Source of the DNA: Prevotella sp.
Lineage (GTDB): Bacteria > Bacteroidota > Bacteroidia > Bacteroidales > Bacteroidaceae
DNA: 64,000 nucleotides
Direction: 5' to 3'
Assembly (NCBI GenBank): GCA_024680755.1
Contig: JAILBT010000006.1
Coordinates: forward strand, 1 to 64,000
Shown: positions 1 to 64,000 of the stretch, one piece after another
Layout of the letters: each line of letters opens with the position of its first letter
Numbering within the stretch: position 1 is the stretch's first letter
The notes under the pieces: model-generated
The model's input: only the letters and a program-made list of their open reading frames with translations
The model's database searches: none
Told to the model about the DNA's origin: nothing
Translations under genes and position numbers: made by a program

Positions 1-224
1 CAGAAACTCAAAAACTCAGAAACTCAGAAACTCAGAAACTCAGAAACTCAGAAACTCAGAAACTCAAAAACTCAGAAACTCAAAAACTCAGAAACTCAAA
101 AACTCAGAAACTCAAAAACTCAAAAACTCAGAAACTCAAAAACTCAGAAACTCAGAAACTCAGAAACTCAAAAACTCAGAAACTCAAAAACTCAGAAACT
201 CAAAAACTCAGAAACTCAAAAACT
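1..224. repeat. 8-bp tandem repeat array (ca[g/a]aaact)n
   Basis: About 28 uninterrupted copies of an 8-bp unit, cagaaact alternating irregularly with caaaaact, run from the first base of the window to about 224. The array probably starts before the window. There are no unique spacers, so it is not a CRISPR. It is the longest member of a class of 7-9 bp arrays found in several intergenic regions here. Confidence 0.95.
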
Positions 225-300
225 AAAAAAAATGCAACGCTCTCTTCTAAATAAAACTTAATTCTTTATCCCTTCTGGCCTGTAATACGGATTTTATGTC

Positions 301-308
301 TAATTTTG
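301..308 (+). promoter_or_regulatory. Possible -7 element for the MscS gene
   Basis: TAATTTTG matches the Bacteroidetes -7 consensus TAnnTTTG, 128 bp upstream of the ATG at 436. No TTTG -33 element sits 19-21 bp upstream, so support is partial. The rest of the 225-435 gap is AT-rich, with a ctcaattct-like low-complexity tract right before the start codon. Confidence 0.35.
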
Positions 309-435
309 CCGCCCAAATCATACGTCGTCTTTTCACGCGGCTGTGACAAAGCATGGTGGAGCGGACGCGCGTACACAGTCCATCCGATTTTAAACTCTCA
401 ATTCTAAATTCTCAATTCCCAACTCTCAACTTTCA

Positions 436-2547
436 ATGTCCAACGTCAAGAGTCTGCTTCGACTGGCTGCCACAGCCGTCCTGCTCCTAATACCTTTCGT
501 ACAGTCGTGGGCCGTGCTTGAGGGCGACAACCTGGATGCCACCGTAGCCGCCCTGCGCCAGGAGCTGACGCAGCGCCACGAGGAGCTGCGCCTCCAGGCC
601 GACCGCCGCGTGCAGCAGCATAACGCCGTCTATCAGCAGCTGCTGGCCACCGTGCGTAAGGCCAATCAAAACGCCCTGATGCTCTATTCGCAGCAGGACG
701 ACTATATCTTCGACATCTTCTACGCCTGCCGCGAGGCCACGCGCCTCTACTACGATTTCGAGAAGCAGCAGCAGCCCTTCCGCCGACTGATCAGCAACAC
801 CAACACAGAGATAGCCAACTGCGACTCGCTGGTCAACGCCCTGAGCGGCATACCCAACGTGCTGCTAAGCAAGCAGGCACGCGCCGACCGCGACACCTGT
901 CTTGTCAAGGCACGCGGCATCAGGGCCATGCTGACCGACAACAACCGGCTGACCACCAAGTATATCGGCTACTATACCGCCACCGAGCGACAGCTGAGCG
1001 ACATGAACGCATACGCCCAGAAACGCTACGAGGAGATACAGACCAGCATCTTCCGCAATGGCGGCAGAAACTATTTCAGCATACTCTCGCAACTGCCCGA
1101 ACGACTGCAGCAGACCTGGCAGGCAATGCGCAAACACGGACTCGTCTTCATGGAGGGCGGACTGCTGGGGCAGTTCTTCTGGCTGATGCTCGTGGTGGTC
1201 GTCTCGCTGCTGCTCAGGGTGAAGCGCGAGCAGCTGCGCAGCGCACTCTTCATCTACATGCCCCTGCTGACGATGGGACTGGTCGTGATACTGTTTCGCA
1301 TAGTGCTCATACCCAACGAGCTGGTCAACCTTATCTTTCCGCCTATGCTGCTGGCAGCTGCCGTCTGGCAGTGGTGGTACATACAGCGCCACCGCAGCGG
1401 AGTGCCCACGCTCGACACACGCTATGCCTACTGCTCGCTCATCGTGTTCGCCGTGTCGGTGCTGTGCTCGTGGATAGGATACACCCTGTTCAGCGTGCAG
1501 CTCATCATCTGGTGGATGATGCAGCTCTCGTGCACGCTGACCATAACCTGCGCCGCCGACTGGCTGCGTATCTACAGCGAGCGAAAGCACCTCAGCGAAC
1601 GGCCCGTCACACGCACATGGTTCTTCCAGCTCGTGCGCACGGTGCTGCTGCCCATACTGAGCGTCTTCTCCGTATTGTTCAGCATCTGGTGGGCGGCCGA
1701 CGTGTTCAACCTGAGCGCTCTGTGCGTCAAGCTCTTCACCACCGACTTCATCGACATGCAGAACCTGAAGGTGTCGCTCATGAAGCTCTCCGTCGTCACA
1801 TGCAACTGGTTCGTCTTCGCATATATCGTCAGGACCACACTGGCCTTCATGCGGCTGCACTACCAGACCTCCGACCCTACCACCGCCGCCAGCCGCGAGG
1901 TGATGGGCAAGAACGTGGTGCAGGTGCTCGTGTGGGGCGTGTGGGCGCTGACGTCGCTCTCGCTGCTCAACATCAGCGTGGCGTGGCTCATGGCCATCTC
2001 CGGCGGACTGAGCACCGGCATTGGCTTTGCCTCGAAAGACATCATCGAGAATATATACTACGGCGCCACGCTCATGGCCGGACGCATCAAGGTGGGCGAC
2101 TGGATAGAAGTGGATGGCACGATGGGCCGCGTGGCCAGTATCAGCTACACGTCAACCGTCGTGGAGAGTCTCTATGGCGAGGTCATCACTTTCCAGAACG
2201 CACAGCTCTTCGCCAAAAACTACAAGAACCTGACCAAGAACCACGGCTATGTGCTGGCTGCCATACCCTTCGGCGTGGCCTACGGCACCAACCTCAAGCA
2301 GGTGCAGCAGGTGGTGGTCGATGCCGTCACTAAGCTGCGCCACCCTTGGTCTGACCTTGAGAAGCCCGTAAAGATAGTGGTGTCGGGCATGAACGACTCG
2401 AGCGTCGATTTCAAGCTCTACATCTGGAGCGATGCCGTCAAGCGCGTCTATGTCATCAGCGACGTCACGCGCTGCATCTACGACACCCTCTATGCCAACA
2501 ACATCAACATTCCGTTCCCGCAGCGCGACATACATATCATCAAGTGA
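436..2547 (+). CDS. MscS family mechanosensitive ion channel (large form)
   Basis: A 703-aa membrane channel of the small-conductance mechanosensitive family, expected in the inner membrane to release solutes on hypo-osmotic shock. Residues 1-26 look like a signal peptide. Residues 30-235 form a charged, mostly helical periplasmic domain. Several hydrophobic segments follow from about 240. The MscS core is clear from about residue 510: a Gly/Ala-rich pore helix (ISGGLSTGIGFASKD) followed by the beta domain (GDWIEVDGTMGRV, then FQNAQLF). At 703 aa it is far longer than E. coli MscS (286 aa) and resembles multi-TM MscS/YbdG/MscK-like forms. The ATG at 436 gives a sensible export signal. It is convergent with the YqaA-like gene downstream. 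The family call is firm; the exact subfamily is not. Confidence 0.9.
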   Translation: MSNVKSLLRLAATAVLLLIPFVQSWAVLEGDNLDATVAALRQELTQRHEELRLQADRRVQQHNAVYQQLLATVRKANQNALMLYSQQDDYIFDIFYACREATRLYYDFEKQQQPFRRLISNTNTEIANCDSLVNALSGIPNVLLSKQARADRDTCLVKARGIRAMLTDNNRLTTKYIGYYTATERQLSDMNAYAQKRYEEIQTSIFRNGGRNYFSILSQLPERLQQTWQAMRKHGLVFMEGGLLGQFFWLMLVVVVSLLLRVKREQLRSALFIYMPLLTMGLVVILFRIVLIPNELVNLIFPPMLLAAAVWQWWYIQRHRSGVPTLDTRYAYCSLIVFAVSVLCSWIGYTLFSVQLIIWWMMQLSCTLTITCAADWLRIYSERKHLSERPVTRTWFFQLVRTVLLPILSVFSVLFSIWWAADVFNLSALCVKLFTTDFIDMQNLKVSLMKLSVVTCNWFVFAYIVRTTLAFMRLHYQTSDPTTAASREVMGKNVVQVLVWGVWALTSLSLLNISVAWLMAISGGLSTGIGFASKDIIENIYYGATLMAGRIKVGDWIEVDGTMGRVASISYTSTVVESLYGEVITFQNAQLFAKNYKNLTKNHGYVLAAIPFGVAYGTNLKQVQQVVVDAVTKLRHPWSDLEKPVKIVVSGMNDSSVDFKLYIWSDAVKRVYVISDVTRCIYDTLYANNINIPFPQRDIHIIK

Positions 2548-2588
2548 GCCACGGCATCGCGTGCCCTGCCGCCTATAGACATCCATGC

Positions 2589-3041
2589 TTACACAAAGAG
2601 CCCTGCGCCATATACCAGGAGTATATAGCGCAGGGCTTTTCCTATGCTTATGCTGACCAGCGTGATAATCAGGTTGGCGCGCATCAGCCCCAGCGCCACC
2701 GATATGGCCGAGCCCAGCACAGGCAGGAAGGCGAAGAAGCCCATCCATGCTCCGCGCCCCTGCATGAAGCGCAGTGCCTTGTCCATCTGTTCGGGCTTGA
2801 CGTGCAGGTAGCGTTCTATCCACTCCGGACGTCCCATTCGGCCCACGCCGTAGTTGAACATCGACCCGAGAATGTTGCCCACGGTGGCATAGACCATCAG
2901 TTGCCACGCGTCGAGGCCGGCAGCCATCAGTGCCACCATTACGGCCTCGCTGGAGAAGGGGAACACGCTGCCGGCAATGAAAGCTGCCACCAGCATGCCC
3001 ACATATCCCCAGGCTGTCAGGAAGGCGATGAAGGCATCCAC
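2589..3041 (-). CDS. YqaA/DedA-like (VTT domain) membrane protein
   Basis: About 150 aa with several membrane segments, similar to the YqaA branch of the DedA/VTT family. It opens with an AFIAFLTAWGYVGML helix, then SVFPFSSEAVM and a glycine-rich GNILGSMFNYGVGR segment, typical of YqaA. Family members are linked to membrane lipid or proton homeostasis, but the reaction for this branch is not established. The ORF track starts at 3119, but those extra 26 residues are polar, Arg-rich and lie inside the upstream gene; YqaA proteins normally begin at the first helix. I therefore prefer the GTG at 3041, which still overlaps the upstream gene (stop at 3017) by 25 bp, consistent with translational coupling. 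The last codons contain the hairpin that probably terminates the convergent MscS gene. Confidence 0.8.
   Translation of the reverse strand: MDAFIAFLTAWGYVGMLVAAFIAGSVFPFSSEAVMVALMAAGLDAWQLMVYATVGNILGSMFNYGVGRMGRPEWIERYLHVKPEQMDKALRFMQGRGAWMGFFAFLPVLGSAISVALGLMRANLIITLVSISIGKALRYILLVYGAGLFV
2599..2640 (+). terminator. Rho-independent terminator for the MscS gene, inside the convergent CDS
   Basis: The arms agccctgcgc..tatac and gtata..gcgcagggct form a stem of about 17 bp with one mismatch and a 5-nt loop, followed on the plus strand by TTTT. The hairpin starts 51 bp after the MscS stop and lies within the last codons of the minus-strand YqaA-like gene, so it serves as both coding sequence and terminator. 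Confidence 0.75.
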
Positions 3042-3652
3042 AGGCGCGAGGTTATCAGCGAGGCCACGGCCGTCAGGGGCAGCAGTGTTCCGGCATCGTC
3101 GGGCACGGCAGCACACCATAGCAGCAGCAGCCAGGGCAGTAAGGCAAACATCTGGAACACACGACGCACTCTCAGTCGGAAGTACTGACGCTCTCTGCGG
3201 TAGCGCGCCTCACACGAGGCAGCCCATGTCGCAGCCAGAGCCCAGGCCACCATCGTCACTATGTGCCCGTCGGCATATAGCGGCGGCCAGGGCGGCAGCA
3301 GCTCGCCGCTCAGCCATCGGGCGGCTTCACCCAGCCGGTTCTGCAGCAGCAGCCAGGGCAGCAGCAGCCAGGGCGGCGTGAGCAGCCCGAGCAGCGAGGC
3401 CACGAAGCTGCGCGCCGTCAGACTGACCAGCACGGTGGCCATCAGCAGCCACATCCACGGCAGCAGCCACAGCGCGCGGGGCCACAGCATAGCGGCAGCC
3501 GAGACAAGCAGGAATGACCAGAACACGCGTCCCACACGGCTACCGTCGTACGCGGTGGAGAGCAGCAGCGGCAGATGGCATATCAGCAGCGCCGAGGCTG
3601 CCGCCTGTTTTGCCAGCTCCGTCAGTGTGGAAAGCTCGAAGTCTATAGTCAT
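3017..3652 (-). CDS. Hypothetical multi-spanning membrane protein
   Basis: A 211-aa protein that I do not recognise. It has at least five strongly hydrophobic, Leu/Trp/Ala-rich segments separated by short Arg-containing loops (for example EARYRRERQYFRLRVRR near residue 150), so it is an integral inner-membrane protein with probable cytoplasmic basic loops. No catalytic motif is visible. The ATG at 3652 lies 46 bp after the purD stop, and the 3' end overlaps the YqaA-like gene, so purD, this gene and the YqaA-like gene probably form one minus-strand operon. There is no other contextual clue to function. Confidence 0.7.
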   Translation of the reverse strand: MTIDFELSTLTELAKQAAASALLICHLPLLLSTAYDGSRVGRVFWSFLLVSAAAMLWPRALWLLPWMWLLMATVLVSLTARSFVASLLGLLTPPWLLLPWLLLQNRLGEAARWLSGELLPPWPPLYADGHIVTMVAWALAATWAASCEARYRRERQYFRLRVRRVFQMFALLPWLLLLWCAAVPDDAGTLLPLTAVASLITSRLWMPSSPS

Positions 3653-3698
3653 TCAGTTTTCTAACTTTACATTTTCTCGACTCTCAACTCCCAACTCG

Positions 3699-5036
3699 CT
3701 ATAGGTCAGCGCCTATGTCACGGCGGAAGTATCGTCCCTCAAACTGTATCTTCGCGGCCTCGGTGAACGAGCGACGCAGAGCCTCTTCCTTATCTTGTCC
3801 GTAGCTGCTCACGGCAATGACGCGTCCGCCGGCTGTCAGCAGTCGGCCCTCGGCGTCGGTGGTCGTGCCGGCGTGGAACACCACGCTGTCCTCCACCTGC
3901 TCCGTTCCGGTGATGACGAAGCCCTTCTCATAGTGTTGCGGATAGCCACCGCTGACCAGCATGACGCACACGGCGGCCCGCTCGTCTTGTTCCACGCTCC
4001 GCTTGTCCAGGTCGCCGTGGGCCACACCGTCTAACAGCTCCACCAGGTCGCTCTTCAGTCGCAGCATGACGGTCTCTGTCTCGGGGTCGCCCATGCGGCA
4101 GTTGTATTCTATCACCTTCGGCTGCCCCTCGACGTTGATCAGACCGAAGAAGATAAAGCCCTTATACACCAGTCCCTCGGCACGCAGGCCCTCGACGGTG
4201 GGGCGCACTATCTGGTCCTCCACCCGGCGCATCCACTCAGTGGTGGCGAATGGCACGGGCGACACGCTGCCCATGCCTCCGGTGTTCAGTCCGGTGTCGT
4301 GCTCGCCTATGCGCTTATAGTCTTTGGCCTCGGGCAGTATCTTGTAGTGTGTGCCGTCGGTCAGGGCGAACACCGAACATTCCGTTCCGCTCATAAACTC
4401 CTCTATCACCACCCGTGCCGAGGCCTGTCCGAACATTCCGTCCAGCATCTGGCGCAGTTCGCGCTTGGCCTCATCCAGGCTATCGACAATCAGCACGCCC
4501 TTGCCGGCGCAGAGGCCGTCGGCCTTCAGCACGTATGGCGGCTGCAGCGTGTCGAGAAAGTCGAGCCCCTCGCGCAGCGTGTCGGCGGTGAAGGTCTGAT
4601 AGCGTGCCGTGGGTATATGGTGTCGCTGCATGAAGGCTTTGGCAAAGTCTTTCGAGCCCTCCAGCTGTGCTCCGGCTTTCGACGGTCCTATGACGGGGAT
4701 ATGCTCTGTCCGCGGGTCGGCCAGGAAGTCGTCGTAGATGCCCTTGACCAGCGGGTCCTCGGGTCCCACCACGACCATGTCCACCTGCTCGTCGGCACAG
4801 AACTGCTTCAGGGCCTCAAAGTCGTCGGCCCGCAGGGGCACGTTCTCCACGGCGCAGAAGCTGCGGCCGTCGGTCTGCCGCCCGCGGCCTATCATGGCCG
4901 TGCCGGCATTGCCGGGAGCAACAAACAGTTTGCCCACAAGCGGGCTCTGCGCTATCTTCCACGCCAGGGCGTGTTCGCGGCCGCCGCTGCCCAAGAGCAA
5001 CAGACGCTTCTGCCTAATCAGTTCCATTGGGTTCAT
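3699..5036 (-). CDS. purD: Phosphoribosylamine--glycine ligase (GAR synthetase)
   Basis: Second step of de novo purine synthesis: phosphoribosylamine + glycine + ATP to glycinamide ribonucleotide, in the cytoplasm. The N-terminal Rossmann-like motif [15 protein letters not shown] is diagnostic. The ATP-grasp domain is visible as [24 protein letters not shown] and [12 protein letters not shown], the last holding metal and glycine ligands. The ORF track starts at 5168, but codons before 5036 have no family match and that start would lie beyond the predicted promoter. The ATG at 5036 ([11 protein letters not shown]) gives 445 aa, close to the usual 420-430. A well-formed promoter lies at 5115-5145. 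Purine genes are commonly regulated by purine supply, but no riboswitch was seen in the roughly 70-nt leader. Confidence 0.97.
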
Positions 5037-5114
5037 CACGTATGTTTTTTCTGATATGGGTTTGTATTCGGGCCAGGTCAGTCGGTACATGTCTGTAAGT
5101 TGTTGTTCGGCTGG

Positions 5115-5145
5115 CAAAATTAGTGTTTTTTTTGCAAACGGCAAA
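5115..5145 (-). promoter_or_regulatory. Promoter of purD operon
   Basis: On the minus strand there is a TTTG -33 element (plus-strand caaa, 5142-5145), a 19-bp spacer and the -7 element TAATTTTG (plus-strand caaaatta, 5115-5122). This fits the Bacteroidetes sigma-ABfr consensus exactly and predicts a leader of about 70 nt before the purD ATG at 5036. Confidence 0.8.
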
Positions 5146-5205
5146 GAAAACTGTACGAATAAAACCATACATAAGTGTTAATTGGATATAAACTGAAGCC
5201 TTTTT

Positions 5206-5236
5206 TTTGTCGTTTACTGATTTTTCCGTAATTTTG
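5206..5236 (+). promoter_or_regulatory. Promoter of ilvE-trmB operon
   Basis: TTTG (5206-5209), a 19-bp spacer and TAATTTTG (5229-5236) match the Bacteroidetes consensus. The predicted start site is about 75 nt before the ilvE ATG. It is divergent from the purD promoter, with about 60 bp between the two -33 elements. Confidence 0.8.
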
Positions 5237-5317
5237 CGCGCACAAATGCGGCTAAGACCAGTGGTGACATAGCCCGACGACTACACATTAATATTATATA
5301 TATAACAAAGACTGACC

Positions 5318-6340
5318 ATGAAGAATCTTGACTGGGGAAACCTCTCTTTCGGCTACATGCCCACCGACTACAACGTTCGCTGCTACTACCGCAACGGTCA
5401 GTGGGGCGAGGTGGAAGTGTGTTCCGACGAATACCTGAAGCTGCACATGGCTGCCACGTCGCTCCATTATGGGCAGGAAGCCTTTGAGGGTCTGAAGGCC
5501 TACCGCTGTCCCGACGGCAAGGTGCGTGTGTTCCGCATGGAAGAGAACGCGGCCCGCCTGCAATCGACATGCCGCGGCATACTGATGCCCGAGGTGCCCA
5601 CCGAGCTGTTTTGCGAGATGGTGCGCAAGGTGGTGCGGCTCAACCAGGAGTGGATACCGACCTACGAGAGCGGTGCCACGCTCTATATACGTCCGCTGCT
5701 GATAGGCACCAGCGCCCAGGTGGGCGTTCACCCTGCCAAGGAGTATCTCTTCCTCATCTTCGTCACGCCCGTGGGCCCATACTTCAAGGGCGGCTTCGCC
5801 ACCAATCCCTACGTCATCATACGCGACCACGACCGCTCGGCCCCACTCGGCACGGGCATCTACAAGGTGGGCGGCAACTATGCCGCGTCGCTCCTGGCCA
5901 ACAAGAAAGCGCACGACCTGGGATATGCCTGCGAGTTCTACCTCGATGCCAAGGAGAAGAAATACATCGACGAGTGTGGCGCAGCCAATTTCTTCGGTAT
6001 CAAGGACAACACCTACGTCACGCCCGAATCGACCTCCATCCTGCCCAGCATAACCAACAAGAGCCTTATGCAGGTGGCTGCCGACCTGGGCCTGAAGGTG
6101 GAGCGCCGCCCCATACCCGAGGAAGAGCTCAGCACCTTTGACGAGGCCGGTGCCTGCGGCACGGCCGCCGTCATCTCGCCCATCTCGCGCATCGACGACG
6201 TGGAGACAGGCAAGAGCTACGTCTTCTCCGAGGACGGGCAGCCCGGACCCATCTCGCGCAAGCTCTACGACACCCTGCGCGGCATACAGTATGGCACGGT
6301 GGAAGACCGTCACGGCTGGACCACCGTCGTGATAGACTGA
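5318..6340 (+). CDS. ilvE: Branched-chain amino acid aminotransferase
   Basis: A 340-aa fold-type IV PLP enzyme that transaminates Leu, Ile and Val with 2-oxoglutarate, the last step of branched-chain amino acid synthesis. The family signature LHYGQEAFEGLKAYR is near residue 50. The PLP lysine is K183 in GIYKVGGNYAAS, followed by LDAKEKKYIDECGAANFF. Length and motifs fit the BCAT group with the KVGGNYA-type active site rather than the shorter E. coli IlvE type. The ATG at 5318 is well supported by the family's N-terminus (DWGNLSFGYMPTDYN). It heads a plus-strand set with a small membrane protein and trmB. Confidence 0.96.
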   Translation: MKNLDWGNLSFGYMPTDYNVRCYYRNGQWGEVEVCSDEYLKLHMAATSLHYGQEAFEGLKAYRCPDGKVRVFRMEENAARLQSTCRGILMPEVPTELFCEMVRKVVRLNQEWIPTYESGATLYIRPLLIGTSAQVGVHPAKEYLFLIFVTPVGPYFKGGFATNPYVIIRDHDRSAPLGTGIYKVGGNYAASLLANKKAHDLGYACEFYLDAKEKKYIDECGAANFFGIKDNTYVTPESTSILPSITNKSLMQVAADLGLKVERRPIPEEELSTFDEAGACGTAAVISPISRIDDVETGKSYVFSEDGQPGPISRKLYDTLRGIQYGTVEDRHGWTTVVID

Positions 6341-6359
6341 CAGACAGGCCGCCACGACG

Positions 6360-6572
6360 ATGAACTACGGCGAAAGGGTCTTCTACTACCTGCTGCACGC
6401 GCTGCTTTTCGGCGGGACATGGTTTCTGCTGGACCTGCTCTTCGGCTGGATCTTCGGCGGCGAGCCACAGAGCCTCGGCAGCCGCAGTGCTCAGGCCGCC
6501 ATGTTCGGGCTGCTCATGACGCTCTACTCTATCTGTAGCGACGCATGGCGCGACAGGAAGAAAAGACAATAA
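6360..6572 (+). CDS. Small two-TM hypothetical membrane protein
   Basis: A 70-aa protein not assignable to a known family. Two hydrophobic helices are visible (around residues 8-30 and 43-60), separated by a short polar turn ([13 protein letters not shown]), with a basic tail DRKKRQ. It begins 19 bp after the ilvE stop and ends 17 bp before the trmB start, so co-transcription is likely. Confidence that it is expressed comes from the membrane-protein pattern and the tight spacing, not from recognised homology. Confidence 0.65.
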
Positions 6573-6589
6573 GAAGAAAAAAGGACACT

Positions 6590-7366
6590 ATGGGCAAAGG
6601 CAAACTGGCAAAATTCGCCGACATGGCAACATACGACAACGTGTTCCAGTACCCCTACTCGGTGGTGGATGATATGCCGTTCGACATGCAGGGTCATTGG
6701 CACGAGCAGTATTTCCACAACCAGAACCCGATAGTGGTGGAGCTGGGCTGCGGCCGCGGCGAATACACAGTGGAGCTGGCTCGGCTCTATCCCGACAGGA
6801 ACTTCATCGGCGTGGACATCAAGGGTGCACGCATGTGGACCGGTGCCACGCAGGCGCTGCGCGACGGGCTGACGAACGTGGCCTTCCTGCGCACCAGCAT
6901 CGAGATTATCGACCGCTTCTTCTCGCCCGGCGAGGTCAGCCAGATATGGCTCACCTTCAGCGACCCGCAGATGAAGAACCCGCGCAAGCGCCTCACCTCC
7001 ACCTTCTTCATGGAAAGGTACCGCAAGATCCTGACCGACGGCGGAACCATACACCTGAAGACCGACTCAAACTTCCTCTACACCTACACGCGACTGATGG
7101 TCGAGCGCAACGCGCTGCCCCTGCTCTGCTCCACAGCCGACCTCTACGGCCCCGAGCCGCCACAGGCGGGACAGCCTGCCCCAGAGCTGCTCAGCATACA
7201 GACATACTACGAACAGATGTGGCGGGGGCGGGGCATCAGCATCAAGTACCTCTCATGGCAACTGCCAGCCGAGGGAGCCTTGGAGGAACCCGACGTGGAG
7301 ATAGAACTGGACAGCTACCGCTCGTACCACCGCGACAAACGCAGCCCGAAAGAGACGGGAAAGTGA
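6590..7366 (+). CDS. trmB: tRNA (guanine-N7-)-methyltransferase
   Basis: SAM-dependent enzyme that methylates G46 in the tRNA variable loop. The SAM-binding motif [16 protein letters not shown] is followed by [12 protein letters not shown], and the family-specific [15 protein letters not shown] provides the catalytic and tRNA-binding region. The ORF track extends to an ATG at 6545, but that start overlaps the preceding gene. The second ATG at 6590 ([12 protein letters not shown]) matches the normal Bacteroidales N-terminus and has an aagg purine stretch a few bases upstream, giving 258 aa. It is co-directional with ilvE. Confidence 0.93.
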
Positions 7367-7375
7367 GGGGGAGAT

Positions 7376-7459
7376 GAAAGATTAAAGATTAAAGATGAAA
7401 GATGAAAGATGAAAGATGAAAGATTAAAGATTAAAGATTAAAGATGAAAGATGAAAGAT
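7376..7459. repeat. 7-bp tandem repeat array ([g/t]aaagat)12
   Basis: Twelve uninterrupted copies of gaaagat or taaagat start 10 bp after the trmB stop. A diverged copy (taaaatt) follows. The array occupies most of the 159-bp gap before pfp. No promoter or hairpin was recognised in this gap. Confidence 0.95.
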
Positions 7460-7525
7460 TAAAATTTCGCCATATCGAACAAGACAAAAGACATCACTAA
7501 AACGATAACACACACACAAAAAGCA

Positions 7526-9163
7526 ATGGAGAAAAGTGCACTACAGCAGGCCCGTGCGGCCTACCAGCCCAAGCTTCCGCTCGGCCTTCAGGGCGACGTG
7601 AAGCTGATCGAAGGTGCTCCCACCGAGAGCGTTGACAACCAGGAGGACATCAAGAAGCTGTTCCCCAACACCTACGGCATGCCCCTCGTGGAGTTTGCCA
7701 AGGGCGAACCGCGCCAGCACGCCACGTTCAACGTGGGCGTCATCCTCAGCGGCGGACAGGCCCCCGGCGGCCACAACGTCATCACCGGACTGTTTGACAC
7801 CCTGAAGAAGCTCAACCCCGAGAACCGTCTCTACGGCTTCATCCTCGGCCCCGGCGGACTGGTGGACCACAACTATATGGAGCTGACCAAGACCGTCATC
7901 GACCAGTATCGCAACACCGGCGGCTTCGACATGATAGGCTCCGGCCGCACCAAACTGGAGAAGGTGGAGCAGTTTGAGAAGGGACTGGAGATTATCCGCC
8001 AGCTCGACATCAAGGCCATCGTCATCATCGGCGGCGACGACTCGAACACCAACGCCTGCGTGCTGGCCGAATACTATGCCGCCAAGAAGTATGGCGTGCA
8101 GGTCATCGGCTGCCCCAAGACCATCGACGGCGACCTGAAGAACGACCAGATAGAGACATCGTTCGGCTTCGACACAGCCTGCAAGACCTACTCGGAGCTG
8201 ATAGGCAACATCGAGCGCGACTGCAACTCGGCCCGCAAGTACTGGCACTTCATCAAGGTGATGGGACGCTCGGCCTCGCACATCGCACTGGAGTGTGCCC
8301 TGCAGACCCAGCCCAACGTGTGTCTCGTCTCTGAGGAGGTAGAGAAGAACGAGCTCACGCTCGACGACGTCGTGGAATACATAGCCTCGGCCGTGGCACG
8401 CCGCGCCGAAGACGGCAACAACTTCGGCACCGTCATCATACCCGAGGGACTCATCGAGTTCATACCGGCCATCAAGAAGCTCATTGCCGAGCTGAACGAC
8501 ATACTGGCCACACCCGAGGCACAGGAACTGGCACGCAACGAGCAGATCGACTATGTGAAGCAGCAGCTGACAGACGAGAACCTGGCCGTGTTCAACTCGC
8601 TGCCCACCAACGTGGCACGCCAGCTGGCTCTCGACCGCGACCCCCACGGCAACGTGCAGGTGAGCCTCATCGAGACCGAGAAGCTGCTCTCGTCGATGGT
8701 GGCCACCAAGCTGGAGCGCTGGCGCAAGACGGGCCTCTACAACGGCAAGTTCGCCACACAGCACCACTTCTTCGGCTACGAGGGACGCTGCGCCGCACCG
8801 TCGAACTTCGATGCCGACTACTGCTACGCCCTCGGCGCAAGCGCCGCACAGCTCATCGACAACGGCAAGACGGGCTATATGGCCATAGTCAAGAACACCA
8901 CCGCACCGGCTGCCGAGTGGAAAGCCGGAGGCGTGCCCATCACGATGATGATGAACATGGAGCGCCGCGCCGGACTGATGAAGCCCGTCATACGCAAGGC
9001 CCTGGTAGAGCTCGACGGCAAGCCCTTCAAGACCTTCGCTGCCAACCGCGCCGAATGGGCACGACAGACGGCATACGTCTATCCCGGACCGATACAGTAC
9101 TGGGGGCCCACCGAGGTGTGCGACCAGCCCACGAAGACGCTCGAACTGGAACAGCAGAAATAA
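7526..9163 (+). CDS. pfp: Diphosphate--fructose-6-phosphate 1-phosphotransferase (PPi-PFK)
   Basis: Cytoplasmic glycolytic/gluconeogenic enzyme that phosphorylates fructose 6-phosphate reversibly with pyrophosphate instead of ATP. The 545-aa length fits the long clade II PPi-PFK group. The phosphate-binding start is [26 protein letters not shown] carries the Asp that typifies PPi-dependent enzymes, where ATP-PFKs have GGDGS. The catalytic motif is [11 protein letters not shown]. The ATG at 7526 follows an A/C-rich leader (acacacacaaaaagca), the usual Bacteroidales style. It may be read from the trmB transcript or an unrecognised promoter. The DUF4332-like gene follows at 37 bp. Confidence 0.95.
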
Positions 9164-9200
9164 CACACCATCACCTTTTCTTTTTTTAACCTTAACGACT

Positions 9201-9608
9201 ATGACTTACAAAGTGATTGACATCGAGGGCGTAGGCGAGGTCTATGCCCAGAAGCTTGAGACCATCGGCATCATCAAGGCGTCTGACCTGCTCGACACCT
9301 GCGCCACACCCAAGGGCCGCAAGGACCTGGCCGAGCATACGGGCATCAGCGACAAGCTCATCCTGCGCTGGACCAACCACGCCGACCTGTTCCGCGTGGC
9401 CGGCGTCGGACCGCAGTTTGCCGAGCTGCTCGAGGCCGCCGGCGTCGATACCGTCAAAGAGTTCCGCCACCGCGTGGCCGAGAACCTGGTGCCTAAGATG
9501 GAGGAGGCCAACGAGCAGCGCAAGCTCGTGCGCCGCGTGCCGTCGGTCAAGGAGGTGCAGAAGATGATCGACCAGGCCAAGGAGCTGGAACCCAAGGTGA
9601 GCTACTGA
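9201..9608 (+). CDS. DUF4332-like helix-hairpin-helix protein
   Basis: A 135-aa soluble protein with two helix-hairpin-helix-like segments, IEGVGEVYAQKLETIGI (residues 8-24) and VAGVGPQFAELLEAAGV (residues about 66-82). These resemble the DUF4332 family, whose HhH pairs suggest nucleic-acid or protein binding. No catalytic residues are evident and the function is unknown. The C-terminus is helical and charged. It starts 37 bp after pfp and is followed by a strong terminator, so it is probably the last gene of the pfp transcript. Confidence 0.8.
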   Translation: MTYKVIDIEGVGEVYAQKLETIGIIKASDLLDTCATPKGRKDLAEHTGISDKLILRWTNHADLFRVAGVGPQFAELLEAAGVDTVKEFRHRVAENLVPKMEEANEQRKLVRRVPSVKEVQKMIDQAKELEPKVSY

Positions 9609-9660
9609 CCCGCGCGGCACCTGCACACCATCAGCTCAAGCATACTAATCGACAACCGCC

Positions 9661-9699
9661 TGTGGCGGACGCGCAACGGCGCGTCCGCCACACTTGTTT
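9661..9699 (+). terminator. Rho-independent terminator after the DUF4332-like gene
   Basis: A perfect 14-bp stem (tgtggcggacgcgc / gcgcgtccgccaca) with an aacg loop is followed by cttgtttt. It lies 52 bp after the stop codon and separates the housekeeping genes from the fimbrial locus. Confidence 0.9.
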
Positions 9700-9775
9700 T
9701 GCAGTGCACCAGTAGGAGGCAACAGCTGTGATTCCTGCTTCTATATAACTAATGGTTATTTCATCGCTTTGCACT

Positions 9776-9852
9776 GGTACGCGGGTGTCTCACCTGCGTA
9801 CCGGTAGTTGGCTGCAAAGTAAAAATATGCAGTAGGGACGTGTCGCGTCCCT
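9776..9852. repeat. Two short palindromes in the gap before the fimbrial locus
   Basis: The 9609-9993 gap holds, besides the terminator and promoter, two inverted repeats. One is ggtacgcgggtg / cacctgcgtacc (9776-9802, one mismatch, 3-nt loop). The other is agggacg / cgtccct (9834-9852, 5-nt loop). Neither is followed by a T-run on either strand, so they are not obvious terminators. They may belong to a dispersed repeat. Confidence 0.6.
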
Positions 9853-9937
9853 AAAAAAACAACGAGTGTCGCTAACGCACAGCCCTTGACCCAAGTCAAT
9901 AATGTGATAAATATGTACAAAAATATACAACGAAAAC

Positions 9938-9969
9938 TTTGACCATATCTAAAATTTAAGATAAATTTG
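9938..9969 (+). promoter_or_regulatory. Promoter of the fimbrial/giant-adhesin locus
   Basis: TTTG (9938-9941), a 20-bp spacer and TAAATTTG (9962-9969) match the Bacteroidetes consensus. The predicted start site falls only about 15-20 nt before the ATG at 9994. It is the only well-formed promoter I found on this strand between here and 52.9 kb. Confidence 0.8.
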
Positions 9970-9993
9970 CAAATTACTAAGTTTGACTGACGG

Positions 9994-11748
9994 ATGAAAC
10001 AGCATTTGTACGACAGACTTAAAAGGATAACGTTTATCAGCTCTCTGGCGGCACTCCTGACCATTCATGGGGCCGGGGCCGCAGTGATGCCGACGATAGC
10101 CCAAGCCATCGCCATTGACACCCTTATGTCAGCGCGACAGGGCCAGCCGTCAGCATCCGCCAGTCAGGACAGCACAACCCGTCAGGACAGCACAGCCCGC
10201 TTTATCTACATCGACTCCGTGGCATGGCAGCATCCGCGCTGGGCCATGAAGAACAATCTGCTCTACGATGCCACCCTCACACCCAACCTCGGCATGGCGC
10301 TGCGCCTGAGCCGCCGCGTCACGCTCGAGCTGACAGCCGGCTACAATCCCTTCACCTTCAGCAACAACCGCAAGTGGAAGCACCTGCTGGTGGCTCCCGG
10401 CCTGCGCTACTACACGCGCCACGCCATGCACGGCCATTTCTTCGGTGCCGATGCCGTCTATAGCCACTACAACGTGGGCAACGTGCGCTTCCCCTTCGGC
10501 CTCTACCCCACGGTCAGAGACGAGCGCCGGCAGGGCGACCTCTACGCCCTCGGCCTCAGCTATGGCTACGAGTGGCACCTGGCCAGCCACCTGCACCTGC
10601 AGGCCGAGATGGGCATGGGCGCGGGCTACACCAGCTTCGACCGCTACGAGTGCCGTCACTGCGGCTCGCGCCTCGGCAGCGAGAGCAAGCTCTTCCTCGT
10701 GCCCAAGCTGGCCCTGAGCGTGGTGTGGGCACCGGGCTGCCGGCCGGTGCACTATGTGCGCGCCGTGGAGCTGCCGCAGCCCGAGCCGGAGCCCGAGCCG
10801 GAGCCCTTCGTGCCGGTCATGGCCGAGGTCATGCCCAACACCGGCAAGGCCGGACAGCTGCAGCGCACCGACCCCGTGCTTCATCACATCTCAGAATACC
10901 GCCCCTACGACCGCACACGCATACTGCGCAAGGAGAAAGATGCCCTCTACGTCCACTTCGAGCTGGACAAGGCCATCATTGCCCGCAACTTCCGCCGCAA
11001 CGACACCATACTGACGCGCATAGTAGATATCACGCGCCAGATCATGGCCGACAGCACCAGCAACGTGCGCCGCATACAGCTGATTGGCCTGGCCTCTATC
11101 GAGGGCAGCGTCAAGCACAACGAGTGGCTGGGCCAGGCGCGCGCCGAGGCCCTGGCCAAGTATATCAAGGACCGCGTGCAGGCGCCCGACACGCTCTTCG
11201 ACGTGTGCAACGGCGGCGAGGCATGGGCCGACTTCCGCGACCAGCTGAACGACCTGCTGCTGCTGGCCACGGGCCAGCAGCCCGACGACCCGCAGGGCGG
11301 TGCCACCCGCGCCGCCGACATGCCCCGGCAGGGGCAGCCCACAGCCGACGAGCTGCGCCGGCTGATAGACATCATCGACACCGAGCCAGACCCGCAGCGC
11401 CGCGAGCTGAGACTGAAGCGCATGAACCGCGGACGCCCCTGGCAGTATATCAAGCGCCATGTGCTGGCCGACCAGCGCAACTCGGGCTACATACGCATCT
11501 ACTACGACTATGTGCCTGACACCAACGCCGCCGTCATCAACGCCGCCTCACAGCTGGTGCAGCAGGAACGCTATCAGGAGGCAGCACTCATGCTGCGGAG
11601 CGTCTGCCAGGACCCGCGCTCATGGAACACGCTCGGCGTGGCCTTATATATGAGCGGACAGCGCGAGCAGGGCCTCGACTACCTGCGACGCGCAGCCGAG
11701 CAGGGCAACACTCAGGCTCAGGAGAACCTCGAGAAAATTGCAAATTAA
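9994..11748 (+). CDS. DUF3575 / OmpA-like domain envelope protein
   Basis: A 584-aa exported protein heading the fimbrial locus. An N-terminal hydrophobic segment (about residues 10-30) is followed by a DUF3575-type beta-rich domain (about 80-250, starting WAMKNNLLYDATLTPNLG), probably an outer-membrane barrel. Next come a PEPEPEPEP linker (about 262-271) and an OmpA-like region (about 316-400, with LIGLASIEGSVKHNEWLGQARAEAL) that could touch peptidoglycan. The C-terminal 75 residues look like TPR/Sel1 helices. From memory, such genes often stand first in Bacteroidales fimbrillin clusters. I infer a cell-envelope assembly or anchoring role. The ATG sits close behind the promoter at 9938. A 168-bp gap to the first fimbrillin contains no clear promoter or terminator. 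Confidence 0.85.
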   Translation: MKQHLYDRLKRITFISSLAALLTIHGAGAAVMPTIAQAIAIDTLMSARQGQPSASASQDSTTRQDSTARFIYIDSVAWQHPRWAMKNNLLYDATLTPNLGMALRLSRRVTLELTAGYNPFTFSNNRKWKHLLVAPGLRYYTRHAMHGHFFGADAVYSHYNVGNVRFPFGLYPTVRDERRQGDLYALGLSYGYEWHLASHLHLQAEMGMGAGYTSFDRYECRHCGSRLGSESKLFLVPKLALSVVWAPGCRPVHYVRAVELPQPEPEPEPEPFVPVMAEVMPNTGKAGQLQRTDPVLHHISEYRPYDRTRILRKEKDALYVHFELDKAIIARNFRRNDTILTRIVDITRQIMADSTSNVRRIQLIGLASIEGSVKHNEWLGQARAEALAKYIKDRVQAPDTLFDVCNGGEAWADFRDQLNDLLLLATGQQPDDPQGGATRAADMPRQGQPTADELRRLIDIIDTEPDPQRRELRLKRMNRGRPWQYIKRHVLADQRNSGYIRIYYDYVPDTNAAVINAASQLVQQERYQEAALMLRSVCQDPRSWNTLGVALYMSGQREQGLDYLRRAAEQGNTQAQENLEKIAN

Positions 11749-11916
11749 AGGCTGAGCATACCCTCCTGCCCGCCGGTTCAGTACACTGCGCCATTGGCAC
11801 AGTCGCCTCCCACCCCGTTATCAAGCCATCGCAAAAGCATGACATTATCCTCAACTCCAAGGACTACACTTTATCTACAGGATAAAACAACAGAACAAAC
11901 CAAAACCATAGTGAAT

Positions 11917-13821
11917 ATGAAAACATCTATCAAAAAACAAACGCTGCTGCTGGCCACCATCGTCGTGGCCCTGCTTGCAGCCGCCTGCAGTTCTGACGAA
12001 GACCTGGAGACAACCATCACCGACGGAGCAGAGCGCGGAGTGGTGAAGACAGAGTTCTCGCTGTCGTTTCCATCGACAATAGGAATTGGAACACGCATGG
12101 GCGCAGGCACCGTGCAAGAAGGCACAAGCTCGACAGTATTCAGGGGAATACAAAACATGGTGCTGGTGCCGTTCAGCGAAGGTTCTATAAATGGAACAAC
12201 GACGAAATTCGGCGACAACATCACTCTGCCTGCAACCAACATCGCCCTATATACCGACTTCACTGCCAACCACGCAGACAACACAAACCACTCGAAGGTA
12301 TATACCAACGTGGCGGTACCAATCGGAACGAAAGGCTTCCTCTTCTACGGAAAAGCCACAAAAGCAGGTAGCGACGAGACCGACCATTTCACCTACGGCA
12401 ACGTGGCTGTAAAACAGACCACCGGCGTGCCTGCGACGACAACGATTCTCACGCAGCCGAATTTCAGTTCCACACCAAATGAGTTGAGCTTTGCTCCGGT
12501 GTCTATCGTGAGTACCAATGCTGCCGGCACCAATGGCAACAATTTGGCAAGCTACTTGTCAGCTGTGGCTTCTGCTCACTACACAGATGCAAACTCTGTT
12601 GTTCAATACTGGTCGGGAACACAGAGTATGGCTATGCGCTCTCTGCTTGACGAACTGATGACATCTCATGCCGGCTCATCGCGCAACGTGCTGGCTGCCA
12701 TGCAGAAAATATATTCACTGTTGAAGGGCAACAGCGACGCGCTGTCTCAGGCTATCTGCACTGCCATCACAGAACATAAGATAAACAACGAGGCTGCTGT
12801 CTCAGTCTCAGCGGGTGGTGTGCTTTCGTTCATCGAAGGAAAAGGACTGGACAACTATCCCAGCAACCTGCCCGACGGCTCCGCCTTTATCAGTTTTACG
12901 CCTATTGCAGACAGCCATAACGGAACCGTCAGCTGCACTACATCAACATCAAATGACAATACGGGCCTAAACATTCCGGACCTGACAACCTACGCCTACC
13001 CTGCCGAACTATATTATCACGGCAACAGTACGATTCATGTAGCCGGGCAGTCGATGTCAAGCAGTTATACCAGCAGCAACAGCTGGGCGCAAGTGCTGGA
13101 AGCCTACACCAGTGCAACGGGAGGTGCCGCTAACGGCACTGTCAGCCGCACCACACGCTCAATAGCTATCAGCAAGCCTGTTCAGTACGGCGTGGGCCGA
13201 CTTGACCTGACGGTGCAAGCGTATAAAAACAGCAGTGGCGTCACATCACTGGACGATGCGCTCGGAACGGCGATCACACTGAAGAACGGAGAAACAAATC
13301 TATTTCCGCTGACGGGTGTGCTCGTAGGCGGGCAGAAAGCCGTGGGCTGGAATTTCTCTACACCCACAGGCAGCGAATATACCGTCTATGACAAGAGCAT
13401 ACCTGAAGGCATCGCCCTCACATCGGCAGTCTCTGCTGCCAACTATACGCTGTTGTTTGAGACTGCAGATGCCGCATCTGCCGAAGACAAAGTAAAAATT
13501 GCACTTGAGTTCCAGAACAATTCCGTCGTGACATTCAAGGGACGTAATGGCTATATCTATCCTAACTGCCGCTTCTATCTGGTGGGTGAGTTGACACCAT
13601 ACAGCAACAACACCACCCACTATACAGGCAAAACGGGCGATGAGAATCTAATTAAAAAAGCCTTCGTTCAAGACTATAAGACCACGGTGAGCATACAGGT
13701 AGCGTCACTGGCAAATGCATATAACGTGCTTCCCGACCTGAAACTACCTGAGCTTGAACTGGGTCTATCGGTCAACTTAGAGTGGCAGCAAGGCATTGAT
13801 CAGACCATCACCATACAATAA
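11917..13821 (+). CDS. Fimbrillin family lipoprotein, paralogue 1
   Basis: A 634-aa predicted pilin of the FimA/Mfa1 superfamily. The lipobox is LLAAACSS with C24 as the lipidated cysteine. A conserved TRM about 55 residues later, then FRGIQNMVLVPF, marks the start of the N-terminal beta domain; in this superfamily an Arg-specific protease removes the first strand so subunits can polymerise by strand exchange. Shared downstream blocks are PVQYGVGRLDL, GVLVGGQKAVGWNF and FYLVGEL, ending in LGLSVNLEW. The ORF track starts at 11794, but the ATG at 11917 gives the proper signal peptide. It is longer than P. gingivalis FimA or Mfa1 and less GC-rich than the next two paralogues. Confidence 0.88.
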   Translation: MKTSIKKQTLLLATIVVALLAAACSSDEDLETTITDGAERGVVKTEFSLSFPSTIGIGTRMGAGTVQEGTSSTVFRGIQNMVLVPFSEGSINGTTTKFGDNITLPATNIALYTDFTANHADNTNHSKVYTNVAVPIGTKGFLFYGKATKAGSDETDHFTYGNVAVKQTTGVPATTTILTQPNFSSTPNELSFAPVSIVSTNAAGTNGNNLASYLSAVASAHYTDANSVVQYWSGTQSMAMRSLLDELMTSHAGSSRNVLAAMQKIYSLLKGNSDALSQAICTAITEHKINNEAAVSVSAGGVLSFIEGKGLDNYPSNLPDGSAFISFTPIADSHNGTVSCTTSTSNDNTGLNIPDLTTYAYPAELYYHGNSTIHVAGQSMSSSYTSSNSWAQVLEAYTSATGGAANGTVSRTTRSIAISKPVQYGVGRLDLTVQAYKNSSGVTSLDDALGTAITLKNGETNLFPLTGVLVGGQKAVGWNFSTPTGSEYTVYDKSIPEGIALTSAVSAANYTLLFETADAASAEDKVKIALEFQNNSVVTFKGRNGYIYPNCRFYLVGELTPYSNNTTHYTGKTGDENLIKKAFVQDYKTTVSIQVASLANAYNVLPDLKLPELELGLSVNLEWQQGIDQTITIQ

Positions 13822-13845
13822 TCACAACATAAAAACCAAATAACC

Positions 13846-15828
13846 ATGAAAAAACTTTCAAATCTTCTCCTGCTGGGCGTCATGACGCTCACAGGTGCCA
13901 CGCTCTTCACCGCTTGCACGAGCGAGAATGATACCGTGGCCGAGGAGGTGAACCCCACTTTCGACGGACAAAGCGTCAAGACGCAGTTTGCCATCAACAT
14001 TCCGCAGGCAAACAGCTCTACGCGTATGTCAGCCACAACCACACAGAACGACGGTAATTTCCGTGGCATACAAGACCTGTACCTGTTCCCTCTGTCAACA
14101 GAGCCTACAGGTACCACCCCGTTCCCGTATGCTAACATCAAACTGGGCGAGAGCAACGGTGACTACACCCAAATTACCGACAACAGACAGCAGCGTCTCT
14201 ATTCTGACGTGAACATCGCCGTGGGAACGAACAACTTCCTCTTCTACGGCGAAGCCACACACGGCTCACTAAGCTCAATAGCCGACAGGAAGATCAACGG
14301 CATACTGGACAAGACCCTCAGCACCGACCTGGCCAACACGTCGGCCATCACGTTCGACCTGGTGCAGATAGCCAGCGCCTCGCTGCTGAGCACCGCAAAG
14401 ACAGCCCTGCTGAAGATAATGAACGACGTGGCAGCCGCAAAATACAACGACGGCACCGACCACTACTGGCGCGACCTGAAAGCCACAGATACCGACAAGA
14501 CCTACGCCGCGCTGCAAGAGGCATACACGCAGTTTACCCAGACCGACCGCTACTACAACGGCTCGGCCGAGGGTGTGCGCCTGGCTGTGCAGGCACTGTT
14601 CAACAACGTCTATTACACCAAGAAAGGTTCCACCAACGCCGTGGTCGTCGGTGTGTGCGACGCCATCATGAACATACTGGCCGGTGTACCTGATGCCACC
14701 ACAAAAGCGGTGACACCAGACGCCAACAAGCCCTTCAATGCTACCTACGACAGCGAGAAAGACGGCAAAGAGTCTGCCACGTCGGGCAATTTCCTCGCCG
14801 ACCCCTACACTCTGGCCTACAATAGCACAGATGCCGGCACGACCAACTTCCCCGTCGGGCAGGGCCTGCCCCAGGGCGCTGCACAGATGAAATGTGCAAA
14901 GAGCAGCGACGTGGCCACCTTCAGCTATGTCAACCCCATCGGCTTCTATGGCAATGACGGCAATGCCACCGACATTGAGAACCTGCGCTATCCAGCCTCG
15001 CTGCAGTACTATGTCAACACCCCGCTGAAGGCCACCAACAAGACACTCACCACCAGCGACTGGCCGCAAACCACGACTGCGTGGGCCACGGATGCGACGT
15101 GGACAGGATGGACCGACGCCGTGAGCGCTTCGACAAAGAACATCGCCCTCAGAGACAACATACAGTATGGCGTGGCACGCCTGGCCCTACAGGTGAAGTG
15201 TGCCGATGCCGCCACTCTGAAAGACAACTCTGCGGCCGCCGGCTACGAGGCCGACCAAGACATTTCGTACACCGGCTTCCAGGTGACGGGCGTCTTCGTG
15301 GGCGGACAACCACAGCGGGTGGGCTGGAACTTCCTGCCCGTCAGCGGCACCAGCTTCGACCGCGTGGTGGTGGACGACCAGATGAACACCACCATCACGG
15401 CCACCCGGGCCACCTACAGCGCCAAGAACTACACCCTGCTGCTGGACAACTATAAGGCCGATGCCACCGACACCGAGAAGCAGGTGAACGTGTGCATCGA
15501 GCTGACCAACAGCACGGGCCGTGACTTCTACGGACAGGACGGACTGATACGCGCCGGACAGAAGTTCTACCTCGTCGGACGACTGGACCCCAACGCCACC
15601 ACCGGCAAGTCAGGCGAAATCAACTATCCCACCACCCGCTACCCGGCAAAGAACAAGGAGCGCGTCTTCATGCAAGACTTCACCACCACCGTGCAGCTCA
15701 CCATCACCAGCCTGAAGGGTGCCTACGTCACCATTCCCGACCTGCGCATACCGCAGATACAGCTCGGACTGTCGGTGGACCTGCAGTGGAACCCGGGTAT
15801 CACCTACGAGATCAGCACCTTCCAGTAA
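13846..15828 (+). CDS. Fimbrillin family lipoprotein, paralogue 2
   Basis: A 660-aa second pilin-like subunit, 24 bp after paralogue 1. The signal peptide ends in LFTACTS, with C24 lipidated. The same architecture is visible: SSTRM (likely Arg cleavage site), FRGIQDLYLFPLS, NFLFYGEA, NIQYGVARLALQVKC, GVFVGGQPQRVGWNF, KFYLVGRLDP and a C-terminal IQLGLSVDLQWNPGITYEI, the probable donor strand. It is closest to paralogue 3. Compared with paralogue 1 it carries the extra motif VGQGLPQGAAQM near residue 340. Likely a structural or minor shaft subunit; which of the three is major cannot be told from sequence. Confidence 0.88.
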   Translation: MKKLSNLLLLGVMTLTGATLFTACTSENDTVAEEVNPTFDGQSVKTQFAINIPQANSSTRMSATTTQNDGNFRGIQDLYLFPLSTEPTGTTPFPYANIKLGESNGDYTQITDNRQQRLYSDVNIAVGTNNFLFYGEATHGSLSSIADRKINGILDKTLSTDLANTSAITFDLVQIASASLLSTAKTALLKIMNDVAAAKYNDGTDHYWRDLKATDTDKTYAALQEAYTQFTQTDRYYNGSAEGVRLAVQALFNNVYYTKKGSTNAVVVGVCDAIMNILAGVPDATTKAVTPDANKPFNATYDSEKDGKESATSGNFLADPYTLAYNSTDAGTTNFPVGQGLPQGAAQMKCAKSSDVATFSYVNPIGFYGNDGNATDIENLRYPASLQYYVNTPLKATNKTLTTSDWPQTTTAWATDATWTGWTDAVSASTKNIALRDNIQYGVARLALQVKCADAATLKDNSAAAGYEADQDISYTGFQVTGVFVGGQPQRVGWNFLPVSGTSFDRVVVDDQMNTTITATRATYSAKNYTLLLDNYKADATDTEKQVNVCIELTNSTGRDFYGQDGLIRAGQKFYLVGRLDPNATTGKSGEINYPTTRYPAKNKERVFMQDFTTTVQLTITSLKGAYVTIPDLRIPQIQLGLSVDLQWNPGITYEISTFQ

Positions 15829-15870
15829 TCTGTCTCGCCACACATTAATATTACACAGCACAAAACGATT

Positions 15871-18051
15871 ATGACGACTCGTCACACACACAGCATGGCA
15901 GCCCTCGTGGGCGCAGCCGCAATGACGCTCGCCTCCTGCTCGGCCGACGTGGCCGAGCAGGGGCAGGCCGACGGCGGGGCTGACGGTCAGCAGGCAGTGA
16001 AGGTGATGTTTGCCTTCAACGTGCCCTACGGCGGCACCAAGGCCACACGCATGACAGGCGCGATGGTGCAAGACGGCGTGACGGCCGACAGTCCCGCCGG
16101 CTACCGCGGCATGCAAGACATCAACATCATGCCGCTGCCAGCGCAGCCGCTCACCACGCAGGACAACGCCTTCCCCTTCGAGAACGTCAGCCTGACCGAC
16201 GCAACGGTGCAGGTGACATCGGAGTATAGCGCCAACTTCTACAAGGATGTCAACATACCCGTAGGCACCAGCAGCTTCCTCTTCTACGGCGAGGCACAGC
16301 ACGGCAGCCTGACCTCACAGGCCGACATGTTCGACAATGGCATTCTGGACAAGACCGTCAACCCCGCCACCAACCGCTCGACCAACGACGTGACCTTCTC
16401 GCTGCGGCAGATAGCCTCCGACGGCCAACTCTCTGCAGCCAAGACCGCACTGCTGGCCATACTGAACGACATTGCCGGCACCGAGGGCTGGGGCGCCACC
16501 GCGGCCGCCACCCTGGGCGATGCCGACTATGCCCTGGGCGATGCCTACAAGGCGTTCACCGCCGCCACGGGCATACGCTGCGGCTCGGCCGGTGCCATAC
16601 GGCTGACCGTGCAGGCACTCTACAACCGCATCAGCCGTGTGAAGAGTCAATACGCCGCAGCCTCTGCACAGGCAGCACTGGCGCAGGCCATACTGACAAA
16701 CATCGAGAATCATTTTGACGTGGCTGCCACAGGCGAAACAGGTGCCTCAGAGACGTCGCCAGCATACGCAAAGGACGCTTTCGCCCTGAGCTACAAAGAC
16801 CGCTACGACGAGGCCACCACCACCTTCCCCGTGGCACAGGGCCTGCCCGAGGGCGCCGCACAGCTGGGCTTCTCTGCCGGCTCGTTCAGCTACGTTGACC
16901 CCAAAGTGCTGTCGGGCGTGGCCACCACAGGCGTCAGCACAGACCGCTTCTGCTACCCGCCCTCGCTCGAGTATTTCGTCGATACGCCGCTGCGCTCGTC
17001 GGGCATAGAATACCAGAGCGGCGCTGACTGGCCCGCACAGAAAGCCAACGAGTGGGAGAACGACGACAACTGGACCGGCAGCAGCGAAGAGTGGACACCC
17101 ACGGTGACCGCCAGGACAAAGAGCATCGCCCTGCGCAACAACATCTACTACGGCGTGTCGCGGCTGGTCACCACCGTGCGCTGTGCCGCCACGTCGCTCA
17201 CCGACAACTCGGCTCAGACCGACGGCGACGACCTGAACATCAGCGTCGGCAACGCCGACGACATTGCCGGGGCCGACCCCGCCACGCTGAAATGCTTCCT
17301 GCTGACGGGCATCATGGTGGGTTCGCAGCCCAAGACCGTGGGCTGGAACTTCCTGCCCACCAGCACATCGACCGGACAGGCCGCCACCACCAACCGCGAG
17401 CAGGTGGTCTATGACCGACGCATGAACACCAAGCTCCTTTCGTGGGTGGAGAATGTCGTGCAGCAGAAGACAGACACCGACGGCAACCCGCTCTACACCG
17501 ACGCCACGACAGGCGGCGAGACCACCGACGCCGACGGCAACACGCCCATCATGGAGACCGTGGAGGTGACGCGGAGCGAAAACCTTCCGCCGATAGTGAT
17601 GCAGGCCGGCTCGGCCGACGAGGCCGCCAGCAAGCTGGGAGTGAACCACACACTGCTCCTGGACAATTTCAACCCCGACGCCGCCACGCAGGATGCCGCC
17701 CGCATCTGCATCGAACTGGAAAACCACACCGGACAGGACTTCTACGGGCAGGACGGACTCGTGCTGAACGGACAGAAATTCTACCTCGTGGGCGAGCTGG
17801 CGGCTCCAGCCGAGGGCAGCATTGCCTGGGTGAAGAGTGGCAACGCCTCATACACATCACGCTTCCCCCAGTACGGCACCGAGCGCGCCTTCGTCATGGA
17901 CTACACCACGCAGGCCAACCTCGTCATCACTGACCTGAAGAAAGCCTACGTCACCATTCCCGACCTGCGCGTGCCTAAGCTCTCGCTTGGCCTGTCTGTA
18001 GACCTGACATGGCGCCCGGGTATCACCTACCAGGCCATCATGGACTTCTGA
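15871..18051 (+). CDS. Fimbrillin family lipoprotein, paralogue 3
   Basis: A 726-aa protein, the longest of the three tandem fimbrillins. Lipobox LASCS with C23. Shared motifs are TRMTGAMVQDG, YRGMQDINIMPLP, SFLFYGEAQHGSL, VAQGLPEGAAQLGF, NIYYGVSRL, GIMVGSQPKTVGWNF and KFYLVGEL, with the ending LSLGLSVDLTWRPGITYQ. Extra length comes from an Asp/Thr-rich insertion around residues 525-570 (KTDTDGNPLYTDATTGG), probably a surface loop. It starts 42 bp after paralogue 2. The next gene is in the same reading frame, 27 nt beyond this stop codon. Confidence 0.88.
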   Translation: MTTRHTHSMAALVGAAAMTLASCSADVAEQGQADGGADGQQAVKVMFAFNVPYGGTKATRMTGAMVQDGVTADSPAGYRGMQDINIMPLPAQPLTTQDNAFPFENVSLTDATVQVTSEYSANFYKDVNIPVGTSSFLFYGEAQHGSLTSQADMFDNGILDKTVNPATNRSTNDVTFSLRQIASDGQLSAAKTALLAILNDIAGTEGWGATAAATLGDADYALGDAYKAFTAATGIRCGSAGAIRLTVQALYNRISRVKSQYAAASAQAALAQAILTNIENHFDVAATGETGASETSPAYAKDAFALSYKDRYDEATTTFPVAQGLPEGAAQLGFSAGSFSYVDPKVLSGVATTGVSTDRFCYPPSLEYFVDTPLRSSGIEYQSGADWPAQKANEWENDDNWTGSSEEWTPTVTARTKSIALRNNIYYGVSRLVTTVRCAATSLTDNSAQTDGDDLNISVGNADDIAGADPATLKCFLLTGIMVGSQPKTVGWNFLPTSTSTGQAATTNREQVVYDRRMNTKLLSWVENVVQQKTDTDGNPLYTDATTGGETTDADGNTPIMETVEVTRSENLPPIVMQAGSADEAASKLGVNHTLLLDNFNPDAATQDAARICIELENHTGQDFYGQDGLVLNGQKFYLVGELAAPAEGSIAWVKSGNASYTSRFPQYGTERAFVMDYTTQANLVITDLKKAYVTIPDLRVPKLSLGLSVDLTWRPGITYQAIMDF

Positions 18052-18078
18052 CCCCACAAAAAAAAAGAACAAAAAACC

Positions 18079-19122
18079 TTGCGACCAAAGAGAGACATAT
18101 CACGACTGCTGCGCGCAGCGCCCGCCACGCTGATAGCGGCGTGCTGCGCGCTCTGCTCGTGCAGCTACATCGACGAGGACCTGACCGACTGCGGCACGGA
18201 CATGGACCTGACCTACTCGCTCAGTCTGACGACCAACATCGTGACCGAGCTGCAGACCGAGCTGACCACCACCACCGAGGTGGCCCTGGGCCAGCGGCTG
18301 CAGCAGCAGCTGGCCAACGTGTTCCGGCGCTATGCCAACGACGTGGACCTCTCTTTCTATACCAACGACTCGCTGCGCGCACACCACGAGCAGCACACCA
18401 TGAACGCGGGCGAGGCCAGCTACACGCTCTACCTGCCCGTGAACGACTACCACCACCTGGCACTGGCCAACATCGCCATGGAGCAGCAGGTGGACTATGT
18501 CGCCGACAGCCATGTGGCCACGGCCATGCTGCTGCAGCACGCAGCCGACACCTTGCGCCAGCACACGGCCGGACTCTTCACCGCACGCAAGGAGGTGAAC
18601 ATCAGCGACACCACACGCCACTTCGATGTCAGGCTCTACATGGCCAACTGCGCCTGCGCGCTGGTGCTCAGGGCCACACAGCCCGAACGGGTGCGCCAGA
18701 TAGACACATACGTCACCGGCGTGGCTAACGCCTTCAGCCTCAGCGACAGCACATACCACTTCACCCACAACCCCATCATACGCACCGAGCAGCTGGACAT
18801 CGGCGACCTGACCGACTCGCTCTTCTGCCAATATACGGTGTGCTTCCCCAGCCACGACGCGCTGCCGGCAGCCGCGCGTGCCACCGGCGACGTGACCGAC
18901 GACGACGCAGGCCTGTGGCAGATCCACTGCTACGTCACCCTGCCCGACGGCAGCGTGACGCGCAACGTGCTGAACATAGGCCGCGCCCTGCGCGCCGGCA
19001 ACCTCAACATCGTGAAAGCCGTCATCAACACCGACGGCACGCTCAAAACCGTCAGCCCGCAGGTGGGCGTCAGCGTGACGCTCGACTGGCGCAGCGGCGG
19101 CACCTACACGCCAGATCTATAG
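18079..19122 (+). CDS. FimB/Mfa2-type fimbrial anchor lipoprotein
   Basis: A 347-aa predicted anchor that fixes the pilus to the outer membrane and limits its length, as FimB and Mfa2 do. The N-terminal signature CSYIDEDLTDC is typical of the family, with C28 (lipobox LCSC) as the probable lipidated residue. The rest is beta-rich and ends LTLDWRSGGTY-like, again fimbrillin style. The start is TTG: codons between the upstream in-frame stop (18049) and 18079 contain no ATG or GTG, and the next Met lies past the lipobox. The 27-bp spacing suggests coupling to paralogue 3. Position after the pilins matches known fimA-fimB and mfa1-mfa2 orders. Confidence 0.82.
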   Translation: MRPKRDISRLLRAAPATLIAACCALCSCSYIDEDLTDCGTDMDLTYSLSLTTNIVTELQTELTTTTEVALGQRLQQQLANVFRRYANDVDLSFYTNDSLRAHHEQHTMNAGEASYTLYLPVNDYHHLALANIAMEQQVDYVADSHVATAMLLQHAADTLRQHTAGLFTARKEVNISDTTRHFDVRLYMANCACALVLRATQPERVRQIDTYVTGVANAFSLSDSTYHFTHNPIIRTEQLDIGDLTDSLFCQYTVCFPSHDALPAAARATGDVTDDDAGLWQIHCYVTLPDGSVTRNVLNIGRALRAGNLNIVKAVINTDGTLKTVSPQVGVSVTLDWRSGGTYTPDL

Positions 19123-19203
19123 CCCGACAGCACGCCGGCAAAGACCGACAACGACCGACAAACTACATCTACATATAAACAACAAACGGAGACAGCCCAC
19201 AAG

Positions 19204-21042
19204 GTGGCAACAAACAAGCTGACATACACCACCATTGCAGCACTGCTGGCAACGCTGCTGGCAAGCTGCCGCGGCGAGGACGAGGCCTACGGGCCCGACC
19301 GCGCCGCCGGTCAGCATGTGGCGGCACAGATGTGGGTCGCCCTGGAGCACACCACCACACGCGCCGCCACACCGGCCGCCACACGGCAGACAGGCAGCGT
19401 GGCGCAGGCCGACGGCACGTTCCGCGGACTGAAGCGACTGACGCTGATACCCTTCAGCCTCAGCACCGTGCCATCCACAGGCGAGACCGTGGGCCAGGAC
19501 GCCACACGCCGCGCCGACAACCTCGAGCTGGGAGCCATTGCACCCGACGGCCTCTATGCCGGCAGCGGCTCGCACCTGTATGACAACGTCAGCCTGACCA
19601 TCGGCACCAACGCCTTCCTGCTCTATGCCGAAGCCACTGACGACACTGGCAGCGACAGCGCCGACGGTGCCATCGTGGGCAGCGGACTCGACGGCAGCAC
19701 ACCCGATGCCATCAGCTTCAGACCGAAGCAGATATGCCCCGACATGACAGAGGCTCAGACACAGGCCGATGCCATGACCACCTATCTGACCCAGCTGGCC
19801 GCCACAACGACAGCCACGCTGACATGGGCCGACGTGTCGTCGGGACTGCTGCAGGGCCTCTATGCCGAGCTGACGCAGCTCACCGCCGGCAACAGCGCCA
19901 GCCTGCTGGCCATGATGCAGAGCATGTACAGCCGCCTGCTGACGGCCTCGCTCGCCGGCGAACAGGACGAGCTGCGGCAGCAGATAGTCCGCAACATGAA
20001 GGTGGGACGCAAGGGCGACGGCTGGGGCGACGAGCAGGACGCAGACCTCAGCGACATGGTGTTCACCGCCACGCGCGACGGCCGCCTCTTCACCCTCGAC
20101 TGGAACGACGCCTACCAGGGCACAACCTTTGCCGACTACCCGCGCTGCTTCAGTCTGCCCGACGGTGTGGCCGCGCTGCAATGGGACGACCAGGAGAAGC
20201 GCTTCGGGGCCGTCGCCACAGGCACGCCCAACAACGTGGGCAACTCTGCCCTACCCCTGACCGACTTTGTCCATCCGCTGCCACTCTGCTACCGCGCCAA
20301 CACGCCCATCAGCGTCAGCCGCAGCTCGAAGGCCGACAGATATAACGCTGCCGACACCTGGGCCACCATCTACGGCAGCTACACCGACGGCCACACCGTG
20401 AGCCGCGACACACGCTCAGTGGCACTGCAGCACCCCGCACAGTATGCCGTGGGCCGACTGGACGTGCTGCTCAAGGCACGCGCCGCCATCATCACCGACA
20501 GCCACGGGCTGCCCGTGGATATGAGCCGCGTGGCGCTGACGGGACTCATCGTCACCGGCCAGCGCAGCGTGGACTACACCTTCACACCCGACCCCGACGA
20601 CACACACACCTACAGCATATACGATAGCTACGACCCGACGGCCACCGACGCCATCACCCTGGCCACCAACGTGGGCAAGCATAGCACCGACACAGACGCA
20701 CGACTGACGCACACACTCGTGCTGCAGACACCGGCCGACGGCCAGCCGGTGTACATCTATTTTGAGTTTCTCAACCAGACGGGCCACGACATATCGGTGA
20801 GCAACGGTCTCGTGCCCGACGGCTGCCACTTCTACCTCTGCGGCACAGTGACGCCGGCCGCAGGCGAGATGGTGTTTGAGCAGGACCATGTGGCCACCAT
20901 CACTGGCACCGTCAGCTCGCTCGCCGGGGCATACAACATACTGCCGCCGCGCCAGCACGCCTTCGGCTTCGACATGCAGGTGGCCGTCAGCGACTGGACA
21001 GACCAGGGCAGCGCCGCCCCCCACCCCGTCTATAACTGGTAG
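19204..21042 (+). CDS. Fimbrillin-like lipoprotein, paralogue 4
   Basis: A 612-aa protein with lipobox LLASC (C22). It shares the fimbrillin blocks of the three tandem pilins: TTTRAATPA (Arg site), FRGLKRLTLIPFS, AFLLYAEA, AQYAVGRLDVLLKA, GLIVTGQRSVDYTF, CHFYLCGTV, and a closing strand FGFDMQVAVSDW. It is the most diverged copy, and its position after the anchor suggests a minor or tip-proximal accessory subunit such as Mfa3/4 or FimC/D-like proteins. The start is GTG at 19204: the reading frame back to the anchor's TAG stop (19120) has no ATG, and this GTG gives a complete signal peptide. It is followed by a 9-bp repeat array. Confidence 0.82.
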   Translation: MATNKLTYTTIAALLATLLASCRGEDEAYGPDRAAGQHVAAQMWVALEHTTTRAATPAATRQTGSVAQADGTFRGLKRLTLIPFSLSTVPSTGETVGQDATRRADNLELGAIAPDGLYAGSGSHLYDNVSLTIGTNAFLLYAEATDDTGSDSADGAIVGSGLDGSTPDAISFRPKQICPDMTEAQTQADAMTTYLTQLAATTTATLTWADVSSGLLQGLYAELTQLTAGNSASLLAMMQSMYSRLLTASLAGEQDELRQQIVRNMKVGRKGDGWGDEQDADLSDMVFTATRDGRLFTLDWNDAYQGTTFADYPRCFSLPDGVAALQWDDQEKRFGAVATGTPNNVGNSALPLTDFVHPLPLCYRANTPISVSRSSKADRYNAADTWATIYGSYTDGHTVSRDTRSVALQHPAQYAVGRLDVLLKARAAIITDSHGLPVDMSRVALTGLIVTGQRSVDYTFTPDPDDTHTYSIYDSYDPTATDAITLATNVGKHSTDTDARLTHTLVLQTPADGQPVYIYFEFLNQTGHDISVSNGLVPDGCHFYLCGTVTPAAGEMVFEQDHVATITGTVSSLAGAYNILPPRQHAFGFDMQVAVSDWTDQGSAAPHPVYNW

Positions 21043-21050
21043 CTCTCAAC

Positions 21051-21143
21051 CACCCACAACACCCACAACACCCACAACACCCACCCCACCCACAACACCC
21101 ACAACACCCACAATACCCACCCACAACACCCACAATACCCACA
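21051..21143. repeat. 9-bp tandem repeats (cacccacaa)n abutting a start codon
   Basis: About ten copies of cacccacaa, with cacccaccc and cacaatacc variants, fill the gap between two fimbrillin-like genes and end directly at the ATG at 21144. The array is C/A-only on the coding strand, so the mRNA leader should be unstructured. Confidence 0.93.
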
Positions 21144-22262
21144 ATGTCCCTCCCACATCACCATATCCTCCCCCCGACCCTCGCTGCCACGGCTGCTCTG
21201 GCGTTGCTGTCGGCCTGCCGCCAGGACGACACCCCCGCCCCCGCGCCCAAGGCCCGCGTCAGCCTCTACGCCTCGACGCAGCGGCTCGTCCCCGACGGCG
21301 CAGCGCACGCGCCGGCCGTGTCGCCCCGCAAGGCACCCGCCACCACAGCCGACTACACCCCGCTGATGGTTGACGAACAGGATGCCGTCGCCATCACCCT
21401 GCTCTTCGTCAGCCACGACGACCCCACCGAGCAGACAATAAAAAACTTCTTCTGGAGCAGCAACAACACCACCCCCGCCGTGACGCTTTGGGAGCCCGCC
21501 GCGGCCATCGACGAGGGCAGCTACGATGTCTATGGCTTCATGCCCGCCGTGGCAGCCACCGCCTGCACACTCATACCCGCCGATGCCGACCACGGGCCGC
21601 GGCTGACGCTCAACGGTCTCTCGGCAGCAACGCCACAGGACGTGTGCTGCGTGGTGGGTGTGGCGCGCGAGCCCGACAACACCAAGTTCATACTCGGCAC
21701 CGGCAGTCAGGACGTGGAGCCGGGCAGCTATAGCTTCACCGCCGAAGAGGGCAACAACACCATGTATGTGCTGATGCACCACCTGTTTGCCCGTCTGACG
21801 CTGTCGTACAGCGTGAGTGAGGCCTACAGCCGCCTGCGCACCATACGCCTGCGCAGCGTCAGCGTCGCCATGCGCCACGGCACAGTGAACGCCACCATAA
21901 CCCTGCCCACGGCCACCAGCGCCCTGAGCGCCACCTTCGAGGCGGCAGCGGGTGCCACGGCGGCAGAGCAGACCTTCTTCACCGGCGACATGGAGCTGAC
22001 GACAACACCGCAAGTCGTCAGCGCCTTCCTCGCACCCATGAACACGGCCGAAGACCGCCGGCTGACGCTCAGCTCAACATACGATGTCTATGACACGAAG
22101 GGAGCGCTGGTGCGCGCCGACTGCCACGCCACCAACACATGGAGCATCGCGCCAACGCTGACCCCTGGCGACAGCTATGCCATCTCGGCCGTGGTGGACC
22201 CCACATATCTCTATCAGCTCTCCGGCAACGACCTGGACAACCTGATAGCCCTAAGCAACTGA
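21144..22262 (+). CDS. Mfa-like (fimbrillin) lipoprotein
   Basis: A 372-aa lipoprotein with lipobox ALLSAC (C25). The central stretch MYVLMHHLFARLTLSYSV resembles the 'H-LA-L-F-I' strand of Mfa-like-1 proteins, and the overall size fits that group better than the four longer fimbrillins. It lacks the GWNF and FYLVG blocks, so it belongs to a different branch. I infer a minor pilus or tip-adaptor subunit between the fimbrillins and the giant proteins. Its stop overlaps an ATG (tgatg) that opens a 19-codon ORF leading to the next gene. Confidence 0.75.
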   Translation: MSLPHHHILPPTLAATAALALLSACRQDDTPAPAPKARVSLYASTQRLVPDGAAHAPAVSPRKAPATTADYTPLMVDEQDAVAITLLFVSHDDPTEQTIKNFFWSSNNTTPAVTLWEPAAAIDEGSYDVYGFMPAVAATACTLIPADADHGPRLTLNGLSAATPQDVCCVVGVAREPDNTKFILGTGSQDVEPGSYSFTAEEGNNTMYVLMHHLFARLTLSYSVSEAYSRLRTIRLRSVSVAMRHGTVNATITLPTATSALSATFEAAAGATAAEQTFFTGDMELTTTPQVVSAFLAPMNTAEDRRLTLSSTYDVYDTKGALVRADCHATNTWSIAPTLTPGDSYAISAVVDPTYLYQLSGNDLDNLIALSN

Positions 22263-22321
22263 TGCCTCAGATTACTCTGATTACTCTGATTACTCTGATT
22301 ACTCTGAAAACTCCGATTTGA
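22262..22321 (+). other. Possible 19-aa coupling leader peptide, (ITL)n
   Basis: ATG at 22262 overlaps the previous stop (tgATG) and the ORF ends with TGA at 22319-22321, which overlaps the TTG start of the 4066-aa gene (TTGA). Its codons are four 9-bp att-act-ctg repeats, encoding MPQ(ITL)4KTPI. The geometry fits translational coupling, but a repeat-made peptide could be accidental. Confidence 0.35.
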
Positions 22322-25300
22322 ACAGACACCTGACCATAACAGAAGCCCTCTCAGCCCTCACGCTGCTCTGCCTCCCTGCCCAGCCCGTCCTGGCCGGCGA
22401 CGACGACGTGCCCGCCGAACTGACGATAGGCGGCAACGTCTATGGCGGCGGCAACGCCGGCAACACCGGCGGCAACACCCGCGTGACAATCTACGGCGGC
22501 GACCTGGGCCGCGTGTTCGGCGGAGCCGCACAGGCCAACGTGGGCGGCAACAGCTGCGTGGACATCGACGGCGAACATGCCTCGTCGTATATCGTCATCG
22601 ACAACGTCTATGGCGGCAACGACATAGCCGGCACGATAGGCGCCTCGACCACGCTGACAAAGACCATGCCCTTTACCCCGGCCGTCAACAAACCCGCCGT
22701 GGGCACAGAGGGCGACGACGACTATGTGCCACCCACCGTGCTCGTGGACAACACATGGAGCACCTTCGTGCGCACATCGACCAGGACGACAGACCCGGAG
22801 AAGATTTACATCGGACAACTCTACGGCGGTGGCAACGGCGACTACGACTACACCACCGACCATGTCGGACAGACGGCACCCGACCTCAGCAAGACATACC
22901 TTGAGCTGCTGGGCGGCTCGATAGTGAACGCCTTCGGCGGCGGAAACATGGCCACCGTGACAGACAACGTGGTCATTCACCTCAACAACCCGAGCACACC
23001 CGTGAGCAACATCTACGTCAAAGACGGCCGGGAAGTCAGTCCGGGCACCGCCGGCAGCGCCGACCTGCTGACGGAGGAGCGCTTCAAGCGGATGGGCTTC
23101 AACTACAAGTTCACCTACCCCAAGAGCGGAGAGTTTCAGATAAGCAACCTCTTCGGCGGCAACAACAAGGTGGACATGGCCGTGCGGCCGGAGTGGAGCC
23201 TGATGGACGGACGCGTGCGCAACCTGTACAGCGGCGGCAACGAGGGCCGCATGACCAGCCAGGAGGGACTGCTGATGCAGATAGCCGAAGGCTCGACGCT
23301 GACCGTGGACAACGTCTATGGCGGCTGCCGCAAGGCCGACGTGCGCCCGCTCTACCGCGACACGGGCACACCCGTGCCCAAGGAGGCCATCAAGCTGGAC
23401 CCCAACCCATACAAGATACCCGACGGCTTCGCGGCCCGCGTGCGCGTGCTGGGCGGCAACGTCAACAACGTCTATGGCGGCAACGACATCTCGGGCGACG
23501 TCTATGGAGGCAACACCGTGGGCATCTACACCACCATACACGGCAACGTCTATGGCGGAGGCAACGGCTCGTATGCCTACACGGACAACAAGCGGCTGAA
23601 GGACGACCTGCTCTGGCGCGACTTCTACTACGACCCCAGCGCGATAAAGGGACGCCAGGCCGGAGGCGACTTCACACAGACAGAGTCGGTAGAGGCACTC
23701 AACACCTACCGCCCCAACGCCGAGCAGGTGTCGATACGCATTGCAGGCACCGCAGCAAAGCCCACCATCGTCGAGGGAGCCATCTATGTGGGAGGCAACA
23801 GCGCCACGCTGGAGAGCTACACGTCAGAAGGCGTGCCAACGGCCGAGCTGAAGATAGGCTCATACGCCATCGCCGACAAGGTGTTCCTCGGCAACAACGG
23901 CGAGAACATGGTCGATGCCTCGGCAGACGGCGTGCTGGTGAAATATGCCGGCGGAGTAGAAATGGCCGACGGGACACACATCGACGACTTCAGCTCGCTC
24001 GACCTCACGCAGGCAGACATCTTCAGCAAGTATATGGAGGGCTGCGCCATGAAGATCATACCGAGCATAACCTTCGACACCTACCCGCGCGAACCCGTCA
24101 GCTACCTGCCGCACACGTCGCTGTTCGGCTCCTTCTACTGTGGCGGCAACGTGGGCAGCATGCTCTTCAACGGCAAGACCACCATCAATTTCGACCACGA
24201 GATCGTCATCTTCGACAAGGTGGTGGGCGGCTGCAACAACGCCAACGTGCCCGTGCAGACGGCCACCGTAGATGGCGTGGCCGGCACGCAGCTGAACGCC
24301 CGCTACGAGGGAGGCTTCCTCACGCCGGGCTCTGCCGGCCCCACCGTGGGCGACGACACGCCCATTGCCGACAAGCTGGAGCTGAACCTGTCGAAACTGC
24401 GCATCGAACCCAAGCGATGGATAGGCACAAAGGACGCGCAGGGCAACTACACGTCTTACTCTCTCGATGCCCAAGGCAACCGCCAGTTAGAGTGGAACAC
24501 GATAGCTGCCACGGAGGGCAGCGTGAGCCTGTTCACCGATGTGGCCAACGGCACACGCACCGGCACGCCCAATGCCGACGACCTGAAACGCCGGCTGCAG
24601 GGCGGCAACATCTATGGCGGCTGTTACAGCTCGGGACACATCGACGGCAACGTGACGCTCAACATCAGCGGAACGGTGATTGACCGCACGAAGGTGTTCG
24701 ACCGCGTGACCAGCGGCAGCGACAAGATGTACGTGAACATCGAGAAGAAAGACTTCGTCATCAACGAGAGCAACTCAGGCGTCATACTCGACCTGCAGGG
24801 CATGGACCCGCTGGGCCGCGCGCTCAACGTGTTCGGTGGCGGCAAGGGTAAGGAGACCGAGGTGTGGGGCAGCACCACCGTCAACCTGACGCGCGGCTAC
24901 GTCTTCCAGATCTTCGGAGGCAGCGAGGACGGAGCCATCGGACGCGGCACATGGAACGCCGACACCCGGCGGTACGACTATGCCGACACCTACGACCCAC
25001 GCTTCAGCTGCACCATCAACATGCACAGCGCAGCGAGCGGCGCGGCCCGCACCACCGGCGAGAACGTCGAGACCAGCAACATGGCCGACGTGGAGTTTAT
25101 CTACGGCGGAGGCTTCGAGGGGCCCGTCCTGGGCGACACCCATGTATATCTGGGCAACGGCCGGGTGTTCAACAGCTTTGCCGGCTCGTGCAACGCCGAC
25201 ATCTGGGGCCACACCGAGACTTACATCGGTCTGGCCCTTGACGCCAACGGAGCCGAGGTGGCGGGCTTCCCCTGGGTGCGCGACAACACCTACGGCGGCA

Positions 25301-28300
25301 ACGACCTGGGCGGCACCGTATGGAACAGGGCCGATGCCAGCTTTGCCCACCGTCTGAGCCCATACATGCAGGCCGCCGACATGCAGGCCAAGATGTATGG
25401 CTACAGTGTGCCCGAGGGACAAGACACCGGCACCACACCGGCACTGACAGCAGCAGCATACACGGAGTATCGCTCGGGGCGCGTAGAGAACATCTTCGGC
25501 GGCTGCTATGGCGACTACGACTATGCCTCGACAGGCAGCTATGCCGCCTACAACGCCGGCAAGCCGTACATGCACGATACCTTTGTCAATTTCCGGCCGG
25601 TGCAGCGCAGCGGCAACAGCGTCAGCCGCGTGTTTGGTGCCGGACAGGGACACGCCAAGGGTGTCAACAACGACGTGGCCATCGACAAGATGCAAGACCG
25701 CAGCTATGTGCTGATAGACATACCGAACGACGAGACCAACCCCTTCGAGACCACCGAGGTGTTCGGCTCGGGCTCGTGGTGCGGACTGGGCATGAGGGCC
25801 GCCCTGCCGCCGGTCAAGGCCGACGCAGAGGGCGATGCCGACTTCGCCCTCAGGTGCGACACATACCAGGCCGGGGTCAGCAGAGACTACTCGGCCGTGA
25901 TAGACCTCTTCCGCGGCACGATAGGCAATGTCTATGGCGGCAGCTTCACCGAGGGACTGACACGCCGCACGGTGGTCAACGTCCCGTCTGTCTCGACCAT
26001 CACGGCCGCCAACCTCTTCGGCGGAGCATACGGGGCCGACCCGTTCTACCCCTGCGATGTCTATGAGGCGCAGGTCAACTACCACAGCGCCGCAGCCACC
26101 GTCGAAGGCAACATCTACGGCGGAAACAACATGGCCGACCGCACGCTCTACGGGCAGGTGAACGTCTCTGTGCCCGTCTGGCAGAACCGTGCCAAGGGCT
26201 ACAAGGCTACTATCTACGGAGGCGGCTTCGGTGTCAACTCCTGGTCGCAGTACACCGAGGTGAACCTGCTCAGCGGGGCCGACGTCTTTGAGGTCTATGG
26301 CGGCGGCGAGCAGGGCCGCGTTATCAACGTGCCGTCGCTGCTGAAATGGCAGAAGGACGTCAAGTCGTCTGACGCGTCGCTCGACCTCTTCATGTACGGC
26401 TATCCCGAGAACGGCCTCAGCAACATGCTGGCACGTCCAGCCATGCTCGACGGCACGTCGCGCTTCAACACCAACGTGCATATCCACGAAGGCGCATACG
26501 TGAGCAACTATGCCTACGGCGGCGGACTGGGCGACTCGACCGTCGTCAGCAGCGGCGACGTGATGGGCACAACATACATCGACCTGCTGGGCGGAAGGGT
26601 GAAGAAGGACATCTATGCCGCCGGCACACAGGGTGCCGTGCGCGACTACTACGGCGTGAAGGCGGGCTTCACCGACATCGCAGGCAACGCCGTGGCAGGC
26701 TTCACCGCCAGCGCCAACGTCTATCTCAAGGGCGGAGCCTGCCGCAACGTCTATGGCGGAGGATGGGCCGGTGCCGTGGGCAAACACGACGGCATAGAGA
26801 GGAAGACAACGGTCAACGGCAAGGAAGTGACATACTACGACTATCTGCCGGCCCCCACCACGGCCGACATCCCGGGCGAGACGCACGTCACCATAGGCGA
26901 CCTGGACGGGACATCGTTCGTCAACGGCATACCGACCGTCGAGCGCAACGCCTACGGCGGAGGAGAGGGCGGACCCGTCTGGGGCACCACATACACCACG
27001 CTGAACCGCGGATACATAGGCTACCGCTACTTCAGCAGCCAGGACGAGGCCGACACCGAAGCTGACCTGAAAGGCTACAGCGACGGCGGCGGCTACTATC
27101 AGGAGAAGCTGCACGACGAGACATGGGACGGCGACGGCACGAACCGACTCATCGACAGCGGCAACATCTTCGGCGGAGGATACATCGACAACAGCAGCGT
27201 CGATGCAAGCTATGTGAAGATGTATGGCGGACATGTGCGCAACGCACTCTTCGGCGGAGGCGAGATAGCCGCCGTGGGCCGTGGCGTCATCCATGCCTCG
27301 GGACCGGACAACTCCATACGCACCCTGCACGGCATCTACAAGGCGGGAAAGACCAACCTGGAAATGTTCGACGGACATGTGCATCGCAACGTGTTCGGCG
27401 GCGGACGCGGATACAACAACCTGGGCAAGGGCGGACGGCTGTATTCAGACGGATATGTGTTCGGACAGACAGAGGTGCACGTCCACGGAGGCGAGATAGG
27501 CACGGAGGAAGGCATCGCCCAAGGCCACGGAAACGTCTTCGGCGGCGGCGACATAGGCTACGTCTATAGCGCATACGAGATTGACGGCACACTGTATAAG
27601 GGAAAGAAGTCGGGCACACGCTACGACGATGGCGACGAGGGCTACTACTACAAGCACAACGGCACTGCCTTCGTCGATGACGCGGGTAACGCGCTGGGCG
27701 CGAAAGCCGAGAAGATTATGACCGAGGACTGCCGTGTGCTGATCGAGCCCCACTGCAAGGCTACGGCCGCCGTCACCATCGACGGCACCACATACGCCAA
27801 GGGCGACTTCATACCCACCACGCAACTGAACAAGCTGGGCAACAAGAACGCCGACAAGACCATCTGGGACAAGATCGACCCAGCGGGAATCGTCATACAC
27901 AACGCCGTGTTTGCCGGCGGAAACACATCGTCGGGCTCGTCGGCCGTCTATGCCAACGCAACCACCATCTTCGGCAACGCAACGGCATCGGTCAACGATG
28001 TCTATCACCGCGACCTCATCTCGCTCGGAACAAACCACGTCGGAGGCATCTACGGCGACGGAAACCTGACCTTTGTCGATGGCTACCGCGGACTGAACAT
28101 CACCAACTACGGCACCGACTACTACAGCATCGACAAGGAGATAACCATCGAACAGTATCACAACCTGCCACCGCGAGAGGCCGCCTACTACGAGCAGAGA
28201 TATAAGTGTATAAAGGAGTGTACCGACGACGACGGCACGACCTATCGTCCCAAGAACGACGACGATCCCAACTCGAGAGCCTCGACCCTGACAGCCGACG

Positions 28301-31300
28301 ACATACTGCTGCTGTTCAAGGATGGCAAGAACACCACCGGCATGATTGTTGACGGAAAGCCCAACGCGGAATACTGGACAGAGAACGGCGTGCTGCCCGT
28401 TTATGCCGGCCGACCGATGAACACCATACAGCGCGCCGACTTCTGCGGTGTGTTCGGCAGCCGAATGGTCATGCAGGGAGCACAGGACCGCGTGCCGGAG
28501 ATCGTGGATTACACCAACTACACCATCAACCGCGTGCGCGAGGTGTCGCTCAACAAGAAGCTGTCGGTCATCGCAGCCGACGAGGCCGACAAGGAGAAGA
28601 AGCAGCACGGCAACTATTTCGGCATATATAATATTGTGAACTATCTGGGCGCGCTGACCAGCGACGTCAACTTCGGCGACGCGGGCGACGGCAAAGACAA
28701 GGGCGACTGCGGAACCGGCGACACACGCACCACCGACAACAAAACCACCGACGCATACGAGCCGGAATATGACGGACAGACCTTCTTCGGCTGGAAACGC
28801 TCGCACATCAAGGACCGCACACGCAACAACGGCAACAGCCACAACAAGGTGGCACTGGCCTCGGGCGTATATCTCGAACTGACAACAGAGAAGAGCACGG
28901 GCACCGGACTGCGCGAGAAAGACTGGGGATACATCACCGGCGTGGTCGAACTCGACCTTATCAACGTGCAGCCTGGCATCGGCGGAGGCTTCGTCTATGC
29001 AAAGAACGTGCACGGCAAGCGCACAGCCACAGGGCTGACACACCTCACCGTGGGCACGCTTAACGCCGATGCCGTCAGCCGCCGACAGTACAGATACTCA
29101 ACCCAGGACAGCGAGAAGGACGAGTGGCAGTCGTCGGGCAACTTCGTACACAGCACACAGACCATCATCGACGACTGCTACAACGTCAGCGGGAAATACA
29201 AGGGCGGCGACGACGTGGCCATGCCGGCCCACTACTGGTACATCAAGGGCTTCGTCTATGTCTATGACCAGTATATCTCGGCATACACCGGCTCGCCAAA
29301 CGCCTACAGCAAGTCGGTCGATATACCGCTGACCATCACGGCTGCCTCGCACGGAACGATGAAGCTGCTCAACGTGCAGCCAAACAAGTATGCCTTCAAG
29401 AAGAACAGCGAGACCGAACTGAACGAAGGCGGAAAGCTAATCATCAACGACGTGACATACGTCAAGAACGACCCCATCAGCTACTGGGACTGGTATCTGC
29501 TCAGCGCGGCAGAACGAGGCCTGTTTGAAGACCGGACATACGTGGTGAACGAAGACTGCTGGATAGGTGACACGAAATACGCAGCAGGAAAGGTGCTCAA
29601 CGAGAGCTCGTACAACACGCTCAGAGACAACCACCCGACAGTGCAGGTGCTGGCCGACGACGGCGTGACAAAACGCACAGCCGACTTCGACTTCGTGTTC
29701 CGCTCGAGCAACAACCTGAGCCACGACACGGGCTACATACTGACCTACAGGGTGAACAACCCGAAAGAGTGGAACACATGGTACACCGAGCAGAACGACG
29801 CACACCACAGCGAGACGCCCCGCGAGAAGAACCAGACCGGCGGCGACGACTATGACAACGGACCCACATACCGGCTGAAGGGAGACACGGGCAGCCTACT
29901 CGGACAACGATACTACGAGGAGAGCAACGTCATCTCGAAGACCGTCGTTGACACATACCATGACGTAACGGTCGAACACGCGGACGCCATACCCACCAAC
30001 GACGAGAACGACCCCGGCTACGACGAGACCAAGCGACAGGCCAAGTTCCAACAGGCGTATGTGATAACAGAGCGCGTCAGCGTGGAAGAGACTACGACAG
30101 GCGGCACCTCTACACATCACCTCAACCCGGGGGCAATAGTGTCTGAAGACTACAGGACAGCTCACAGCCTGACGGCAAGCAGCGTGCCTGCATACATAGC
30201 AACAAGCACCATACAGCTCAACAGCACCGAATATATCTACATGAACAGCAAGATGTCGGAAACGGAGAAGCAGGGCTACATCGACCGCACGACGGCAGAG
30301 ATGAGAGAGCTGCTGCCGGTGGAGAAAATATCCGACACCGACCTGGCCGCCATAACCAAGATGGAAGACCTGACAAGCAGCCAGCTCTCTGGCCTCACCT
30401 ACGAGCAGCAGAAGCGTCTGGCACAGCTGATAAACATCCGGGCCGACATCAAGGCAAACATCGTGCTGGCATACTACTGCACCGAGCCCGGACTCTATGG
30501 AGGCAACTACTACGAGGCCGGAAAGAACTACCGCGGACTGGAGGCATGGAGCTCGATGTCGGCAGCCGACCGCAAGCAGTTTGCCTTCAACTACGACGCA
30601 CTCGACCTGCTCATCGACCCCAGCTTCAAAGGCACCGTGGGCGAGAAATGGCAGTATGACGGCTGGAACACAAGCACCGACAAGCCCTTCGCCACACGAG
30701 CCGAGGCCGAGACCAACCCAGCACAATACTCGCTCGAACGCCATGTGGACTACACGGCCTCATACGAGGGCGACGGCCCGCTGACACTGGACACGGCTGT
30801 GCCCGTGATCGGGCAAGCCGAGCCAAAGACAACACTGACCGCAGGCGACGAGCTGACACGCGAGACATACGAGAGCATACCAAACGAGCAGCGCCACTAC
30901 ACCACCATCGACGTCAAGGAGGCCGGCGACTACTATGTGGTCAACACATCGTTCCAGATAGGCAACTCGTCGTATGCCGTGGGCACAACCATCAGCCACG
31001 ACGACTATCGCGGGCTGAACGACGCCGACAAGCCGTATGTCACCAAGTTCGGCTTCACGGCAGCCCAGGCCAACCAGAAATTCTACTACTGCCGCGAGCC
31101 CTACACGATACGCACCGACGCGTATGGCACCAGCGTGACAGCCCAGAGCGTCACCGCCACGAAGGGCGAAGGCACCGACGCTGTCAACGCCAGCGTAAGC
31201 GGCAGCTATGCGGCAGGTACGACCGTGCCCACGGGCCTCGTCATCGACGAGACAACATACGACGCGCTCGTCACGAAGAACCTACAGAAGGACTTCACCA

Positions 31301-34300
31301 TCCACGGCATCGCTCCCACCGAGACATCTACGCTATACGTGAGCCGCGAGTCGGACATCTACGACCTGTCGAAGGAGAAGATCATCACCGTCATCTATCA
31401 GTACGACTACGAGGAGACCGACACCAGGGGCAACGTCACGCCCATCAGCGAACGCCACATCGTGAACATACACCTGCAGTTCAAGAGCGGCATACCCATC
31501 GTCGAAGACATCAAGGCCCCAGAGATTGTCCTGCCGGGCGACAACGTCTCGCTGCGCGAGCCTAACGTCACGCCCGGTGCCTACGAGGTGACGGGCGGCG
31601 GCTGGGAGCTGTTCGAGAACATCGACGATGCCGAGAGCCACACCAACGGCATCGAATACTCGCCCAACTTCGACCCACTCTACTGGTATCAGGACGGCTA
31701 CCTCGTGGCCTACTATGCCAAGACATACCTGGGCAAGACATACTCTAACACCGTGAAGCTGGGCGTGGCAAACTATCACGACCTGAAGCGCGTGATGGAC
31801 GACAAGCTGAACCACTACTACATAGACAACGAGCAGGTGAAGCGCGAGCCCAAGATCTACATCAACGACTACAGCGCTGCAGGACAGAACGGCCTGAAGC
31901 TCTTCAGCGACCTCATCGACCTGACCCACGGCAAGCCCCTCGACGGCCACACGCCGCTGCAGCGCACCGCCGCCGACGTGACGAAGAAGCCCATGCGCGG
32001 CGGCAAGTACCTGGAGTTCTTCCTGCGGGCCAACCAGAGCGCACCCGCCGCAGAACCAGGCAGTCCTGACACATGGACGCCCATAGCCGACGGCGACGGC
32101 GAGTGCTTCAGCGGCACACTGCACGGCGACGGATACACCGTCAGCGGTCTGGCAGGCTCGCTCTTCGGTCACCTCTGCGGCGACGTGTACAACCTCGGCG
32201 TCACAGGTACCTTCACATCAGCCGGCATAGCCGACACGGGCGAAGGATACATGGAGAACTGCTGGATAGCCTCGACAGCGGCCACGGGACCCGCCGCCGA
32301 CACCAAGCCCCTGTTCGGCAACCCGTCGCGCGAGGGCGACAACGCGGTACAGATGGTCAACTGCTACTATCTCGAGGACGACGATGCCGCAGCCAAATAC
32401 ACCCCACACAGCGGCACACACGGCACAGCCACACGCATGACGGCACAGGCCTTCTACAACGGACAGGTGGCCTACAACCTGAACGGCCACTACCTGAACA
32501 GGCGCTACGACATGGCCACGGGGCTGACCACCACCGACCCCCGCCACGGCAACCAGCAGTATGTTGCCGACCGCCTGAGATACGGCGACTTCATCTACGC
32601 CGCCGGAACGATACCCGAGACGGCCGAACCACGCCTGCTGACAGATGCCGACGGCAATCCCGTGACAGACGCGGAAGGCTATCCGAGCTATGCACCCATC
32701 TGGCCCGACGACTACATCTTCTTCGGACAGATGCTCACCTACGGCCACAAGGACGACCGCGCACACCAGCCGCTGCCCGCCCACATCAACAAGAGCGGCG
32801 GACTGCTGACCACCCGCGCCACAGCGGTCAACCGCGTCTGCCGCGCACCGGCCTATTTCCGCTCGGCACAGATGGGCGTGGCACACTACAACCCGGGAGC
32901 CGTCTTTGCGGCTCAGTCGGCAGACAAGACGCACAGCGTCTATCCCGGCATGACAGCCATCGACTTCACCGGACACGACGACATCGACTGGACACGCGGC
33001 GCTGTCAGTCCTGTAGGTGGCCAGGCCAACGCCACCACGTTCTTTTACCCGCCACTGTTAGACAACGACGGGCTGACCGGCTTCACCAACGCCGACCTGA
33101 CCAAGAACCTGCTGACATACACACCGGGCCCGTCAGACCTCTCCGAAGCCGACACCAAGACCTACTCCGTGGTGCGCACAGCCCTGAGCGAACCGGCATA
33201 CACCGAGACAGCACCCGACACCTATCGCACCGTGGCCGAACAGTCGGTAGGCAGTATCCACGGACACCATGTGGTGAAGACAGGCACCGACGACGACGGG
33301 GCCGACATCTACACCGCCACGAGCGACCACCTGCTGGTGGACCGTCAGGACTTCAACGCGCCCATCAGCTATACCTTCGACGGCAGCCACCGCATGTACT
33401 ACCAGCGCACGCCCGACACCTACGCCGCCTTTGGCCCCGCCGGCACGACTCAGGGCTGGGAGGGCATCAGCCTGCCCTTCACCGCCGAGCTGGTCACGAC
33501 ACAACAGAAGGGCGAGATAACGCATTTCTACCGCTGCGGGGCAGACCCCGACAAGGGTTCCATAGGCCACGAATACTGGCTGCGCGCCTTCGCCGGCGAC
33601 GTGACACAGAAGAAAGACGACCAGGGCAATGCCATCAGCGGTGTCTATGAGGCCGCCTTCGCCTACCCAACCGCCGCACCCGGCAGCAACGCCGACAAGA
33701 CCGTGACAAACACCTTCCTGTGGGACTACTACTACGCGTGGAACACGCGGCGCGACCTGAACAGCGACACCTACCAGCAGTACTATCAGGCCGACGACGA
33801 CGGCACGGTGGCTACCTACCCCGCATACGCCTTCGCGCAGGGTGCCACACCATATATCGTCGCCTTCCCCGGCGCAGACTACTACGAGTTTGACCTCAGC
33901 GGACAGTTCCGTCCATCGACGGCAGCCTCAGAACAGCCCAGGCAGCTCGAGCGTCAGGTCGTCACCTTCGCCTCGCCCACCGGCACCACCATCGGCGTGA
34001 GCGACAACGAGCGCGGCACCGATGGCGACGGCTACGCCTTCCGCACCAACTATCTGACGCAGACCTTCCCCGCCGGCACCGCCGACACCTACACCATGAA
34101 CGCCGAAGGCACAGCCTACACGCTGGTTCCCACCGCAAGCGCCGACCCGGCCGCACCCGTAGCCCCGGCCACCGTCATGCCCTTCCGTCCCTATTTCGTC
34201 AAGACAGCGGCAGGCGGCCGCGAGTCGCGAAGCATCGTGTTCAGCGACGATGACGACGCCACGCTCACGCCCCACGCCGGCAGCAAAACCGGCGGTTCGC

Positions 34301-34518
34301 TCAACGTCAGTGCACGCCGCCATGCCATCGTGGTAAGCTCGACCCTCGCCACAACCGCCGAGGTGCGTATCACGAATCTCGCCGGCGCCACCGTCGCCGT
34401 CTTCACGATAGCCCCGGGCCAGACCGTCGAGACGCGCACCACCTTCCCCGGCGTCTATGTGGTCAACGCCCCCGAAGCCCACCTGCGCGGCAAGAAGCTA
34501 CGCGTGGGCGACAGGTAA
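22318..34518 (+). CDS. Giant exported NVYGGGN-repeat adhesin-like protein (4066 aa)
   Basis: An exported protein I do not recognise as a named family. Residues 1-26 form a signal peptide ending PVLAG. Residues about 38-1920 carry about 39 copies of a degenerate [NKR][VI][YF]GG[GN]x motif, each followed by a short beta-strand pair (for example GGNTRVTIYGGDL), suggesting a right-handed beta-solenoid with a glycine turn. Residues about 2350-3005 contain repeats of a 'xxYAxGxxIxxxxYxxL' module. An Ig-like stretch lies near 3058-3150 and a GLUG-like strand region (GYTVSGLAGSLFG) near 3260-3390. The last ~75 residues (VRITNLAG, then GVYVVNA and KKLRV) resemble a type IX secretion sorting-like domain. 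The TTG start at 22318 is the only one giving a signal peptide. A co-transcribed tip or surface adhesin is inferred. Confidence 0.8.
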   Translation: MNRHLTITEALSALTLLCLPAQPVLAGDDDVPAELTIGGNVYGGGNAGNTGGNTRVTIYGGDLGRVFGGAAQANVGGNSCVDIDGEHASSYIVIDNVYGGNDIAGTIGASTTLTKTMPFTPAVNKPAVGTEGDDDYVPPTVLVDNTWSTFVRTSTRTTDPEKIYIGQLYGGGNGDYDYTTDHVGQTAPDLSKTYLELLGGSIVNAFGGGNMATVTDNVVIHLNNPSTPVSNIYVKDGREVSPGTAGSADLLTEERFKRMGFNYKFTYPKSGEFQISNLFGGNNKVDMAVRPEWSLMDGRVRNLYSGGNEGRMTSQEGLLMQIAEGSTLTVDNVYGGCRKADVRPLYRDTGTPVPKEAIKLDPNPYKIPDGFAARVRVLGGNVNNVYGGNDISGDVYGGNTVGIYTTIHGNVYGGGNGSYAYTDNKRLKDDLLWRDFYYDPSAIKGRQAGGDFTQTESVEALNTYRPNAEQVSIRIAGTAAKPTIVEGAIYVGGNSATLESYTSEGVPTAELKIGSYAIADKVFLGNNGENMVDASADGVLVKYAGGVEMADGTHIDDFSSLDLTQADIFSKYMEGCAMKIIPSITFDTYPREPVSYLPHTSLFGSFYCGGNVGSMLFNGKTTINFDHEIVIFDKVVGGCNNANVPVQTATVDGVAGTQLNARYEGGFLTPGSAGPTVGDDTPIADKLELNLSKLRIEPKRWIGTKDAQGNYTSYSLDAQGNRQLEWNTIAATEGSVSLFTDVANGTRTGTPNADDLKRRLQGGNIYGGCYSSGHIDGNVTLNISGTVIDRTKVFDRVTSGSDKMYVNIEKKDFVINESNSGVILDLQGMDPLGRALNVFGGGKGKETEVWGSTTVNLTRGYVFQIFGGSEDGAIGRGTWNADTRRYDYADTYDPRFSCTINMHSAASGAARTTGENVETSNMADVEFIYGGGFEGPVLGDTHVYLGNGRVFNSFAGSCNADIWGHTETYIGLALDANGAEVAGFPWVRDNTYGGNDLGGTVWNRADASFAHRLSPYMQAADMQAKMYGYSVPEGQDTGTTPALTAAAYTEYRSGRVENIFGGCYGDYDYASTGSYAAYNAGKPYMHDTFVNFRPVQRSGNSVSRVFGAGQGHAKGVNNDVAIDKMQDRSYVLIDIPNDETNPFETTEVFGSGSWCGLGMRAALPPVKADAEGDADFALRCDTYQAGVSRDYSAVIDLFRGTIGNVYGGSFTEGLTRRTVVNVPSVSTITAANLFGGAYGADPFYPCDVYEAQVNYHSAAATVEGNIYGGNNMADRTLYGQVNVSVPVWQNRAKGYKATIYGGGFGVNSWSQYTEVNLLSGADVFEVYGGGEQGRVINVPSLLKWQKDVKSSDASLDLFMYGYPENGLSNMLARPAMLDGTSRFNTNVHIHEGAYVSNYAYGGGLGDSTVVSSGDVMGTTYIDLLGGRVKKDIYAAGTQGAVRDYYGVKAGFTDIAGNAVAGFTASANVYLKGGACRNVYGGGWAGAVGKHDGIERKTTVNGKEVTYYDYLPAPTTADIPGETHVTIGDLDGTSFVNGIPTVERNAYGGGEGGPVWGTTYTTLNRGYIGYRYFSSQDEADTEADLKGYSDGGGYYQEKLHDETWDGDGTNRLIDSGNIFGGGYIDNSSVDASYVKMYGGHVRNALFGGGEIAAVGRGVIHASGPDNSIRTLHGIYKAGKTNLEMFDGHVHRNVFGGGRGYNNLGKGGRLYSDGYVFGQTEVHVHGGEIGTEEGIAQGHGNVFGGGDIGYVYSAYEIDGTLYKGKKSGTRYDDGDEGYYYKHNGTAFVDDAGNALGAKAEKIMTEDCRVLIEPHCKATAAVTIDGTTYAKGDFIPTTQLNKLGNKNADKTIWDKIDPAGIVIHNAVFAGGNTSSGSSAVYANATTIFGNATASVNDVYHRDLISLGTNHVGGIYGDGNLTFVDGYRGLNITNYGTDYYSIDKEITIEQYHNLPPREAAYYEQRYKCIKECTDDDGTTYRPKNDDDPNSRASTLTADDILLLFKDGKNTTGMIVDGKPNAEYWTENGVLPVYAGRPMNTIQRADFCGVFGSRMVMQGAQDRVPEIVDYTNYTINRVREVSLNKKLSVIAADEADKEKKQHGNYFGIYNIVNYLGALTSDVNFGDAGDGKDKGDCGTGDTRTTDNKTTDAYEPEYDGQTFFGWKRSHIKDRTRNNGNSHNKVALASGVYLELTTEKSTGTGLREKDWGYITGVVELDLINVQPGIGGGFVYAKNVHGKRTATGLTHLTVGTLNADAVSRRQYRYSTQDSEKDEWQSSGNFVHSTQTIIDDCYNVSGKYKGGDDVAMPAHYWYIKGFVYVYDQYISAYTGSPNAYSKSVDIPLTITAASHGTMKLLNVQPNKYAFKKNSETELNEGGKLIINDVTYVKNDPISYWDWYLLSAAERGLFEDRTYVVNEDCWIGDTKYAAGKVLNESSYNTLRDNHPTVQVLADDGVTKRTADFDFVFRSSNNLSHDTGYILTYRVNNPKEWNTWYTEQNDAHHSETPREKNQTGGDDYDNGPTYRLKGDTGSLLGQRYYEESNVISKTVVDTYHDVTVEHADAIPTNDENDPGYDETKRQAKFQQAYVITERVSVEETTTGGTSTHHLNPGAIVSEDYRTAHSLTASSVPAYIATSTIQLNSTEYIYMNSKMSETEKQGYIDRTTAEMRELLPVEKISDTDLAAITKMEDLTSSQLSGLTYEQQKRLAQLINIRADIKANIVLAYYCTEPGLYGGNYYEAGKNYRGLEAWSSMSAADRKQFAFNYDALDLLIDPSFKGTVGEKWQYDGWNTSTDKPFATRAEAETNPAQYSLERHVDYTASYEGDGPLTLDTAVPVIGQAEPKTTLTAGDELTRETYESIPNEQRHYTTIDVKEAGDYYVVNTSFQIGNSSYAVGTTISHDDYRGLNDADKPYVTKFGFTAAQANQKFYYCREPYTIRTDAYGTSVTAQSVTATKGEGTDAVNASVSGSYAAGTTVPTGLVIDETTYDALVTKNLQKDFTIHGIAPTETSTLYVSRESDIYDLSKEKIITVIYQYDYEETDTRGNVTPISERHIVNIHLQFKSGIPIVEDIKAPEIVLPGDNVSLREPNVTPGAYEVTGGGWELFENIDDAESHTNGIEYSPNFDPLYWYQDGYLVAYYAKTYLGKTYSNTVKLGVANYHDLKRVMDDKLNHYYIDNEQVKREPKIYINDYSAAGQNGLKLFSDLIDLTHGKPLDGHTPLQRTAADVTKKPMRGGKYLEFFLRANQSAPAAEPGSPDTWTPIADGDGECFSGTLHGDGYTVSGLAGSLFGHLCGDVYNLGVTGTFTSAGIADTGEGYMENCWIASTAATGPAADTKPLFGNPSREGDNAVQMVNCYYLEDDDAAAKYTPHSGTHGTATRMTAQAFYNGQVAYNLNGHYLNRRYDMATGLTTTDPRHGNQQYVADRLRYGDFIYAAGTIPETAEPRLLTDADGNPVTDAEGYPSYAPIWPDDYIFFGQMLTYGHKDDRAHQPLPAHINKSGGLLTTRATAVNRVCRAPAYFRSAQMGVAHYNPGAVFAAQSADKTHSVYPGMTAIDFTGHDDIDWTRGAVSPVGGQANATTFFYPPLLDNDGLTGFTNADLTKNLLTYTPGPSDLSEADTKTYSVVRTALSEPAYTETAPDTYRTVAEQSVGSIHGHHVVKTGTDDDGADIYTATSDHLLVDRQDFNAPISYTFDGSHRMYYQRTPDTYAAFGPAGTTQGWEGISLPFTAELVTTQQKGEITHFYRCGADPDKGSIGHEYWLRAFAGDVTQKKDDQGNAISGVYEAAFAYPTAAPGSNADKTVTNTFLWDYYYAWNTRRDLNSDTYQQYYQADDDGTVATYPAYAFAQGATPYIVAFPGADYYEFDLSGQFRPSTAASEQPRQLERQVVTFASPTGTTIGVSDNERGTDGDGYAFRTNYLTQTFPAGTADTYTMNAEGTAYTLVPTASADPAAPVAPATVMPFRPYFVKTAAGGRESRSIVFSDDDDATLTPHAGSKTGGSLNVSARRHAIVVSSTLATTAEVRITNLAGATVAVFTIAPGQTVETRTTFPGVYVVNAPEAHLRGKKLRVGDR

Positions 34519-34524
34519 ACTCCA

Positions 34525-34601
34525 CGACACACACAACACACACAACACACACAACACACACGACACACACGACACACACATTAACACACATTAACACACA
34601 T
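34525..34601. repeat. 9-bp tandem repeats (acacacaac)n before a giant gene
   Basis: Copies of acacacaac, drifting to acacacgac and acacattaac, fill the 85-bp gap between two giant genes and run to within 3 bp of the ATG at 34604. No hairpin or promoter is visible, which supports co-transcription. Confidence 0.9.
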
Positions 34602-34603
34602 AC

Positions 34604-37600
34604 ATGTCACAAGTCGATACCAAAGGATACATACTGCGCCACGCCATCATGCTCACCTTCGCACTGACCACGGCTCCACTGTGCCTACGCGCCCAAGAAC
34701 CCGTGGAGAACGGCGAATACTACCTCATCCAGAATGAGAACAACGATAAGATGTACTACCTGTTGCCCGCAAGCCACCAATTCTGGCAAGGCAACACCGC
34801 CACGCCCTACCTGCGCACTGCGATGACAGCACGCGAGACCTCGGTGTTCCGCATAGAACGTGATGACCATGATGACAAGACCTGCTACCGCTTCACACAT
34901 GCGGTAACAGGAAAATATATAGTCTGGCAAGGTGCCGTCAGCAAAGATGACAACGCTGTCATCCACCTTGAGACTATTGCAGACCTGAATTCCTACGCCA
35001 ATCGTGACAATCTGAGATTCCGCCTTATAAAATCGACCAACAACAATTACGCCATCGTACACTATGGACTGAAGGAAGGAATCGGCGAGAATAATTCATG
35101 GAATCCCTTCGGAACTAACGACCACACGACCCGTGGACGTATAGGTATATGGAAATCAAGCGATGATGCCTCGTCGCGCTGGATATTCGTCAAGACCACG
35201 GCTCCTGTGACAGTAAGCTATAACAATGGCGGCTCACCCACCTTCACCGCCACATGCACCGATGGCGCTGCCACAATCTATTACACCACCGACGGCACTG
35301 ACCCCACCACGTCAGACACCCGCACGGCCTATTCAGGAGCTGTGTCGGCCTCGGGCGTGGCCCTGTTCCGCGCCACGGCAGTAAAGGCCGGTTGCCAGAG
35401 TGTAAGCTACGATGCTTTCAACCCGGACATACGGTTCCTCTTTGAGCATGTGCAAAGCCCAGGCTTCTACATACTGCCTCACAGCGACGGAAGCAAACTG
35501 AACGTCAACAGCCTGGCACGTCCCTCGGCCGCATGGACGCTGGAGGATGCCGGCACCTTGGATGGAATACAGTATTTCTATCTGCATCTGGCCGATGCCA
35601 GTGTGAACAAGTATCTGCATTACGCCGGTGGAAACGGAGGTGCTCTGACGTTGAAGGCCACCAACGATGGCAGCAACAACTATAAGTTCCGTTTCGACTA
35701 TGACTCAAACTCAGGCACCTACCACATCTGCCCGATGGTCAACCCGTCGAACATGCTGCGGAAGAATACCAACGACGATGGCACTAAGACACTTTATACT
35801 ATGGCAGAGACGGACGTAAGCAAAATGCATCAAGCACGCCAGTCAACAGATGTCCAGTGGAAGCTTCTGCCCATGACCTCGCTGCCCGTTGCTCCTCCCT
35901 TCGACCTGTCGGACAACACCAGCACACATGCCTACCGAATAAAAAATGCAGCCTACACGAGCTATTGCCTCATTCCACCGCGTGGACCAGTGGGCAACAT
36001 TCAATACGCCACTGCGCTCAACAACAGCGAAAACTACACCATCTGGCTGTTCAAGGATGCCGGCAGCGACCAATGGCTGCGCTACTACTACATAGTCAAC
36101 GCCTTCACGGGCCAGTACCTGTACTACCGCGAAGCCGTGTCTTCTGGCGAAAAAGAGAGGGCTTTCAACACCAAGCCCCACACCGGCAGCGAGACGGGAG
36201 AAGAGGAGGACCGCTTCCAGTTTGCTGTGGCCAACACCGTCGCACCCGCCAACAGCTACTACCTGACGCCCAAGCTGATGCGCTATGAGAACGACGGCGT
36301 GAATTACCGTCTGATAAGGCGCGATGGCGGCAATCCGCTCAAGCTGAACACCCAACGCAGCGACAATGCACACAAATGGATTATCGACGATGCGGGCCTC
36401 GTCGCCCCACCCGTCATCACCATGAGGGCTTCAGACAACAAGGTGGAGTTTACTTGTGCCACGCCCGGTGTGACATACTATTATGAGACCGGCAACACCA
36501 CCCCCACCACCAGCAGCACCGCATACACCGAGCCCTTTGACATAGGCACCAACGTCACAACCATCAAGGCCATAGCCGTGAAGGATGGTGTCAGCTCGGT
36601 AGTGACAACCTTCGCGGTCAGTGTATTCACCGGCAGCAGCTACCAGTTCCGGATATACAACAACGAGTCGAGCTATTTCTTCGTCACATCTCTGGGCAAC
36701 ACCGAGACCGAGGGTGCACGTGTCACCACCACCAACCTGCCAGAAGCCGACATTTCCTGGCATGTGATGGACGGCGGCATTGTGGATGGGGTGCAGTATT
36801 ACCACTTTGTCAGCGACAACGATGGAAGCTACATGGCCTGCGACAACGACAAGATATGTATGAAGTCGGCAGAGACCTTTGCAGCTGCCACCGGCAACGA
36901 CGTCAACAAGTATCGCTTCAGAATTACGCGCTCAGTCACTGACACTGGCGCGGATGCCACTGGCTTCATGATTCTGCCCTTCCCGAAGCCTGCAAGCGGC
37001 TTCCGCAAGGTCAGCCACGACAACACCGACCCTATAGTACTCTCGGCCTCAGACAAGCCCGAACAACTGTACAACGACCAGTCGAGATGGAGGTTTGCAG
37101 CAATGGCCAAGCCCTACAGCATGAGTTACCTGACAGCACTTGACGCCTCGCTCGTGACGGGTGCTACCGATTGTCCAAAACCATTTCTCGTCCAGAACAA
37201 GGGCAATTCATCGTCCTTCCTTACTCCTGACGAGACAACGGGCAACCCAGCCGATGCCGTAGCAGACGGTTCATATCAGGAATGGTATATAGTGCATGCA
37301 GGCAACGACAGCTGGTCACGCTACTACTATCTGCGCAACTGCGCCACAGACGAATATCTCTCGTTCAGCGGCACGGCCGGGCAGGATAACGTCAACGGCT
37401 TTACCACCGTCACAACAGGCTCGCCCACCGATGCCTGCAAGTTCATGATTGTCAAGACGGCCAACCACAACGGAGGGACGTCGTACAACATCGTTCCAAA
37501 GGCTCTCAAAAATCTGCGCAACCAGGCGCGAATCAGTATGCATACAGGAGGATCCCACCTCTCGTGCGGAAACAGCCGCAACAACGCTAACGCGCAGTGG

Positions 37601-40600
37601 ATGTTTGTTTCCACCATATTCCTGTTCGCTCCACCAGTAATCACCAAGGACGAAGAAACCTCCACGATAACCATCACAGCCGAGGCTGGCGCAACCATAC
37701 GATATGCCGGTTACGACGTTCCATCAGACGAACCAGAGCTGACGCCATCTTCGGGCGGCAGTGTCTATTCGGCTCCTTTCACCTCGACCCATCTCTACTA
37801 CAAGGCCATAGCATACCGCTGCACGGACGAGAGCGACGTGTCTGACCCCACCATTTTCGGCCGAACTGCCAGTCCGGTCATCACATACGACTACTCCACC
37901 GAGCTTGTCACCATCGAATGTGCCACAGCCGGAGCCACAATCTACTATACCACCAACGGCGACACGCCCACTACTGCTTCAACACAGTACACTGCGCCCT
38001 TCACACTGAGCAGGGACAATCCCGTGGTTATCAAGGCCATCGCAGTCTTTCACAATGAAGAGTCAGACGTTGCCATCTTCAATCAGATGCCAATCCTTGT
38101 CGTTTCGTCGGATGACATAACAGACATGACAGCCTACTATCTCCTCAGCCCGAGTTTCACAGCATCCGAGCCCATCGGCAGTGAGGCCAGTCCCTTCATG
38201 GGAACCATCGACGGAGATTTCAATGACATCACCCTCAGCTGTCCACTCGTGGCATACGCCGAGGATGCCACCATAAAGAATGTCGTAGTAGCCTCGGCCA
38301 CAGTCAGCGGCAGTGGCAACATTGGCGCTCTGGTTTGCGAGGCTGCTGGCACAACGCACATATACAACTGCGGCGTACTCAGTCCTTACGATGCCAGCAC
38401 GCAGCAGTTCACATCCACCAGCACCGTCAGCAGCAGCAATGCAGCCGCGGGCGGACTCGTCGGCCACATCGCAGAAGGTAGCCAGGTTCGCGTAGTCAAC
38501 TGCTACAGCTATGCCAACGTGAGCGGCAGCACCCATGCGGCAGGAATCGTGGGCAACAATGAGGGAACCGTGGGCCTGGTCAGAATAGCCAACTGCATGA
38601 TGTACGGCAAGCTGACCGGCGGTACGGTCAAGTCGCCCGTCTATGCCGGCAACCACATCAGCAACGTGCAGAACTACAGCGAATACAACTACTGGCGCTA
38701 CCGTGCCTACACGACCGACGAGACGCCCTATACCGCCTATAACGACCAGTTGGCCATTGCAGACGATCGATGGCTGACGCGCTTCCCATTCTACCGCCAC
38801 ATACAGAACACCCACCGCGAGCTGGCAGCCTTCTTCCTCTTTGGAAACCCGGCACGCCCACAGGCTCCGTCGGCCGACAAGGTGGCCGAGATAGGCCACT
38901 GGGTGCTGAAGCCCAACGTGGCACCCTACCCTATCATCGAGGAATGGAAAACCAACACAGCCAAAACAACCGTAGATATCAATGCCAATTTGCCCAACAC
39001 CAAGGCAAGATATGCTGGCAAGAAGCTGGACGACATAACGGGTGATATGGTTTACAGAGGCGACGGCACGCAAGTGACGTCGATGGGTAGCGGCGGTATG
39101 CTGACCGTCAACTACACGATCAACGACGGCACCACCAACATCAGCGGCAGCGTCAGCCTGCCGATAACAGACATGGACACACTGCGCTACGACTACACCT
39201 GGGGCAAGGTGGTGTTGCCTTTCGCCAACGAGTTCAGCGACTGGCGCGACCGTGCCAATCCCGACTACAGCAAGGTCATAACGGGCTGGAAGATAACCAG
39301 CGTGACAGGCGGCACAGCAGGTGCCCTGGATGCCAACTACAACTTTGCCGACCGCGACTGCACAGCAAAGGACATCTATCATGCCACGAACAATCCATAC
39401 GTCTTTGCCCAGGGCGGCAACTATATCGTGCCATACGGCGTGACATCCATTTCCGTAGAAGCCAACTTTGCCAAAGCCTTCTACCTGAGCGACGGACGCG
39501 CCGACTTCGGCTATGATGCCAGCTACAAGAATCAGGTGAACCTCGGATGGTCTGTGTCCCCCTCATACCATGGACAGACGGTCTATACAAGCCTCGTCTC
39601 TCTGGTCTCGGTACTGTCTGAGGCCTCCAACCCCAACCAGCAGGCCATAGTACTTGTGGGTAACTACCACTACAACCAAGGCACCATCGGCGGCACAGTC
39701 TTTGCCACCAACAAGGCTGTTACCATCATGAGCGTTGACGACGACAACAACCAAGAGCCCGACTACGGCTGGTATTCATTCCACTCAAACGCCAACCGCT
39801 CAAAGGTCGCGCCCATGCGCTTCGACTTTGTTCCCAACATAGGCATGGGTATGGCCACGCGCGTAACGGGCAGCACGCCCAACCCATCGATAGGCATCTG
39901 GCACCTTCTCGGCTGGTTTGAAACGACCGAGACGGCACTCTGCCACATGAACGAGTGCGAGATCAACTCCGGCGTTTTCAACGCTGACGACAATGGTCAT
40001 GGCAACAACAGATGGGTAATCAACAGCGGCTTCTTCAAGCAGATTATTCGAGGTTTTGAGAAAGCCGACAACAAACTGAGCTACGTGCAGATTGGAGGCA
40101 ACGCATACGTGGAGCAATACTACCCCAGCGACCACATCACAAAGAACCTTGTCACAAAATTGCGTCCCACCATCGTCACAGGAGGCGAGATTGAGGACTG
40201 CTTCATGACCGGCAACCACGGCTCAGCCGAGGGCAGCAACATTCAGTTCTGGTGTGCTGGAGGAAAGATACACAAGTATCTGTCGGCATTCACCACCAAT
40301 CCCACAACGGCCAACGTCAACGTCACGGCCAAGGTTGACCACGCCCTGATAAGCCGTTTCTTCGGTGGAGGCACCTCAGCATCTGCTCGGATTACCGGCA
40401 ACATAAACGTCACGATGAACAACAGTAAGGTTGATTTCTACTGTGGCGGACCGGAGTTTGGCGACATGTCGAGCGGCAAGGCTGTCACCACCACGGCCAA
40501 AGGCACCACGTTTGGCGAATACTACGGAGCAGGCTTCGGCGGCACTTCGCTGACCACGATCTATAAGGTCGAGCAGTCAGACTTCGCATTCCCAAGCGCC

Positions 40601-41347
40601 ATCTCAGAATTTCCCATCACGTGGAACAATTACCTGTATCTGACCACAAACGCCAGCAATGGCCTGGGCGTGGGCTACACCTTCGACTACATACTCTATG
40701 CCGGTGGTACCGGCACGGGCGTGGCACGCTTCTACAACAAGTTTGCACGCTTCTCGCTCGCCACGACGGGCAACGTCACCAACACCCTACTGGGCTGCAC
40801 CGTTTTAGGCGATTTCTATGGCGCAGGCTGCCAGGGCAAAGTGAGCGGCACCGTCACCACCACCCTGACCGACTGCGCCGTCAACGGCAATGCCTACGGC
40901 GGTGGCTATAAGGCAACGAACAACAAGCTCAACGTCTATCCCAACACACAGCCTGCCTATTCAAGCTACTACAAAGAGATGGGCCTGTTCTCCGATTTCG
41001 GCACAGTGACGCCCGAAGAGTGGGAATGGGTGCAGGGCGCCTTGGACGGAAAGGACGAGGCCAACCACAAGCTCACCACCAACGTTGACCTTACCACCCT
41101 TGGCAACGTCACCGGTGCCATCTCGCTCACCATTGACGGCGACAGCGAGATAGGCACACCGGGCGACCCCGCGACGGGCAACGTCTTTGGCGGCGGCAAT
41201 GAGAGCCGTTCGCTCAGCAACGCCACCGTCAGACTTCAAGGCAACACACTCGTGCGGGGCAACGTCTATGGCGGAGGCAACAAGGCCGACGTAGAGGGCA
41301 GCTCAAAGGTAGAGATACCGGCTGCGCCCAGCGGCTCGGGAGACTGA
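34604..41347 (+). CDS. Giant mosaic lectin-like/Ig-like/GLUG surface protein (2247 aa)
   Basis: A signal peptide (about residues 1-30, ending LRAQ) precedes a modular exported protein. Five beta-trefoil (ricin B-like) modules of about 150 residues lie near 32-196, 280-426, 436-596, 679-836 and 855-1006, each closing with a Trp block (SRWIF, VQWKL, HKWII, SRWRF, AQWMF). Chitobiase C-terminal-like modules (IYYTTDGTDPTTS, ATIYYTTNGDTPTTAS) lie near 199-276, 600-674, 1009-1083 and 1089-1160. Residues 1165-1360 are GLUG-like (GGLVGHIAEGS, VVNCYSYANVSG). Residues about 1920-2247 carry the same VYGGGN repeat as both neighbours. Trefoils suggest glycan binding; the shared repeat suggests the three giants interact or derive from one another. 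No C-terminal sorting domain is visible. Confidence 0.8.
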   Translation: MSQVDTKGYILRHAIMLTFALTTAPLCLRAQEPVENGEYYLIQNENNDKMYYLLPASHQFWQGNTATPYLRTAMTARETSVFRIERDDHDDKTCYRFTHAVTGKYIVWQGAVSKDDNAVIHLETIADLNSYANRDNLRFRLIKSTNNNYAIVHYGLKEGIGENNSWNPFGTNDHTTRGRIGIWKSSDDASSRWIFVKTTAPVTVSYNNGGSPTFTATCTDGAATIYYTTDGTDPTTSDTRTAYSGAVSASGVALFRATAVKAGCQSVSYDAFNPDIRFLFEHVQSPGFYILPHSDGSKLNVNSLARPSAAWTLEDAGTLDGIQYFYLHLADASVNKYLHYAGGNGGALTLKATNDGSNNYKFRFDYDSNSGTYHICPMVNPSNMLRKNTNDDGTKTLYTMAETDVSKMHQARQSTDVQWKLLPMTSLPVAPPFDLSDNTSTHAYRIKNAAYTSYCLIPPRGPVGNIQYATALNNSENYTIWLFKDAGSDQWLRYYYIVNAFTGQYLYYREAVSSGEKERAFNTKPHTGSETGEEEDRFQFAVANTVAPANSYYLTPKLMRYENDGVNYRLIRRDGGNPLKLNTQRSDNAHKWIIDDAGLVAPPVITMRASDNKVEFTCATPGVTYYYETGNTTPTTSSTAYTEPFDIGTNVTTIKAIAVKDGVSSVVTTFAVSVFTGSSYQFRIYNNESSYFFVTSLGNTETEGARVTTTNLPEADISWHVMDGGIVDGVQYYHFVSDNDGSYMACDNDKICMKSAETFAAATGNDVNKYRFRITRSVTDTGADATGFMILPFPKPASGFRKVSHDNTDPIVLSASDKPEQLYNDQSRWRFAAMAKPYSMSYLTALDASLVTGATDCPKPFLVQNKGNSSSFLTPDETTGNPADAVADGSYQEWYIVHAGNDSWSRYYYLRNCATDEYLSFSGTAGQDNVNGFTTVTTGSPTDACKFMIVKTANHNGGTSYNIVPKALKNLRNQARISMHTGGSHLSCGNSRNNANAQWMFVSTIFLFAPPVITKDEETSTITITAEAGATIRYAGYDVPSDEPELTPSSGGSVYSAPFTSTHLYYKAIAYRCTDESDVSDPTIFGRTASPVITYDYSTELVTIECATAGATIYYTTNGDTPTTASTQYTAPFTLSRDNPVVIKAIAVFHNEESDVAIFNQMPILVVSSDDITDMTAYYLLSPSFTASEPIGSEASPFMGTIDGDFNDITLSCPLVAYAEDATIKNVVVASATVSGSGNIGALVCEAAGTTHIYNCGVLSPYDASTQQFTSTSTVSSSNAAAGGLVGHIAEGSQVRVVNCYSYANVSGSTHAAGIVGNNEGTVGLVRIANCMMYGKLTGGTVKSPVYAGNHISNVQNYSEYNYWRYRAYTTDETPYTAYNDQLAIADDRWLTRFPFYRHIQNTHRELAAFFLFGNPARPQAPSADKVAEIGHWVLKPNVAPYPIIEEWKTNTAKTTVDINANLPNTKARYAGKKLDDITGDMVYRGDGTQVTSMGSGGMLTVNYTINDGTTNISGSVSLPITDMDTLRYDYTWGKVVLPFANEFSDWRDRANPDYSKVITGWKITSVTGGTAGALDANYNFADRDCTAKDIYHATNNPYVFAQGGNYIVPYGVTSISVEANFAKAFYLSDGRADFGYDASYKNQVNLGWSVSPSYHGQTVYTSLVSLVSVLSEASNPNQQAIVLVGNYHYNQGTIGGTVFATNKAVTIMSVDDDNNQEPDYGWYSFHSNANRSKVAPMRFDFVPNIGMGMATRVTGSTPNPSIGIWHLLGWFETTETALCHMNECEINSGVFNADDNGHGNNRWVINSGFFKQIIRGFEKADNKLSYVQIGGNAYVEQYYPSDHITKNLVTKLRPTIVTGGEIEDCFMTGNHGSAEGSNIQFWCAGGKIHKYLSAFTTNPTTANVNVTAKVDHALISRFFGGGTSASARITGNINVTMNNSKVDFYCGGPEFGDMSSGKAVTTTAKGTTFGEYYGAGFGGTSLTTIYKVEQSDFAFPSAISEFPITWNNYLYLTTNASNGLGVGYTFDYILYAGGTGTGVARFYNKFARFSLATTGNVTNTLLGCTVLGDFYGAGCQGKVSGTVTTTLTDCAVNGNAYGGGYKATNNKLNVYPNTQPAYSSYYKEMGLFSDFGTVTPEEWEWVQGALDGKDEANHKLTTNVDLTTLGNVTGAISLTIDGDSEIGTPGDPATGNVFGGGNESRSLSNATVRLQGNTLVRGNVYGGGNKADVEGSSKVEIPAAPSGSGD

Positions 41348-41409
41348 AACGCCCTCTCCACCCCGCCCACCATACCCGCAACCCCCACCCCACCAACATA
41401 TCACCATTT

Positions 41410-44400
41410 ATGACTCGAAACAGATTCAGACAAAGATACATCACGCACACATACCTACCCACTCTGCTGCTTACGGCGGCAACACTGAGCATCGCGCCTG
41501 CCCGGGCGCAGCAGGAATCCACCGGCGTTCGCGTCATGGGCAACGTCTTTGGAGCAGGCAAGGGACTTGACAACGATGCCAACGCGGCCAAGGTGCATGT
41601 AGGCTCGACGGTAAGCATCGCCAGCGGCCATGTCTATGGCCACGTCTATGGCGGCGGCGAGATGTCGAGCGTGGGCAACCCTGAAGAGACTCAGGGAGAA
41701 AAGACCGAAGAGAACCCCTTCGGCTATGCCACGGGCACAGCCCGAGTGACGATAGACGGCACGGCGCAGATCGGCACCGACAGCAACTGTATGGGCGAAC
41801 ATGCCACGGGCGGATATGTCTATGGCTCAGGCCTGGGCAAGGCCGGCTCTGTCTATTCAGACCGGACATACGTGAAGAACACCATCGTGACCATCGGCGG
41901 AACGGCCAAGGTGCGCGGCTCGGTGTTCGGCTCGGGCGAGAACGGCCACGTCAGGCACGACACCCGGGTGAACATTCAGGACGACTGCGAGATTGGCACC
42001 GAGCTGACCACATACACCGTCACACACACCGAGACCAACGAGCAGGGCGAGGAGGTGCAAGTCACAGAGACCATCAACGAGCACGAAGTCGATGCCGACG
42101 GCCAGGGTGCCATCATTTACCGCGGAAACGTCTATGGCGGAGGCCGCGGCGTGGATCACACCGTGGGCGACGGCACCCACTACAGCCTCTCCGCCGGACG
42201 CGTCTATGGCAATACAGAGGTGAACATCACCGGCGGCAAAGTCTTTCACGACGTGTTCGGCGGAGGCTCGCTGGCCACCGTCGGCACGGCCACCTACGAC
42301 GACAACAACAACATCACAGCCTACACAGCCGGCACAGGCAAGGCCACGGTCAACATCAGCGGCGGCATCGTGGGCTACTCGCTCAACACGGCCACCTGGG
42401 GCCGCAACTGCGGCTTCGTCTATGGCGGCTGCCGCGGTCTGGCCGCGCGGCTTACCGACGACGCCGTGCACATGGCCTACGTCCACGACACCGAGGTGAC
42501 CATCAGCGGCACGGCCATGATCAAGGGCTCGGTGTTCGGCGGCGGTGCCAACGGCCATGTGCAGCACGACACCCACGTCAACATCAGCGGCGGAAACATA
42601 GGCGAGCCTCTGACCGACGACGAAGCCTTCTTCGATGCTCACGGCCTGGCCGCAACGCCCATCTTCCGCGGCAACGTCTATGCCGGCGGGCGCGGTGTGG
42701 ACCACTATGGCGACGGCGACGAGGACCTGAGCCTGACAGCCGGCCGCGTCTTCGGCAACGCCTCGCTCACGATGACCGGCGGCCATGTGTGGCACAACAT
42801 CTACGGCGCTGGCTCGATGGCCTCGGTGGGCACGGTGGAGCGCGACGACAACAACAACATCGACTTCCTCAACGGGACATGGGACCCCAACACCGGCCAC
42901 ATCACCATCGACATCAGCGGCGGCATCGTGGGCGACAACACCCTAACGGGCGGCACCATCTCTGAGGGCATCACAGCCACGAAAGACCACCCGGGCCGCA
43001 ACAACGGCCGCGTGTATGGTGCAGGCCGCGGCGTGTCGGCAGGCCGTTCCAGCCGTATGGCCGCCATGCAATATGTCTATGACACAGAGGTGAACATCAG
43101 CGGCACGGCCTATATATACGGCGCGGTGTTCGGCGGCGGCGAGAACGGCCATGTGCGCTACGACACCCATGTCAACATCAACGGCGGCGTGATAGGCTGG
43201 CCCCTCACGGCCGACGAGTGTCACTACAACGCCGACGGCACCGCCACCAACCCCTGGCGCGGCCATGTCTATGGAGGCGGCCGCGGCGTCGATCCGATGT
43301 TCCACGACTATGCTGCCGGTCACAGCTTCACGGCAGGACGCGTCTATGGCAACACCAACATCACGATGACCGGCGGACTGGTACGCCGGGCCATATATGG
43401 CGGCGGACTGCTGGCCTCGGTAGGCAACTACACGATGGAGGATGCCGACCAGCCTGATGTCAACATCGACGAGGACGACATCCAGGACTGGCACTTCGAT
43501 GAGAGCCTTGACGAGAACGGACAGCCCAAGAACAAGAACGGCGTGGCCACCATCACCATCAGCGGCGGCTACATAGGCAATGTCAACACCGATGGCACGA
43601 TGATAGCCGGCACAGCCCTGACAGGAACCGACAAGCCCGGCCGGCCCGGCTACAACAACGGCCATGTCTATGGCTCGGGCTGCGGCATGGTGGCCGATGC
43701 CCTGGAGCACGACGAGCAGTATTCCCAGATGGGATATGTCTATCGCTCGGTGGTAACAATCGACGCTCCGGCAGAACCCGACAGCGTGCCGCACATACGC
43801 GGCTCGGTGTTCGGCTCGGGCGAGAATGGCCATGTGTGGGAAAACACCCACGTCACCATCAACGGCGGCATCATCGGAGCCGACTACGACGAGGCCCTGG
43901 ACACCGACCAGCACCGCTTCCTGGGCAACGTCTATGGCTCGGGCCGCGGCGTGGACCACACCGAAGAGTCAACAGCCCAGCTGACACACATCAGCCGCTC
44001 GGCCGGCAAGGTGGCCGGCAACACCAACATCACCATCAACGGCGGCGAGATATGGAACGACATCTATGGCGGCGGCTCGATGGCCTCTGTGGGCGACCCC
44101 GACGAGAACCTTAACGACGGCCATCACGCCGACGGGCAATACCACACCGGCCTGGCTACCGTCGTCGTGCAAGGCACATCGGTGGTACACGGCTCTGTCT
44201 ATGGCTCGGGCCGAGGCATCGCCAGCACCAATCCTGACTATCAGCAGGCTGCCTTCATCAAGAACAGCGACGTGCAGATCCTGGGCAGCGCACATATATA
44301 TAATAATGTGTATGGCGGCGGCAATGCCGGCCACGTGCGCAAGAACACCAAGGTGACCATCGGCGCTGCCACCGGCGAGCAGCAGCCCACCATCGACGGC

Positions 44401-47400
44401 AGCGTCTATGGCGGCGGTGCCGGCTCGACGGTGTCGGCCTCGGCCGGCGCGGTAAACCACAACGTAGAGGTGAACATCCTGGGTGGCACGATAGAGAAGA
44501 ATGTCTATGGCGGCGGTGCCGTGGCCAACAGCAACCTGCACGACCAGGACAACACAGCCACCGACAACGCCGACTGCAAGGAGCAGTGTACCACGACCGT
44601 CAACCTGTTGGGCGGACTCATCAAGGGCGATGCCTACGGCGGCGGCGAGGGAGTGTGGAACACCGCCAACGGCGATGCCGTCGTCTTCGGCGACATCAGC
44701 GTGGTGCTCGACGGCACGCGCTTCAACATCACGCGCCAGGACACCGACGAGGACAGCACCGAAGCGCAGACCGACTCTGACGGCAATCCCGTGCTCGACG
44801 ACGACTCGCAGCCCGTGATGAAGAAGGTGCAGGTGGTGAAGAGCGGCCGTGTCTTCGGCGCGAACAACCTGAATGGCTCGCCGCGCGGCAACGTGACCGT
44901 CACCGTGGAGCGCACCGAAGAGGGCAACACGCCGCGCACGGCTGCCGACACAGACGACAGCAGCCGGGCCAGCCGCAGCGCCGACGTGCCACACACATAC
45001 GAGGTGGCGGCCGTCTATGGCGGCGGCAACCTGGCATCGTTCACCACGGCGGGCCGGACGGCCAGCGTCGTCATCAACAACTGCGACGTCAGCATACGCG
45101 AGGTCTATGGCGGCGGCAATGCTGCCGACGTGCCGGCCACAAGCGTCACCGTGAACGGTGCATGGGAGATAGAGACCGTCTTCGGCGGAGGCAACGGCAA
45201 CGACAAGTACACCACCGACGGCGGCACCACATGGGCGCTGAACCCAGGAGCCAACGTGGGCGGCAACGCCACCACCCTGCTCAACGGCGGATACATACAC
45301 GAGGGCTACGGCGGCAGCAACAAGAAAGGCACCATCACGGGCGAGGTGTCTATCACGGCTGGCTCAAACGCATCATGTCCACTGGAGGTGGGCAAGATTG
45401 TGGGGGCCGGCAAGAGCGCCGACATCGAGGGCGACGTCATTCTCGTCATGGGCTGTATGCCAGAGACAAAGATACCCGTGGTGTTTGCCGGTGCCAACAA
45501 TGCCAACGTATATGGCGACGTGGAGCTGACCGTCACCTCGGGCAACTTCGGGCAGGTGTTCGCCGGCAACAACGAGGGCGGACACATCTACGGCCACATC
45601 AAGCTCAACGTGGAGGAGACCAGCTGTATCCCGCTGAACATCGACGAGCTGTATGCCTGTGGCAACCTGGCCGCATACTCGGCATACGGATATGATGCCA
45701 CCGACGGCCACCCGCTGACCCAGGCCGAATATGACGCCCTGAACACAGCCTACGCCACGGCCCTGGCCGCATGGAACGAGCTGACGCCCGAGCAACAGGC
45801 CGCAGGCACGGCTCCCGTGGCTCCCCGGCGCTATGCCGACCCCGAGGTGAACGTCATCTCGTGCACCAGCATAGGTCAGGTCTATGGCGGCGGCTATGGT
45901 GCCACGGCCGTGGTCTATGCCAATCCGACGGTCAACATCAACATGCTGCCCGGCGACCACGCCGCCAGCATCGACCGCGACGGCGACGGGGCCGATGGCA
46001 ACGCCCACGCCCTGGGCACCATCGGCGAGGTGTATGGCGGCGGCAATGCAGCCGACCTGTATGGCAACACCACCGTCAACATAGGCACCGCACAGACCGT
46101 CACACTGCACTCGCGTAAGGACGACCATGACAACTACACCGAAACGACCGAGACCGTCGAGGGCGCGCGCATAGTGGGCCGCGTCTTTGGCGGCGGCAAC
46201 CTGGCCGCGGTGCATGGCAACACCGAGGTGAACATCTGCGCCGTCAGACAGACCGTAGGCGACGAAGAGCTCATTCAGGGCGTGGACTATACGGACACCG
46301 ATGCCGAGGGTGTCAGCATCAACGTTGTCACGTCTGAAGAGGAGACCACCGGCATGGTCTTCGGCGGCGGCAACCAGGCCGACGTGACAGGCAACACGGC
46401 GGTCAACATGGCCGGCGGATTTGTTTACAACCGTATCTACGGCGGCGGCAACATCGGCTCAATAGGCACCATCACGTCGCGCACAGCCCCCGAGAGCAGC
46501 CACACACATACAGGTGACGAGGCCTGCGTGGGCGGCAAGCCCGACACCTTTGCCACGGGCACAGGCACATGCACCGTCAACGTCCTGGGCGGACAGGTGG
46601 GGCCCACGGGGCTCGTCATGCCCCAGGACTATGGCTATGTGTTCGGCGCCAGCCGCGGCATGGTGGAGAACCCCGCCGTCGATCCCGACATCGACTTCCG
46701 CACGTATGTCTCTGACACCCATGTGACCATAGGCGGCACGGCCTTCATCACTGGCGGCGTCTATGGCGGCAGCGAGAACGGCCGTGTGCGCCACGACACC
46801 CATGTGGTCATCGCCGGCGGACAGGTGGGCTGCGGCAAGAACGCCACCGAGCCCTACGACGAGTCGGTCTTCAGCTCGAACCTGCCCCCACGGAAGGCCG
46901 GCGGCGGCGAGGACGAGTATGATGACTTGGAGTGTGCCAGCTGGCCCTACGGCAAAGTTGTCACCAAGGCCGGCAAGGAAGTGACACTGTACCTGCCCTA
47001 CGACCCCGAGGCCACGGCAGGCGACGACAGCGACGATGCCGACCCGTCGGGCAGCGACGGCCACACCTTCTATGGCAACGTGTTCGGCGGCGGCTCGGGC
47101 TTCTTCCCCTACGAGCTGAAGGACGCCAATGGCGCCGTGACAGGCCACGAGTGGCTCGAGTCGGCCGGGCTGGTCGAGGGCGACACATACGTCAACATCA
47201 CGGGCGGACACATCCTGACAAGCGTCTATGGCGGCAACGAGCTGACCGACGTCACCGGCACCTGCCACGTCACGATGACGGGCGGCACCCTGGGCGTGCC
47301 CCGCACGCTCGGGCAGATAGCGGCCCACCCCGTGACATGCTATCTCTTCGGTGCAGGCAAGGGCGACCAGCGCGTACACTTCAACCAGCGCACCAACGTG

Positions 47401-50400
47401 GGCACCGTCGAGGTGGAGGTGTCGGGCACGGCCCGTATCTTCGGCTCGGTGTTCGGCGGCGGCGAAGACGGCCATGTGCTGGGCAACACCCGCGTGACGA
47501 TAGGCAATCCCAACAACGAGAACAGCCCCTACATCGGCAACTGGGGCACCAGCTATGTCGATGGCAACATCTTCGGCGGCGGCCGCGGCTTCGGCGGCGA
47601 TGCCTTGACCGCCGGCGTGGTCAGCGGCAACGTGCACATCGACATCCGGGGCGGCCACATGCTCGGCTCCATCTATGGCGGCGGACGCCTGGGCTCGGTG
47701 GGGACATACCTCGTCCCACCCGCCGACGGCCGCTACGGCACCTTCATTCCCGAAGGCAAAGAGCAGAACCTGCACGGCGACGATGTCAATGCCCCTGGCA
47801 CGACCCACGGCCACATCACCATTGCCATCAGCGGCGGCACCATTGGCAACGACCACGAATACCTCCTCCCCAAGGCCGGCGACCTCACCCCGGCGAAAGC
47901 CGTCAGCACATGGACGGAGGCCGACTGGACAGCCTGGAAGCAACGGAAGAACATACCCAACACCCTCTTTGGCACAGACGGCAGGCTGGCACACACCAAG
48001 GGCGGCAACGTCTTTGCCGGAGCCATGGGCCGACTGTACAACCTGGACGGCAAGTCTGCGCTGGACCACTGGCCCGACATGGCCCGGGCACGCAGCACGC
48101 AGCTGACCGTCATCGGCGGCACTATCAAGAGCTGCGTCTATGGCGGTGCCGAGCTGGGCACGGTGGGCGAGGTGGTCAGCCATACCGACGGCGAGACCGT
48201 CACGCAGGAGCTCGTAGGTGGCACCGACATCACCATCACGGGCGGCACCATAGGCACCGTGATAGAGGATGAGAACAGCGTGCCTCAGTACACCTTCGGC
48301 AGCGTGTTCGGCGGCGGCTACGGCAGCACCATCGAGAAGCTGATGACCAACAACGGCACCGTCGAGACCAGCCCGAAGTTCACGGCCGGCCTGCTTCACG
48401 CTGGCACGACGGTGAGCCTGCAGGGCGGCATCGTCCGCGCCAGCGTCTATGGCGGCGGCGAGGTGGCCAGCGTCGAGGGCAGCTCCAGCGTGACCGTGGG
48501 CGGCACGGCAGAGGTTGGCCACGACAGGTGGGTGTCGGGCGATGTCGTGCGCTACTTCGGCGGTGCCACCATGGGCAACGTCTATGGCGGCGGCAGCGGC
48601 CACCGCAACATCGTGCGCTGCGGAAAGATATTCAGGAATGCCACCGTCAACATCACCGGCGGCAAGATATACCACAACGTCTATGGCGGCGGCGCGTTCG
48701 GCACGGTGGGCGACTTCAGCTACGACACCCGTATCGACCCCGAGTACGGCACGCCGAAGGTCTATGGCGTGACTGGCCTTAACACCGTGGACACGGGCAC
48801 GGCCACCGTCAACATCACCGGTGGCATCATCGGCACCGACGGCAACGAGAACGGCATAGTGTTCGGCTCGTCGCGCGGCGAGGTCGATGGCAATGCCGAG
48901 CGCGACGACTATGGTGCCTACACCTACGACACGCACGTCACCATCGGCACGCGCGACGACGAGACGGCCGGCCCCGTCGTCCGGGGTTCTGTCTATGGCA
49001 GCGGCGAGAACGGCCACACGTTCAACAACACGGTGGTCAACATTCACAGCGGCATCGTGGGCATCGACGATGACGCGGGCGATGCCGACGTGACCACGCG
49101 CGGCAACGTCTATGGCGGCGGCTGCGGCACCGACACCTACACCGCCGACGGCAAGAAGCTCTACAATCCCGAGGCCGGCATCGTGCGCGGCAACGCCACC
49201 GTCAACGTCACCGGCGGCCGCGTGGTGCGCACCGTCTATGGCGGTGGCGCTATGGGCTCGGTGGGCACATTCAACAAGGCCAATGCCGAATATCATGAAG
49301 CCCACCCCGACGTGGCTGTGGGCACACCCTACGAGTGCACGTCGGGCGGACTGTGCACGGTCAACATCAGCGGCGGCAGGATAGGCCCCAACGTGATGCA
49401 GATGCCCAACAGTTACGGCCACGTGTTCGGGGCTGGACGCGGCCAGATGCACGACCCTGCCGAATACGTCAATCTCGAGACCTCGGGCTTTGTCAATGCC
49501 ACCGAGGTCACCATCAGCGGCACCGCCTTTGTCAAGGGCAGCGTCTATGGCGGCAGCGAGAGCGGCCATGTGCTGGGCGACACATGGGTGAAGATACAGG
49601 GCGGACAGGTGGGCTGCGGCAGCAACACCACCGAGCCCTACGACGAGACGCTGTGGACCGCCGATGCCGACCCGTCGCTCTTTGCCGAGTGTGTGAGCTG
49701 GCCATACGAGCCGCCCTACGCTCCCTACGACAAGTTTGCCTTGGCCGACGGCAACTATCCCGCCGGCGCTGCTCACGAGAACGCCGATCATGGCAGCCGC
49801 ACGGCCACCGACGGCCACACCTTCTACGGCAACGTGTTCGGCGGCGGCTCGGGCTCGACACCCTACGCCCCCGGCGCATGGCTTCCCTCGGCCGGCTGGG
49901 TCAAGGGCAACACGCGGGTGGACGTATGCGGCGGCCATGTGCTGACATCGGTCTATGGCGGCTGCGAGATGTCGAACGTGGGCACCGGCATCAGCGGCGA
50001 CGGCGGCAAGGCCACGGTCCGGATGAGCGGCGGCACCATCGGCGTGCCACGCACCCTGGAGCAGATCATCGCCCACCCCGTCACATGCTACCTCTTCGGC
50101 TCGGGCAAGGGCGACCAGCGCATCTTCTTCAACAAGGAGACCAACGTCAAGGATGTGGACGTGGAGATCTCGGGCGGCATCATCTACGGCTCGGTCTTTG
50201 GCGGTGGCGAAGACGGCCATGTGCTGCGCGACGTCAACATGACCATCAAGGCCCCCGACGACCCCGAGAAGCCCGCTCCACACATAGGCACCCTGGGCAC
50301 CAGCTATGTCGATGGCAATGTCTTTGGCGGCGGGCGCGGCTTCAGCGGCGAGGCCCTCACGGCGGGCAACGTTGGCGGCTGCGTCACACTGAACATCGCC

Positions 50401-52710
50401 GGCGGCACCATGCTGGGCTCTGTCTATGGCGGCGGCCGCCTGGGCTCCGTGGGCTACGGCCTCTACCTGGTCGATGAGACGGTCGGCGGCGAGAAGCCCT
50501 ACGGCCAGCTGCGCCCAGACAACGTCAGCGACCGCGGCGACGAGGTGCCAAACTACAAGCGCGGCTATATCACCATCAACATCAGCGGCGGTACCATTGG
50601 CAACGACCGCGAGTACATCTACAATCCCACGGCCGAACAAAAGGCCGCCATACCCTATACCAGCTTCGACAGCCAGAACCGGCTGCTCTACACCAAGGGC
50701 GGCAACGTCTTCACCGGCTGCATGGGCCGGCTGTATGCCCTCGACGGCTCGCTGCTGCTGCAGTGGCCCAAGCTGGGCCACTGCAAGCAGACAGAGCTGA
50801 ACATCAGCGGCGGAACCATCAAGAGCAACGTCTATGGCGGTGCCGAGCTGGGAGCCGTGCAGCAGAACGCCACCGTCAACATCACCGGCGGCACGATAGG
50901 CACAAAGGTAGCCAGCAGCAGCGACCCGAGCCACTACTACTATTACGGCAGTGCCTTTGGCGGCGGCAAGGGCAGCACCGACGCCATCACCTACCCTGCC
51001 GGCACAGACGACGACCAGAAGACCGACATCAGCAAGGCAGGCTCGGTGTACGGCGATGTCGTGGTCAACCTTAACGAGGGAGTAGCCGAGACCGCCCGCG
51101 GCGGTGTGGTTCGCAAGGTGTTCGGCTGCAACGACACGAACGGCTCGCCGCGCGGCACAGCCACGGTCAACGTCTATGCCACGCAGAACGAGGCCAAGGA
51201 GACCATTGCCGACAAATACGCCACCGGCACCAGCCACTACGACATGGAGGCCGTCTATGGCGGCGGCAACTTGGCGGCCTACGAGCCTGCAGCAGCCAAC
51301 AGCGCCACCCACGTCAACATCTACGGCTGCGGCCTGAGCAGCATAGAGACCGTCTATGGCGGCGGCAACGCTGCCGCCACGCCCGCGACCAACGTTGACA
51401 TCTTTGGCACGCACGAGATTGACGAGGTGTTCGGCGGTGGCAACGGCAAGGACAACCTGCCCGACGGCCGTTCCAACCCGGGCGCCAACGTGGGCTACAA
51501 AAACTATACCGTCTATACCGATGAAGGCGGACAGCTCGTGGCCCACGATGCCGGCGATGCCGACACCAAGGCCAAGCGACTGGCCTCGGCATACGCCTAC
51601 GGCACGGGTGCGGCCAACGTGACCATCCACGGCGGCACCGTGCACCGCGTCTATGGCGGATCGAACACGAAGGGCAACGTGCGCATATCGGCCGTGACCA
51701 TGCTTGAAGACGCGAGCGGCTGTGCCTTCTCGGTCGATGAGGCATACGGCGGCGGCAAGAGTGCACCGATGGATGCCGAGGCCAAGCTACAGATGGCCTG
51801 CATACCCGGACTGAAGACGGCATACGGCGGTGCCGAGGATGCCGAGATAGATGGCGACGTGGAGCTGACCATCACCAACGGCACATACGACCGCGTCTTC
51901 GGCGGCAACAACGTGAGCGGACATATCAAGGGGAAGATAACCGTCAACATCGAGGAGACGGGCTGCAAGCCCCTGATCATAGCCCAGCTCTACGGCGGCG
52001 GCAACCAGGCGCCCTACAGCCCCACCACGCCAGCCGGCATGCAGGAAGGCATCACGCTGAACGTGCGCTCGTTCACCAGCATAGGCGAGGTGTATGGCGG
52101 CGGCTATGGCACACCGGCCGAGGTCACTGCCGACACACACGTCAACATCAACGTGAGCGAGGGCAAATATGCCGACAAGACATACGCCTATGCCGACGGC
52201 AAGACCGTCGACGACTATACCGGCAACAAGACCATCAGCTTCACCGAGTATCTGCGCCAGTACGATGCCGCAAGCAACACATGGGGCTTCCAGCTGAACG
52301 CCGACGGCAGCCGGCTGACCACCAACACCGAGGCCACCGTCTATCTGCCTCCGCTCGAGCCGGGCCACATAGGCGGTATCAACAAGGTGTTCGGCGGCGG
52401 CAACGCGGCCAGGGTCGTGGGCAACACCAACGTCAACATCGGCACCGACAGGGGCGACGACGTGTATATGCCCTATCCGCTGACCACGGGCGATGCCATT
52501 CCTGCCGACTGCTACACCCGCAGCGGCGAGGGCACAGCCGGCAGCCCCTACGTCTATACACCCGCGGCAGGCACGGTCGTGGCCGACACCGACTACTACA
52601 AGAAATTCCAGGTCAAGGGTGCCGTCATACGCGACAACGTGTATGGAGGTGGCAACAATGCCGACGTTACGGGCAACAGCAACGTCGTCATCGGCAAACG
52701 GGCTGAATAG
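41410..52710 (+). CDS. Giant exported [VI][YF]GGG-repeat protein (3766 aa)
   Basis: A signal peptide (about 1-34, ending ARAQQ) is followed almost at once by repeats that run to the last residues. By hand I count about 78 copies of [VI][YF]G[GSA]G or close variants, spaced about 25-80 residues apart. Typical frames are GSVFGGGENGHVRHDTHVNI, GNVYGGGRGVD and IYGGGSMASVG. Larger cassettes repeat too: residues about 1737-2097 resemble 2665-3017, and 1147-1424 resemble 3236-3557. The pattern of strand, glycine turn, strand (HVNISGGNIG) fits a beta-solenoid several hundred nanometres or shorter in length; that is inference. No enzymatic motif, lipobox or sorting domain is seen. It is the last gene before a 24-bp-stem hairpin. 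Confidence 0.8.
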   Translation: MTRNRFRQRYITHTYLPTLLLTAATLSIAPARAQQESTGVRVMGNVFGAGKGLDNDANAAKVHVGSTVSIASGHVYGHVYGGGEMSSVGNPEETQGEKTEENPFGYATGTARVTIDGTAQIGTDSNCMGEHATGGYVYGSGLGKAGSVYSDRTYVKNTIVTIGGTAKVRGSVFGSGENGHVRHDTRVNIQDDCEIGTELTTYTVTHTETNEQGEEVQVTETINEHEVDADGQGAIIYRGNVYGGGRGVDHTVGDGTHYSLSAGRVYGNTEVNITGGKVFHDVFGGGSLATVGTATYDDNNNITAYTAGTGKATVNISGGIVGYSLNTATWGRNCGFVYGGCRGLAARLTDDAVHMAYVHDTEVTISGTAMIKGSVFGGGANGHVQHDTHVNISGGNIGEPLTDDEAFFDAHGLAATPIFRGNVYAGGRGVDHYGDGDEDLSLTAGRVFGNASLTMTGGHVWHNIYGAGSMASVGTVERDDNNNIDFLNGTWDPNTGHITIDISGGIVGDNTLTGGTISEGITATKDHPGRNNGRVYGAGRGVSAGRSSRMAAMQYVYDTEVNISGTAYIYGAVFGGGENGHVRYDTHVNINGGVIGWPLTADECHYNADGTATNPWRGHVYGGGRGVDPMFHDYAAGHSFTAGRVYGNTNITMTGGLVRRAIYGGGLLASVGNYTMEDADQPDVNIDEDDIQDWHFDESLDENGQPKNKNGVATITISGGYIGNVNTDGTMIAGTALTGTDKPGRPGYNNGHVYGSGCGMVADALEHDEQYSQMGYVYRSVVTIDAPAEPDSVPHIRGSVFGSGENGHVWENTHVTINGGIIGADYDEALDTDQHRFLGNVYGSGRGVDHTEESTAQLTHISRSAGKVAGNTNITINGGEIWNDIYGGGSMASVGDPDENLNDGHHADGQYHTGLATVVVQGTSVVHGSVYGSGRGIASTNPDYQQAAFIKNSDVQILGSAHIYNNVYGGGNAGHVRKNTKVTIGAATGEQQPTIDGSVYGGGAGSTVSASAGAVNHNVEVNILGGTIEKNVYGGGAVANSNLHDQDNTATDNADCKEQCTTTVNLLGGLIKGDAYGGGEGVWNTANGDAVVFGDISVVLDGTRFNITRQDTDEDSTEAQTDSDGNPVLDDDSQPVMKKVQVVKSGRVFGANNLNGSPRGNVTVTVERTEEGNTPRTAADTDDSSRASRSADVPHTYEVAAVYGGGNLASFTTAGRTASVVINNCDVSIREVYGGGNAADVPATSVTVNGAWEIETVFGGGNGNDKYTTDGGTTWALNPGANVGGNATTLLNGGYIHEGYGGSNKKGTITGEVSITAGSNASCPLEVGKIVGAGKSADIEGDVILVMGCMPETKIPVVFAGANNANVYGDVELTVTSGNFGQVFAGNNEGGHIYGHIKLNVEETSCIPLNIDELYACGNLAAYSAYGYDATDGHPLTQAEYDALNTAYATALAAWNELTPEQQAAGTAPVAPRRYADPEVNVISCTSIGQVYGGGYGATAVVYANPTVNINMLPGDHAASIDRDGDGADGNAHALGTIGEVYGGGNAADLYGNTTVNIGTAQTVTLHSRKDDHDNYTETTETVEGARIVGRVFGGGNLAAVHGNTEVNICAVRQTVGDEELIQGVDYTDTDAEGVSINVVTSEEETTGMVFGGGNQADVTGNTAVNMAGGFVYNRIYGGGNIGSIGTITSRTAPESSHTHTGDEACVGGKPDTFATGTGTCTVNVLGGQVGPTGLVMPQDYGYVFGASRGMVENPAVDPDIDFRTYVSDTHVTIGGTAFITGGVYGGSENGRVRHDTHVVIAGGQVGCGKNATEPYDESVFSSNLPPRKAGGGEDEYDDLECASWPYGKVVTKAGKEVTLYLPYDPEATAGDDSDDADPSGSDGHTFYGNVFGGGSGFFPYELKDANGAVTGHEWLESAGLVEGDTYVNITGGHILTSVYGGNELTDVTGTCHVTMTGGTLGVPRTLGQIAAHPVTCYLFGAGKGDQRVHFNQRTNVGTVEVEVSGTARIFGSVFGGGEDGHVLGNTRVTIGNPNNENSPYIGNWGTSYVDGNIFGGGRGFGGDALTAGVVSGNVHIDIRGGHMLGSIYGGGRLGSVGTYLVPPADGRYGTFIPEGKEQNLHGDDVNAPGTTHGHITIAISGGTIGNDHEYLLPKAGDLTPAKAVSTWTEADWTAWKQRKNIPNTLFGTDGRLAHTKGGNVFAGAMGRLYNLDGKSALDHWPDMARARSTQLTVIGGTIKSCVYGGAELGTVGEVVSHTDGETVTQELVGGTDITITGGTIGTVIEDENSVPQYTFGSVFGGGYGSTIEKLMTNNGTVETSPKFTAGLLHAGTTVSLQGGIVRASVYGGGEVASVEGSSSVTVGGTAEVGHDRWVSGDVVRYFGGATMGNVYGGGSGHRNIVRCGKIFRNATVNITGGKIYHNVYGGGAFGTVGDFSYDTRIDPEYGTPKVYGVTGLNTVDTGTATVNITGGIIGTDGNENGIVFGSSRGEVDGNAERDDYGAYTYDTHVTIGTRDDETAGPVVRGSVYGSGENGHTFNNTVVNIHSGIVGIDDDAGDADVTTRGNVYGGGCGTDTYTADGKKLYNPEAGIVRGNATVNVTGGRVVRTVYGGGAMGSVGTFNKANAEYHEAHPDVAVGTPYECTSGGLCTVNISGGRIGPNVMQMPNSYGHVFGAGRGQMHDPAEYVNLETSGFVNATEVTISGTAFVKGSVYGGSESGHVLGDTWVKIQGGQVGCGSNTTEPYDETLWTADADPSLFAECVSWPYEPPYAPYDKFALADGNYPAGAAHENADHGSRTATDGHTFYGNVFGGGSGSTPYAPGAWLPSAGWVKGNTRVDVCGGHVLTSVYGGCEMSNVGTGISGDGGKATVRMSGGTIGVPRTLEQIIAHPVTCYLFGSGKGDQRIFFNKETNVKDVDVEISGGIIYGSVFGGGEDGHVLRDVNMTIKAPDDPEKPAPHIGTLGTSYVDGNVFGGGRGFSGEALTAGNVGGCVTLNIAGGTMLGSVYGGGRLGSVGYGLYLVDETVGGEKPYGQLRPDNVSDRGDEVPNYKRGYITINISGGTIGNDREYIYNPTAEQKAAIPYTSFDSQNRLLYTKGGNVFTGCMGRLYALDGSLLLQWPKLGHCKQTELNISGGTIKSNVYGGAELGAVQQNATVNITGGTIGTKVASSSDPSHYYYYGSAFGGGKGSTDAITYPAGTDDDQKTDISKAGSVYGDVVVNLNEGVAETARGGVVRKVFGCNDTNGSPRGTATVNVYATQNEAKETIADKYATGTSHYDMEAVYGGGNLAAYEPAAANSATHVNIYGCGLSSIETVYGGGNAAATPATNVDIFGTHEIDEVFGGGNGKDNLPDGRSNPGANVGYKNYTVYTDEGGQLVAHDAGDADTKAKRLASAYAYGTGAANVTIHGGTVHRVYGGSNTKGNVRISAVTMLEDASGCAFSVDEAYGGGKSAPMDAEAKLQMACIPGLKTAYGGAEDAEIDGDVELTITNGTYDRVFGGNNVSGHIKGKITVNIEETGCKPLIIAQLYGGGNQAPYSPTTPAGMQEGITLNVRSFTSIGEVYGGGYGTPAEVTADTHVNINVSEGKYADKTYAYADGKTVDDYTGNKTISFTEYLRQYDAASNTWGFQLNADGSRLTTNTEATVYLPPLEPGHIGGINKVFGGGNAARVVGNTNVNIGTDRGDDVYMPYPLTTGDAIPADCYTRSGEGTAGSPYVYTPAAGTVVADTDYYKKFQVKGAVIRDNVYGGGNNADVTGNSNVVIGKRAE

Positions 52711-52772
52711 CACACGGCCGACACAGACATCCCTCCGACTTTTAGGCACATTTTTTAACAACGAATTAAAAC

Positions 52773-52828
52773 GAATTACACGAATCAAGGTGAATGACAC
52801 GAATTACACAAATCAAGGTGAATGACAC
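52773..52828. repeat. 28-bp direct repeat, two copies
   Basis: gaattacac[g/a]aatcaaggtg-type units lie head to tail at 52773-52800 and 52801-52828 with one difference, followed by a degraded third piece. They fill much of the 264-bp gap after the 3766-aa gene. Confidence 0.9.
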
Positions 52829-52889
52829 GAATTAAAACGACTGACACGAATGAAAACCTAAATGCAAACTTTCTTTAGTGTCAGTTCCT

Positions 52890-52945
52890 AAGACACGGAA
52901 AAGCACGGATATGTTGTCATATCCGTGCTTTTCCGTGTCTTTGTA
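52890..52945 (+). terminator. Strong terminator-like palindrome ending the giant locus
   Basis: A perfect 24-bp stem (aagacacggaaaagcacgga... with its exact reverse complement) and a ttgt loop, followed on the plus strand by tgtatgt. It lies between convergent genes (stops at 52710 and 52975) and may act in both directions, though neither side has a long T-run. Confidence 0.7.
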
Positions 52946-52974
52946 TGTAATGTCGCGCCGGCGGCGGTCTGGGC

Positions 52975-54264
52975 TCAGAGGTCCAGCCGGGCACCGATGT
53001 TCAGGTCGAGGAAACCGTTGCTGCCGGTATGTACGTCCATGCCGGTGGCACCGGCGGCCCCCTCGCTCGTGGTGAACTGATAGTCCAGGTCGGCATAGAG
53101 GCTCCAGCGATGGTTCAGCCTGTAGGTGTTCTCCACACCAAGGCCCACGATGGGCGAGCCCGAGTTGGTGGCCCTGTTGCTGACGATGCCGGCGCGGGGA
53201 TAGACGTTGATCTCCCAGCGGCGCTCGTCGTTCAGTCCGGCAAAGAGGTTGTTCAGCTGAAGCATCACGTCGCCGCAGAGCACGACAAAGCCCCCACCCT
53301 CATAGTTCTTGTTGCCCGGTCCGAGCGGCGGCACCCATTCCACGCCGGTGTTCTTCAGCAGGCCATTGTCCCAGCTGGCCTTCAGGCGCAGGGCCAGCTC
53401 TGGTGTGAACCACTTGCCGCCAGCCACGTCTATGCCGAAGGTGGTGCCCTTGGGGAAGGTGTTCATGAAGTTGCTGCCGTAGGGGTTCTGCATTGTCATG
53501 TCCACGCCAAACTGCACAAACCAGCCGCTCTTCTGCCAGCCGCCGTCATGCCCGGCCGCCTTGAAGCCGCGCTGCCCCAGGTCAAGCTGTGCTCCGACGT
53601 TCAGGTCGAAATATCCGTTGCTGTGGTAGTTGGTGCCGGTGGAGGCCCCGCTCTCGCGTCCCACATGCCCGCTGGCCACCATGTTGTAGGCCGCATCGAC
53701 ATAGAGGCTCCAACGTTGTCCTATACGGAAGGTGTTGGTCAGGCCAAGGCCAAGCAGGGGACTGCCCTTGCGCGACCCAAAGTTCCACTCGGCGCCGGCC
53801 CGCGGGTAGAGCGCCAGGGTCCAGAGGCGGTCTCTGTCATAGTCGCAGAACAGCCCATGAACGCTGAACATTATGTCACCGAAGAAGGCCATGTAGCCTC
53901 CGCGGTCCATGTTCACTCCCGGCTCATAGAACGGTGCCAGCCAATTAGCTTGGTCGTTCTCGAAGAGGCGGATGCCGTTCTCCCAGTTCAGCCGGCCGCG
54001 TATGCCCAGCACGGGAGTGAACCATTTGCCCACGGCCACGTCCACGCCGAAGGTCTTGCCATTTGGGAACACGTCGGCAAAGTCGTAGCCGTAGGGTTTC
54101 TGCAGACTCATGTCCAGTCCGAACTGCACGAACCAGTTCTCCGTCCAGAAGCGTTTCCATTCCGACGGCTGGCTGCCAGCGCCGGGCGTGGTCTCCTGTG
54201 TCTGTGCCACTGCCGTTGTCGCGGTGAGAGCTGCGGCGAGCAGCGATGTCAATAGCTTTCCCAT
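52975..54264 (-). CDS. Outer-membrane beta-barrel protein with duplicated domain
   Basis: 429 aa with a signal peptide (about 1-20, ending TAVAQ). Two copies of one beta-rich domain follow: about 35-235 (WFVQFGLDMSLQKPYGYDF to FDLNVGAQLDL) and about 245-429 (WFVQFGVDMTMQNPYGSNF to LDLNIGARLDL). Alternating polar/aromatic strands and the ending suggest each copy is a small OmpA/OmpX-like 8-strand barrel, or that both halves join into a 16-strand one. No OmpA peptidoglycan-binding domain is present. It lies downstream of rplT on the same strand, separated by a hairpin; no clear promoter was seen in the 147-bp gap. Function unknown. Confidence 0.8.
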   Translation of the reverse strand: MGKLLTSLLAAALTATTAVAQTQETTPGAGSQPSEWKRFWTENWFVQFGLDMSLQKPYGYDFADVFPNGKTFGVDVAVGKWFTPVLGIRGRLNWENGIRLFENDQANWLAPFYEPGVNMDRGGYMAFFGDIMFSVHGLFCDYDRDRLWTLALYPRAGAEWNFGSRKGSPLLGLGLTNTFRIGQRWSLYVDAAYNMVASGHVGRESGASTGTNYHSNGYFDLNVGAQLDLGQRGFKAAGHDGGWQKSGWFVQFGVDMTMQNPYGSNFMNTFPKGTTFGIDVAGGKWFTPELALRLKASWDNGLLKNTGVEWVPPLGPGNKNYEGGGFVVLCGDVMLQLNNLFAGLNDERRWEINVYPRAGIVSNRATNSGSPIVGLGVENTYRLNHRWSLYADLDYQFTTSEGAAGATGMDVHTGSNGFLDLNIGARLDL

Positions 54265-54318
54265 GTATGTATAGTGTTTTGAAGATTGTTGTCGGTTCGT
54301 AGTGTGTGTAACTATGAT

Positions 54319-54359
54319 ACAGCGGAGCGCCTGTCATGAAATGGCAGATGCTCCGCTGT
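54319..54359 (-). terminator. Hairpin downstream of rplT, probable terminator
   Basis: Arms acagcggagc and gctccgctgt enclose a second pairable segment (ctgtcat / atggcag, one G-U), forming a 41-nt hairpin about 50 bp after the rplT stop. No T-run follows on the minus strand, so efficiency is uncertain. It could instead be a leader element of the barrel gene. Confidence 0.5.
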
Positions 54360-54411
54360 CTCTGTGTTGTATATATAAACAGTCTTGCTTTTTCTTGCAG
54401 ACCCTCTATGC

Positions 54412-54756
54412 TCACTTCACCTTTGCGACGATGGCTTTGAAGGCCTCGGGATTGTTCATGGCCAGGTCGGCCAGCACCTTGCGGTTAATCTCGATGCCGG
54501 CCTTCGTCAGGGCACCCATCAGCTGCGAGTAGCTGACACCCTCCATGCGGGCAGCGGCATTGATACGCTGTATCCACAGTGCACGGAAGCTGCGCTTCTT
54601 GTTGCGGCGGTCGCGGTAAGCGTAGGTGAGACCCTTCTCCCAGGTGTTCTTGGCAACGGTCCACACATTCTTGCGGGCTCCGAAATAGCCGCGGGTGAGC
54701 TTCAATATGCGCTTGCGCTTGGCACGCGAAGCGACGTGGTTTACTGATCTTGGCAT
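54412..54756 (-). CDS. rplT: 50S ribosomal protein L20
   Basis: 114 aa, Lys/Arg-rich, with the family N-terminus [19 protein letters not shown] and the conserved [26 protein letters not shown]20 binds 23S rRNA early in large-subunit assembly. It is the third gene of the classical infC-rpmI-rplT set, 60 bp after rpmI. In E. coli L20 also represses this operon; no equivalent pseudoknot was recognised here. Confidence 0.98.
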
Positions 54757-54816
54757 ATCTTTATGTTCGTATTTTTCTGTTTAACAATGTTTTCTCTGTT
54801 CTCTCGCCGGCTCTGC

Positions 54817-55014
54817 TTATCTCAGGCAGAGCAGGTCGCGCACCTGCTTCATGTTTGTAGTGTCCACAAGGGTCTGGTGCACCAGGTTGCGCTTTTGCTT
54901 CTTGGTCTTCTTTGTCAGGATGTGACTGTGGTAAGCGTGATGACGCTTGATCTTACCCGTTCCGGTGAAGGTGAAACGCTTCTTCGCTCCGGAGTTTGTC
55001 TTTACTTTAGGCAT
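54817..55014 (-). CDS. rpmI: 50S ribosomal protein L35
   Basis: 65 aa with the typical start [14 protein letters not shown] and basic core [27 protein letters not shown] small large-subunit protein, the middle gene of infC-rpmI-rplT. It is separated from infC by 226 bp, unusually wide for this operon, and that spacer holds a 16-bp repeat array. Confidence 0.97.
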
Positions 55015-55169
55015 TTTGTTTAATTAGTTTAAATTTGTAATGATATTAACGGCGGTGTAGAGCATTTAAACTGGCTCTTGCACCTGATGATTATTCTCTT
55101 GGTTATTGCTTTCTCTGAGTCTCAGACATCTTGACACAGCAGAATCCATCTAAGCAGCTACAGATATAT

Positions 55170-55225
55170 CCATCTGTCTAAATGTCCATCTGTCTAAATG
55201 TCTAAATGTCCATCTGTCTAAATGT
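55170..55225. repeat. 16-bp repeats (ccatctgtctaaatgt) between infC and rpmI
   Basis: Full copies lie at 55170-55185, 55186-55201 and 55210-55225 with a half unit (ctaaatgt) at 55202-55209. Nothing else recognisable lies in the 55015-55240 gap, and no promoter for rpmI-rplT was found there. Confidence 0.92.
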
Positions 55226-55240
55226 CCGGCTGTCCAGCAC

Positions 55241-55945
55241 TCAGTTGTTCTTCAGCTTCTCAAGGGCCTCAGCCGATATTTTGGCGTTGGCAAGCAGTCC
55301 GCCTCCGGCGGGCATCTCGGTGTCTATCTCCTTCTCGGCCTCGCGTTGTGTCTGCCCCTCCTCGGCCTCGCGTCGCTCGCGGTCCAGGGCCTGCTGGCTC
55401 TTCTTGGCCGCACCACTCTTCTTGGGCGCTATGTAGAGGAACATCTTCTTACCCTCCAGGCTGGGCATCTTCTCCACCTTGCCCCACTCTTCCAGATCGT
55501 TGGCAAAGCGCAGCAGCAACACCTCGCCCTGCTCCTTGAACAGTATGCTTCGTCCGCGGAAGAAGACGTATGCCCTCACCTTGTTACCGTCGGAGAGGAA
55601 CTCCTGCGCGTGCTTCAACTTGAACTGATAGTCGTGTTCGTCTGTCTGCGGCCCGAAGCGAATCTCTTTCACCTCCTGTTTCACCTGCTTGGCTTTCAGC
55701 TCCTTGGCCCGCTTCTTCTGCTGGTAGAGGAACTTGCTGTAGTCGATGAGCCGACACACCGGCGGTTGCGCGTTGGGCGAAATCTCCACAAGGTCAACGC
55801 CCTGGGCGCGCGCCATGTCAAGCGCCTGTCGTGTGGGCATGACGGTGCTGCCCGTGTCGCTCACGATGCGCACGTCGCGCACGCGTATCTGCTCATTGAT
55901 GCGATACTGCTGTTGCTGCTGATTTTTTCTTTGGTCGTTCTTCAT
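55241..55945 (-). CDS. infC: Translation initiation factor IF-3
   Basis: 234 aa. The N-domain begins [17 protein letters not shown] and continues with [23 protein letters not shown]; the C-domain contains [23 protein letters not shown]-3 binds the 30S subunit and checks start-codon/initiator tRNA pairing. Compared with the usual 170-180 aa, it carries a C-terminal extension of about 55 residues, rich in Lys/Glu/Ala then Gly, as seen in other Bacteroidetes. It starts with ATG, not the rare AUU used in E. coli. A well-formed promoter lies at 56018-56048. Confidence 0.96.
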
Positions 55946-56017
55946 CGACTGCTGTTAGAGGTTCGGTATATCTCGGTTTGGCACAAACGAACGTGCCTTT
56001 CCGACGAAAATCGGCTG

Positions 56018-56048
56018 CAAAGGTAGTGTAATTCCCTGAAACTGCAAA
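56018..56048 (-). promoter_or_regulatory. Promoter of infC-rpmI-rplT
   Basis: On the minus strand there is TTTG (plus caaa, 56045-56048), a 19-bp spacer and TACCTTTG (plus caaaggta, 56018-56025), matching the Bacteroidetes consensus. The predicted leader is about 65 nt before the infC ATG at 55945. The rest of the 55946-56169 gap is AT-rich without other features. Confidence 0.82.
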
Positions 56049-56169
56049 ACTTTAGTCAAATATTTTTTTTGCAATCCGTACTTTTTTTCTGTTTCGTTGT
56101 CGTGCCTATGCATTAAGCGGGTGAGTAAGGCTGTGTGCGCGGCAGTTTTCCTCTCTTGTTGTGGCAGGC

Positions 56170-57732
56170 TCACTCCTCGCTCTGCGCCGGCTGTTCAGCC
56201 GGGTGTTCCGGGCTGTCTTGCGTCGGTTCGGGCGTGCTGCTTGCCGCAGCGGGCTGTGCAACCGTTGTGTCGCGCGATGGGGTCACGGAGGCTGCCGCTG
56301 CCACGGGCGTGGCTGTGCTGTCATGGGCCGTGCGGTGGTGAAGCGAGTCGGGTCGGTGCCATGTCTGGCCGTCGGGCTGGGTCAGCAGCCGCAGACAGCG
56401 GCGGGCCACATTGCTGCTCGACACGTTGAAGATATTGAACGCGAAGAGCAGGTCCGTGATGGCGTGCTGACGCACATATTCTGTCAGGTTGCGGTGGCAA
56501 TAGCGGAAGTCGGCCACATGCACCTCGCTGAACGAGTGAAACAGGTAGCCCGGCACGGCGTTGCCATAGCTATCCTTGACAATCAGCAGGCGGCGCTGCC
56601 CCGGTGTGGAGGTGTGCACCTCGGTCAGCTTCATGTCGCCGCCCATGAAGGTGCAGTAGGCCATGGAGCTGCCGTCCTTAAATGAGGCGAAGAAGGGTCC
56701 GCGCACGGTGCGTCCCACGGCGGTTATGTGCATGTCGCGGCTGACGCTGTAGGGGGTGAACCATGTGGTGTAGCTCACACCGGTGGGGGTGTAATAGACG
56801 AAGTCCTCAGGAGCGTTCTTCACGGCAATGTCTTTCGAGTAGCCATACATGGTGCCCACATAGCGGTGTATGGTATGCGTCTCGTAGGTGTCGAGTGTCT
56901 GGAACGGCACCTTGGCCACGCGAGCGAAGGCCTCGGCCGCATAGTAGGCCCCGAGGGGTGCCCAGTGGTGGTCGGTGCGCAGGTAGATGGCTTCTGCCGT
57001 GTGCTGCTGTAGGGCGCGGTATGCATCGACGGGCAGCACGGTGTCGCCCAGGGCCGCGAAGATACCGTCGATGGCAGGTCGCTGCGGCCGTGTGAAGCGC
57101 AGCGCCTTCTGCGGTGTATAGAACTCGCTGGCCAGCGGCACCGGCATGGCATAGACCTGCACGCCGAGCGGTGCCAGCCGCTGCTGGTAGAGGCGGCAGG
57201 CACGGGCGAAGGGCAGTCCGCTGCGCGCCGACCCGCCGTAGGCCATCAGCGCCCGCACGTCGGGTCCCGACCCCACCACTATGACACCGGCATCGGCCAG
57301 GCGCGCGTTCTCGTCTATCGTTGGCTGGCCGCCATCTGCGGCGCTGTCGGCCAGGTGGTCCAGGTCGGTCAGGTCCGCCAAGCTCTCGTCCGGCGAAGCG
57401 TCGTCGGCATCGTCGCCGGCCGCAGCCACGGGCGCGCTGATACGCACGTCGTCGCCCAGGCTCACGCCCCACCAGCCGCGCACGGTCATGCTGGCCGTCA
57501 TAAGCTGGTCGCGAAAGGGTTCGGTGTCGCTGTACCAGTGGCTGATGTCGTCAGCCAGCTGGCCGCTCCAGAGCCGCTGCCATGAGAACGCAGGCACCTG
57601 AGCCAGCTCGCGACGCTCCACGGCAGAATATGCCGGACGCGGCCAGAAATTGAACACCAGCGTGAAGCCCGTCATGCACAGCAACACAGCGACTATATAT
57701 ATGTAAGTATAGACTTTGCTATATGTCTTCAT
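56170..57732 (-). CDS. DHHW family (AlgJ/AlgX-like) polysaccharide O-acetylation protein
   Basis: 520 aa. One N-terminal membrane segment (about 9-28, YIYIVAVLLCMTGFTLVF) anchors a periplasmic SGNH-like domain of the AlgJ/AlgX type. The signature DHHW is at residues 254-257 (LRTDHHWAPLGAYYAAEAF), and LLIVKDSYGNAVPGYL near 410 carries the probable catalytic Ser block. Together with an MBOAT partner, such proteins move acetyl groups onto secreted polysaccharide. The last ~50 residues are Ala/Pro/Thr/Glu-rich low complexity. The MBOAT gene lies directly upstream on the same strand. The polymer it modifies is unknown. Confidence 0.88.
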   Translation of the reverse strand: MKTYSKVYTYIYIVAVLLCMTGFTLVFNFWPRPAYSAVERRELAQVPAFSWQRLWSGQLADDISHWYSDTEPFRDQLMTASMTVRGWWGVSLGDDVRISAPVAAAGDDADDASPDESLADLTDLDHLADSAADGGQPTIDENARLADAGVIVVGSGPDVRALMAYGGSARSGLPFARACRLYQQRLAPLGVQVYAMPVPLASEFYTPQKALRFTRPQRPAIDGIFAALGDTVLPVDAYRALQQHTAEAIYLRTDHHWAPLGAYYAAEAFARVAKVPFQTLDTYETHTIHRYVGTMYGYSKDIAVKNAPEDFVYYTPTGVSYTTWFTPYSVSRDMHITAVGRTVRGPFFASFKDGSSMAYCTFMGGDMKLTEVHTSTPGQRRLLIVKDSYGNAVPGYLFHSFSEVHVADFRYCHRNLTEYVRQHAITDLLFAFNIFNVSSSNVARRCLRLLTQPDGQTWHRPDSLHHRTAHDSTATPVAAAASVTPSRDTTVAQPAAASSTPEPTQDSPEHPAEQPAQSEE

Positions 57733-57767
57733 GAGTTGAGAACGGATAACTGAGAGTTGAGGTCACC

Positions 57768-57833
57768 AAACAACCAAACAACCAAACAACTAAACAACTA
57801 AAAACAACCAAACAACCAAACAACTAATCAACC
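57768..57833. repeat. 8-bp repeats (aaacaac[c/t])n between MBOAT and DHHW genes
   Basis: About eight copies of aaacaacc or aaacaact on the plus strand, one with a two-base insertion. The same unit makes up the array at 60904-61103, although the genes here are on the opposite strand. Confidence 0.92.
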
Positions 57834-57834
57834 A

Positions 57835-59313
57835 TCAGAATCGTGTATAGAGGAACGGGTTGCTTGTAGCTCCTACGAGCAGCACCACGCTGAGACCGAG
57901 CAGCAGCAGCGATACCACGGTGCGCACGCCGAGGCGGGCCGCACCAAACAGCAGCTCATGGCGGCCCAGACAGCGGCTCATCGCCACCCCACCCCACCGG
58001 CGCACCGGCATGCACAGCAGCAAGGCCGCTGCCCAGAGCCAGGCGCGTCCCGTCAGTGCTGTCTCGGCCAGCAGGTCGGGCTGCAGGCCGGTGTTCATGC
58101 CCAGGAAGCCGCGGAAGAAGAGCGTCATCTGCTGCACATCGTCGAAATAGAAAATACCCCAGCCAGCCACCACCAGCAGCAGACTGTAGGCGTGTAGCAG
58201 AGGCGACGGTATGCGCTGTCGCAGACGCAGCACGGTGTACTTCTCTACCATGACAATCAGGCCGAAATAGAGGCCCCACAGGATGAAGTTCCACGACGCG
58301 CCATGCCACATGCCCGTAAGGAACCAGACAACCAGTATGTTGACGGCCTGATGGCGACGGTTGCCGCCAAGGGGGATATATACATAGTCGCGGAAGAAGG
58401 AGCCGAGCGATATGTGCCACCGTCGCCAGAAGTCGGTGATGGTGTCGCAGCAGTAGGGGTGGTCGAAGTTCTCGCGGAAGTGGAAACCCAGGCAGCGGCC
58501 TATGCCAATGGCCATGTCGCTGTAGCCTGAGAAGTCGAAATAGATCTGCAGCGTGAAGGCCACGATGCCCACCCATGCCGCCGCCGTGCTGAGCTGTGGC
58601 AGCGCGCTTTCGGCCAGCAGCTGCGTGGCCACCTCGGCCAGCTGGTTGGCCACGACCACCTTCTTGCCCAGACCGATAAGGAAGCGATAGATGCCGTCGG
58701 CCAGGTCGTCGGCCGACACATGACGACGACATATCTCGTGAGCCACGGTGTCGTAGCGCACTATTGGGCCGGCTATCAGCTGCGGGAACATGGAGATGTA
58801 GAGCAGCAGGTCGCGCAGGCGCCGCTGCACGGGTGCCTCGTCCCTGCTGACATCTACCAGGTAGCTGATGCTCTGGAAGGTGTAGAACGAAATGCCTATC
58901 GGCAGCGCTATGTCGGGCTGCGGCACCTGCAATCCTAAGCTCAAGAGCTGGGCGGCGAAGAAGCCAAGATACTTGAACACGGCCAGCACCGCCAGGTTGA
59001 ACGCCACGCCGGCGACCAGCGTCCACCGCCGCGCCGCGCTGCCCGCCCGCCGGCGGCTGATGGCCAGTCCCGCAAGGTAGTTGACCGCCACGCTGCCGAG
59101 CATTAGGAACACATAGACCGGCTCGCCCCAGGCATAGAAGAGCAGCGAGAACGCCACCAGCACAGCGTTGCGCACGTCCATACCGACGGCCCGAGCCGAA
59201 CCGTCAGGGCCTGCCGGCGCGACACGCCGGCGGTCGAGCCAAGCTGCCGTCAGATAGCACAGGGCAAAAAGGGGCAGGAATACAAACAGAAAGAAAAGGT
59301 CAGAGAAAACCAA
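57835..59313 (-). CDS. MBOAT family O-acyltransferase (AlgI-like)
   Basis: 492 aa, about ten or more membrane segments. Diagnostic AlgI/DltB-type motifs are ISFYTFQSISYLVDV (about 141-155), FPQLIAGPIVRY (about 176-187), YFDFSGYSDMAIG (about 258-270), DFWRRWHISLGSFFRDYVYIPLGG with H300, and MWHGASWNFILWG with the invariant H337. It transfers an acyl (usually acetyl) group across the inner membrane to a periplasmic acceptor enzyme. The DHHW protein, 102 bp downstream, is the expected partner, so this is a two-gene exopolysaccharide acetylation unit. The promoter at 59398-59428 fits the ATG at 59313. Confidence 0.95.
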   Translation of the reverse strand: MVFSDLFFLFVFLPLFALCYLTAAWLDRRRVAPAGPDGSARAVGMDVRNAVLVAFSLLFYAWGEPVYVFLMLGSVAVNYLAGLAISRRRAGSAARRWTLVAGVAFNLAVLAVFKYLGFFAAQLLSLGLQVPQPDIALPIGISFYTFQSISYLVDVSRDEAPVQRRLRDLLLYISMFPQLIAGPIVRYDTVAHEICRRHVSADDLADGIYRFLIGLGKKVVVANQLAEVATQLLAESALPQLSTAAAWVGIVAFTLQIYFDFSGYSDMAIGIGRCLGFHFRENFDHPYCCDTITDFWRRWHISLGSFFRDYVYIPLGGNRRHQAVNILVVWFLTGMWHGASWNFILWGLYFGLIVMVEKYTVLRLRQRIPSPLLHAYSLLLVVAGWGIFYFDDVQQMTLFFRGFLGMNTGLQPDLLAETALTGRAWLWAAALLLCMPVRRWGGVAMSRCLGRHELLFGAARLGVRTVVSLLLLGLSVVLLVGATSNPFLYTRF

Positions 59314-59397
59314 GTGAATCTACGTCTTATATATATATTAATGTGTAAGCTGTCTGATATATTGATGTATAGACAGTCTGATTTCGTTAACGGCCTG

Positions 59398-59428
59398 CAA
59401 AGGTACGCCAATTTCACGAAACGACAAA
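59398..59428 (-). promoter_or_regulatory. Promoter of the MBOAT-DHHW operon
   Basis: On the minus strand there is TTTG (plus caaa, 59425-59428), a 19-bp spacer and TACCTTTG (plus caaaggta, 59398-59405). The predicted leader is about 75 nt. It is divergent from the aminotransferase promoter. Confidence 0.82.
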
Positions 59429-59465
59429 CATCTGACAAAAAAAATGCACTTATCGCACAGAATTA

Positions 59466-59496
59466 ATTGGCATGTCGGAAAATAATGGTAACTTTG
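59466..59496 (+). promoter_or_regulatory. Promoter of the DegT-type aminotransferase
   Basis: ATTG (59466-59469, 3 of 4 matches), a 19-bp spacer and TAACTTTG (59489-59496). The start site would fall near 59503, after the ORF-track start at 59472, so that start is excluded and the ATG at 59649 is supported. The leader of about 145 nt contains the left inverted repeat. Confidence 0.7.
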
Positions 59497-59569
59497 CACC
59501 CACAACAATAAGGCAGGTGTTGGATGTTAGGTACCCTCATCTCTCCACTCGACCTTTGGTCGCTCACAA

Positions 59570-59609
59570 GGCGAGATTCGCTATGCGCTTCGCTTGTCGA
59601 AGAACTCTT
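59570..59609 (+). repeat. 40-bp inverted repeat, left copy
   Basis: ggcgagattcgctatgcgct... (40 bp). Its reverse complement recurs at 60831-60870 with 39 of 40 bases identical. It lies between the promoter and the ATG of the aminotransferase. Confidence 0.9.
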
Positions 59610-59648
59610 AACTCCTCAACTCCTCAACTCTCATCTCTCAACTCCAAT

Positions 59649-60758
59649 ATGATTCCCTTTCTCTCGCTGAAAGACGTGACGGCCCTGCACGGTGCCGAGA
59701 TTAACGCGGCGGTGAGCAGCGTGGTCAACGGCGGCTGGTATCTGCAGGGCGAACAGAACCGGTGCTTCGAGCAGGAATATGCCCGGTATATAGGCACGGG
59801 CCATGCCGTGGGCTGCGCCAACGGCCTCGATGCCCTGACGCTCATCTATCGCGCTTACATCGAGCTGGGCGTGATGTCGCGCGGCGACGAGGTGATTGTT
59901 CCGGCCAACACCTACATAGCCACCCTGCTGGCCATCACGGAGAACGGCCTGCGCCCCGTGCTGGTGGAGCCGCGCCTGCAGACGCTCGAGATAGACGACA
60001 CACTGATAGAGCCGCTCATCACGCCACGCACCAAGGCCGTATGCATAGTGCACCTCTACGGCCGCAATGCCTGCACCGCACGCCTGCTCGACCTGTGCCG
60101 CAGCTACGGCCTGCGCCTCATAGAAGACAATGCTCAGGCACACGGCTGCATGTTCCGGCACGCGCGCACCGGCTCGCTGGGCCATGCCGCCGGCCACTCG
60201 TTCTACCCGGGCAAGAACCTCGGAGCCCTGGGCGACGGCGGGGCCGTGACCACCGACGACGACGAGCTGGCCACCGCCGTGCGTACTTTGGCCAACTACG
60301 GCAGCCAGAAGAAGTACGTGTTTCGCTATGCCGGACGCAACAGCCGCCTGGACGAGATACAGGCCGCTGTGCTCAGGGTCAAGCTGCGACATCTGGACCG
60401 CGACAACCAGCACCGCAAGGCCATCGGCCGACTCTACACACAGCTCATCAGCAACCCGTGCGTCACCCTGCCCGACACGCTGCCAGACGACGAGAACGTG
60501 TTCCACATCTTCCCCATACTCTGCACCCGCCGCGACGAGCTGCAGGCCCATCTCACCCGACAGGGCATTGGCACCATGATCCACTACCCTATCCCACCCC
60601 ACCACCAGCAGTGCTATAAGGCTTGGGCCGACAGACGGCTGCCCCTGACCGAGCAGATAGCACAACAGGAGCTCAGTCTGCCCATAGGCCCCACCATCAC
60701 GGCCGACGAAGCCGCAACGGTCGCCACAGCCATAAACAACTTTATTCCCATGAATTAA
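59649..60758 (+). CDS. DegT/DnrJ/EryC1-type sugar aminotransferase
   Basis: 369 aa, a PLP enzyme that aminates a keto nucleotide-sugar during surface polysaccharide synthesis. The PLP lysine is K189 in HSFYPGKNLGALGDGGAV. Other family blocks are GCANGLDALTL, EVIVPANTYIATLLAI, IEDNAQAHG and RNSRLDEIQAAVLRVKLRHL. It resembles the dTDP-3-amino-3,6-dideoxyhexose (FdtB/QdtB-like) group, but the substrate cannot be fixed. The track start at 59472 precedes the predicted transcription start and encodes low-complexity sequence; MIPFLSLKD at 59649 matches family N-termini. No other dTDP-sugar genes are in the window. The gene is bracketed by a 40-bp inverted repeat. Confidence 0.92.
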   Translation: MIPFLSLKDVTALHGAEINAAVSSVVNGGWYLQGEQNRCFEQEYARYIGTGHAVGCANGLDALTLIYRAYIELGVMSRGDEVIVPANTYIATLLAITENGLRPVLVEPRLQTLEIDDTLIEPLITPRTKAVCIVHLYGRNACTARLLDLCRSYGLRLIEDNAQAHGCMFRHARTGSLGHAAGHSFYPGKNLGALGDGGAVTTDDDELATAVRTLANYGSQKKYVFRYAGRNSRLDEIQAAVLRVKLRHLDRDNQHRKAIGRLYTQLISNPCVTLPDTLPDDENVFHIFPILCTRRDELQAHLTRQGIGTMIHYPIPPHHQQCYKAWADRRLPLTEQIAQQELSLPIGPTITADEAATVATAINNFIPMN

Positions 60759-60830
60759 GAATGTTGCCTATATTATTAACAGGAATTAAGTATATTATTA
60801 ACAGGAATTAAGAATGTAGAATTTAGAATT

Positions 60831-60870
60831 AAGAGTTCTTCTACAAGCGAAGCGCATAGCGAATCTCGCC
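60831..60870 (-). repeat. 40-bp inverted repeat, right copy
   Basis: aagagttcttctacaagcga... is the reverse complement of 59570-59609 with one mismatch. It lies 72 bp after the aminotransferase stop, so the pair brackets the whole gene. Confidence 0.9.
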
Positions 60871-60903
60871 CTGCGATTAAGAATTATGATTTTAGAATAA
60901 ACC

Positions 60904-61103
60904 AAACAACTAAACAACCAAACGCCCAAACAACCAAACGCCCAAACAATCATACAACCATACAACCAAACACCCAAGCAACCAAACAACCAAACACCCA
61001 AACAACTAAACAACTAAACAACCAAACAACTAAGCAACCAAACAACCAAAAAACTAAACAACCAAAAAACCAAAAAACCAAACAACTAAACAACCAAACA
61101 ACA
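60904..61103. repeat. 8-bp tandem repeat array (aaacaacc)25 before the GT2 gene
   Basis: Twenty-five 8-bp units in exact register; variants are aaacaact, aaacgccc, aaacaccc, atacaacc, aagcaacc and aaaaaacc. It fills most of the gap after the aminotransferase and ends 19 bp before the GT2 start. No promoter was recognised in the gap. Confidence 0.95.
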
Positions 61104-61122
61104 AAAAAAACCCTCACACTTG

Positions 61123-62145
61123 ATGGAAAAGACAGCCGTAGTGATACTGAACTGGAACGGGGCCGACATGCTGCGTCGCTTCCTGCCGTCGGTGGTACGC
61201 CATTCAGCGGCCGATGCCACCGTCTATGTGGCCGACAACGCCTCTACCGACAACTCGTGCCAGCTGCTTGCGACCGAGTTTCCCGCGGTGAAGCTGATAC
61301 GCCTGACAGAAAACTACGGCTTTGCCGAGGGCTACAACAAGGCGCTGCAACATATTGAGGCCGAATACATGGTGCTGCTGAACAGCGACGTGGAGGTGAC
61401 CCGCCACTGGCTCAGGCCGCTAACCAAGTTTATGGACAGCCACCCCGAGGCGGCCGTCTGCCAGCCCAAGCTACTGTCTGCCGCCGACCACGACAGCTTC
61501 GAGTATGCCGGCGCGTCTGGCGGCTTCATCGACCGCTACGGCTATCCCTACTGCCGCGGCCGGCTGTTTGACACCGTCGAGCGCGACAACGGGCAGTACG
61601 ACCGTCCCTGCCGCGTGCTGTGGGCCACGGGCGCCGCGCTGATGGTGCGCTCCGCCGACTACAGGGCAGCCGGCGGACTCGACGGCCGTTTCTTTGCCCA
61701 CTGCGAGGAGATAGACCTCTGCTGGCGGCTCGGCATCTTGGGCCGGCAGGTGTGGTGCCTGCCCGAATCGGTGGTATATCATGTCGGGGGCGGAACGCTG
61801 CCCAAGGGCAACCCGCGAAAAACCTTCCTCAATTTCCGCAACAACCTGACCATGCTGTACAAGAACCTGCCAGCCGACGAGTTGCGCCATGTGCTGCGTG
61901 TGCGCCGCTGGCTCGACTGGCTGGCCGCAGCCGAGATGCTGGTGCTGAAGCGCAACATGGCCGAGTGTCGCGCCGTGCTGCAAGGGCGCCGAGCCTTCTA
62001 CCACTGGCGCCGACAGTTTGACCACGACCGTAGCAGCATACAGGCGCAGCGCCGCAGCACAGACGACCTGGGCCGTACACGGCTCTCGCTCCTGTGGCAA
62101 TACTACGTCAGGGGGCGCAGACGCTTCTCGCAGCTGAAGGGGTAG
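61123..62145 (+). CDS. Family 2 glycosyltransferase
   Basis: 340 aa, cytoplasmic or membrane-associated transferase of the GT-A fold. VVILNWNGADMLRRFL and VADNASTDNSC bind the nucleotide, LLNSDVEV is the metal-binding DxD-like motif, and FAHCEEIDLCWRL followed by VYHVGGGTL is typical of rhamnosyl- and related transferases of the WbbL-like group. A basic C-terminal region (RRFSQLKG) may touch the membrane. The track begins at TTG 61120; the ATG at 61123 gives the standard start MEKTAVVILNWNG. Likely part of polysaccharide synthesis with the neighbouring aminotransferase and acetylation pair. Its 3' end overlaps the convergent nth gene by 43 bp. Confidence 0.93.
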   Translation: MEKTAVVILNWNGADMLRRFLPSVVRHSAADATVYVADNASTDNSCQLLATEFPAVKLIRLTENYGFAEGYNKALQHIEAEYMVLLNSDVEVTRHWLRPLTKFMDSHPEAAVCQPKLLSAADHDSFEYAGASGGFIDRYGYPYCRGRLFDTVERDNGQYDRPCRVLWATGAALMVRSADYRAAGGLDGRFFAHCEEIDLCWRLGILGRQVWCLPESVVYHVGGGTLPKGNPRKTFLNFRNNLTMLYKNLPADELRHVLRVRRWLDWLAAAEMLVLKRNMAECRAVLQGRRAFYHWRRQFDHDRSSIQAQRRSTDDLGRTRLSLLWQYYVRGRRRFSQLKG

Positions 62146-62768
62146 CTCTGGCACCAGGCCGCCAGCGCACACCTGTCGCACGCGGGCCGTTGCGAGGTAC
62201 AGACATAGCGCCCGTGGAGCAGCAGCCAGTGGTGGGCACGCGGGATTTCTGCCTTAGGGATGAGCTTCATCAGTGCCTGCTCCACCTTGTAGGGCGTAGT
62301 GGCGCTCTCTGCCACCAGGCCCAGACGATGGCTGACGCGAAACACATGCGTGTCCACCGCCATAGCGCTGCGCCCGAAGGCCACGGCCTGCATCACGTTG
62401 GCCGTCTTGCGGCCCACACCCGGCAGACACAGCAGGGCGTCCATGTCCGATGGCACCTCGCCGCCATACTCTTCCACCAACATCTGCGACAGAGCGGCTA
62501 TATGACGCGCCTTGCTGTTGGGATAGCTCACACTCTTGATATACTCCAGTATCTCAGCCTCACCGGCGGCAGCCATCGCCGCCGCGTCGGGATAAGCGCG
62601 GAACAGCGCTGGCGTGACCTGATTGACACGCCGGTCGGTGCACTGGGCCGACAACACCACGGCTATCAGCAGCTGGAACACCGAACCAAACTCCAGCTCG
62701 GTATCGGCATCGGACATATTCTCGCGGAAATACTGAAGAATATGGCCTACGCGTTCTTTCTTTGTCAT
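62103..62768 (-). CDS. nth: Endonuclease III (DNA glycosylase/AP lyase)
   Basis: 221 aa. Base-excision repair enzyme that removes oxidised pyrimidines. The helix-hairpin-helix LPGVGRKTANV holds catalytic K121, and D139 in AVDTHVFRV is the second catalytic residue. The [4Fe-4S] loop is complete: C190-X6-C197-X2-C200-X5-C206. Length matches the E. coli enzyme (211 aa). The ATG at 62768 opens MTKKERVGHILQYF, typical for Bacteroidetes. Convergent overlap with the GT2 gene at the 3' end. Confidence 0.96.
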   Translation of the reverse strand: MTKKERVGHILQYFRENMSDADTELEFGSVFQLLIAVVLSAQCTDRRVNQVTPALFRAYPDAAAMAAAGEAEILEYIKSVSYPNSKARHIAALSQMLVEEYGGEVPSDMDALLCLPGVGRKTANVMQAVAFGRSAMAVDTHVFRVSHRLGLVAESATTPYKVEQALMKLIPKAEIPRAHHWLLLHGRYVCTSQRPACDRCALAAWCQSYPFSCEKRLRPLT

Positions 62769-62857
62769 TGCTTCTGCATACGTTTTTCGCGCTGCGGGCT
62801 ACAGCAGCGTAAGGTCGTCATCGCCCACATGGGCTACCACATGGGCTAAATCGGCCG

Positions 62858-62865
62858 TAAAGGTA
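62858..62865 (-). promoter_or_regulatory. Possible -7 element of nth
   Basis: Plus-strand taaaggta (minus TACCTTTA) differs by one base from the caaaggta seen at two other minus-strand promoters here and lies about 90 bp before the nth ATG. A -33 element at the right spacing was not found. Confidence 0.35.
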
Positions 62866-63003
62866 CACATTTCTTTTCAAACAACGACACAACAGCGCCC
62901 TGCCCTACATAGAGTTAAGGATTTTTAACTGCCATCGATATAAGGGGTAACTCCTCAGGTGTCGTCAAAGCTTACCACCGTAAATAACAGCCAAGGGTTT
63001 TCG

Positions 63004-63156
63004 GCTACTGGCGAAAGGTCTTTCAGCTACAGGCGAAAGGTCTTTCGGCTACAGGCGAAAGGTCTTTCGCCTGTAGCCAAAAACCGCGACGGGGGCTGTT
63101 TTGTACCGCGACGGGGGCTGTTTTGTACCTGAACGGGGACTGTTTTGTACCTGAAC
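63004..63156. repeat. Two adjacent 22-bp-period arrays with a 15-bp palindrome
   Basis: Three copies of gctacaggcgaaaggtcttt-type units (63004-63069, period 22) end in cctgtagcc, so the last copy forms a perfect 15-bp inverted repeat with a 2-nt loop (63047-63078). Directly after come three copies of ccgcgacgggggctgttttg-type units (63084-63149, also period 22, the third diverged) and a 7-base partial. The surrounding gap (62769-63389) otherwise holds only promoter-like sites and a short 8-bp array. Confidence 0.92.
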
Positions 63157-63250
63157 AACTCAAGACAACAAATAAAATACGACAGAGAATATTTTCGGGC
63201 AACTATACTGACAGGGAATTTTTCTGCCCGGCAGAAGATTTCCCTCTTAT

Positions 63251-63281
63251 TTTGCATTTTCGGAAAATGTTCGTATCTTTG
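63251..63281 (+). promoter_or_regulatory. Promoter of the PD-(D/E)XK nuclease gene
   Basis: TTTG (63251-63254), a 19-bp spacer and TATCTTTG (63274-63281) match the Bacteroidetes consensus. The predicted leader is about 100 nt and includes the 8-bp repeats that abut the ATG. Confidence 0.78.
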
Positions 63282-63341
63282 CGGCGTCTCCGTAGCGTTA
63301 ACATTCTAAGACACCTAAACCCCTCACCACCCCCAAGCGCC

Positions 63342-63389
63342 AAACCACCAAACACCCAAACGCCCAAACGCCCAAACGACCAAACGACC
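63342..63389. repeat. 8-bp repeats (aaac[g/a]ccc)6 abutting a start codon
   Basis: Six units (aaaccacc, aaacaccc, aaacgccc twice, aaacgacc twice) run without interruption into the ATG at 63390. Confidence 0.92.
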
Positions 63390-64000
63390 ATGAACGTAAA
63401 AGGAAAATATCTCAACCCGAAAGCCGACCTAACCTTCAAGCTAATCTTCGGCGAACACAAAGACCTGGTGATGAGCCTGCTCAACGCCCTGCTACCCCTG
63501 CCCGCCGACGGCAAGATAGAAAGCGTGGAGTATATCTCCAACGAGTTGGTGCCCGACAACCCAGGCAAGAAGAACAGCATCGTCGATGTGCAGTGTGTGG
63601 ACAGCCAGGGGCGTCATTTCATCGTGGAGATGCAGAACGTGTGGAATGGCTCCTTCGTCAAGCGCGTCATGCTCAACACGGCCAAGGCCATCGTCAGGCA
63701 GGTGGGCGTGAGCGAGGACTTCAACCGTCTGCAGTCGGTCTATTCGCTCAACCTGATAAACGGGGAAGGCTTCGACACAGAGAGCGACCAGTTCTACCAC
63801 GACTATGTGCTGACCGATGTCAACCACCACGAAAAGACCCTGGACAGCATACGCATGATTTTCCTTGAGCTGAAGAAGTTTAAGCCCAAGAGCATTCCCG
63901 AGAGAAAAATGGCCGTGCTGTGGCTTCGTTTCCTGACCGAGATAAGCGAAGCTACCGAGGAGGTGCCGGCCGAGCTCTTAGAGAACGCCGATACGTGCAA
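63390..64000 (+). CDS. Rpn/PDDEXK_2 family nuclease-transposase-like protein (3' truncated by window)
   Basis: The first 203 codons are in the window with no stop. It is absent from the ORF track because it runs off the end. The N-terminus MNVKGKYLNPKADLTFKLIFGEHKDLV fits the PD-(D/E)XK family (PDDEXK_2, related to Rpn recombination-promoting nucleases), which usually begin with a 'NPKTDxxFKxxFG' stretch. The nuclease core is visible as IVDVQCVDSQGRHFIVEMQ: D, then ExQ, in place of the canonical ExK. These genes are multicopy in Bacteroidetes and may move or promote recombination; their role in most hosts is unclear. A promoter and an 8-bp repeat leader precede it. No terminal inverted repeats or partner genes were seen. 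Confidence 0.85.
   Translation, partial: MNVKGKYLNPKADLTFKLIFGEHKDLVMSLLNALLPLPADGKIESVEYISNELVPDNPGKKNSIVDVQCVDSQGRHFIVEMQNVWNGSFVKRVMLNTAKAIVRQVGVSEDFNRLQSVYSLNLINGEGFDTESDQFYHDYVLTDVNHHEKTLDSIRMIFLELKKFKPKSIPERKMAVLWLRFLTEISEATEEVPAELLENADTC

Follow-up and report, generated by a model that had tools for sequence, protein, structure and literature searches.

Three giant proteins encoded one after another in the window (the whole 64,000-nucleotide stretch of Prevotella DNA analysed here) carry the same GGG repeat, and a common origin of this repeat in P0001, P0002 and P0003 is strongly supported by both sequence profiles and predicted structures. The giants belong to an uncatalogued family that is widespread in Prevotella and tied to a fimbria-like operon. 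What do such proteins do? We propose that together they make up a giant adhesin system on the cell surface, linked to a pilus locus of the Bacteroidota type V (Mfa/FimA-like) kind, and judge the chances of this proposal to be evenly balanced. The features on which the argument draws are collected in Table 1.

Table 1. Features of the window, with positions on the analysed stretch
Feature	Position	Strand	Remarks
DUF3575 outer-membrane-type protein	9994..11748	+	E 7e-52; weak OmpA/TPR matches; first gene of the operon
Pilin-like lipoprotein	11794..13821	+	lipobox AAAC; no Pfam match
Pilin-like lipoprotein	13846..15828	+	lipobox FTAC
Pilin-like lipoprotein	15871..18051	+	lipobox LASC
Mfa2-like anchor lipoprotein	18079..19122	+	PF08842 27.6 bits, cut-off 21.2
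Pilin-like lipoprotein	19204..21042	+	lipobox LASC
Fimbrillin-like lipoprotein directly before P0001	21144..22262	+	homologue matches PF13149 (Mfa_like_1), E 2e-4, below cut-off
P0001, 4066 aa	22318..34518	+	TTG start; signal peptide, predicted GGG solenoid in N-terminal half, conserved unannotated C-terminal half, degenerate T9SS type A tail
P0001 predicted GGG-repeat solenoid, residues ~38-1870	22429..27930	+	
P0001 T9SS type A sorting-tail-like end	34327..34515	+	TIGR04183 19.2 bits, cut-off 23 bits
P0002, 2247 aa	34604..41347	+	ricin-B-type lectin domains, three CHB_HEX_C/Fn3-associated domains, short predicted C-terminal GGG solenoid
P0002 predicted C-terminal GGG solenoid, residues ~1980-2247	40541..41344	+	open last rung GNVYGGGNKADVEG
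P0003, 3766 aa	41410..52710	+	signal peptide, then predicted GGG solenoid throughout; open final rung, no T9SS tail
P0003 internal copy of terminal module, residues 1020-1609	44467..46236	+	
P0003 C-terminal module, residues 3129-3761	50794..52692	+	conserved in 58 GTDB loci

Repeat homology among the three giants

Copies of the repeat were counted with a strict motif, [VIAL][YF]GG, and a loose one, an aromatic residue followed by glycine, and the mean of composition shuffles served as the expectation. P0001 holds 28 strict copies between residues 41 and 1740 (shuffle mean 1.3) and 36 loose ones between residues 41 and 1864, with four strays further on (shuffle mean 3.5). There are 53 strict copies in P0003 and three in the last ~150 residues of P0002. 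A first-pass annotation of this DNA had put about 39 copies in P0001, which is close to our counts, and had placed them at 22318-28080, an interval within which the motif residues do fall, at about 22438-27930. Its statement that no motif follows residue 1920 is right for the array and too strict for single matches: the C-terminal half contains no repeat beyond chance level, but isolated chance-level matches occur there, including one stray strict match (GLYGGNYY, residue 2726).

Do the repeats of P0001, P0003 and the P0002 C-terminus descend from one ancestor, as that annotation also held? Failure of their profiles to detect each other would have spoken against it; detection proved mutual and significant, with E values from 3e-8 to 9e-6. 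A profile of P0001 units alone recovers P0003 at E 6e-6 and the C-terminus of P0002 at E 4e-8; the P0003 units, made into a profile of their own, recover the N-terminal half of P0001 at E 9e-6 and the C-terminus of P0002 at E 3e-8. The controls were clean: shuffled sequences reached E ~0.1 at best, reversed sequences gave no match, and the C-terminal half of P0001 scored E 1.4. Profile-profile comparison of 33 P0001 with 55 P0003 homologues returned a probability of 96% and an E value of 3e-9.

The units were also compared to see whether they group by protein or by position, and the answer differs between the two large arrays. Each of the 28 P0001 units pairs most closely with its positional counterpart in P0001 homologues from other species, with a position correlation of 0.999. 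This strictly positional pattern shows that the P0001 repeats are old and were fixed before the species split. In P0003, 20 of 62 units are closest to another P0003 unit, so part of this array is recent, in agreement with its visible internal duplications.

Predicted fold of the repeat

AlphaFold models were obtained for P0003 residues 3122-3766 (pLDDT 93, pTM 0.92) and P0001 residues 1180-1790 (pLDDT 85, pTM 0.89). Both are solenoid-like and almost all beta, and in both VYGGG closes the second strand of a repeat, just ahead of a turn rich in glycine. This shared strand and turn pattern adds to the profile evidence for a common origin. Foldseek searches of the PDB with either model found no match with E below 0.001, and the P0003 model had no significant match among viral models. 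The top PDB ranks, all non-significant (E 0.05 or worse), were mostly autotransporter beta-helices and phage tail fibres. No Pfam family matched 88 aligned family members, except for one stray DUF903, and literature searches for a YGGG repeat or giant Prevotella proteins found nothing relevant. The GGG repeat, which no Pfam family, PDB entry or paper that we found describes, is therefore provisionally regarded as an undescribed beta-solenoid-like repeat, the novelty of its fold being that of predicted models.

Architecture and export of the giants

In most P0001 homologues a rung begins a few residues past the apparent end of the signal peptide, and the first rung of P0001 itself is placed in the same way. 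The C-terminal half is conserved from end to end, mostly at 43-69% identity with a lowest block of 32-46%, about equal to the repeats. Among the tails of 26 P0001 relatives, 22 match TIGR04183 (best E 2.5e-8); that of the window's P0001 lies below the cut-off. The genome encodes the T9SS translocon SprA/Sov (TIGR04189, 2600 bits; G000:C70:65796-73133), 13 kb past P0003.

Searches of the giants against Pfam, NCBIfam and PDB sequences yielded nothing of use beyond the P0002 domains and the weak P0001 tail. In Pfam, P0002 matches solely Fn3_assoc, CHB_HEX_C_1 and RicinB_lectin_2 at E up to 0.1, and P0001 and P0003 stay without a match even when E values of up to 1 are admitted. By Pfam, P0001-P0003 carry neither a C-terminal translocator barrel nor a TPS domain, the signatures of autotransporters and two-partner secretion.

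Windowed BLAST of P0003 against itself reveals a super-repeat of ~200 residues and a shift of ~920 residues with identity up to 60%; a terminal module of ~600 residues is present twice. In nearly all of the 58 sequences of the P0003 family the rung GADIRGNVYGGGNNAEVTGNTNVxIGK is the last element or has just a short extension behind it, and none of the 58 has a T9SS tail or a recognised outer-membrane export signal. The short tandem repeats before P0001 and P0002 were considered as a mark of phase variation and dropped as specific evidence for it, as such arrays occur genome-wide at 1.5 per 10 kb (0.9 in relatives).

The upstream fimbria-like operon

Six consecutive open reading frames with lipobox-like motifs lie upstream of P0001. 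One of them, at 18079-19122, qualifies as the Mfa2/FimB anchor of a type V pilus locus. Apart from the Mfa2 and DUF3575 genes, none of the window's pilin-like genes has a Pfam pilin match above cut-off; when the lipoproteins were checked for a fimbrillin fold, a single homologue reached PF13149, below its cut-off. A PDB sequence search with three of the operon's open reading frames gave no informative match. Judged from gene order and domain matches, the layout before P0001 is that of a type V fimbria locus in which most pilin-like genes fall below curated models.

This arrangement recurs. A lipoprotein of the type encoded at 21144 directly precedes the gene in 19 of 20 sampled P0001 homologues, and most have DUF3575, Mfa2-like and pilin-like genes upstream in conserved order. 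L146 is the sole sampled homologue without a pilus-like operon upstream.

Distribution, fusion and co-inheritance

A scan of 84,980 GTDB species genomes located the P0003 end at 58 loci, all titled Prevotella, Prevotellaceae, Bacteroidaceae or Bacteroidales. They come largely from rumen and ruminant metagenome assemblies and include the cultured P. lacticifex JCM 34664, P. communis E15-14 and Prevotella sp. tf2-5. Among 398 genomes of the genus, 105 have relatives of P0001 and 97 have relatives of P0003: 89 have both, 16 P0001 alone, 8 P0003 alone and 285 neither (Fisher p 8.5e-62, uncorrected for species relatedness). The two types share a contig in 68 of 85 cases, and their tails co-diverge (Mantel r 0.55, 0 of 2000 permutations, likewise uncorrected for relatedness). 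P0001 is thus strongly co-inherited with P0002/P0003. Elsewhere in the order such proteins are rare (5 of 294 genomes, which represent three other families), and this patchy distribution may reflect loss or horizontal transfer.

At 29 of the 58 loci one open reading frame spans both the non-repeat core of P0002 and the end of P0003. Seven others encode two distinct proteins, the second with its own signal peptide, as in the window; four more look like frameshifts or assembly gaps, and 18 have no visible P0002 core. Because the two are a single chain in 29 relatives, there is indirect support, at the level of gene structure, for P0002 and P0003 solenoids being neighbours in space. P0001 was never fused to P0002 or P0003 among the loci examined. 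Of the homotypic packing among all three proteins that the first-pass annotation had raised as a possibility, the fusions favour the P0002-P0003 pair, and what links P0001 to that pair is co-inheritance.

Proposed role of the giants

How might such a system work? Each of the three giants would reach the periplasm by its own signal peptide, and the GGG repeats of all three would fold into a long beta-solenoid, with rungs made of one strand (xTxVxIxGG), another that closes in VYGG, and a turn rich in glycine. The solenoid could serve as a stiff spacer or stalk and as a binding surface. Carbohydrates would probably be bound by the lectin-like N-terminus of P0002 as the head of the system, with plant fibre, host glycans or neighbouring cells as candidate targets. 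Since they form one chain in 29 relatives, P0002 and P0003 may act as two halves of one solenoid. P0001 would be a T9SS-exported tip or surface protein by analogy with Mfa5, and it is from such analogy that we infer a pilus-tip location and an adhesive function for the giants. Repeat homology, the solenoid-like models, the operon context, the secretion tail in the family, the fusions and the co-inheritance speak for this pilus adhesin reading. The sub-threshold tail of the window's P0001, the pilin-like genes without a Pfam pilin match above cut-off, the tail-less P0003 types, the lack of the operon at L146 and the size of P0001 homologues, several times that of the described type V tip proteins, count against it.

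A further step is conceivable. The bare first rung of P0001, the bare last rung of P0003 and the fused chain in relatives would allow the giants to stack end to end in a continuous intermolecular beta-solenoid, with P0001 holding the tail-less P0002 and P0003 at the surface or the pilus. Such stacking would be unlikely on present evidence, and so, to the same degree, would be what it implies: an adhesin of great length, assembled in modules from individual proteins that share a new repeat fold.

Must the giants belong to the pilus at all? They could be T9SS or surface adhesins, or a surface coat, that share the operon with the pilus and stand outside it in a role like that of SprB, which we consider somewhat improbable while taking it seriously. 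A T9SS tail is by itself a surface-attachment signal, L146 has a P0001 homologue with no pilus genes directly upstream, and the tip pilins known to date are of small size (PMC12632263). However, a pilus-like operon stands before nearly every sampled P0001 homologue, and its conserved order is hard to explain without functional coupling to the pilus.

The giants might also be secreted proteins that serve in a matrix or in aggregation, their GGG solenoids binding one another from cell to cell as those of antigen 43 do. Their length and repetitiveness, the chain ends on open rungs and the antigen 43 structures that rank first, if weakly, among the fold matches to the P0001 model would suit this role, but those matches are non-significant (best E 0.09, TM below 0.2) and no autotransporter domain is present, which makes it distinctly unlikely. 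We reject as very improbable a system for contact-dependent inhibition or a polymorphic toxin in which the GGG region would be the stalk and the effector would lie in the C-terminal half of P0001: P0001 shares with such systems the general form of a large exported repeat protein followed by a different C-terminal region, but this half is conserved and not hypervariable, shows no toxin-family match and closes with a sorting tail, and no small immunity-like gene follows P0001 in the window, P0002 beginning 85 bases downstream. Low-complexity convergence of glycine-rich proteins, to which the 17% glycine of P0003 might point, has a negligible chance and is ruled out by the shuffles (1-2 motifs against 28-53 observed), by mutual profile detection with clean controls and by the conservation of P0001 repeat positions across species.

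About a quarter of the sampled genomes of the genus, many of them from the rumen, spend 20-30 kb on these giants, and some of the open reading frames exceed 8,000 residues. Should the attachment of the giants to the pilus locus be borne out, it would give the type V pili of Bacteroidota a class of giant adhesins and offer a handle on the attachment of Prevotella in the rumen. It would also call for an explanation of how giants that have no tail pass the outer membrane beside a T9SS-exported partner.

Comparison with known systems

SprB-type giant adhesins of gliding Flavobacterium are repetitive, T9SS-exported proteins of several thousand residues. Compared by description rather than by sequence, they resemble the giants as very large repetitive T9SS surface adhesins, but the context in the window is a pilus-like operon and not a set of gliding genes. 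Antigen 43, UpaB and Hap are likewise surface adhesins with long beta-solenoids, self-associating in the case of antigen 43, and appear among the top, non-significant fold ranks (Foldseek E 0.05 or worse, TM below 0.25). In contrast to them, the giants have no autotransporter barrel and belong to another phylum with another secretion route. Giant1-5 of Apilactobacillus kunkeei, another bacterium that lives with a host, are very large extracellular proteins whose genes stand in a row (PMC12863079); this organism is a lactic acid bacterium, and the likeness is one of description only.

The closest parallel in gene context is the Mfa1 type V fimbria of Porphyromonas gingivalis, whose locus has an Mfa2-type anchor, as the window does, and lipidated pilin-like proteins, to which the putative pilin-like lipoproteins of the window would correspond. 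Its tip protein, Mfa5, is part of a tip complex, is alone among the Mfa proteins in having a T9SS tail and needs the T9SS for export (PMC7835359, PMC5954841). Like Mfa5, P0001 is a large protein without a lipobox, and most members of its family end in a T9SS tail. Mfa5 is far smaller, however, and has von Willebrand factor A and Ig-like domains where P0001 has a predicted GGG solenoid, and the window differs from the Mfa1 locus in that P0001 is followed by two more giants. We read the giants as a variation on what is known of giant adhesins and type V pili, and not as a category of their own.

Neighborhood of the giant genes and homologs of P0003

Many intergenic gaps hold tandem arrays of 7-9 bp units immediately 5' of genes, including those of the giant P0001 and of P0002. 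Array density is 1.5 per 10 kb across the window's genome versus 0.9 per 10 kb in relatives, where they are rarer. These arrays may act as expression switches.

P0003, the giant with GGG repeats throughout, is overlapped on the opposite strand by a long open frame that probably just mirrors the codon bias of P0003. Immediately 3' of P0003 lies an outer-membrane-type protein whose two halves are alike, for which NCBIfam gave nothing above cut-off. The type IX translocon gene sprA/sov sits just past the window's right edge, on the contig shared with the giants.

Three relatives carry a second fimbria-like operon of the DUF3575 type, which begins immediately 3' of the P0003 homolog. In four genomes (G305, G178, G123, and G161), P0003-type open frames reach 8,200-8,350 residues, and the terminal module finds several matches within a single frame.

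Coordinates of the features discussed (L, locus)
Feature	Location	Strand or setting
Tandem arrays, 7-9 bp units	window 1-224, 7372-7463, 21051-21144, 22266-22318, 34523-34580, 55175-55227, 57765-57834, 60900-61106, 63340-63390	intergenic
Antisense open frame, 1728 aa	window 46459-51645	minus
Outer-membrane-type protein, two-halved	window 52975-54264	minus
sprA/sov	G000:C70:65796-73133 (L151)	
Second DUF3575-type operon	L055 11711-20311; L067 11366-19803; L089 11700-20297

Follow-up and report, generated by a model that had tools for sequence, protein, structure and literature searches.

What kind of protein is encoded by a Prevotella reading frame of 3766 codons whose product carries a glycine-rich VYGGG motif along almost its entire length, and does that repeat form a fiber? 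The frame, designated C, is the third of three consecutive giant open reading frames (A, B, and C; Table 1) in the stretch of 64,000 nucleotides that was analyzed, referred to below as the window. An earlier, sequence-only reading had described C as one long fiber of about 78 [VI][YF]GGG repeats and as a probable new class of β-solenoid. The present analysis indicates that the VYGGG repeat family is real, conserved, situated in a coherent locus, and apparently undescribed; giant secreted β-repeat adhesins are already known as a kind, and the solenoid class of C itself is unproven.

Table 1. Coordinates of features in the window
Feature	Position	Strand	Description
DUF3575/OmpA-TPR protein	9994..11748	+	First gene of fimbria-like cluster
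Three fimbrillin-like lipoproteins	11794-13821, 13846-15828, 15871-18051	+	No Pfam family
Mfa2-like fimbrial anchor	18079..19122	+	PF08842, over cut-off
Two further secreted lipoprotein genes of cluster	19204-21042, 21144-22262	+	
Protein A	22318..34518	+	4066 aa; begins at TTG; N-terminus resembles a signal peptide
T9SS type A sorting tail of A	34327..34467	+	TIGR04183; below cut-off in A alone
Protein B	34604..41347	+	2247 aa; signal peptide, RicinB_lectin_2, Fn3_assoc/CHB_HEX_C_1, β-rich middle
RicinB_lectin_2 in B	35915..36124	+	Residues 438-507, Pfam match
Protein C	41410..52710	+	3766 aa; signal peptide, then VYGGG repeats to last residues; without C-terminal sorting domain
Signal peptide of C	41410..41511	+	Predicted from sequence; cleavage at about ARA/QQ; no lipobox Cys
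C residues 241-840	42130..43929	+	Three super-repeats; AlphaFold pLDDT 80.3, pTM 0.88
C residues 3182-3766	50953..52707	+	Conserved C-terminal solenoid (predicted); AlphaFold pLDDT 91.3, pTM 0.90

Repeat Organization and Coding Status of Protein C

The strict motif [VI][YF]GGG occurs 39 times in C (shuffled sequences: mean 0.18, maximum 2), whereas the 78 copies reported previously are obtained with the looser pattern [VILAM][YF][GAVCT][GASC][GACSN] (shuffles: mean 3.95, maximum 9). The extent that had been ascribed to the motif, from just after the signal peptide into the final 25 residues, is correct; the first copy is at residue 46 and the last at residue 3744 of 3766, 23 residues short of the end. 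The most frequent short unit is 25 residues long, and six of the larger units, which are 176–242 residues long, can be aligned to the first with 42–57% identity. The spacing from motif to motif reaches 113 residues, and the wide spacings are read as loops or as unmarked rungs between motifs.

Comparison with its relatives indicates that C is a real coding gene, since its frame is open throughout, frames of similar or greater length are kept in the relatives, and dN/dS among them is 0.08–0.69 in seven informative pairs (≤0.37 in five of the seven and <1 in all). On this evidence of purifying selection, a low-complexity artefact was rejected. Conservation is concentrated in the motif window, with 70% identity as against 38% elsewhere. 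An antisense frame of 1728 codons inside C (46459-51645, minus strand) was dismissed as a gene because it mirrors the repeat; it appears to result from the repeat and from codon use.

Relationship to Known Families

Up to E = 1, C matched no Pfam or NCBIfam profile, enzymatic families included, and among Pfam models it matched neither a fimbrillin family domain (FimA/Mfa) nor an autotransporter β-barrel or TPS domain; barrel and TPS domains are likewise absent from B. A search of PDB sequences with C gave no match, and profiles of two parts of C gave nothing against the PDB apart from one chance match to a ribosomal protein (E = 0.68). When the 35 members of one alignment (A2) were compared with Pfam, a single member gave one sub-threshold match. 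Literature searches on the motif, giant genes, giant proteins of rumen Prevotella, and P. brevis proteomics returned no description of the repeat among the matches listed. The earlier view that the repeat belongs to no named family is upheld by these searches.

Relatives and Distribution

When 85,462 species genomes were scanned, 275 relatives were detected, and 73 loci were kept, all of them from Bacteroidales or Bacteroidetes. The repeat relatives are mostly ruminant-gut Bacteroidales; about 60 of the 73 loci carry isolate names that we take to be those of ruminant catalogues (RUG, RGIG, RUI, red deer), and the set also includes cultured Xylanibacter brevis ATCC 19188 as well as Prevotella sp. 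tc2-28. A signal-peptide-like start is present in 70 of the 74 ORFs of relatives with a complete 5′ end. Where the 3′ end is complete (82 ORFs), 54 stop, like C, within 45 residues of a rung, and at least 5 end in a tail resembling that of type IX secretion system (T9SS) cargo. In a sample of 399 genomes from the same bacterial family, relatives of A are found in 70, relatives of C in 64, and both in 57 (Fisher p ~3e-48), and of the 49 genomes for which positions were listed, 44 have C downstream of A and in the same orientation.

Two observations concern the size and surroundings of other members. A 72,055-base contig (G158:C104, loci L106 and L107) holds a single unbroken repeat ORF of 11,866 codons, of which the start, resembling a signal peptide, and 11,584 codons were read. 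In distant Bacteroidales (L027-L030, L039, L042, L044, L045, and L052), several repeat ORFs end in or just after a segment that looks chitobiase-like or Fn3_assoc-like, and some of the loci have a further ORF, with a signal peptide, next after the repeat ORF.

Predicted Structure of the Repeat

AlphaFold models were generated for a 600-residue slice of C (residues 241–840, input with 34 relatives) and for its C-terminal 585 residues (input with 46 relatives). Both consist of an all-β unit of ~25 residues in which every VYGGG occupies the same place. DSSP assignments over the sequence are register-locked, with two strand residues on the V[YF] of VYGGG in nearly all units, isolated bridges close to positions 6 and 10 in many of them, and a strand of 5–11 residues over the VNI.GG.I segment; in many units, another strand runs into the following VYGGG. 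The final rung, GNxYGGGNxAxVTGNxNVxIGK, is common to relatives. With confident models, short regular strands, and a period that agrees with the motif, the predicted structure fits a β-solenoid, as had been proposed, a confident repeat of this kind being the check that the earlier reading had suggested. The DSSP assignments may be read as a coil with a three-faced rung. The rise per rung of a β-solenoid is ~0.48 nm, and C would therefore be at least ~37 nm long if every motif is assumed to be one rung.

The further proposal of a new β-solenoid class is not established by these models. Foldseek comparisons with the PDB and BFVD gave no match with an E value below 0.001, and no significant match to a solved β-helix. 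The best values in the PDB were 0.066 (Hap, TM 0.15) and 0.34 (tapirin), both β-helical proteins but neither match significant, and the other weak neighbors included HxuA, HpmA, polygalacturonase, and alginate or fucoidan lyases.

Proteins A and B and the Probable Route of Secretion

The first ~1750 residues of A consist of the same repeats as C and are followed by a conserved middle and C-terminal part. The tail of A in the window scores 19.5 bits against TIGR04183, for which the cut-off is 23, but in the set of aligned A tails all 18 match with E no higher than 0.1 (8.9e-9 for the best), and A therefore has the tail of a T9SS type A cargo protein. Similarly, the T9SS-tailed solenoid ORFs of more distant Bacteroidales pass the cut-off in four of four cases tested. 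SprA is the core of the T9SS, and its presence in the genome (2599.7 bits, C70:65796-73133, 1.8 kb beyond the end of the window) shows that the machinery is represented. Neither B nor C has a T9SS tail; C gives no match to TIGR04183 and ends in a repeat rung.

The C-terminal end of B is made of rungs of the same repeat as C. In the window, B and C are separated by 62 bases and C has its own signal peptide, and in many relatives (e.g. L074, L075, L077, L079, and L086) the last part of B is immediately followed by the beginning of C within one ORF. A frameshift or assembly split in the window was rejected as the source of this difference, as C opens with a Met and a signal peptide of its own and the alignment of the relatives' single ORF to C starts only at about residue 44. 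The description of C as one long fiber thus misses its context as one of three consecutive giants, joined to B in a single ORF in many relatives, and also overlooks the long loops, of up to ~110 residues, that break its rungs; nor did that reading mention the T9SS tail of A or the fimbria-like genes that precede it. One relative (G013, L101) has two consecutive B-like stretches ahead of the C-type repeats, which suggests that part of B was duplicated. A match of B in relatives to PF05342 (M26_N) was rejected as a sign of a peptidase, as it covers only a short stretch of the N-terminal region.

The Fimbria-like Cluster and Other Neighbors

The three fimbrillin-like lipoproteins encoded upstream of A resemble one another and the products of genes at the same position in relatives, and C lies within a cluster that holds an Mfa2-type anchor, as do components of type V fimbriae. 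C is not itself a lipoprotein precursor with a lipobox, there being no Cys at its signal peptide cleavage site. The DUF3575 match is found in 7 of 11 A-positive genomes, and in all seven it precedes A, sharing its contig and strand, at 12–15 kb before the conserved part of A; it was not found in the other four. In three inspected genomes without this match, lipoprotein genes stand directly ahead of A. X. brevis ATCC 19188 has the same gene order as the window, and one gene of its locus matches FimA (PF06321) over the Pfam cut-off.

Directly after C, on the opposite strand (52975-54264), is a gene for a 429-residue protein with weak matches to outer-membrane β-barrels; it has no match in the flanks of the relatives, and its match to Epx was rejected as chance (12.5 bits versus a cut-off of 400). 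Also on the minus strand, DHHW/AlgX-like and MBOAT genes (56170-59313) are a probable pair for O-acetylation of an exopolysaccharide.

Discussion

We consider it fairly probable that A, B, and C form an adhesive fiber at the cell surface that is linked to the T9SS and to fimbriae and is built of giant β-solenoids. The glycine-rich units of the three proteins would then form a long rigid solenoid in which VYGGG is the same corner of each rung. A would be exported by the T9SS through its own C-terminal tail, B would place a lectin-like and Fn3-associated head at the beginning of the solenoid, and C would extend the solenoid of B, within one polypeptide in many relatives but, in the window, as a chain of its own. 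The three proteins would be made along with the upstream type V-like fimbriae and probably displayed by or beside them, with B and C presumed to be at the surface, and the long fiber may bind feed particles, mucus, or neighboring cells. This interpretation is supported by the confident models, in which the motif keeps a constant structural register, the concentration of conservation in the motif window, the co-occurrence and order of A and C, and the fimbria-like cluster upstream, which is also present in X. brevis and includes matches over Pfam cut-offs to Mfa2 in the window and to FimA in X. brevis. It is also supported by the T9SS tails on relatives of A and on distant solenoid ORFs, the proximity of SprA, the lectin and Fn3_assoc domains of B, and the continuity of the end of B with the start of C in relatives. 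It is weakened by the lack of a significant Foldseek match to a solved β-helix, by the four A-positive genomes that have no DUF3575 match, and by the absence from B and C of a T9SS tail, autotransporter barrel, or TPS domain.

It should be noted that hairpins often use NG and GG turns and that Foldseek found no close β-helix, so that C might be an all-β protein other than a solenoid, with hairpin turns at the GG or NG corners and a chain made up of stacked hairpins or small domains. However, in several units a single strand of 9–11 residues passes through the GG, and the isolated bridges recur at fixed positions of the motif, a pattern to be expected of coil corners rather than of hairpin turns; we regard such a structure as improbable. 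The polygalacturonase and lyases among the weak Foldseek neighbors, together with the carbohydrate-type domains on B, could point instead to a repeat-expanded β-helix enzyme active on polysaccharides, similar to a lyase or hydrolase, but C has no match to an enzymatic family and this proposal is very hard to credit.

A different question is whether the fiber has any physical link to the fimbriae. That distant Bacteroidales carry solenoid ORFs bearing T9SS tails in cis, and that the A-B-C core occurs without a DUF3575 match in four of the 11 A-positive genomes, would fit a separate T9SS-secreted solenoid fiber for which the fimbria genes are mere neighbors. Nevertheless, in seven genomes, including that of the cultured X. 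brevis, the cluster precedes A in the same orientation, and three genomes without DUF3575 still have lipoprotein genes ahead of A; independence from the fimbriae therefore deserves consideration but appears rather unlikely. Going beyond the favored T9SS- and fimbria-linked fiber, B, C, and A could be solenoids without caps, stacked on one another end to end through their rungs, that give a composite fiber on type V fimbriae. We view this extension as doubtful; if correct, it would define a new type of fimbria whose distal filament is composed of giant solenoids rather than fimbrillins and whose length is set by the splitting and joining of genes at the boundaries between rungs.

This apparently undescribed repeat family is present in about 1 in 6 of the genomes sampled from this bacterial family and includes an unusually long bacterial reading frame. 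Most of the named relatives come from the ruminant gut, a habitat in which adherence to feed particles is important for digestion. Because X. brevis ATCC 19188, a rumen commensal and a type strain in culture, has the locus, the function of the locus is open to direct testing. The locus also poses the question of the route by which proteins of 3000–11,000 residues that have no sorting tail leave the cell beside a T9SS partner.

Filamentous hemagglutinin and the autotransporter and two-partner β-helix adhesins are very long, secreted, all-β repeat proteins with a supposed rigid stalk. Hap, HxuA, and HpmA are among the weak Foldseek neighbors of C; C differs from these adhesins in having no TPS domain, barrel, sequence match, or significant fold match. 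The chlamydial Pmp repeats (GGA[ILV], FxxN) similarly distribute a short glycine-rich motif along a predicted β-helix, but no Pmp model in Pfam or NCBIfam matches C up to E = 1. With T9SS type A cargo, A and several distant solenoid proteins share the Por_Secre_tail, whereas B and C do not. The Mfa1/FimA type V fimbriae of Porphyromonas gingivalis resemble the present locus in combining fimbrillin-like lipoproteins and an Mfa2-like anchor in one cluster and in having a large T9SS-secreted accessory protein (A here, Mfa5 there); B and C, being without a T9SS tail, differ from this system. Mfa5 has vWF and IgG-like domains (PMC7835359), whereas A, B, and C are far larger and have solenoid-like repeats. 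Mfa5 is both a fimbrial tip protein and a T9SS substrate (PMC7835359) and thus provides a precedent for a T9SS protein within a fimbria.
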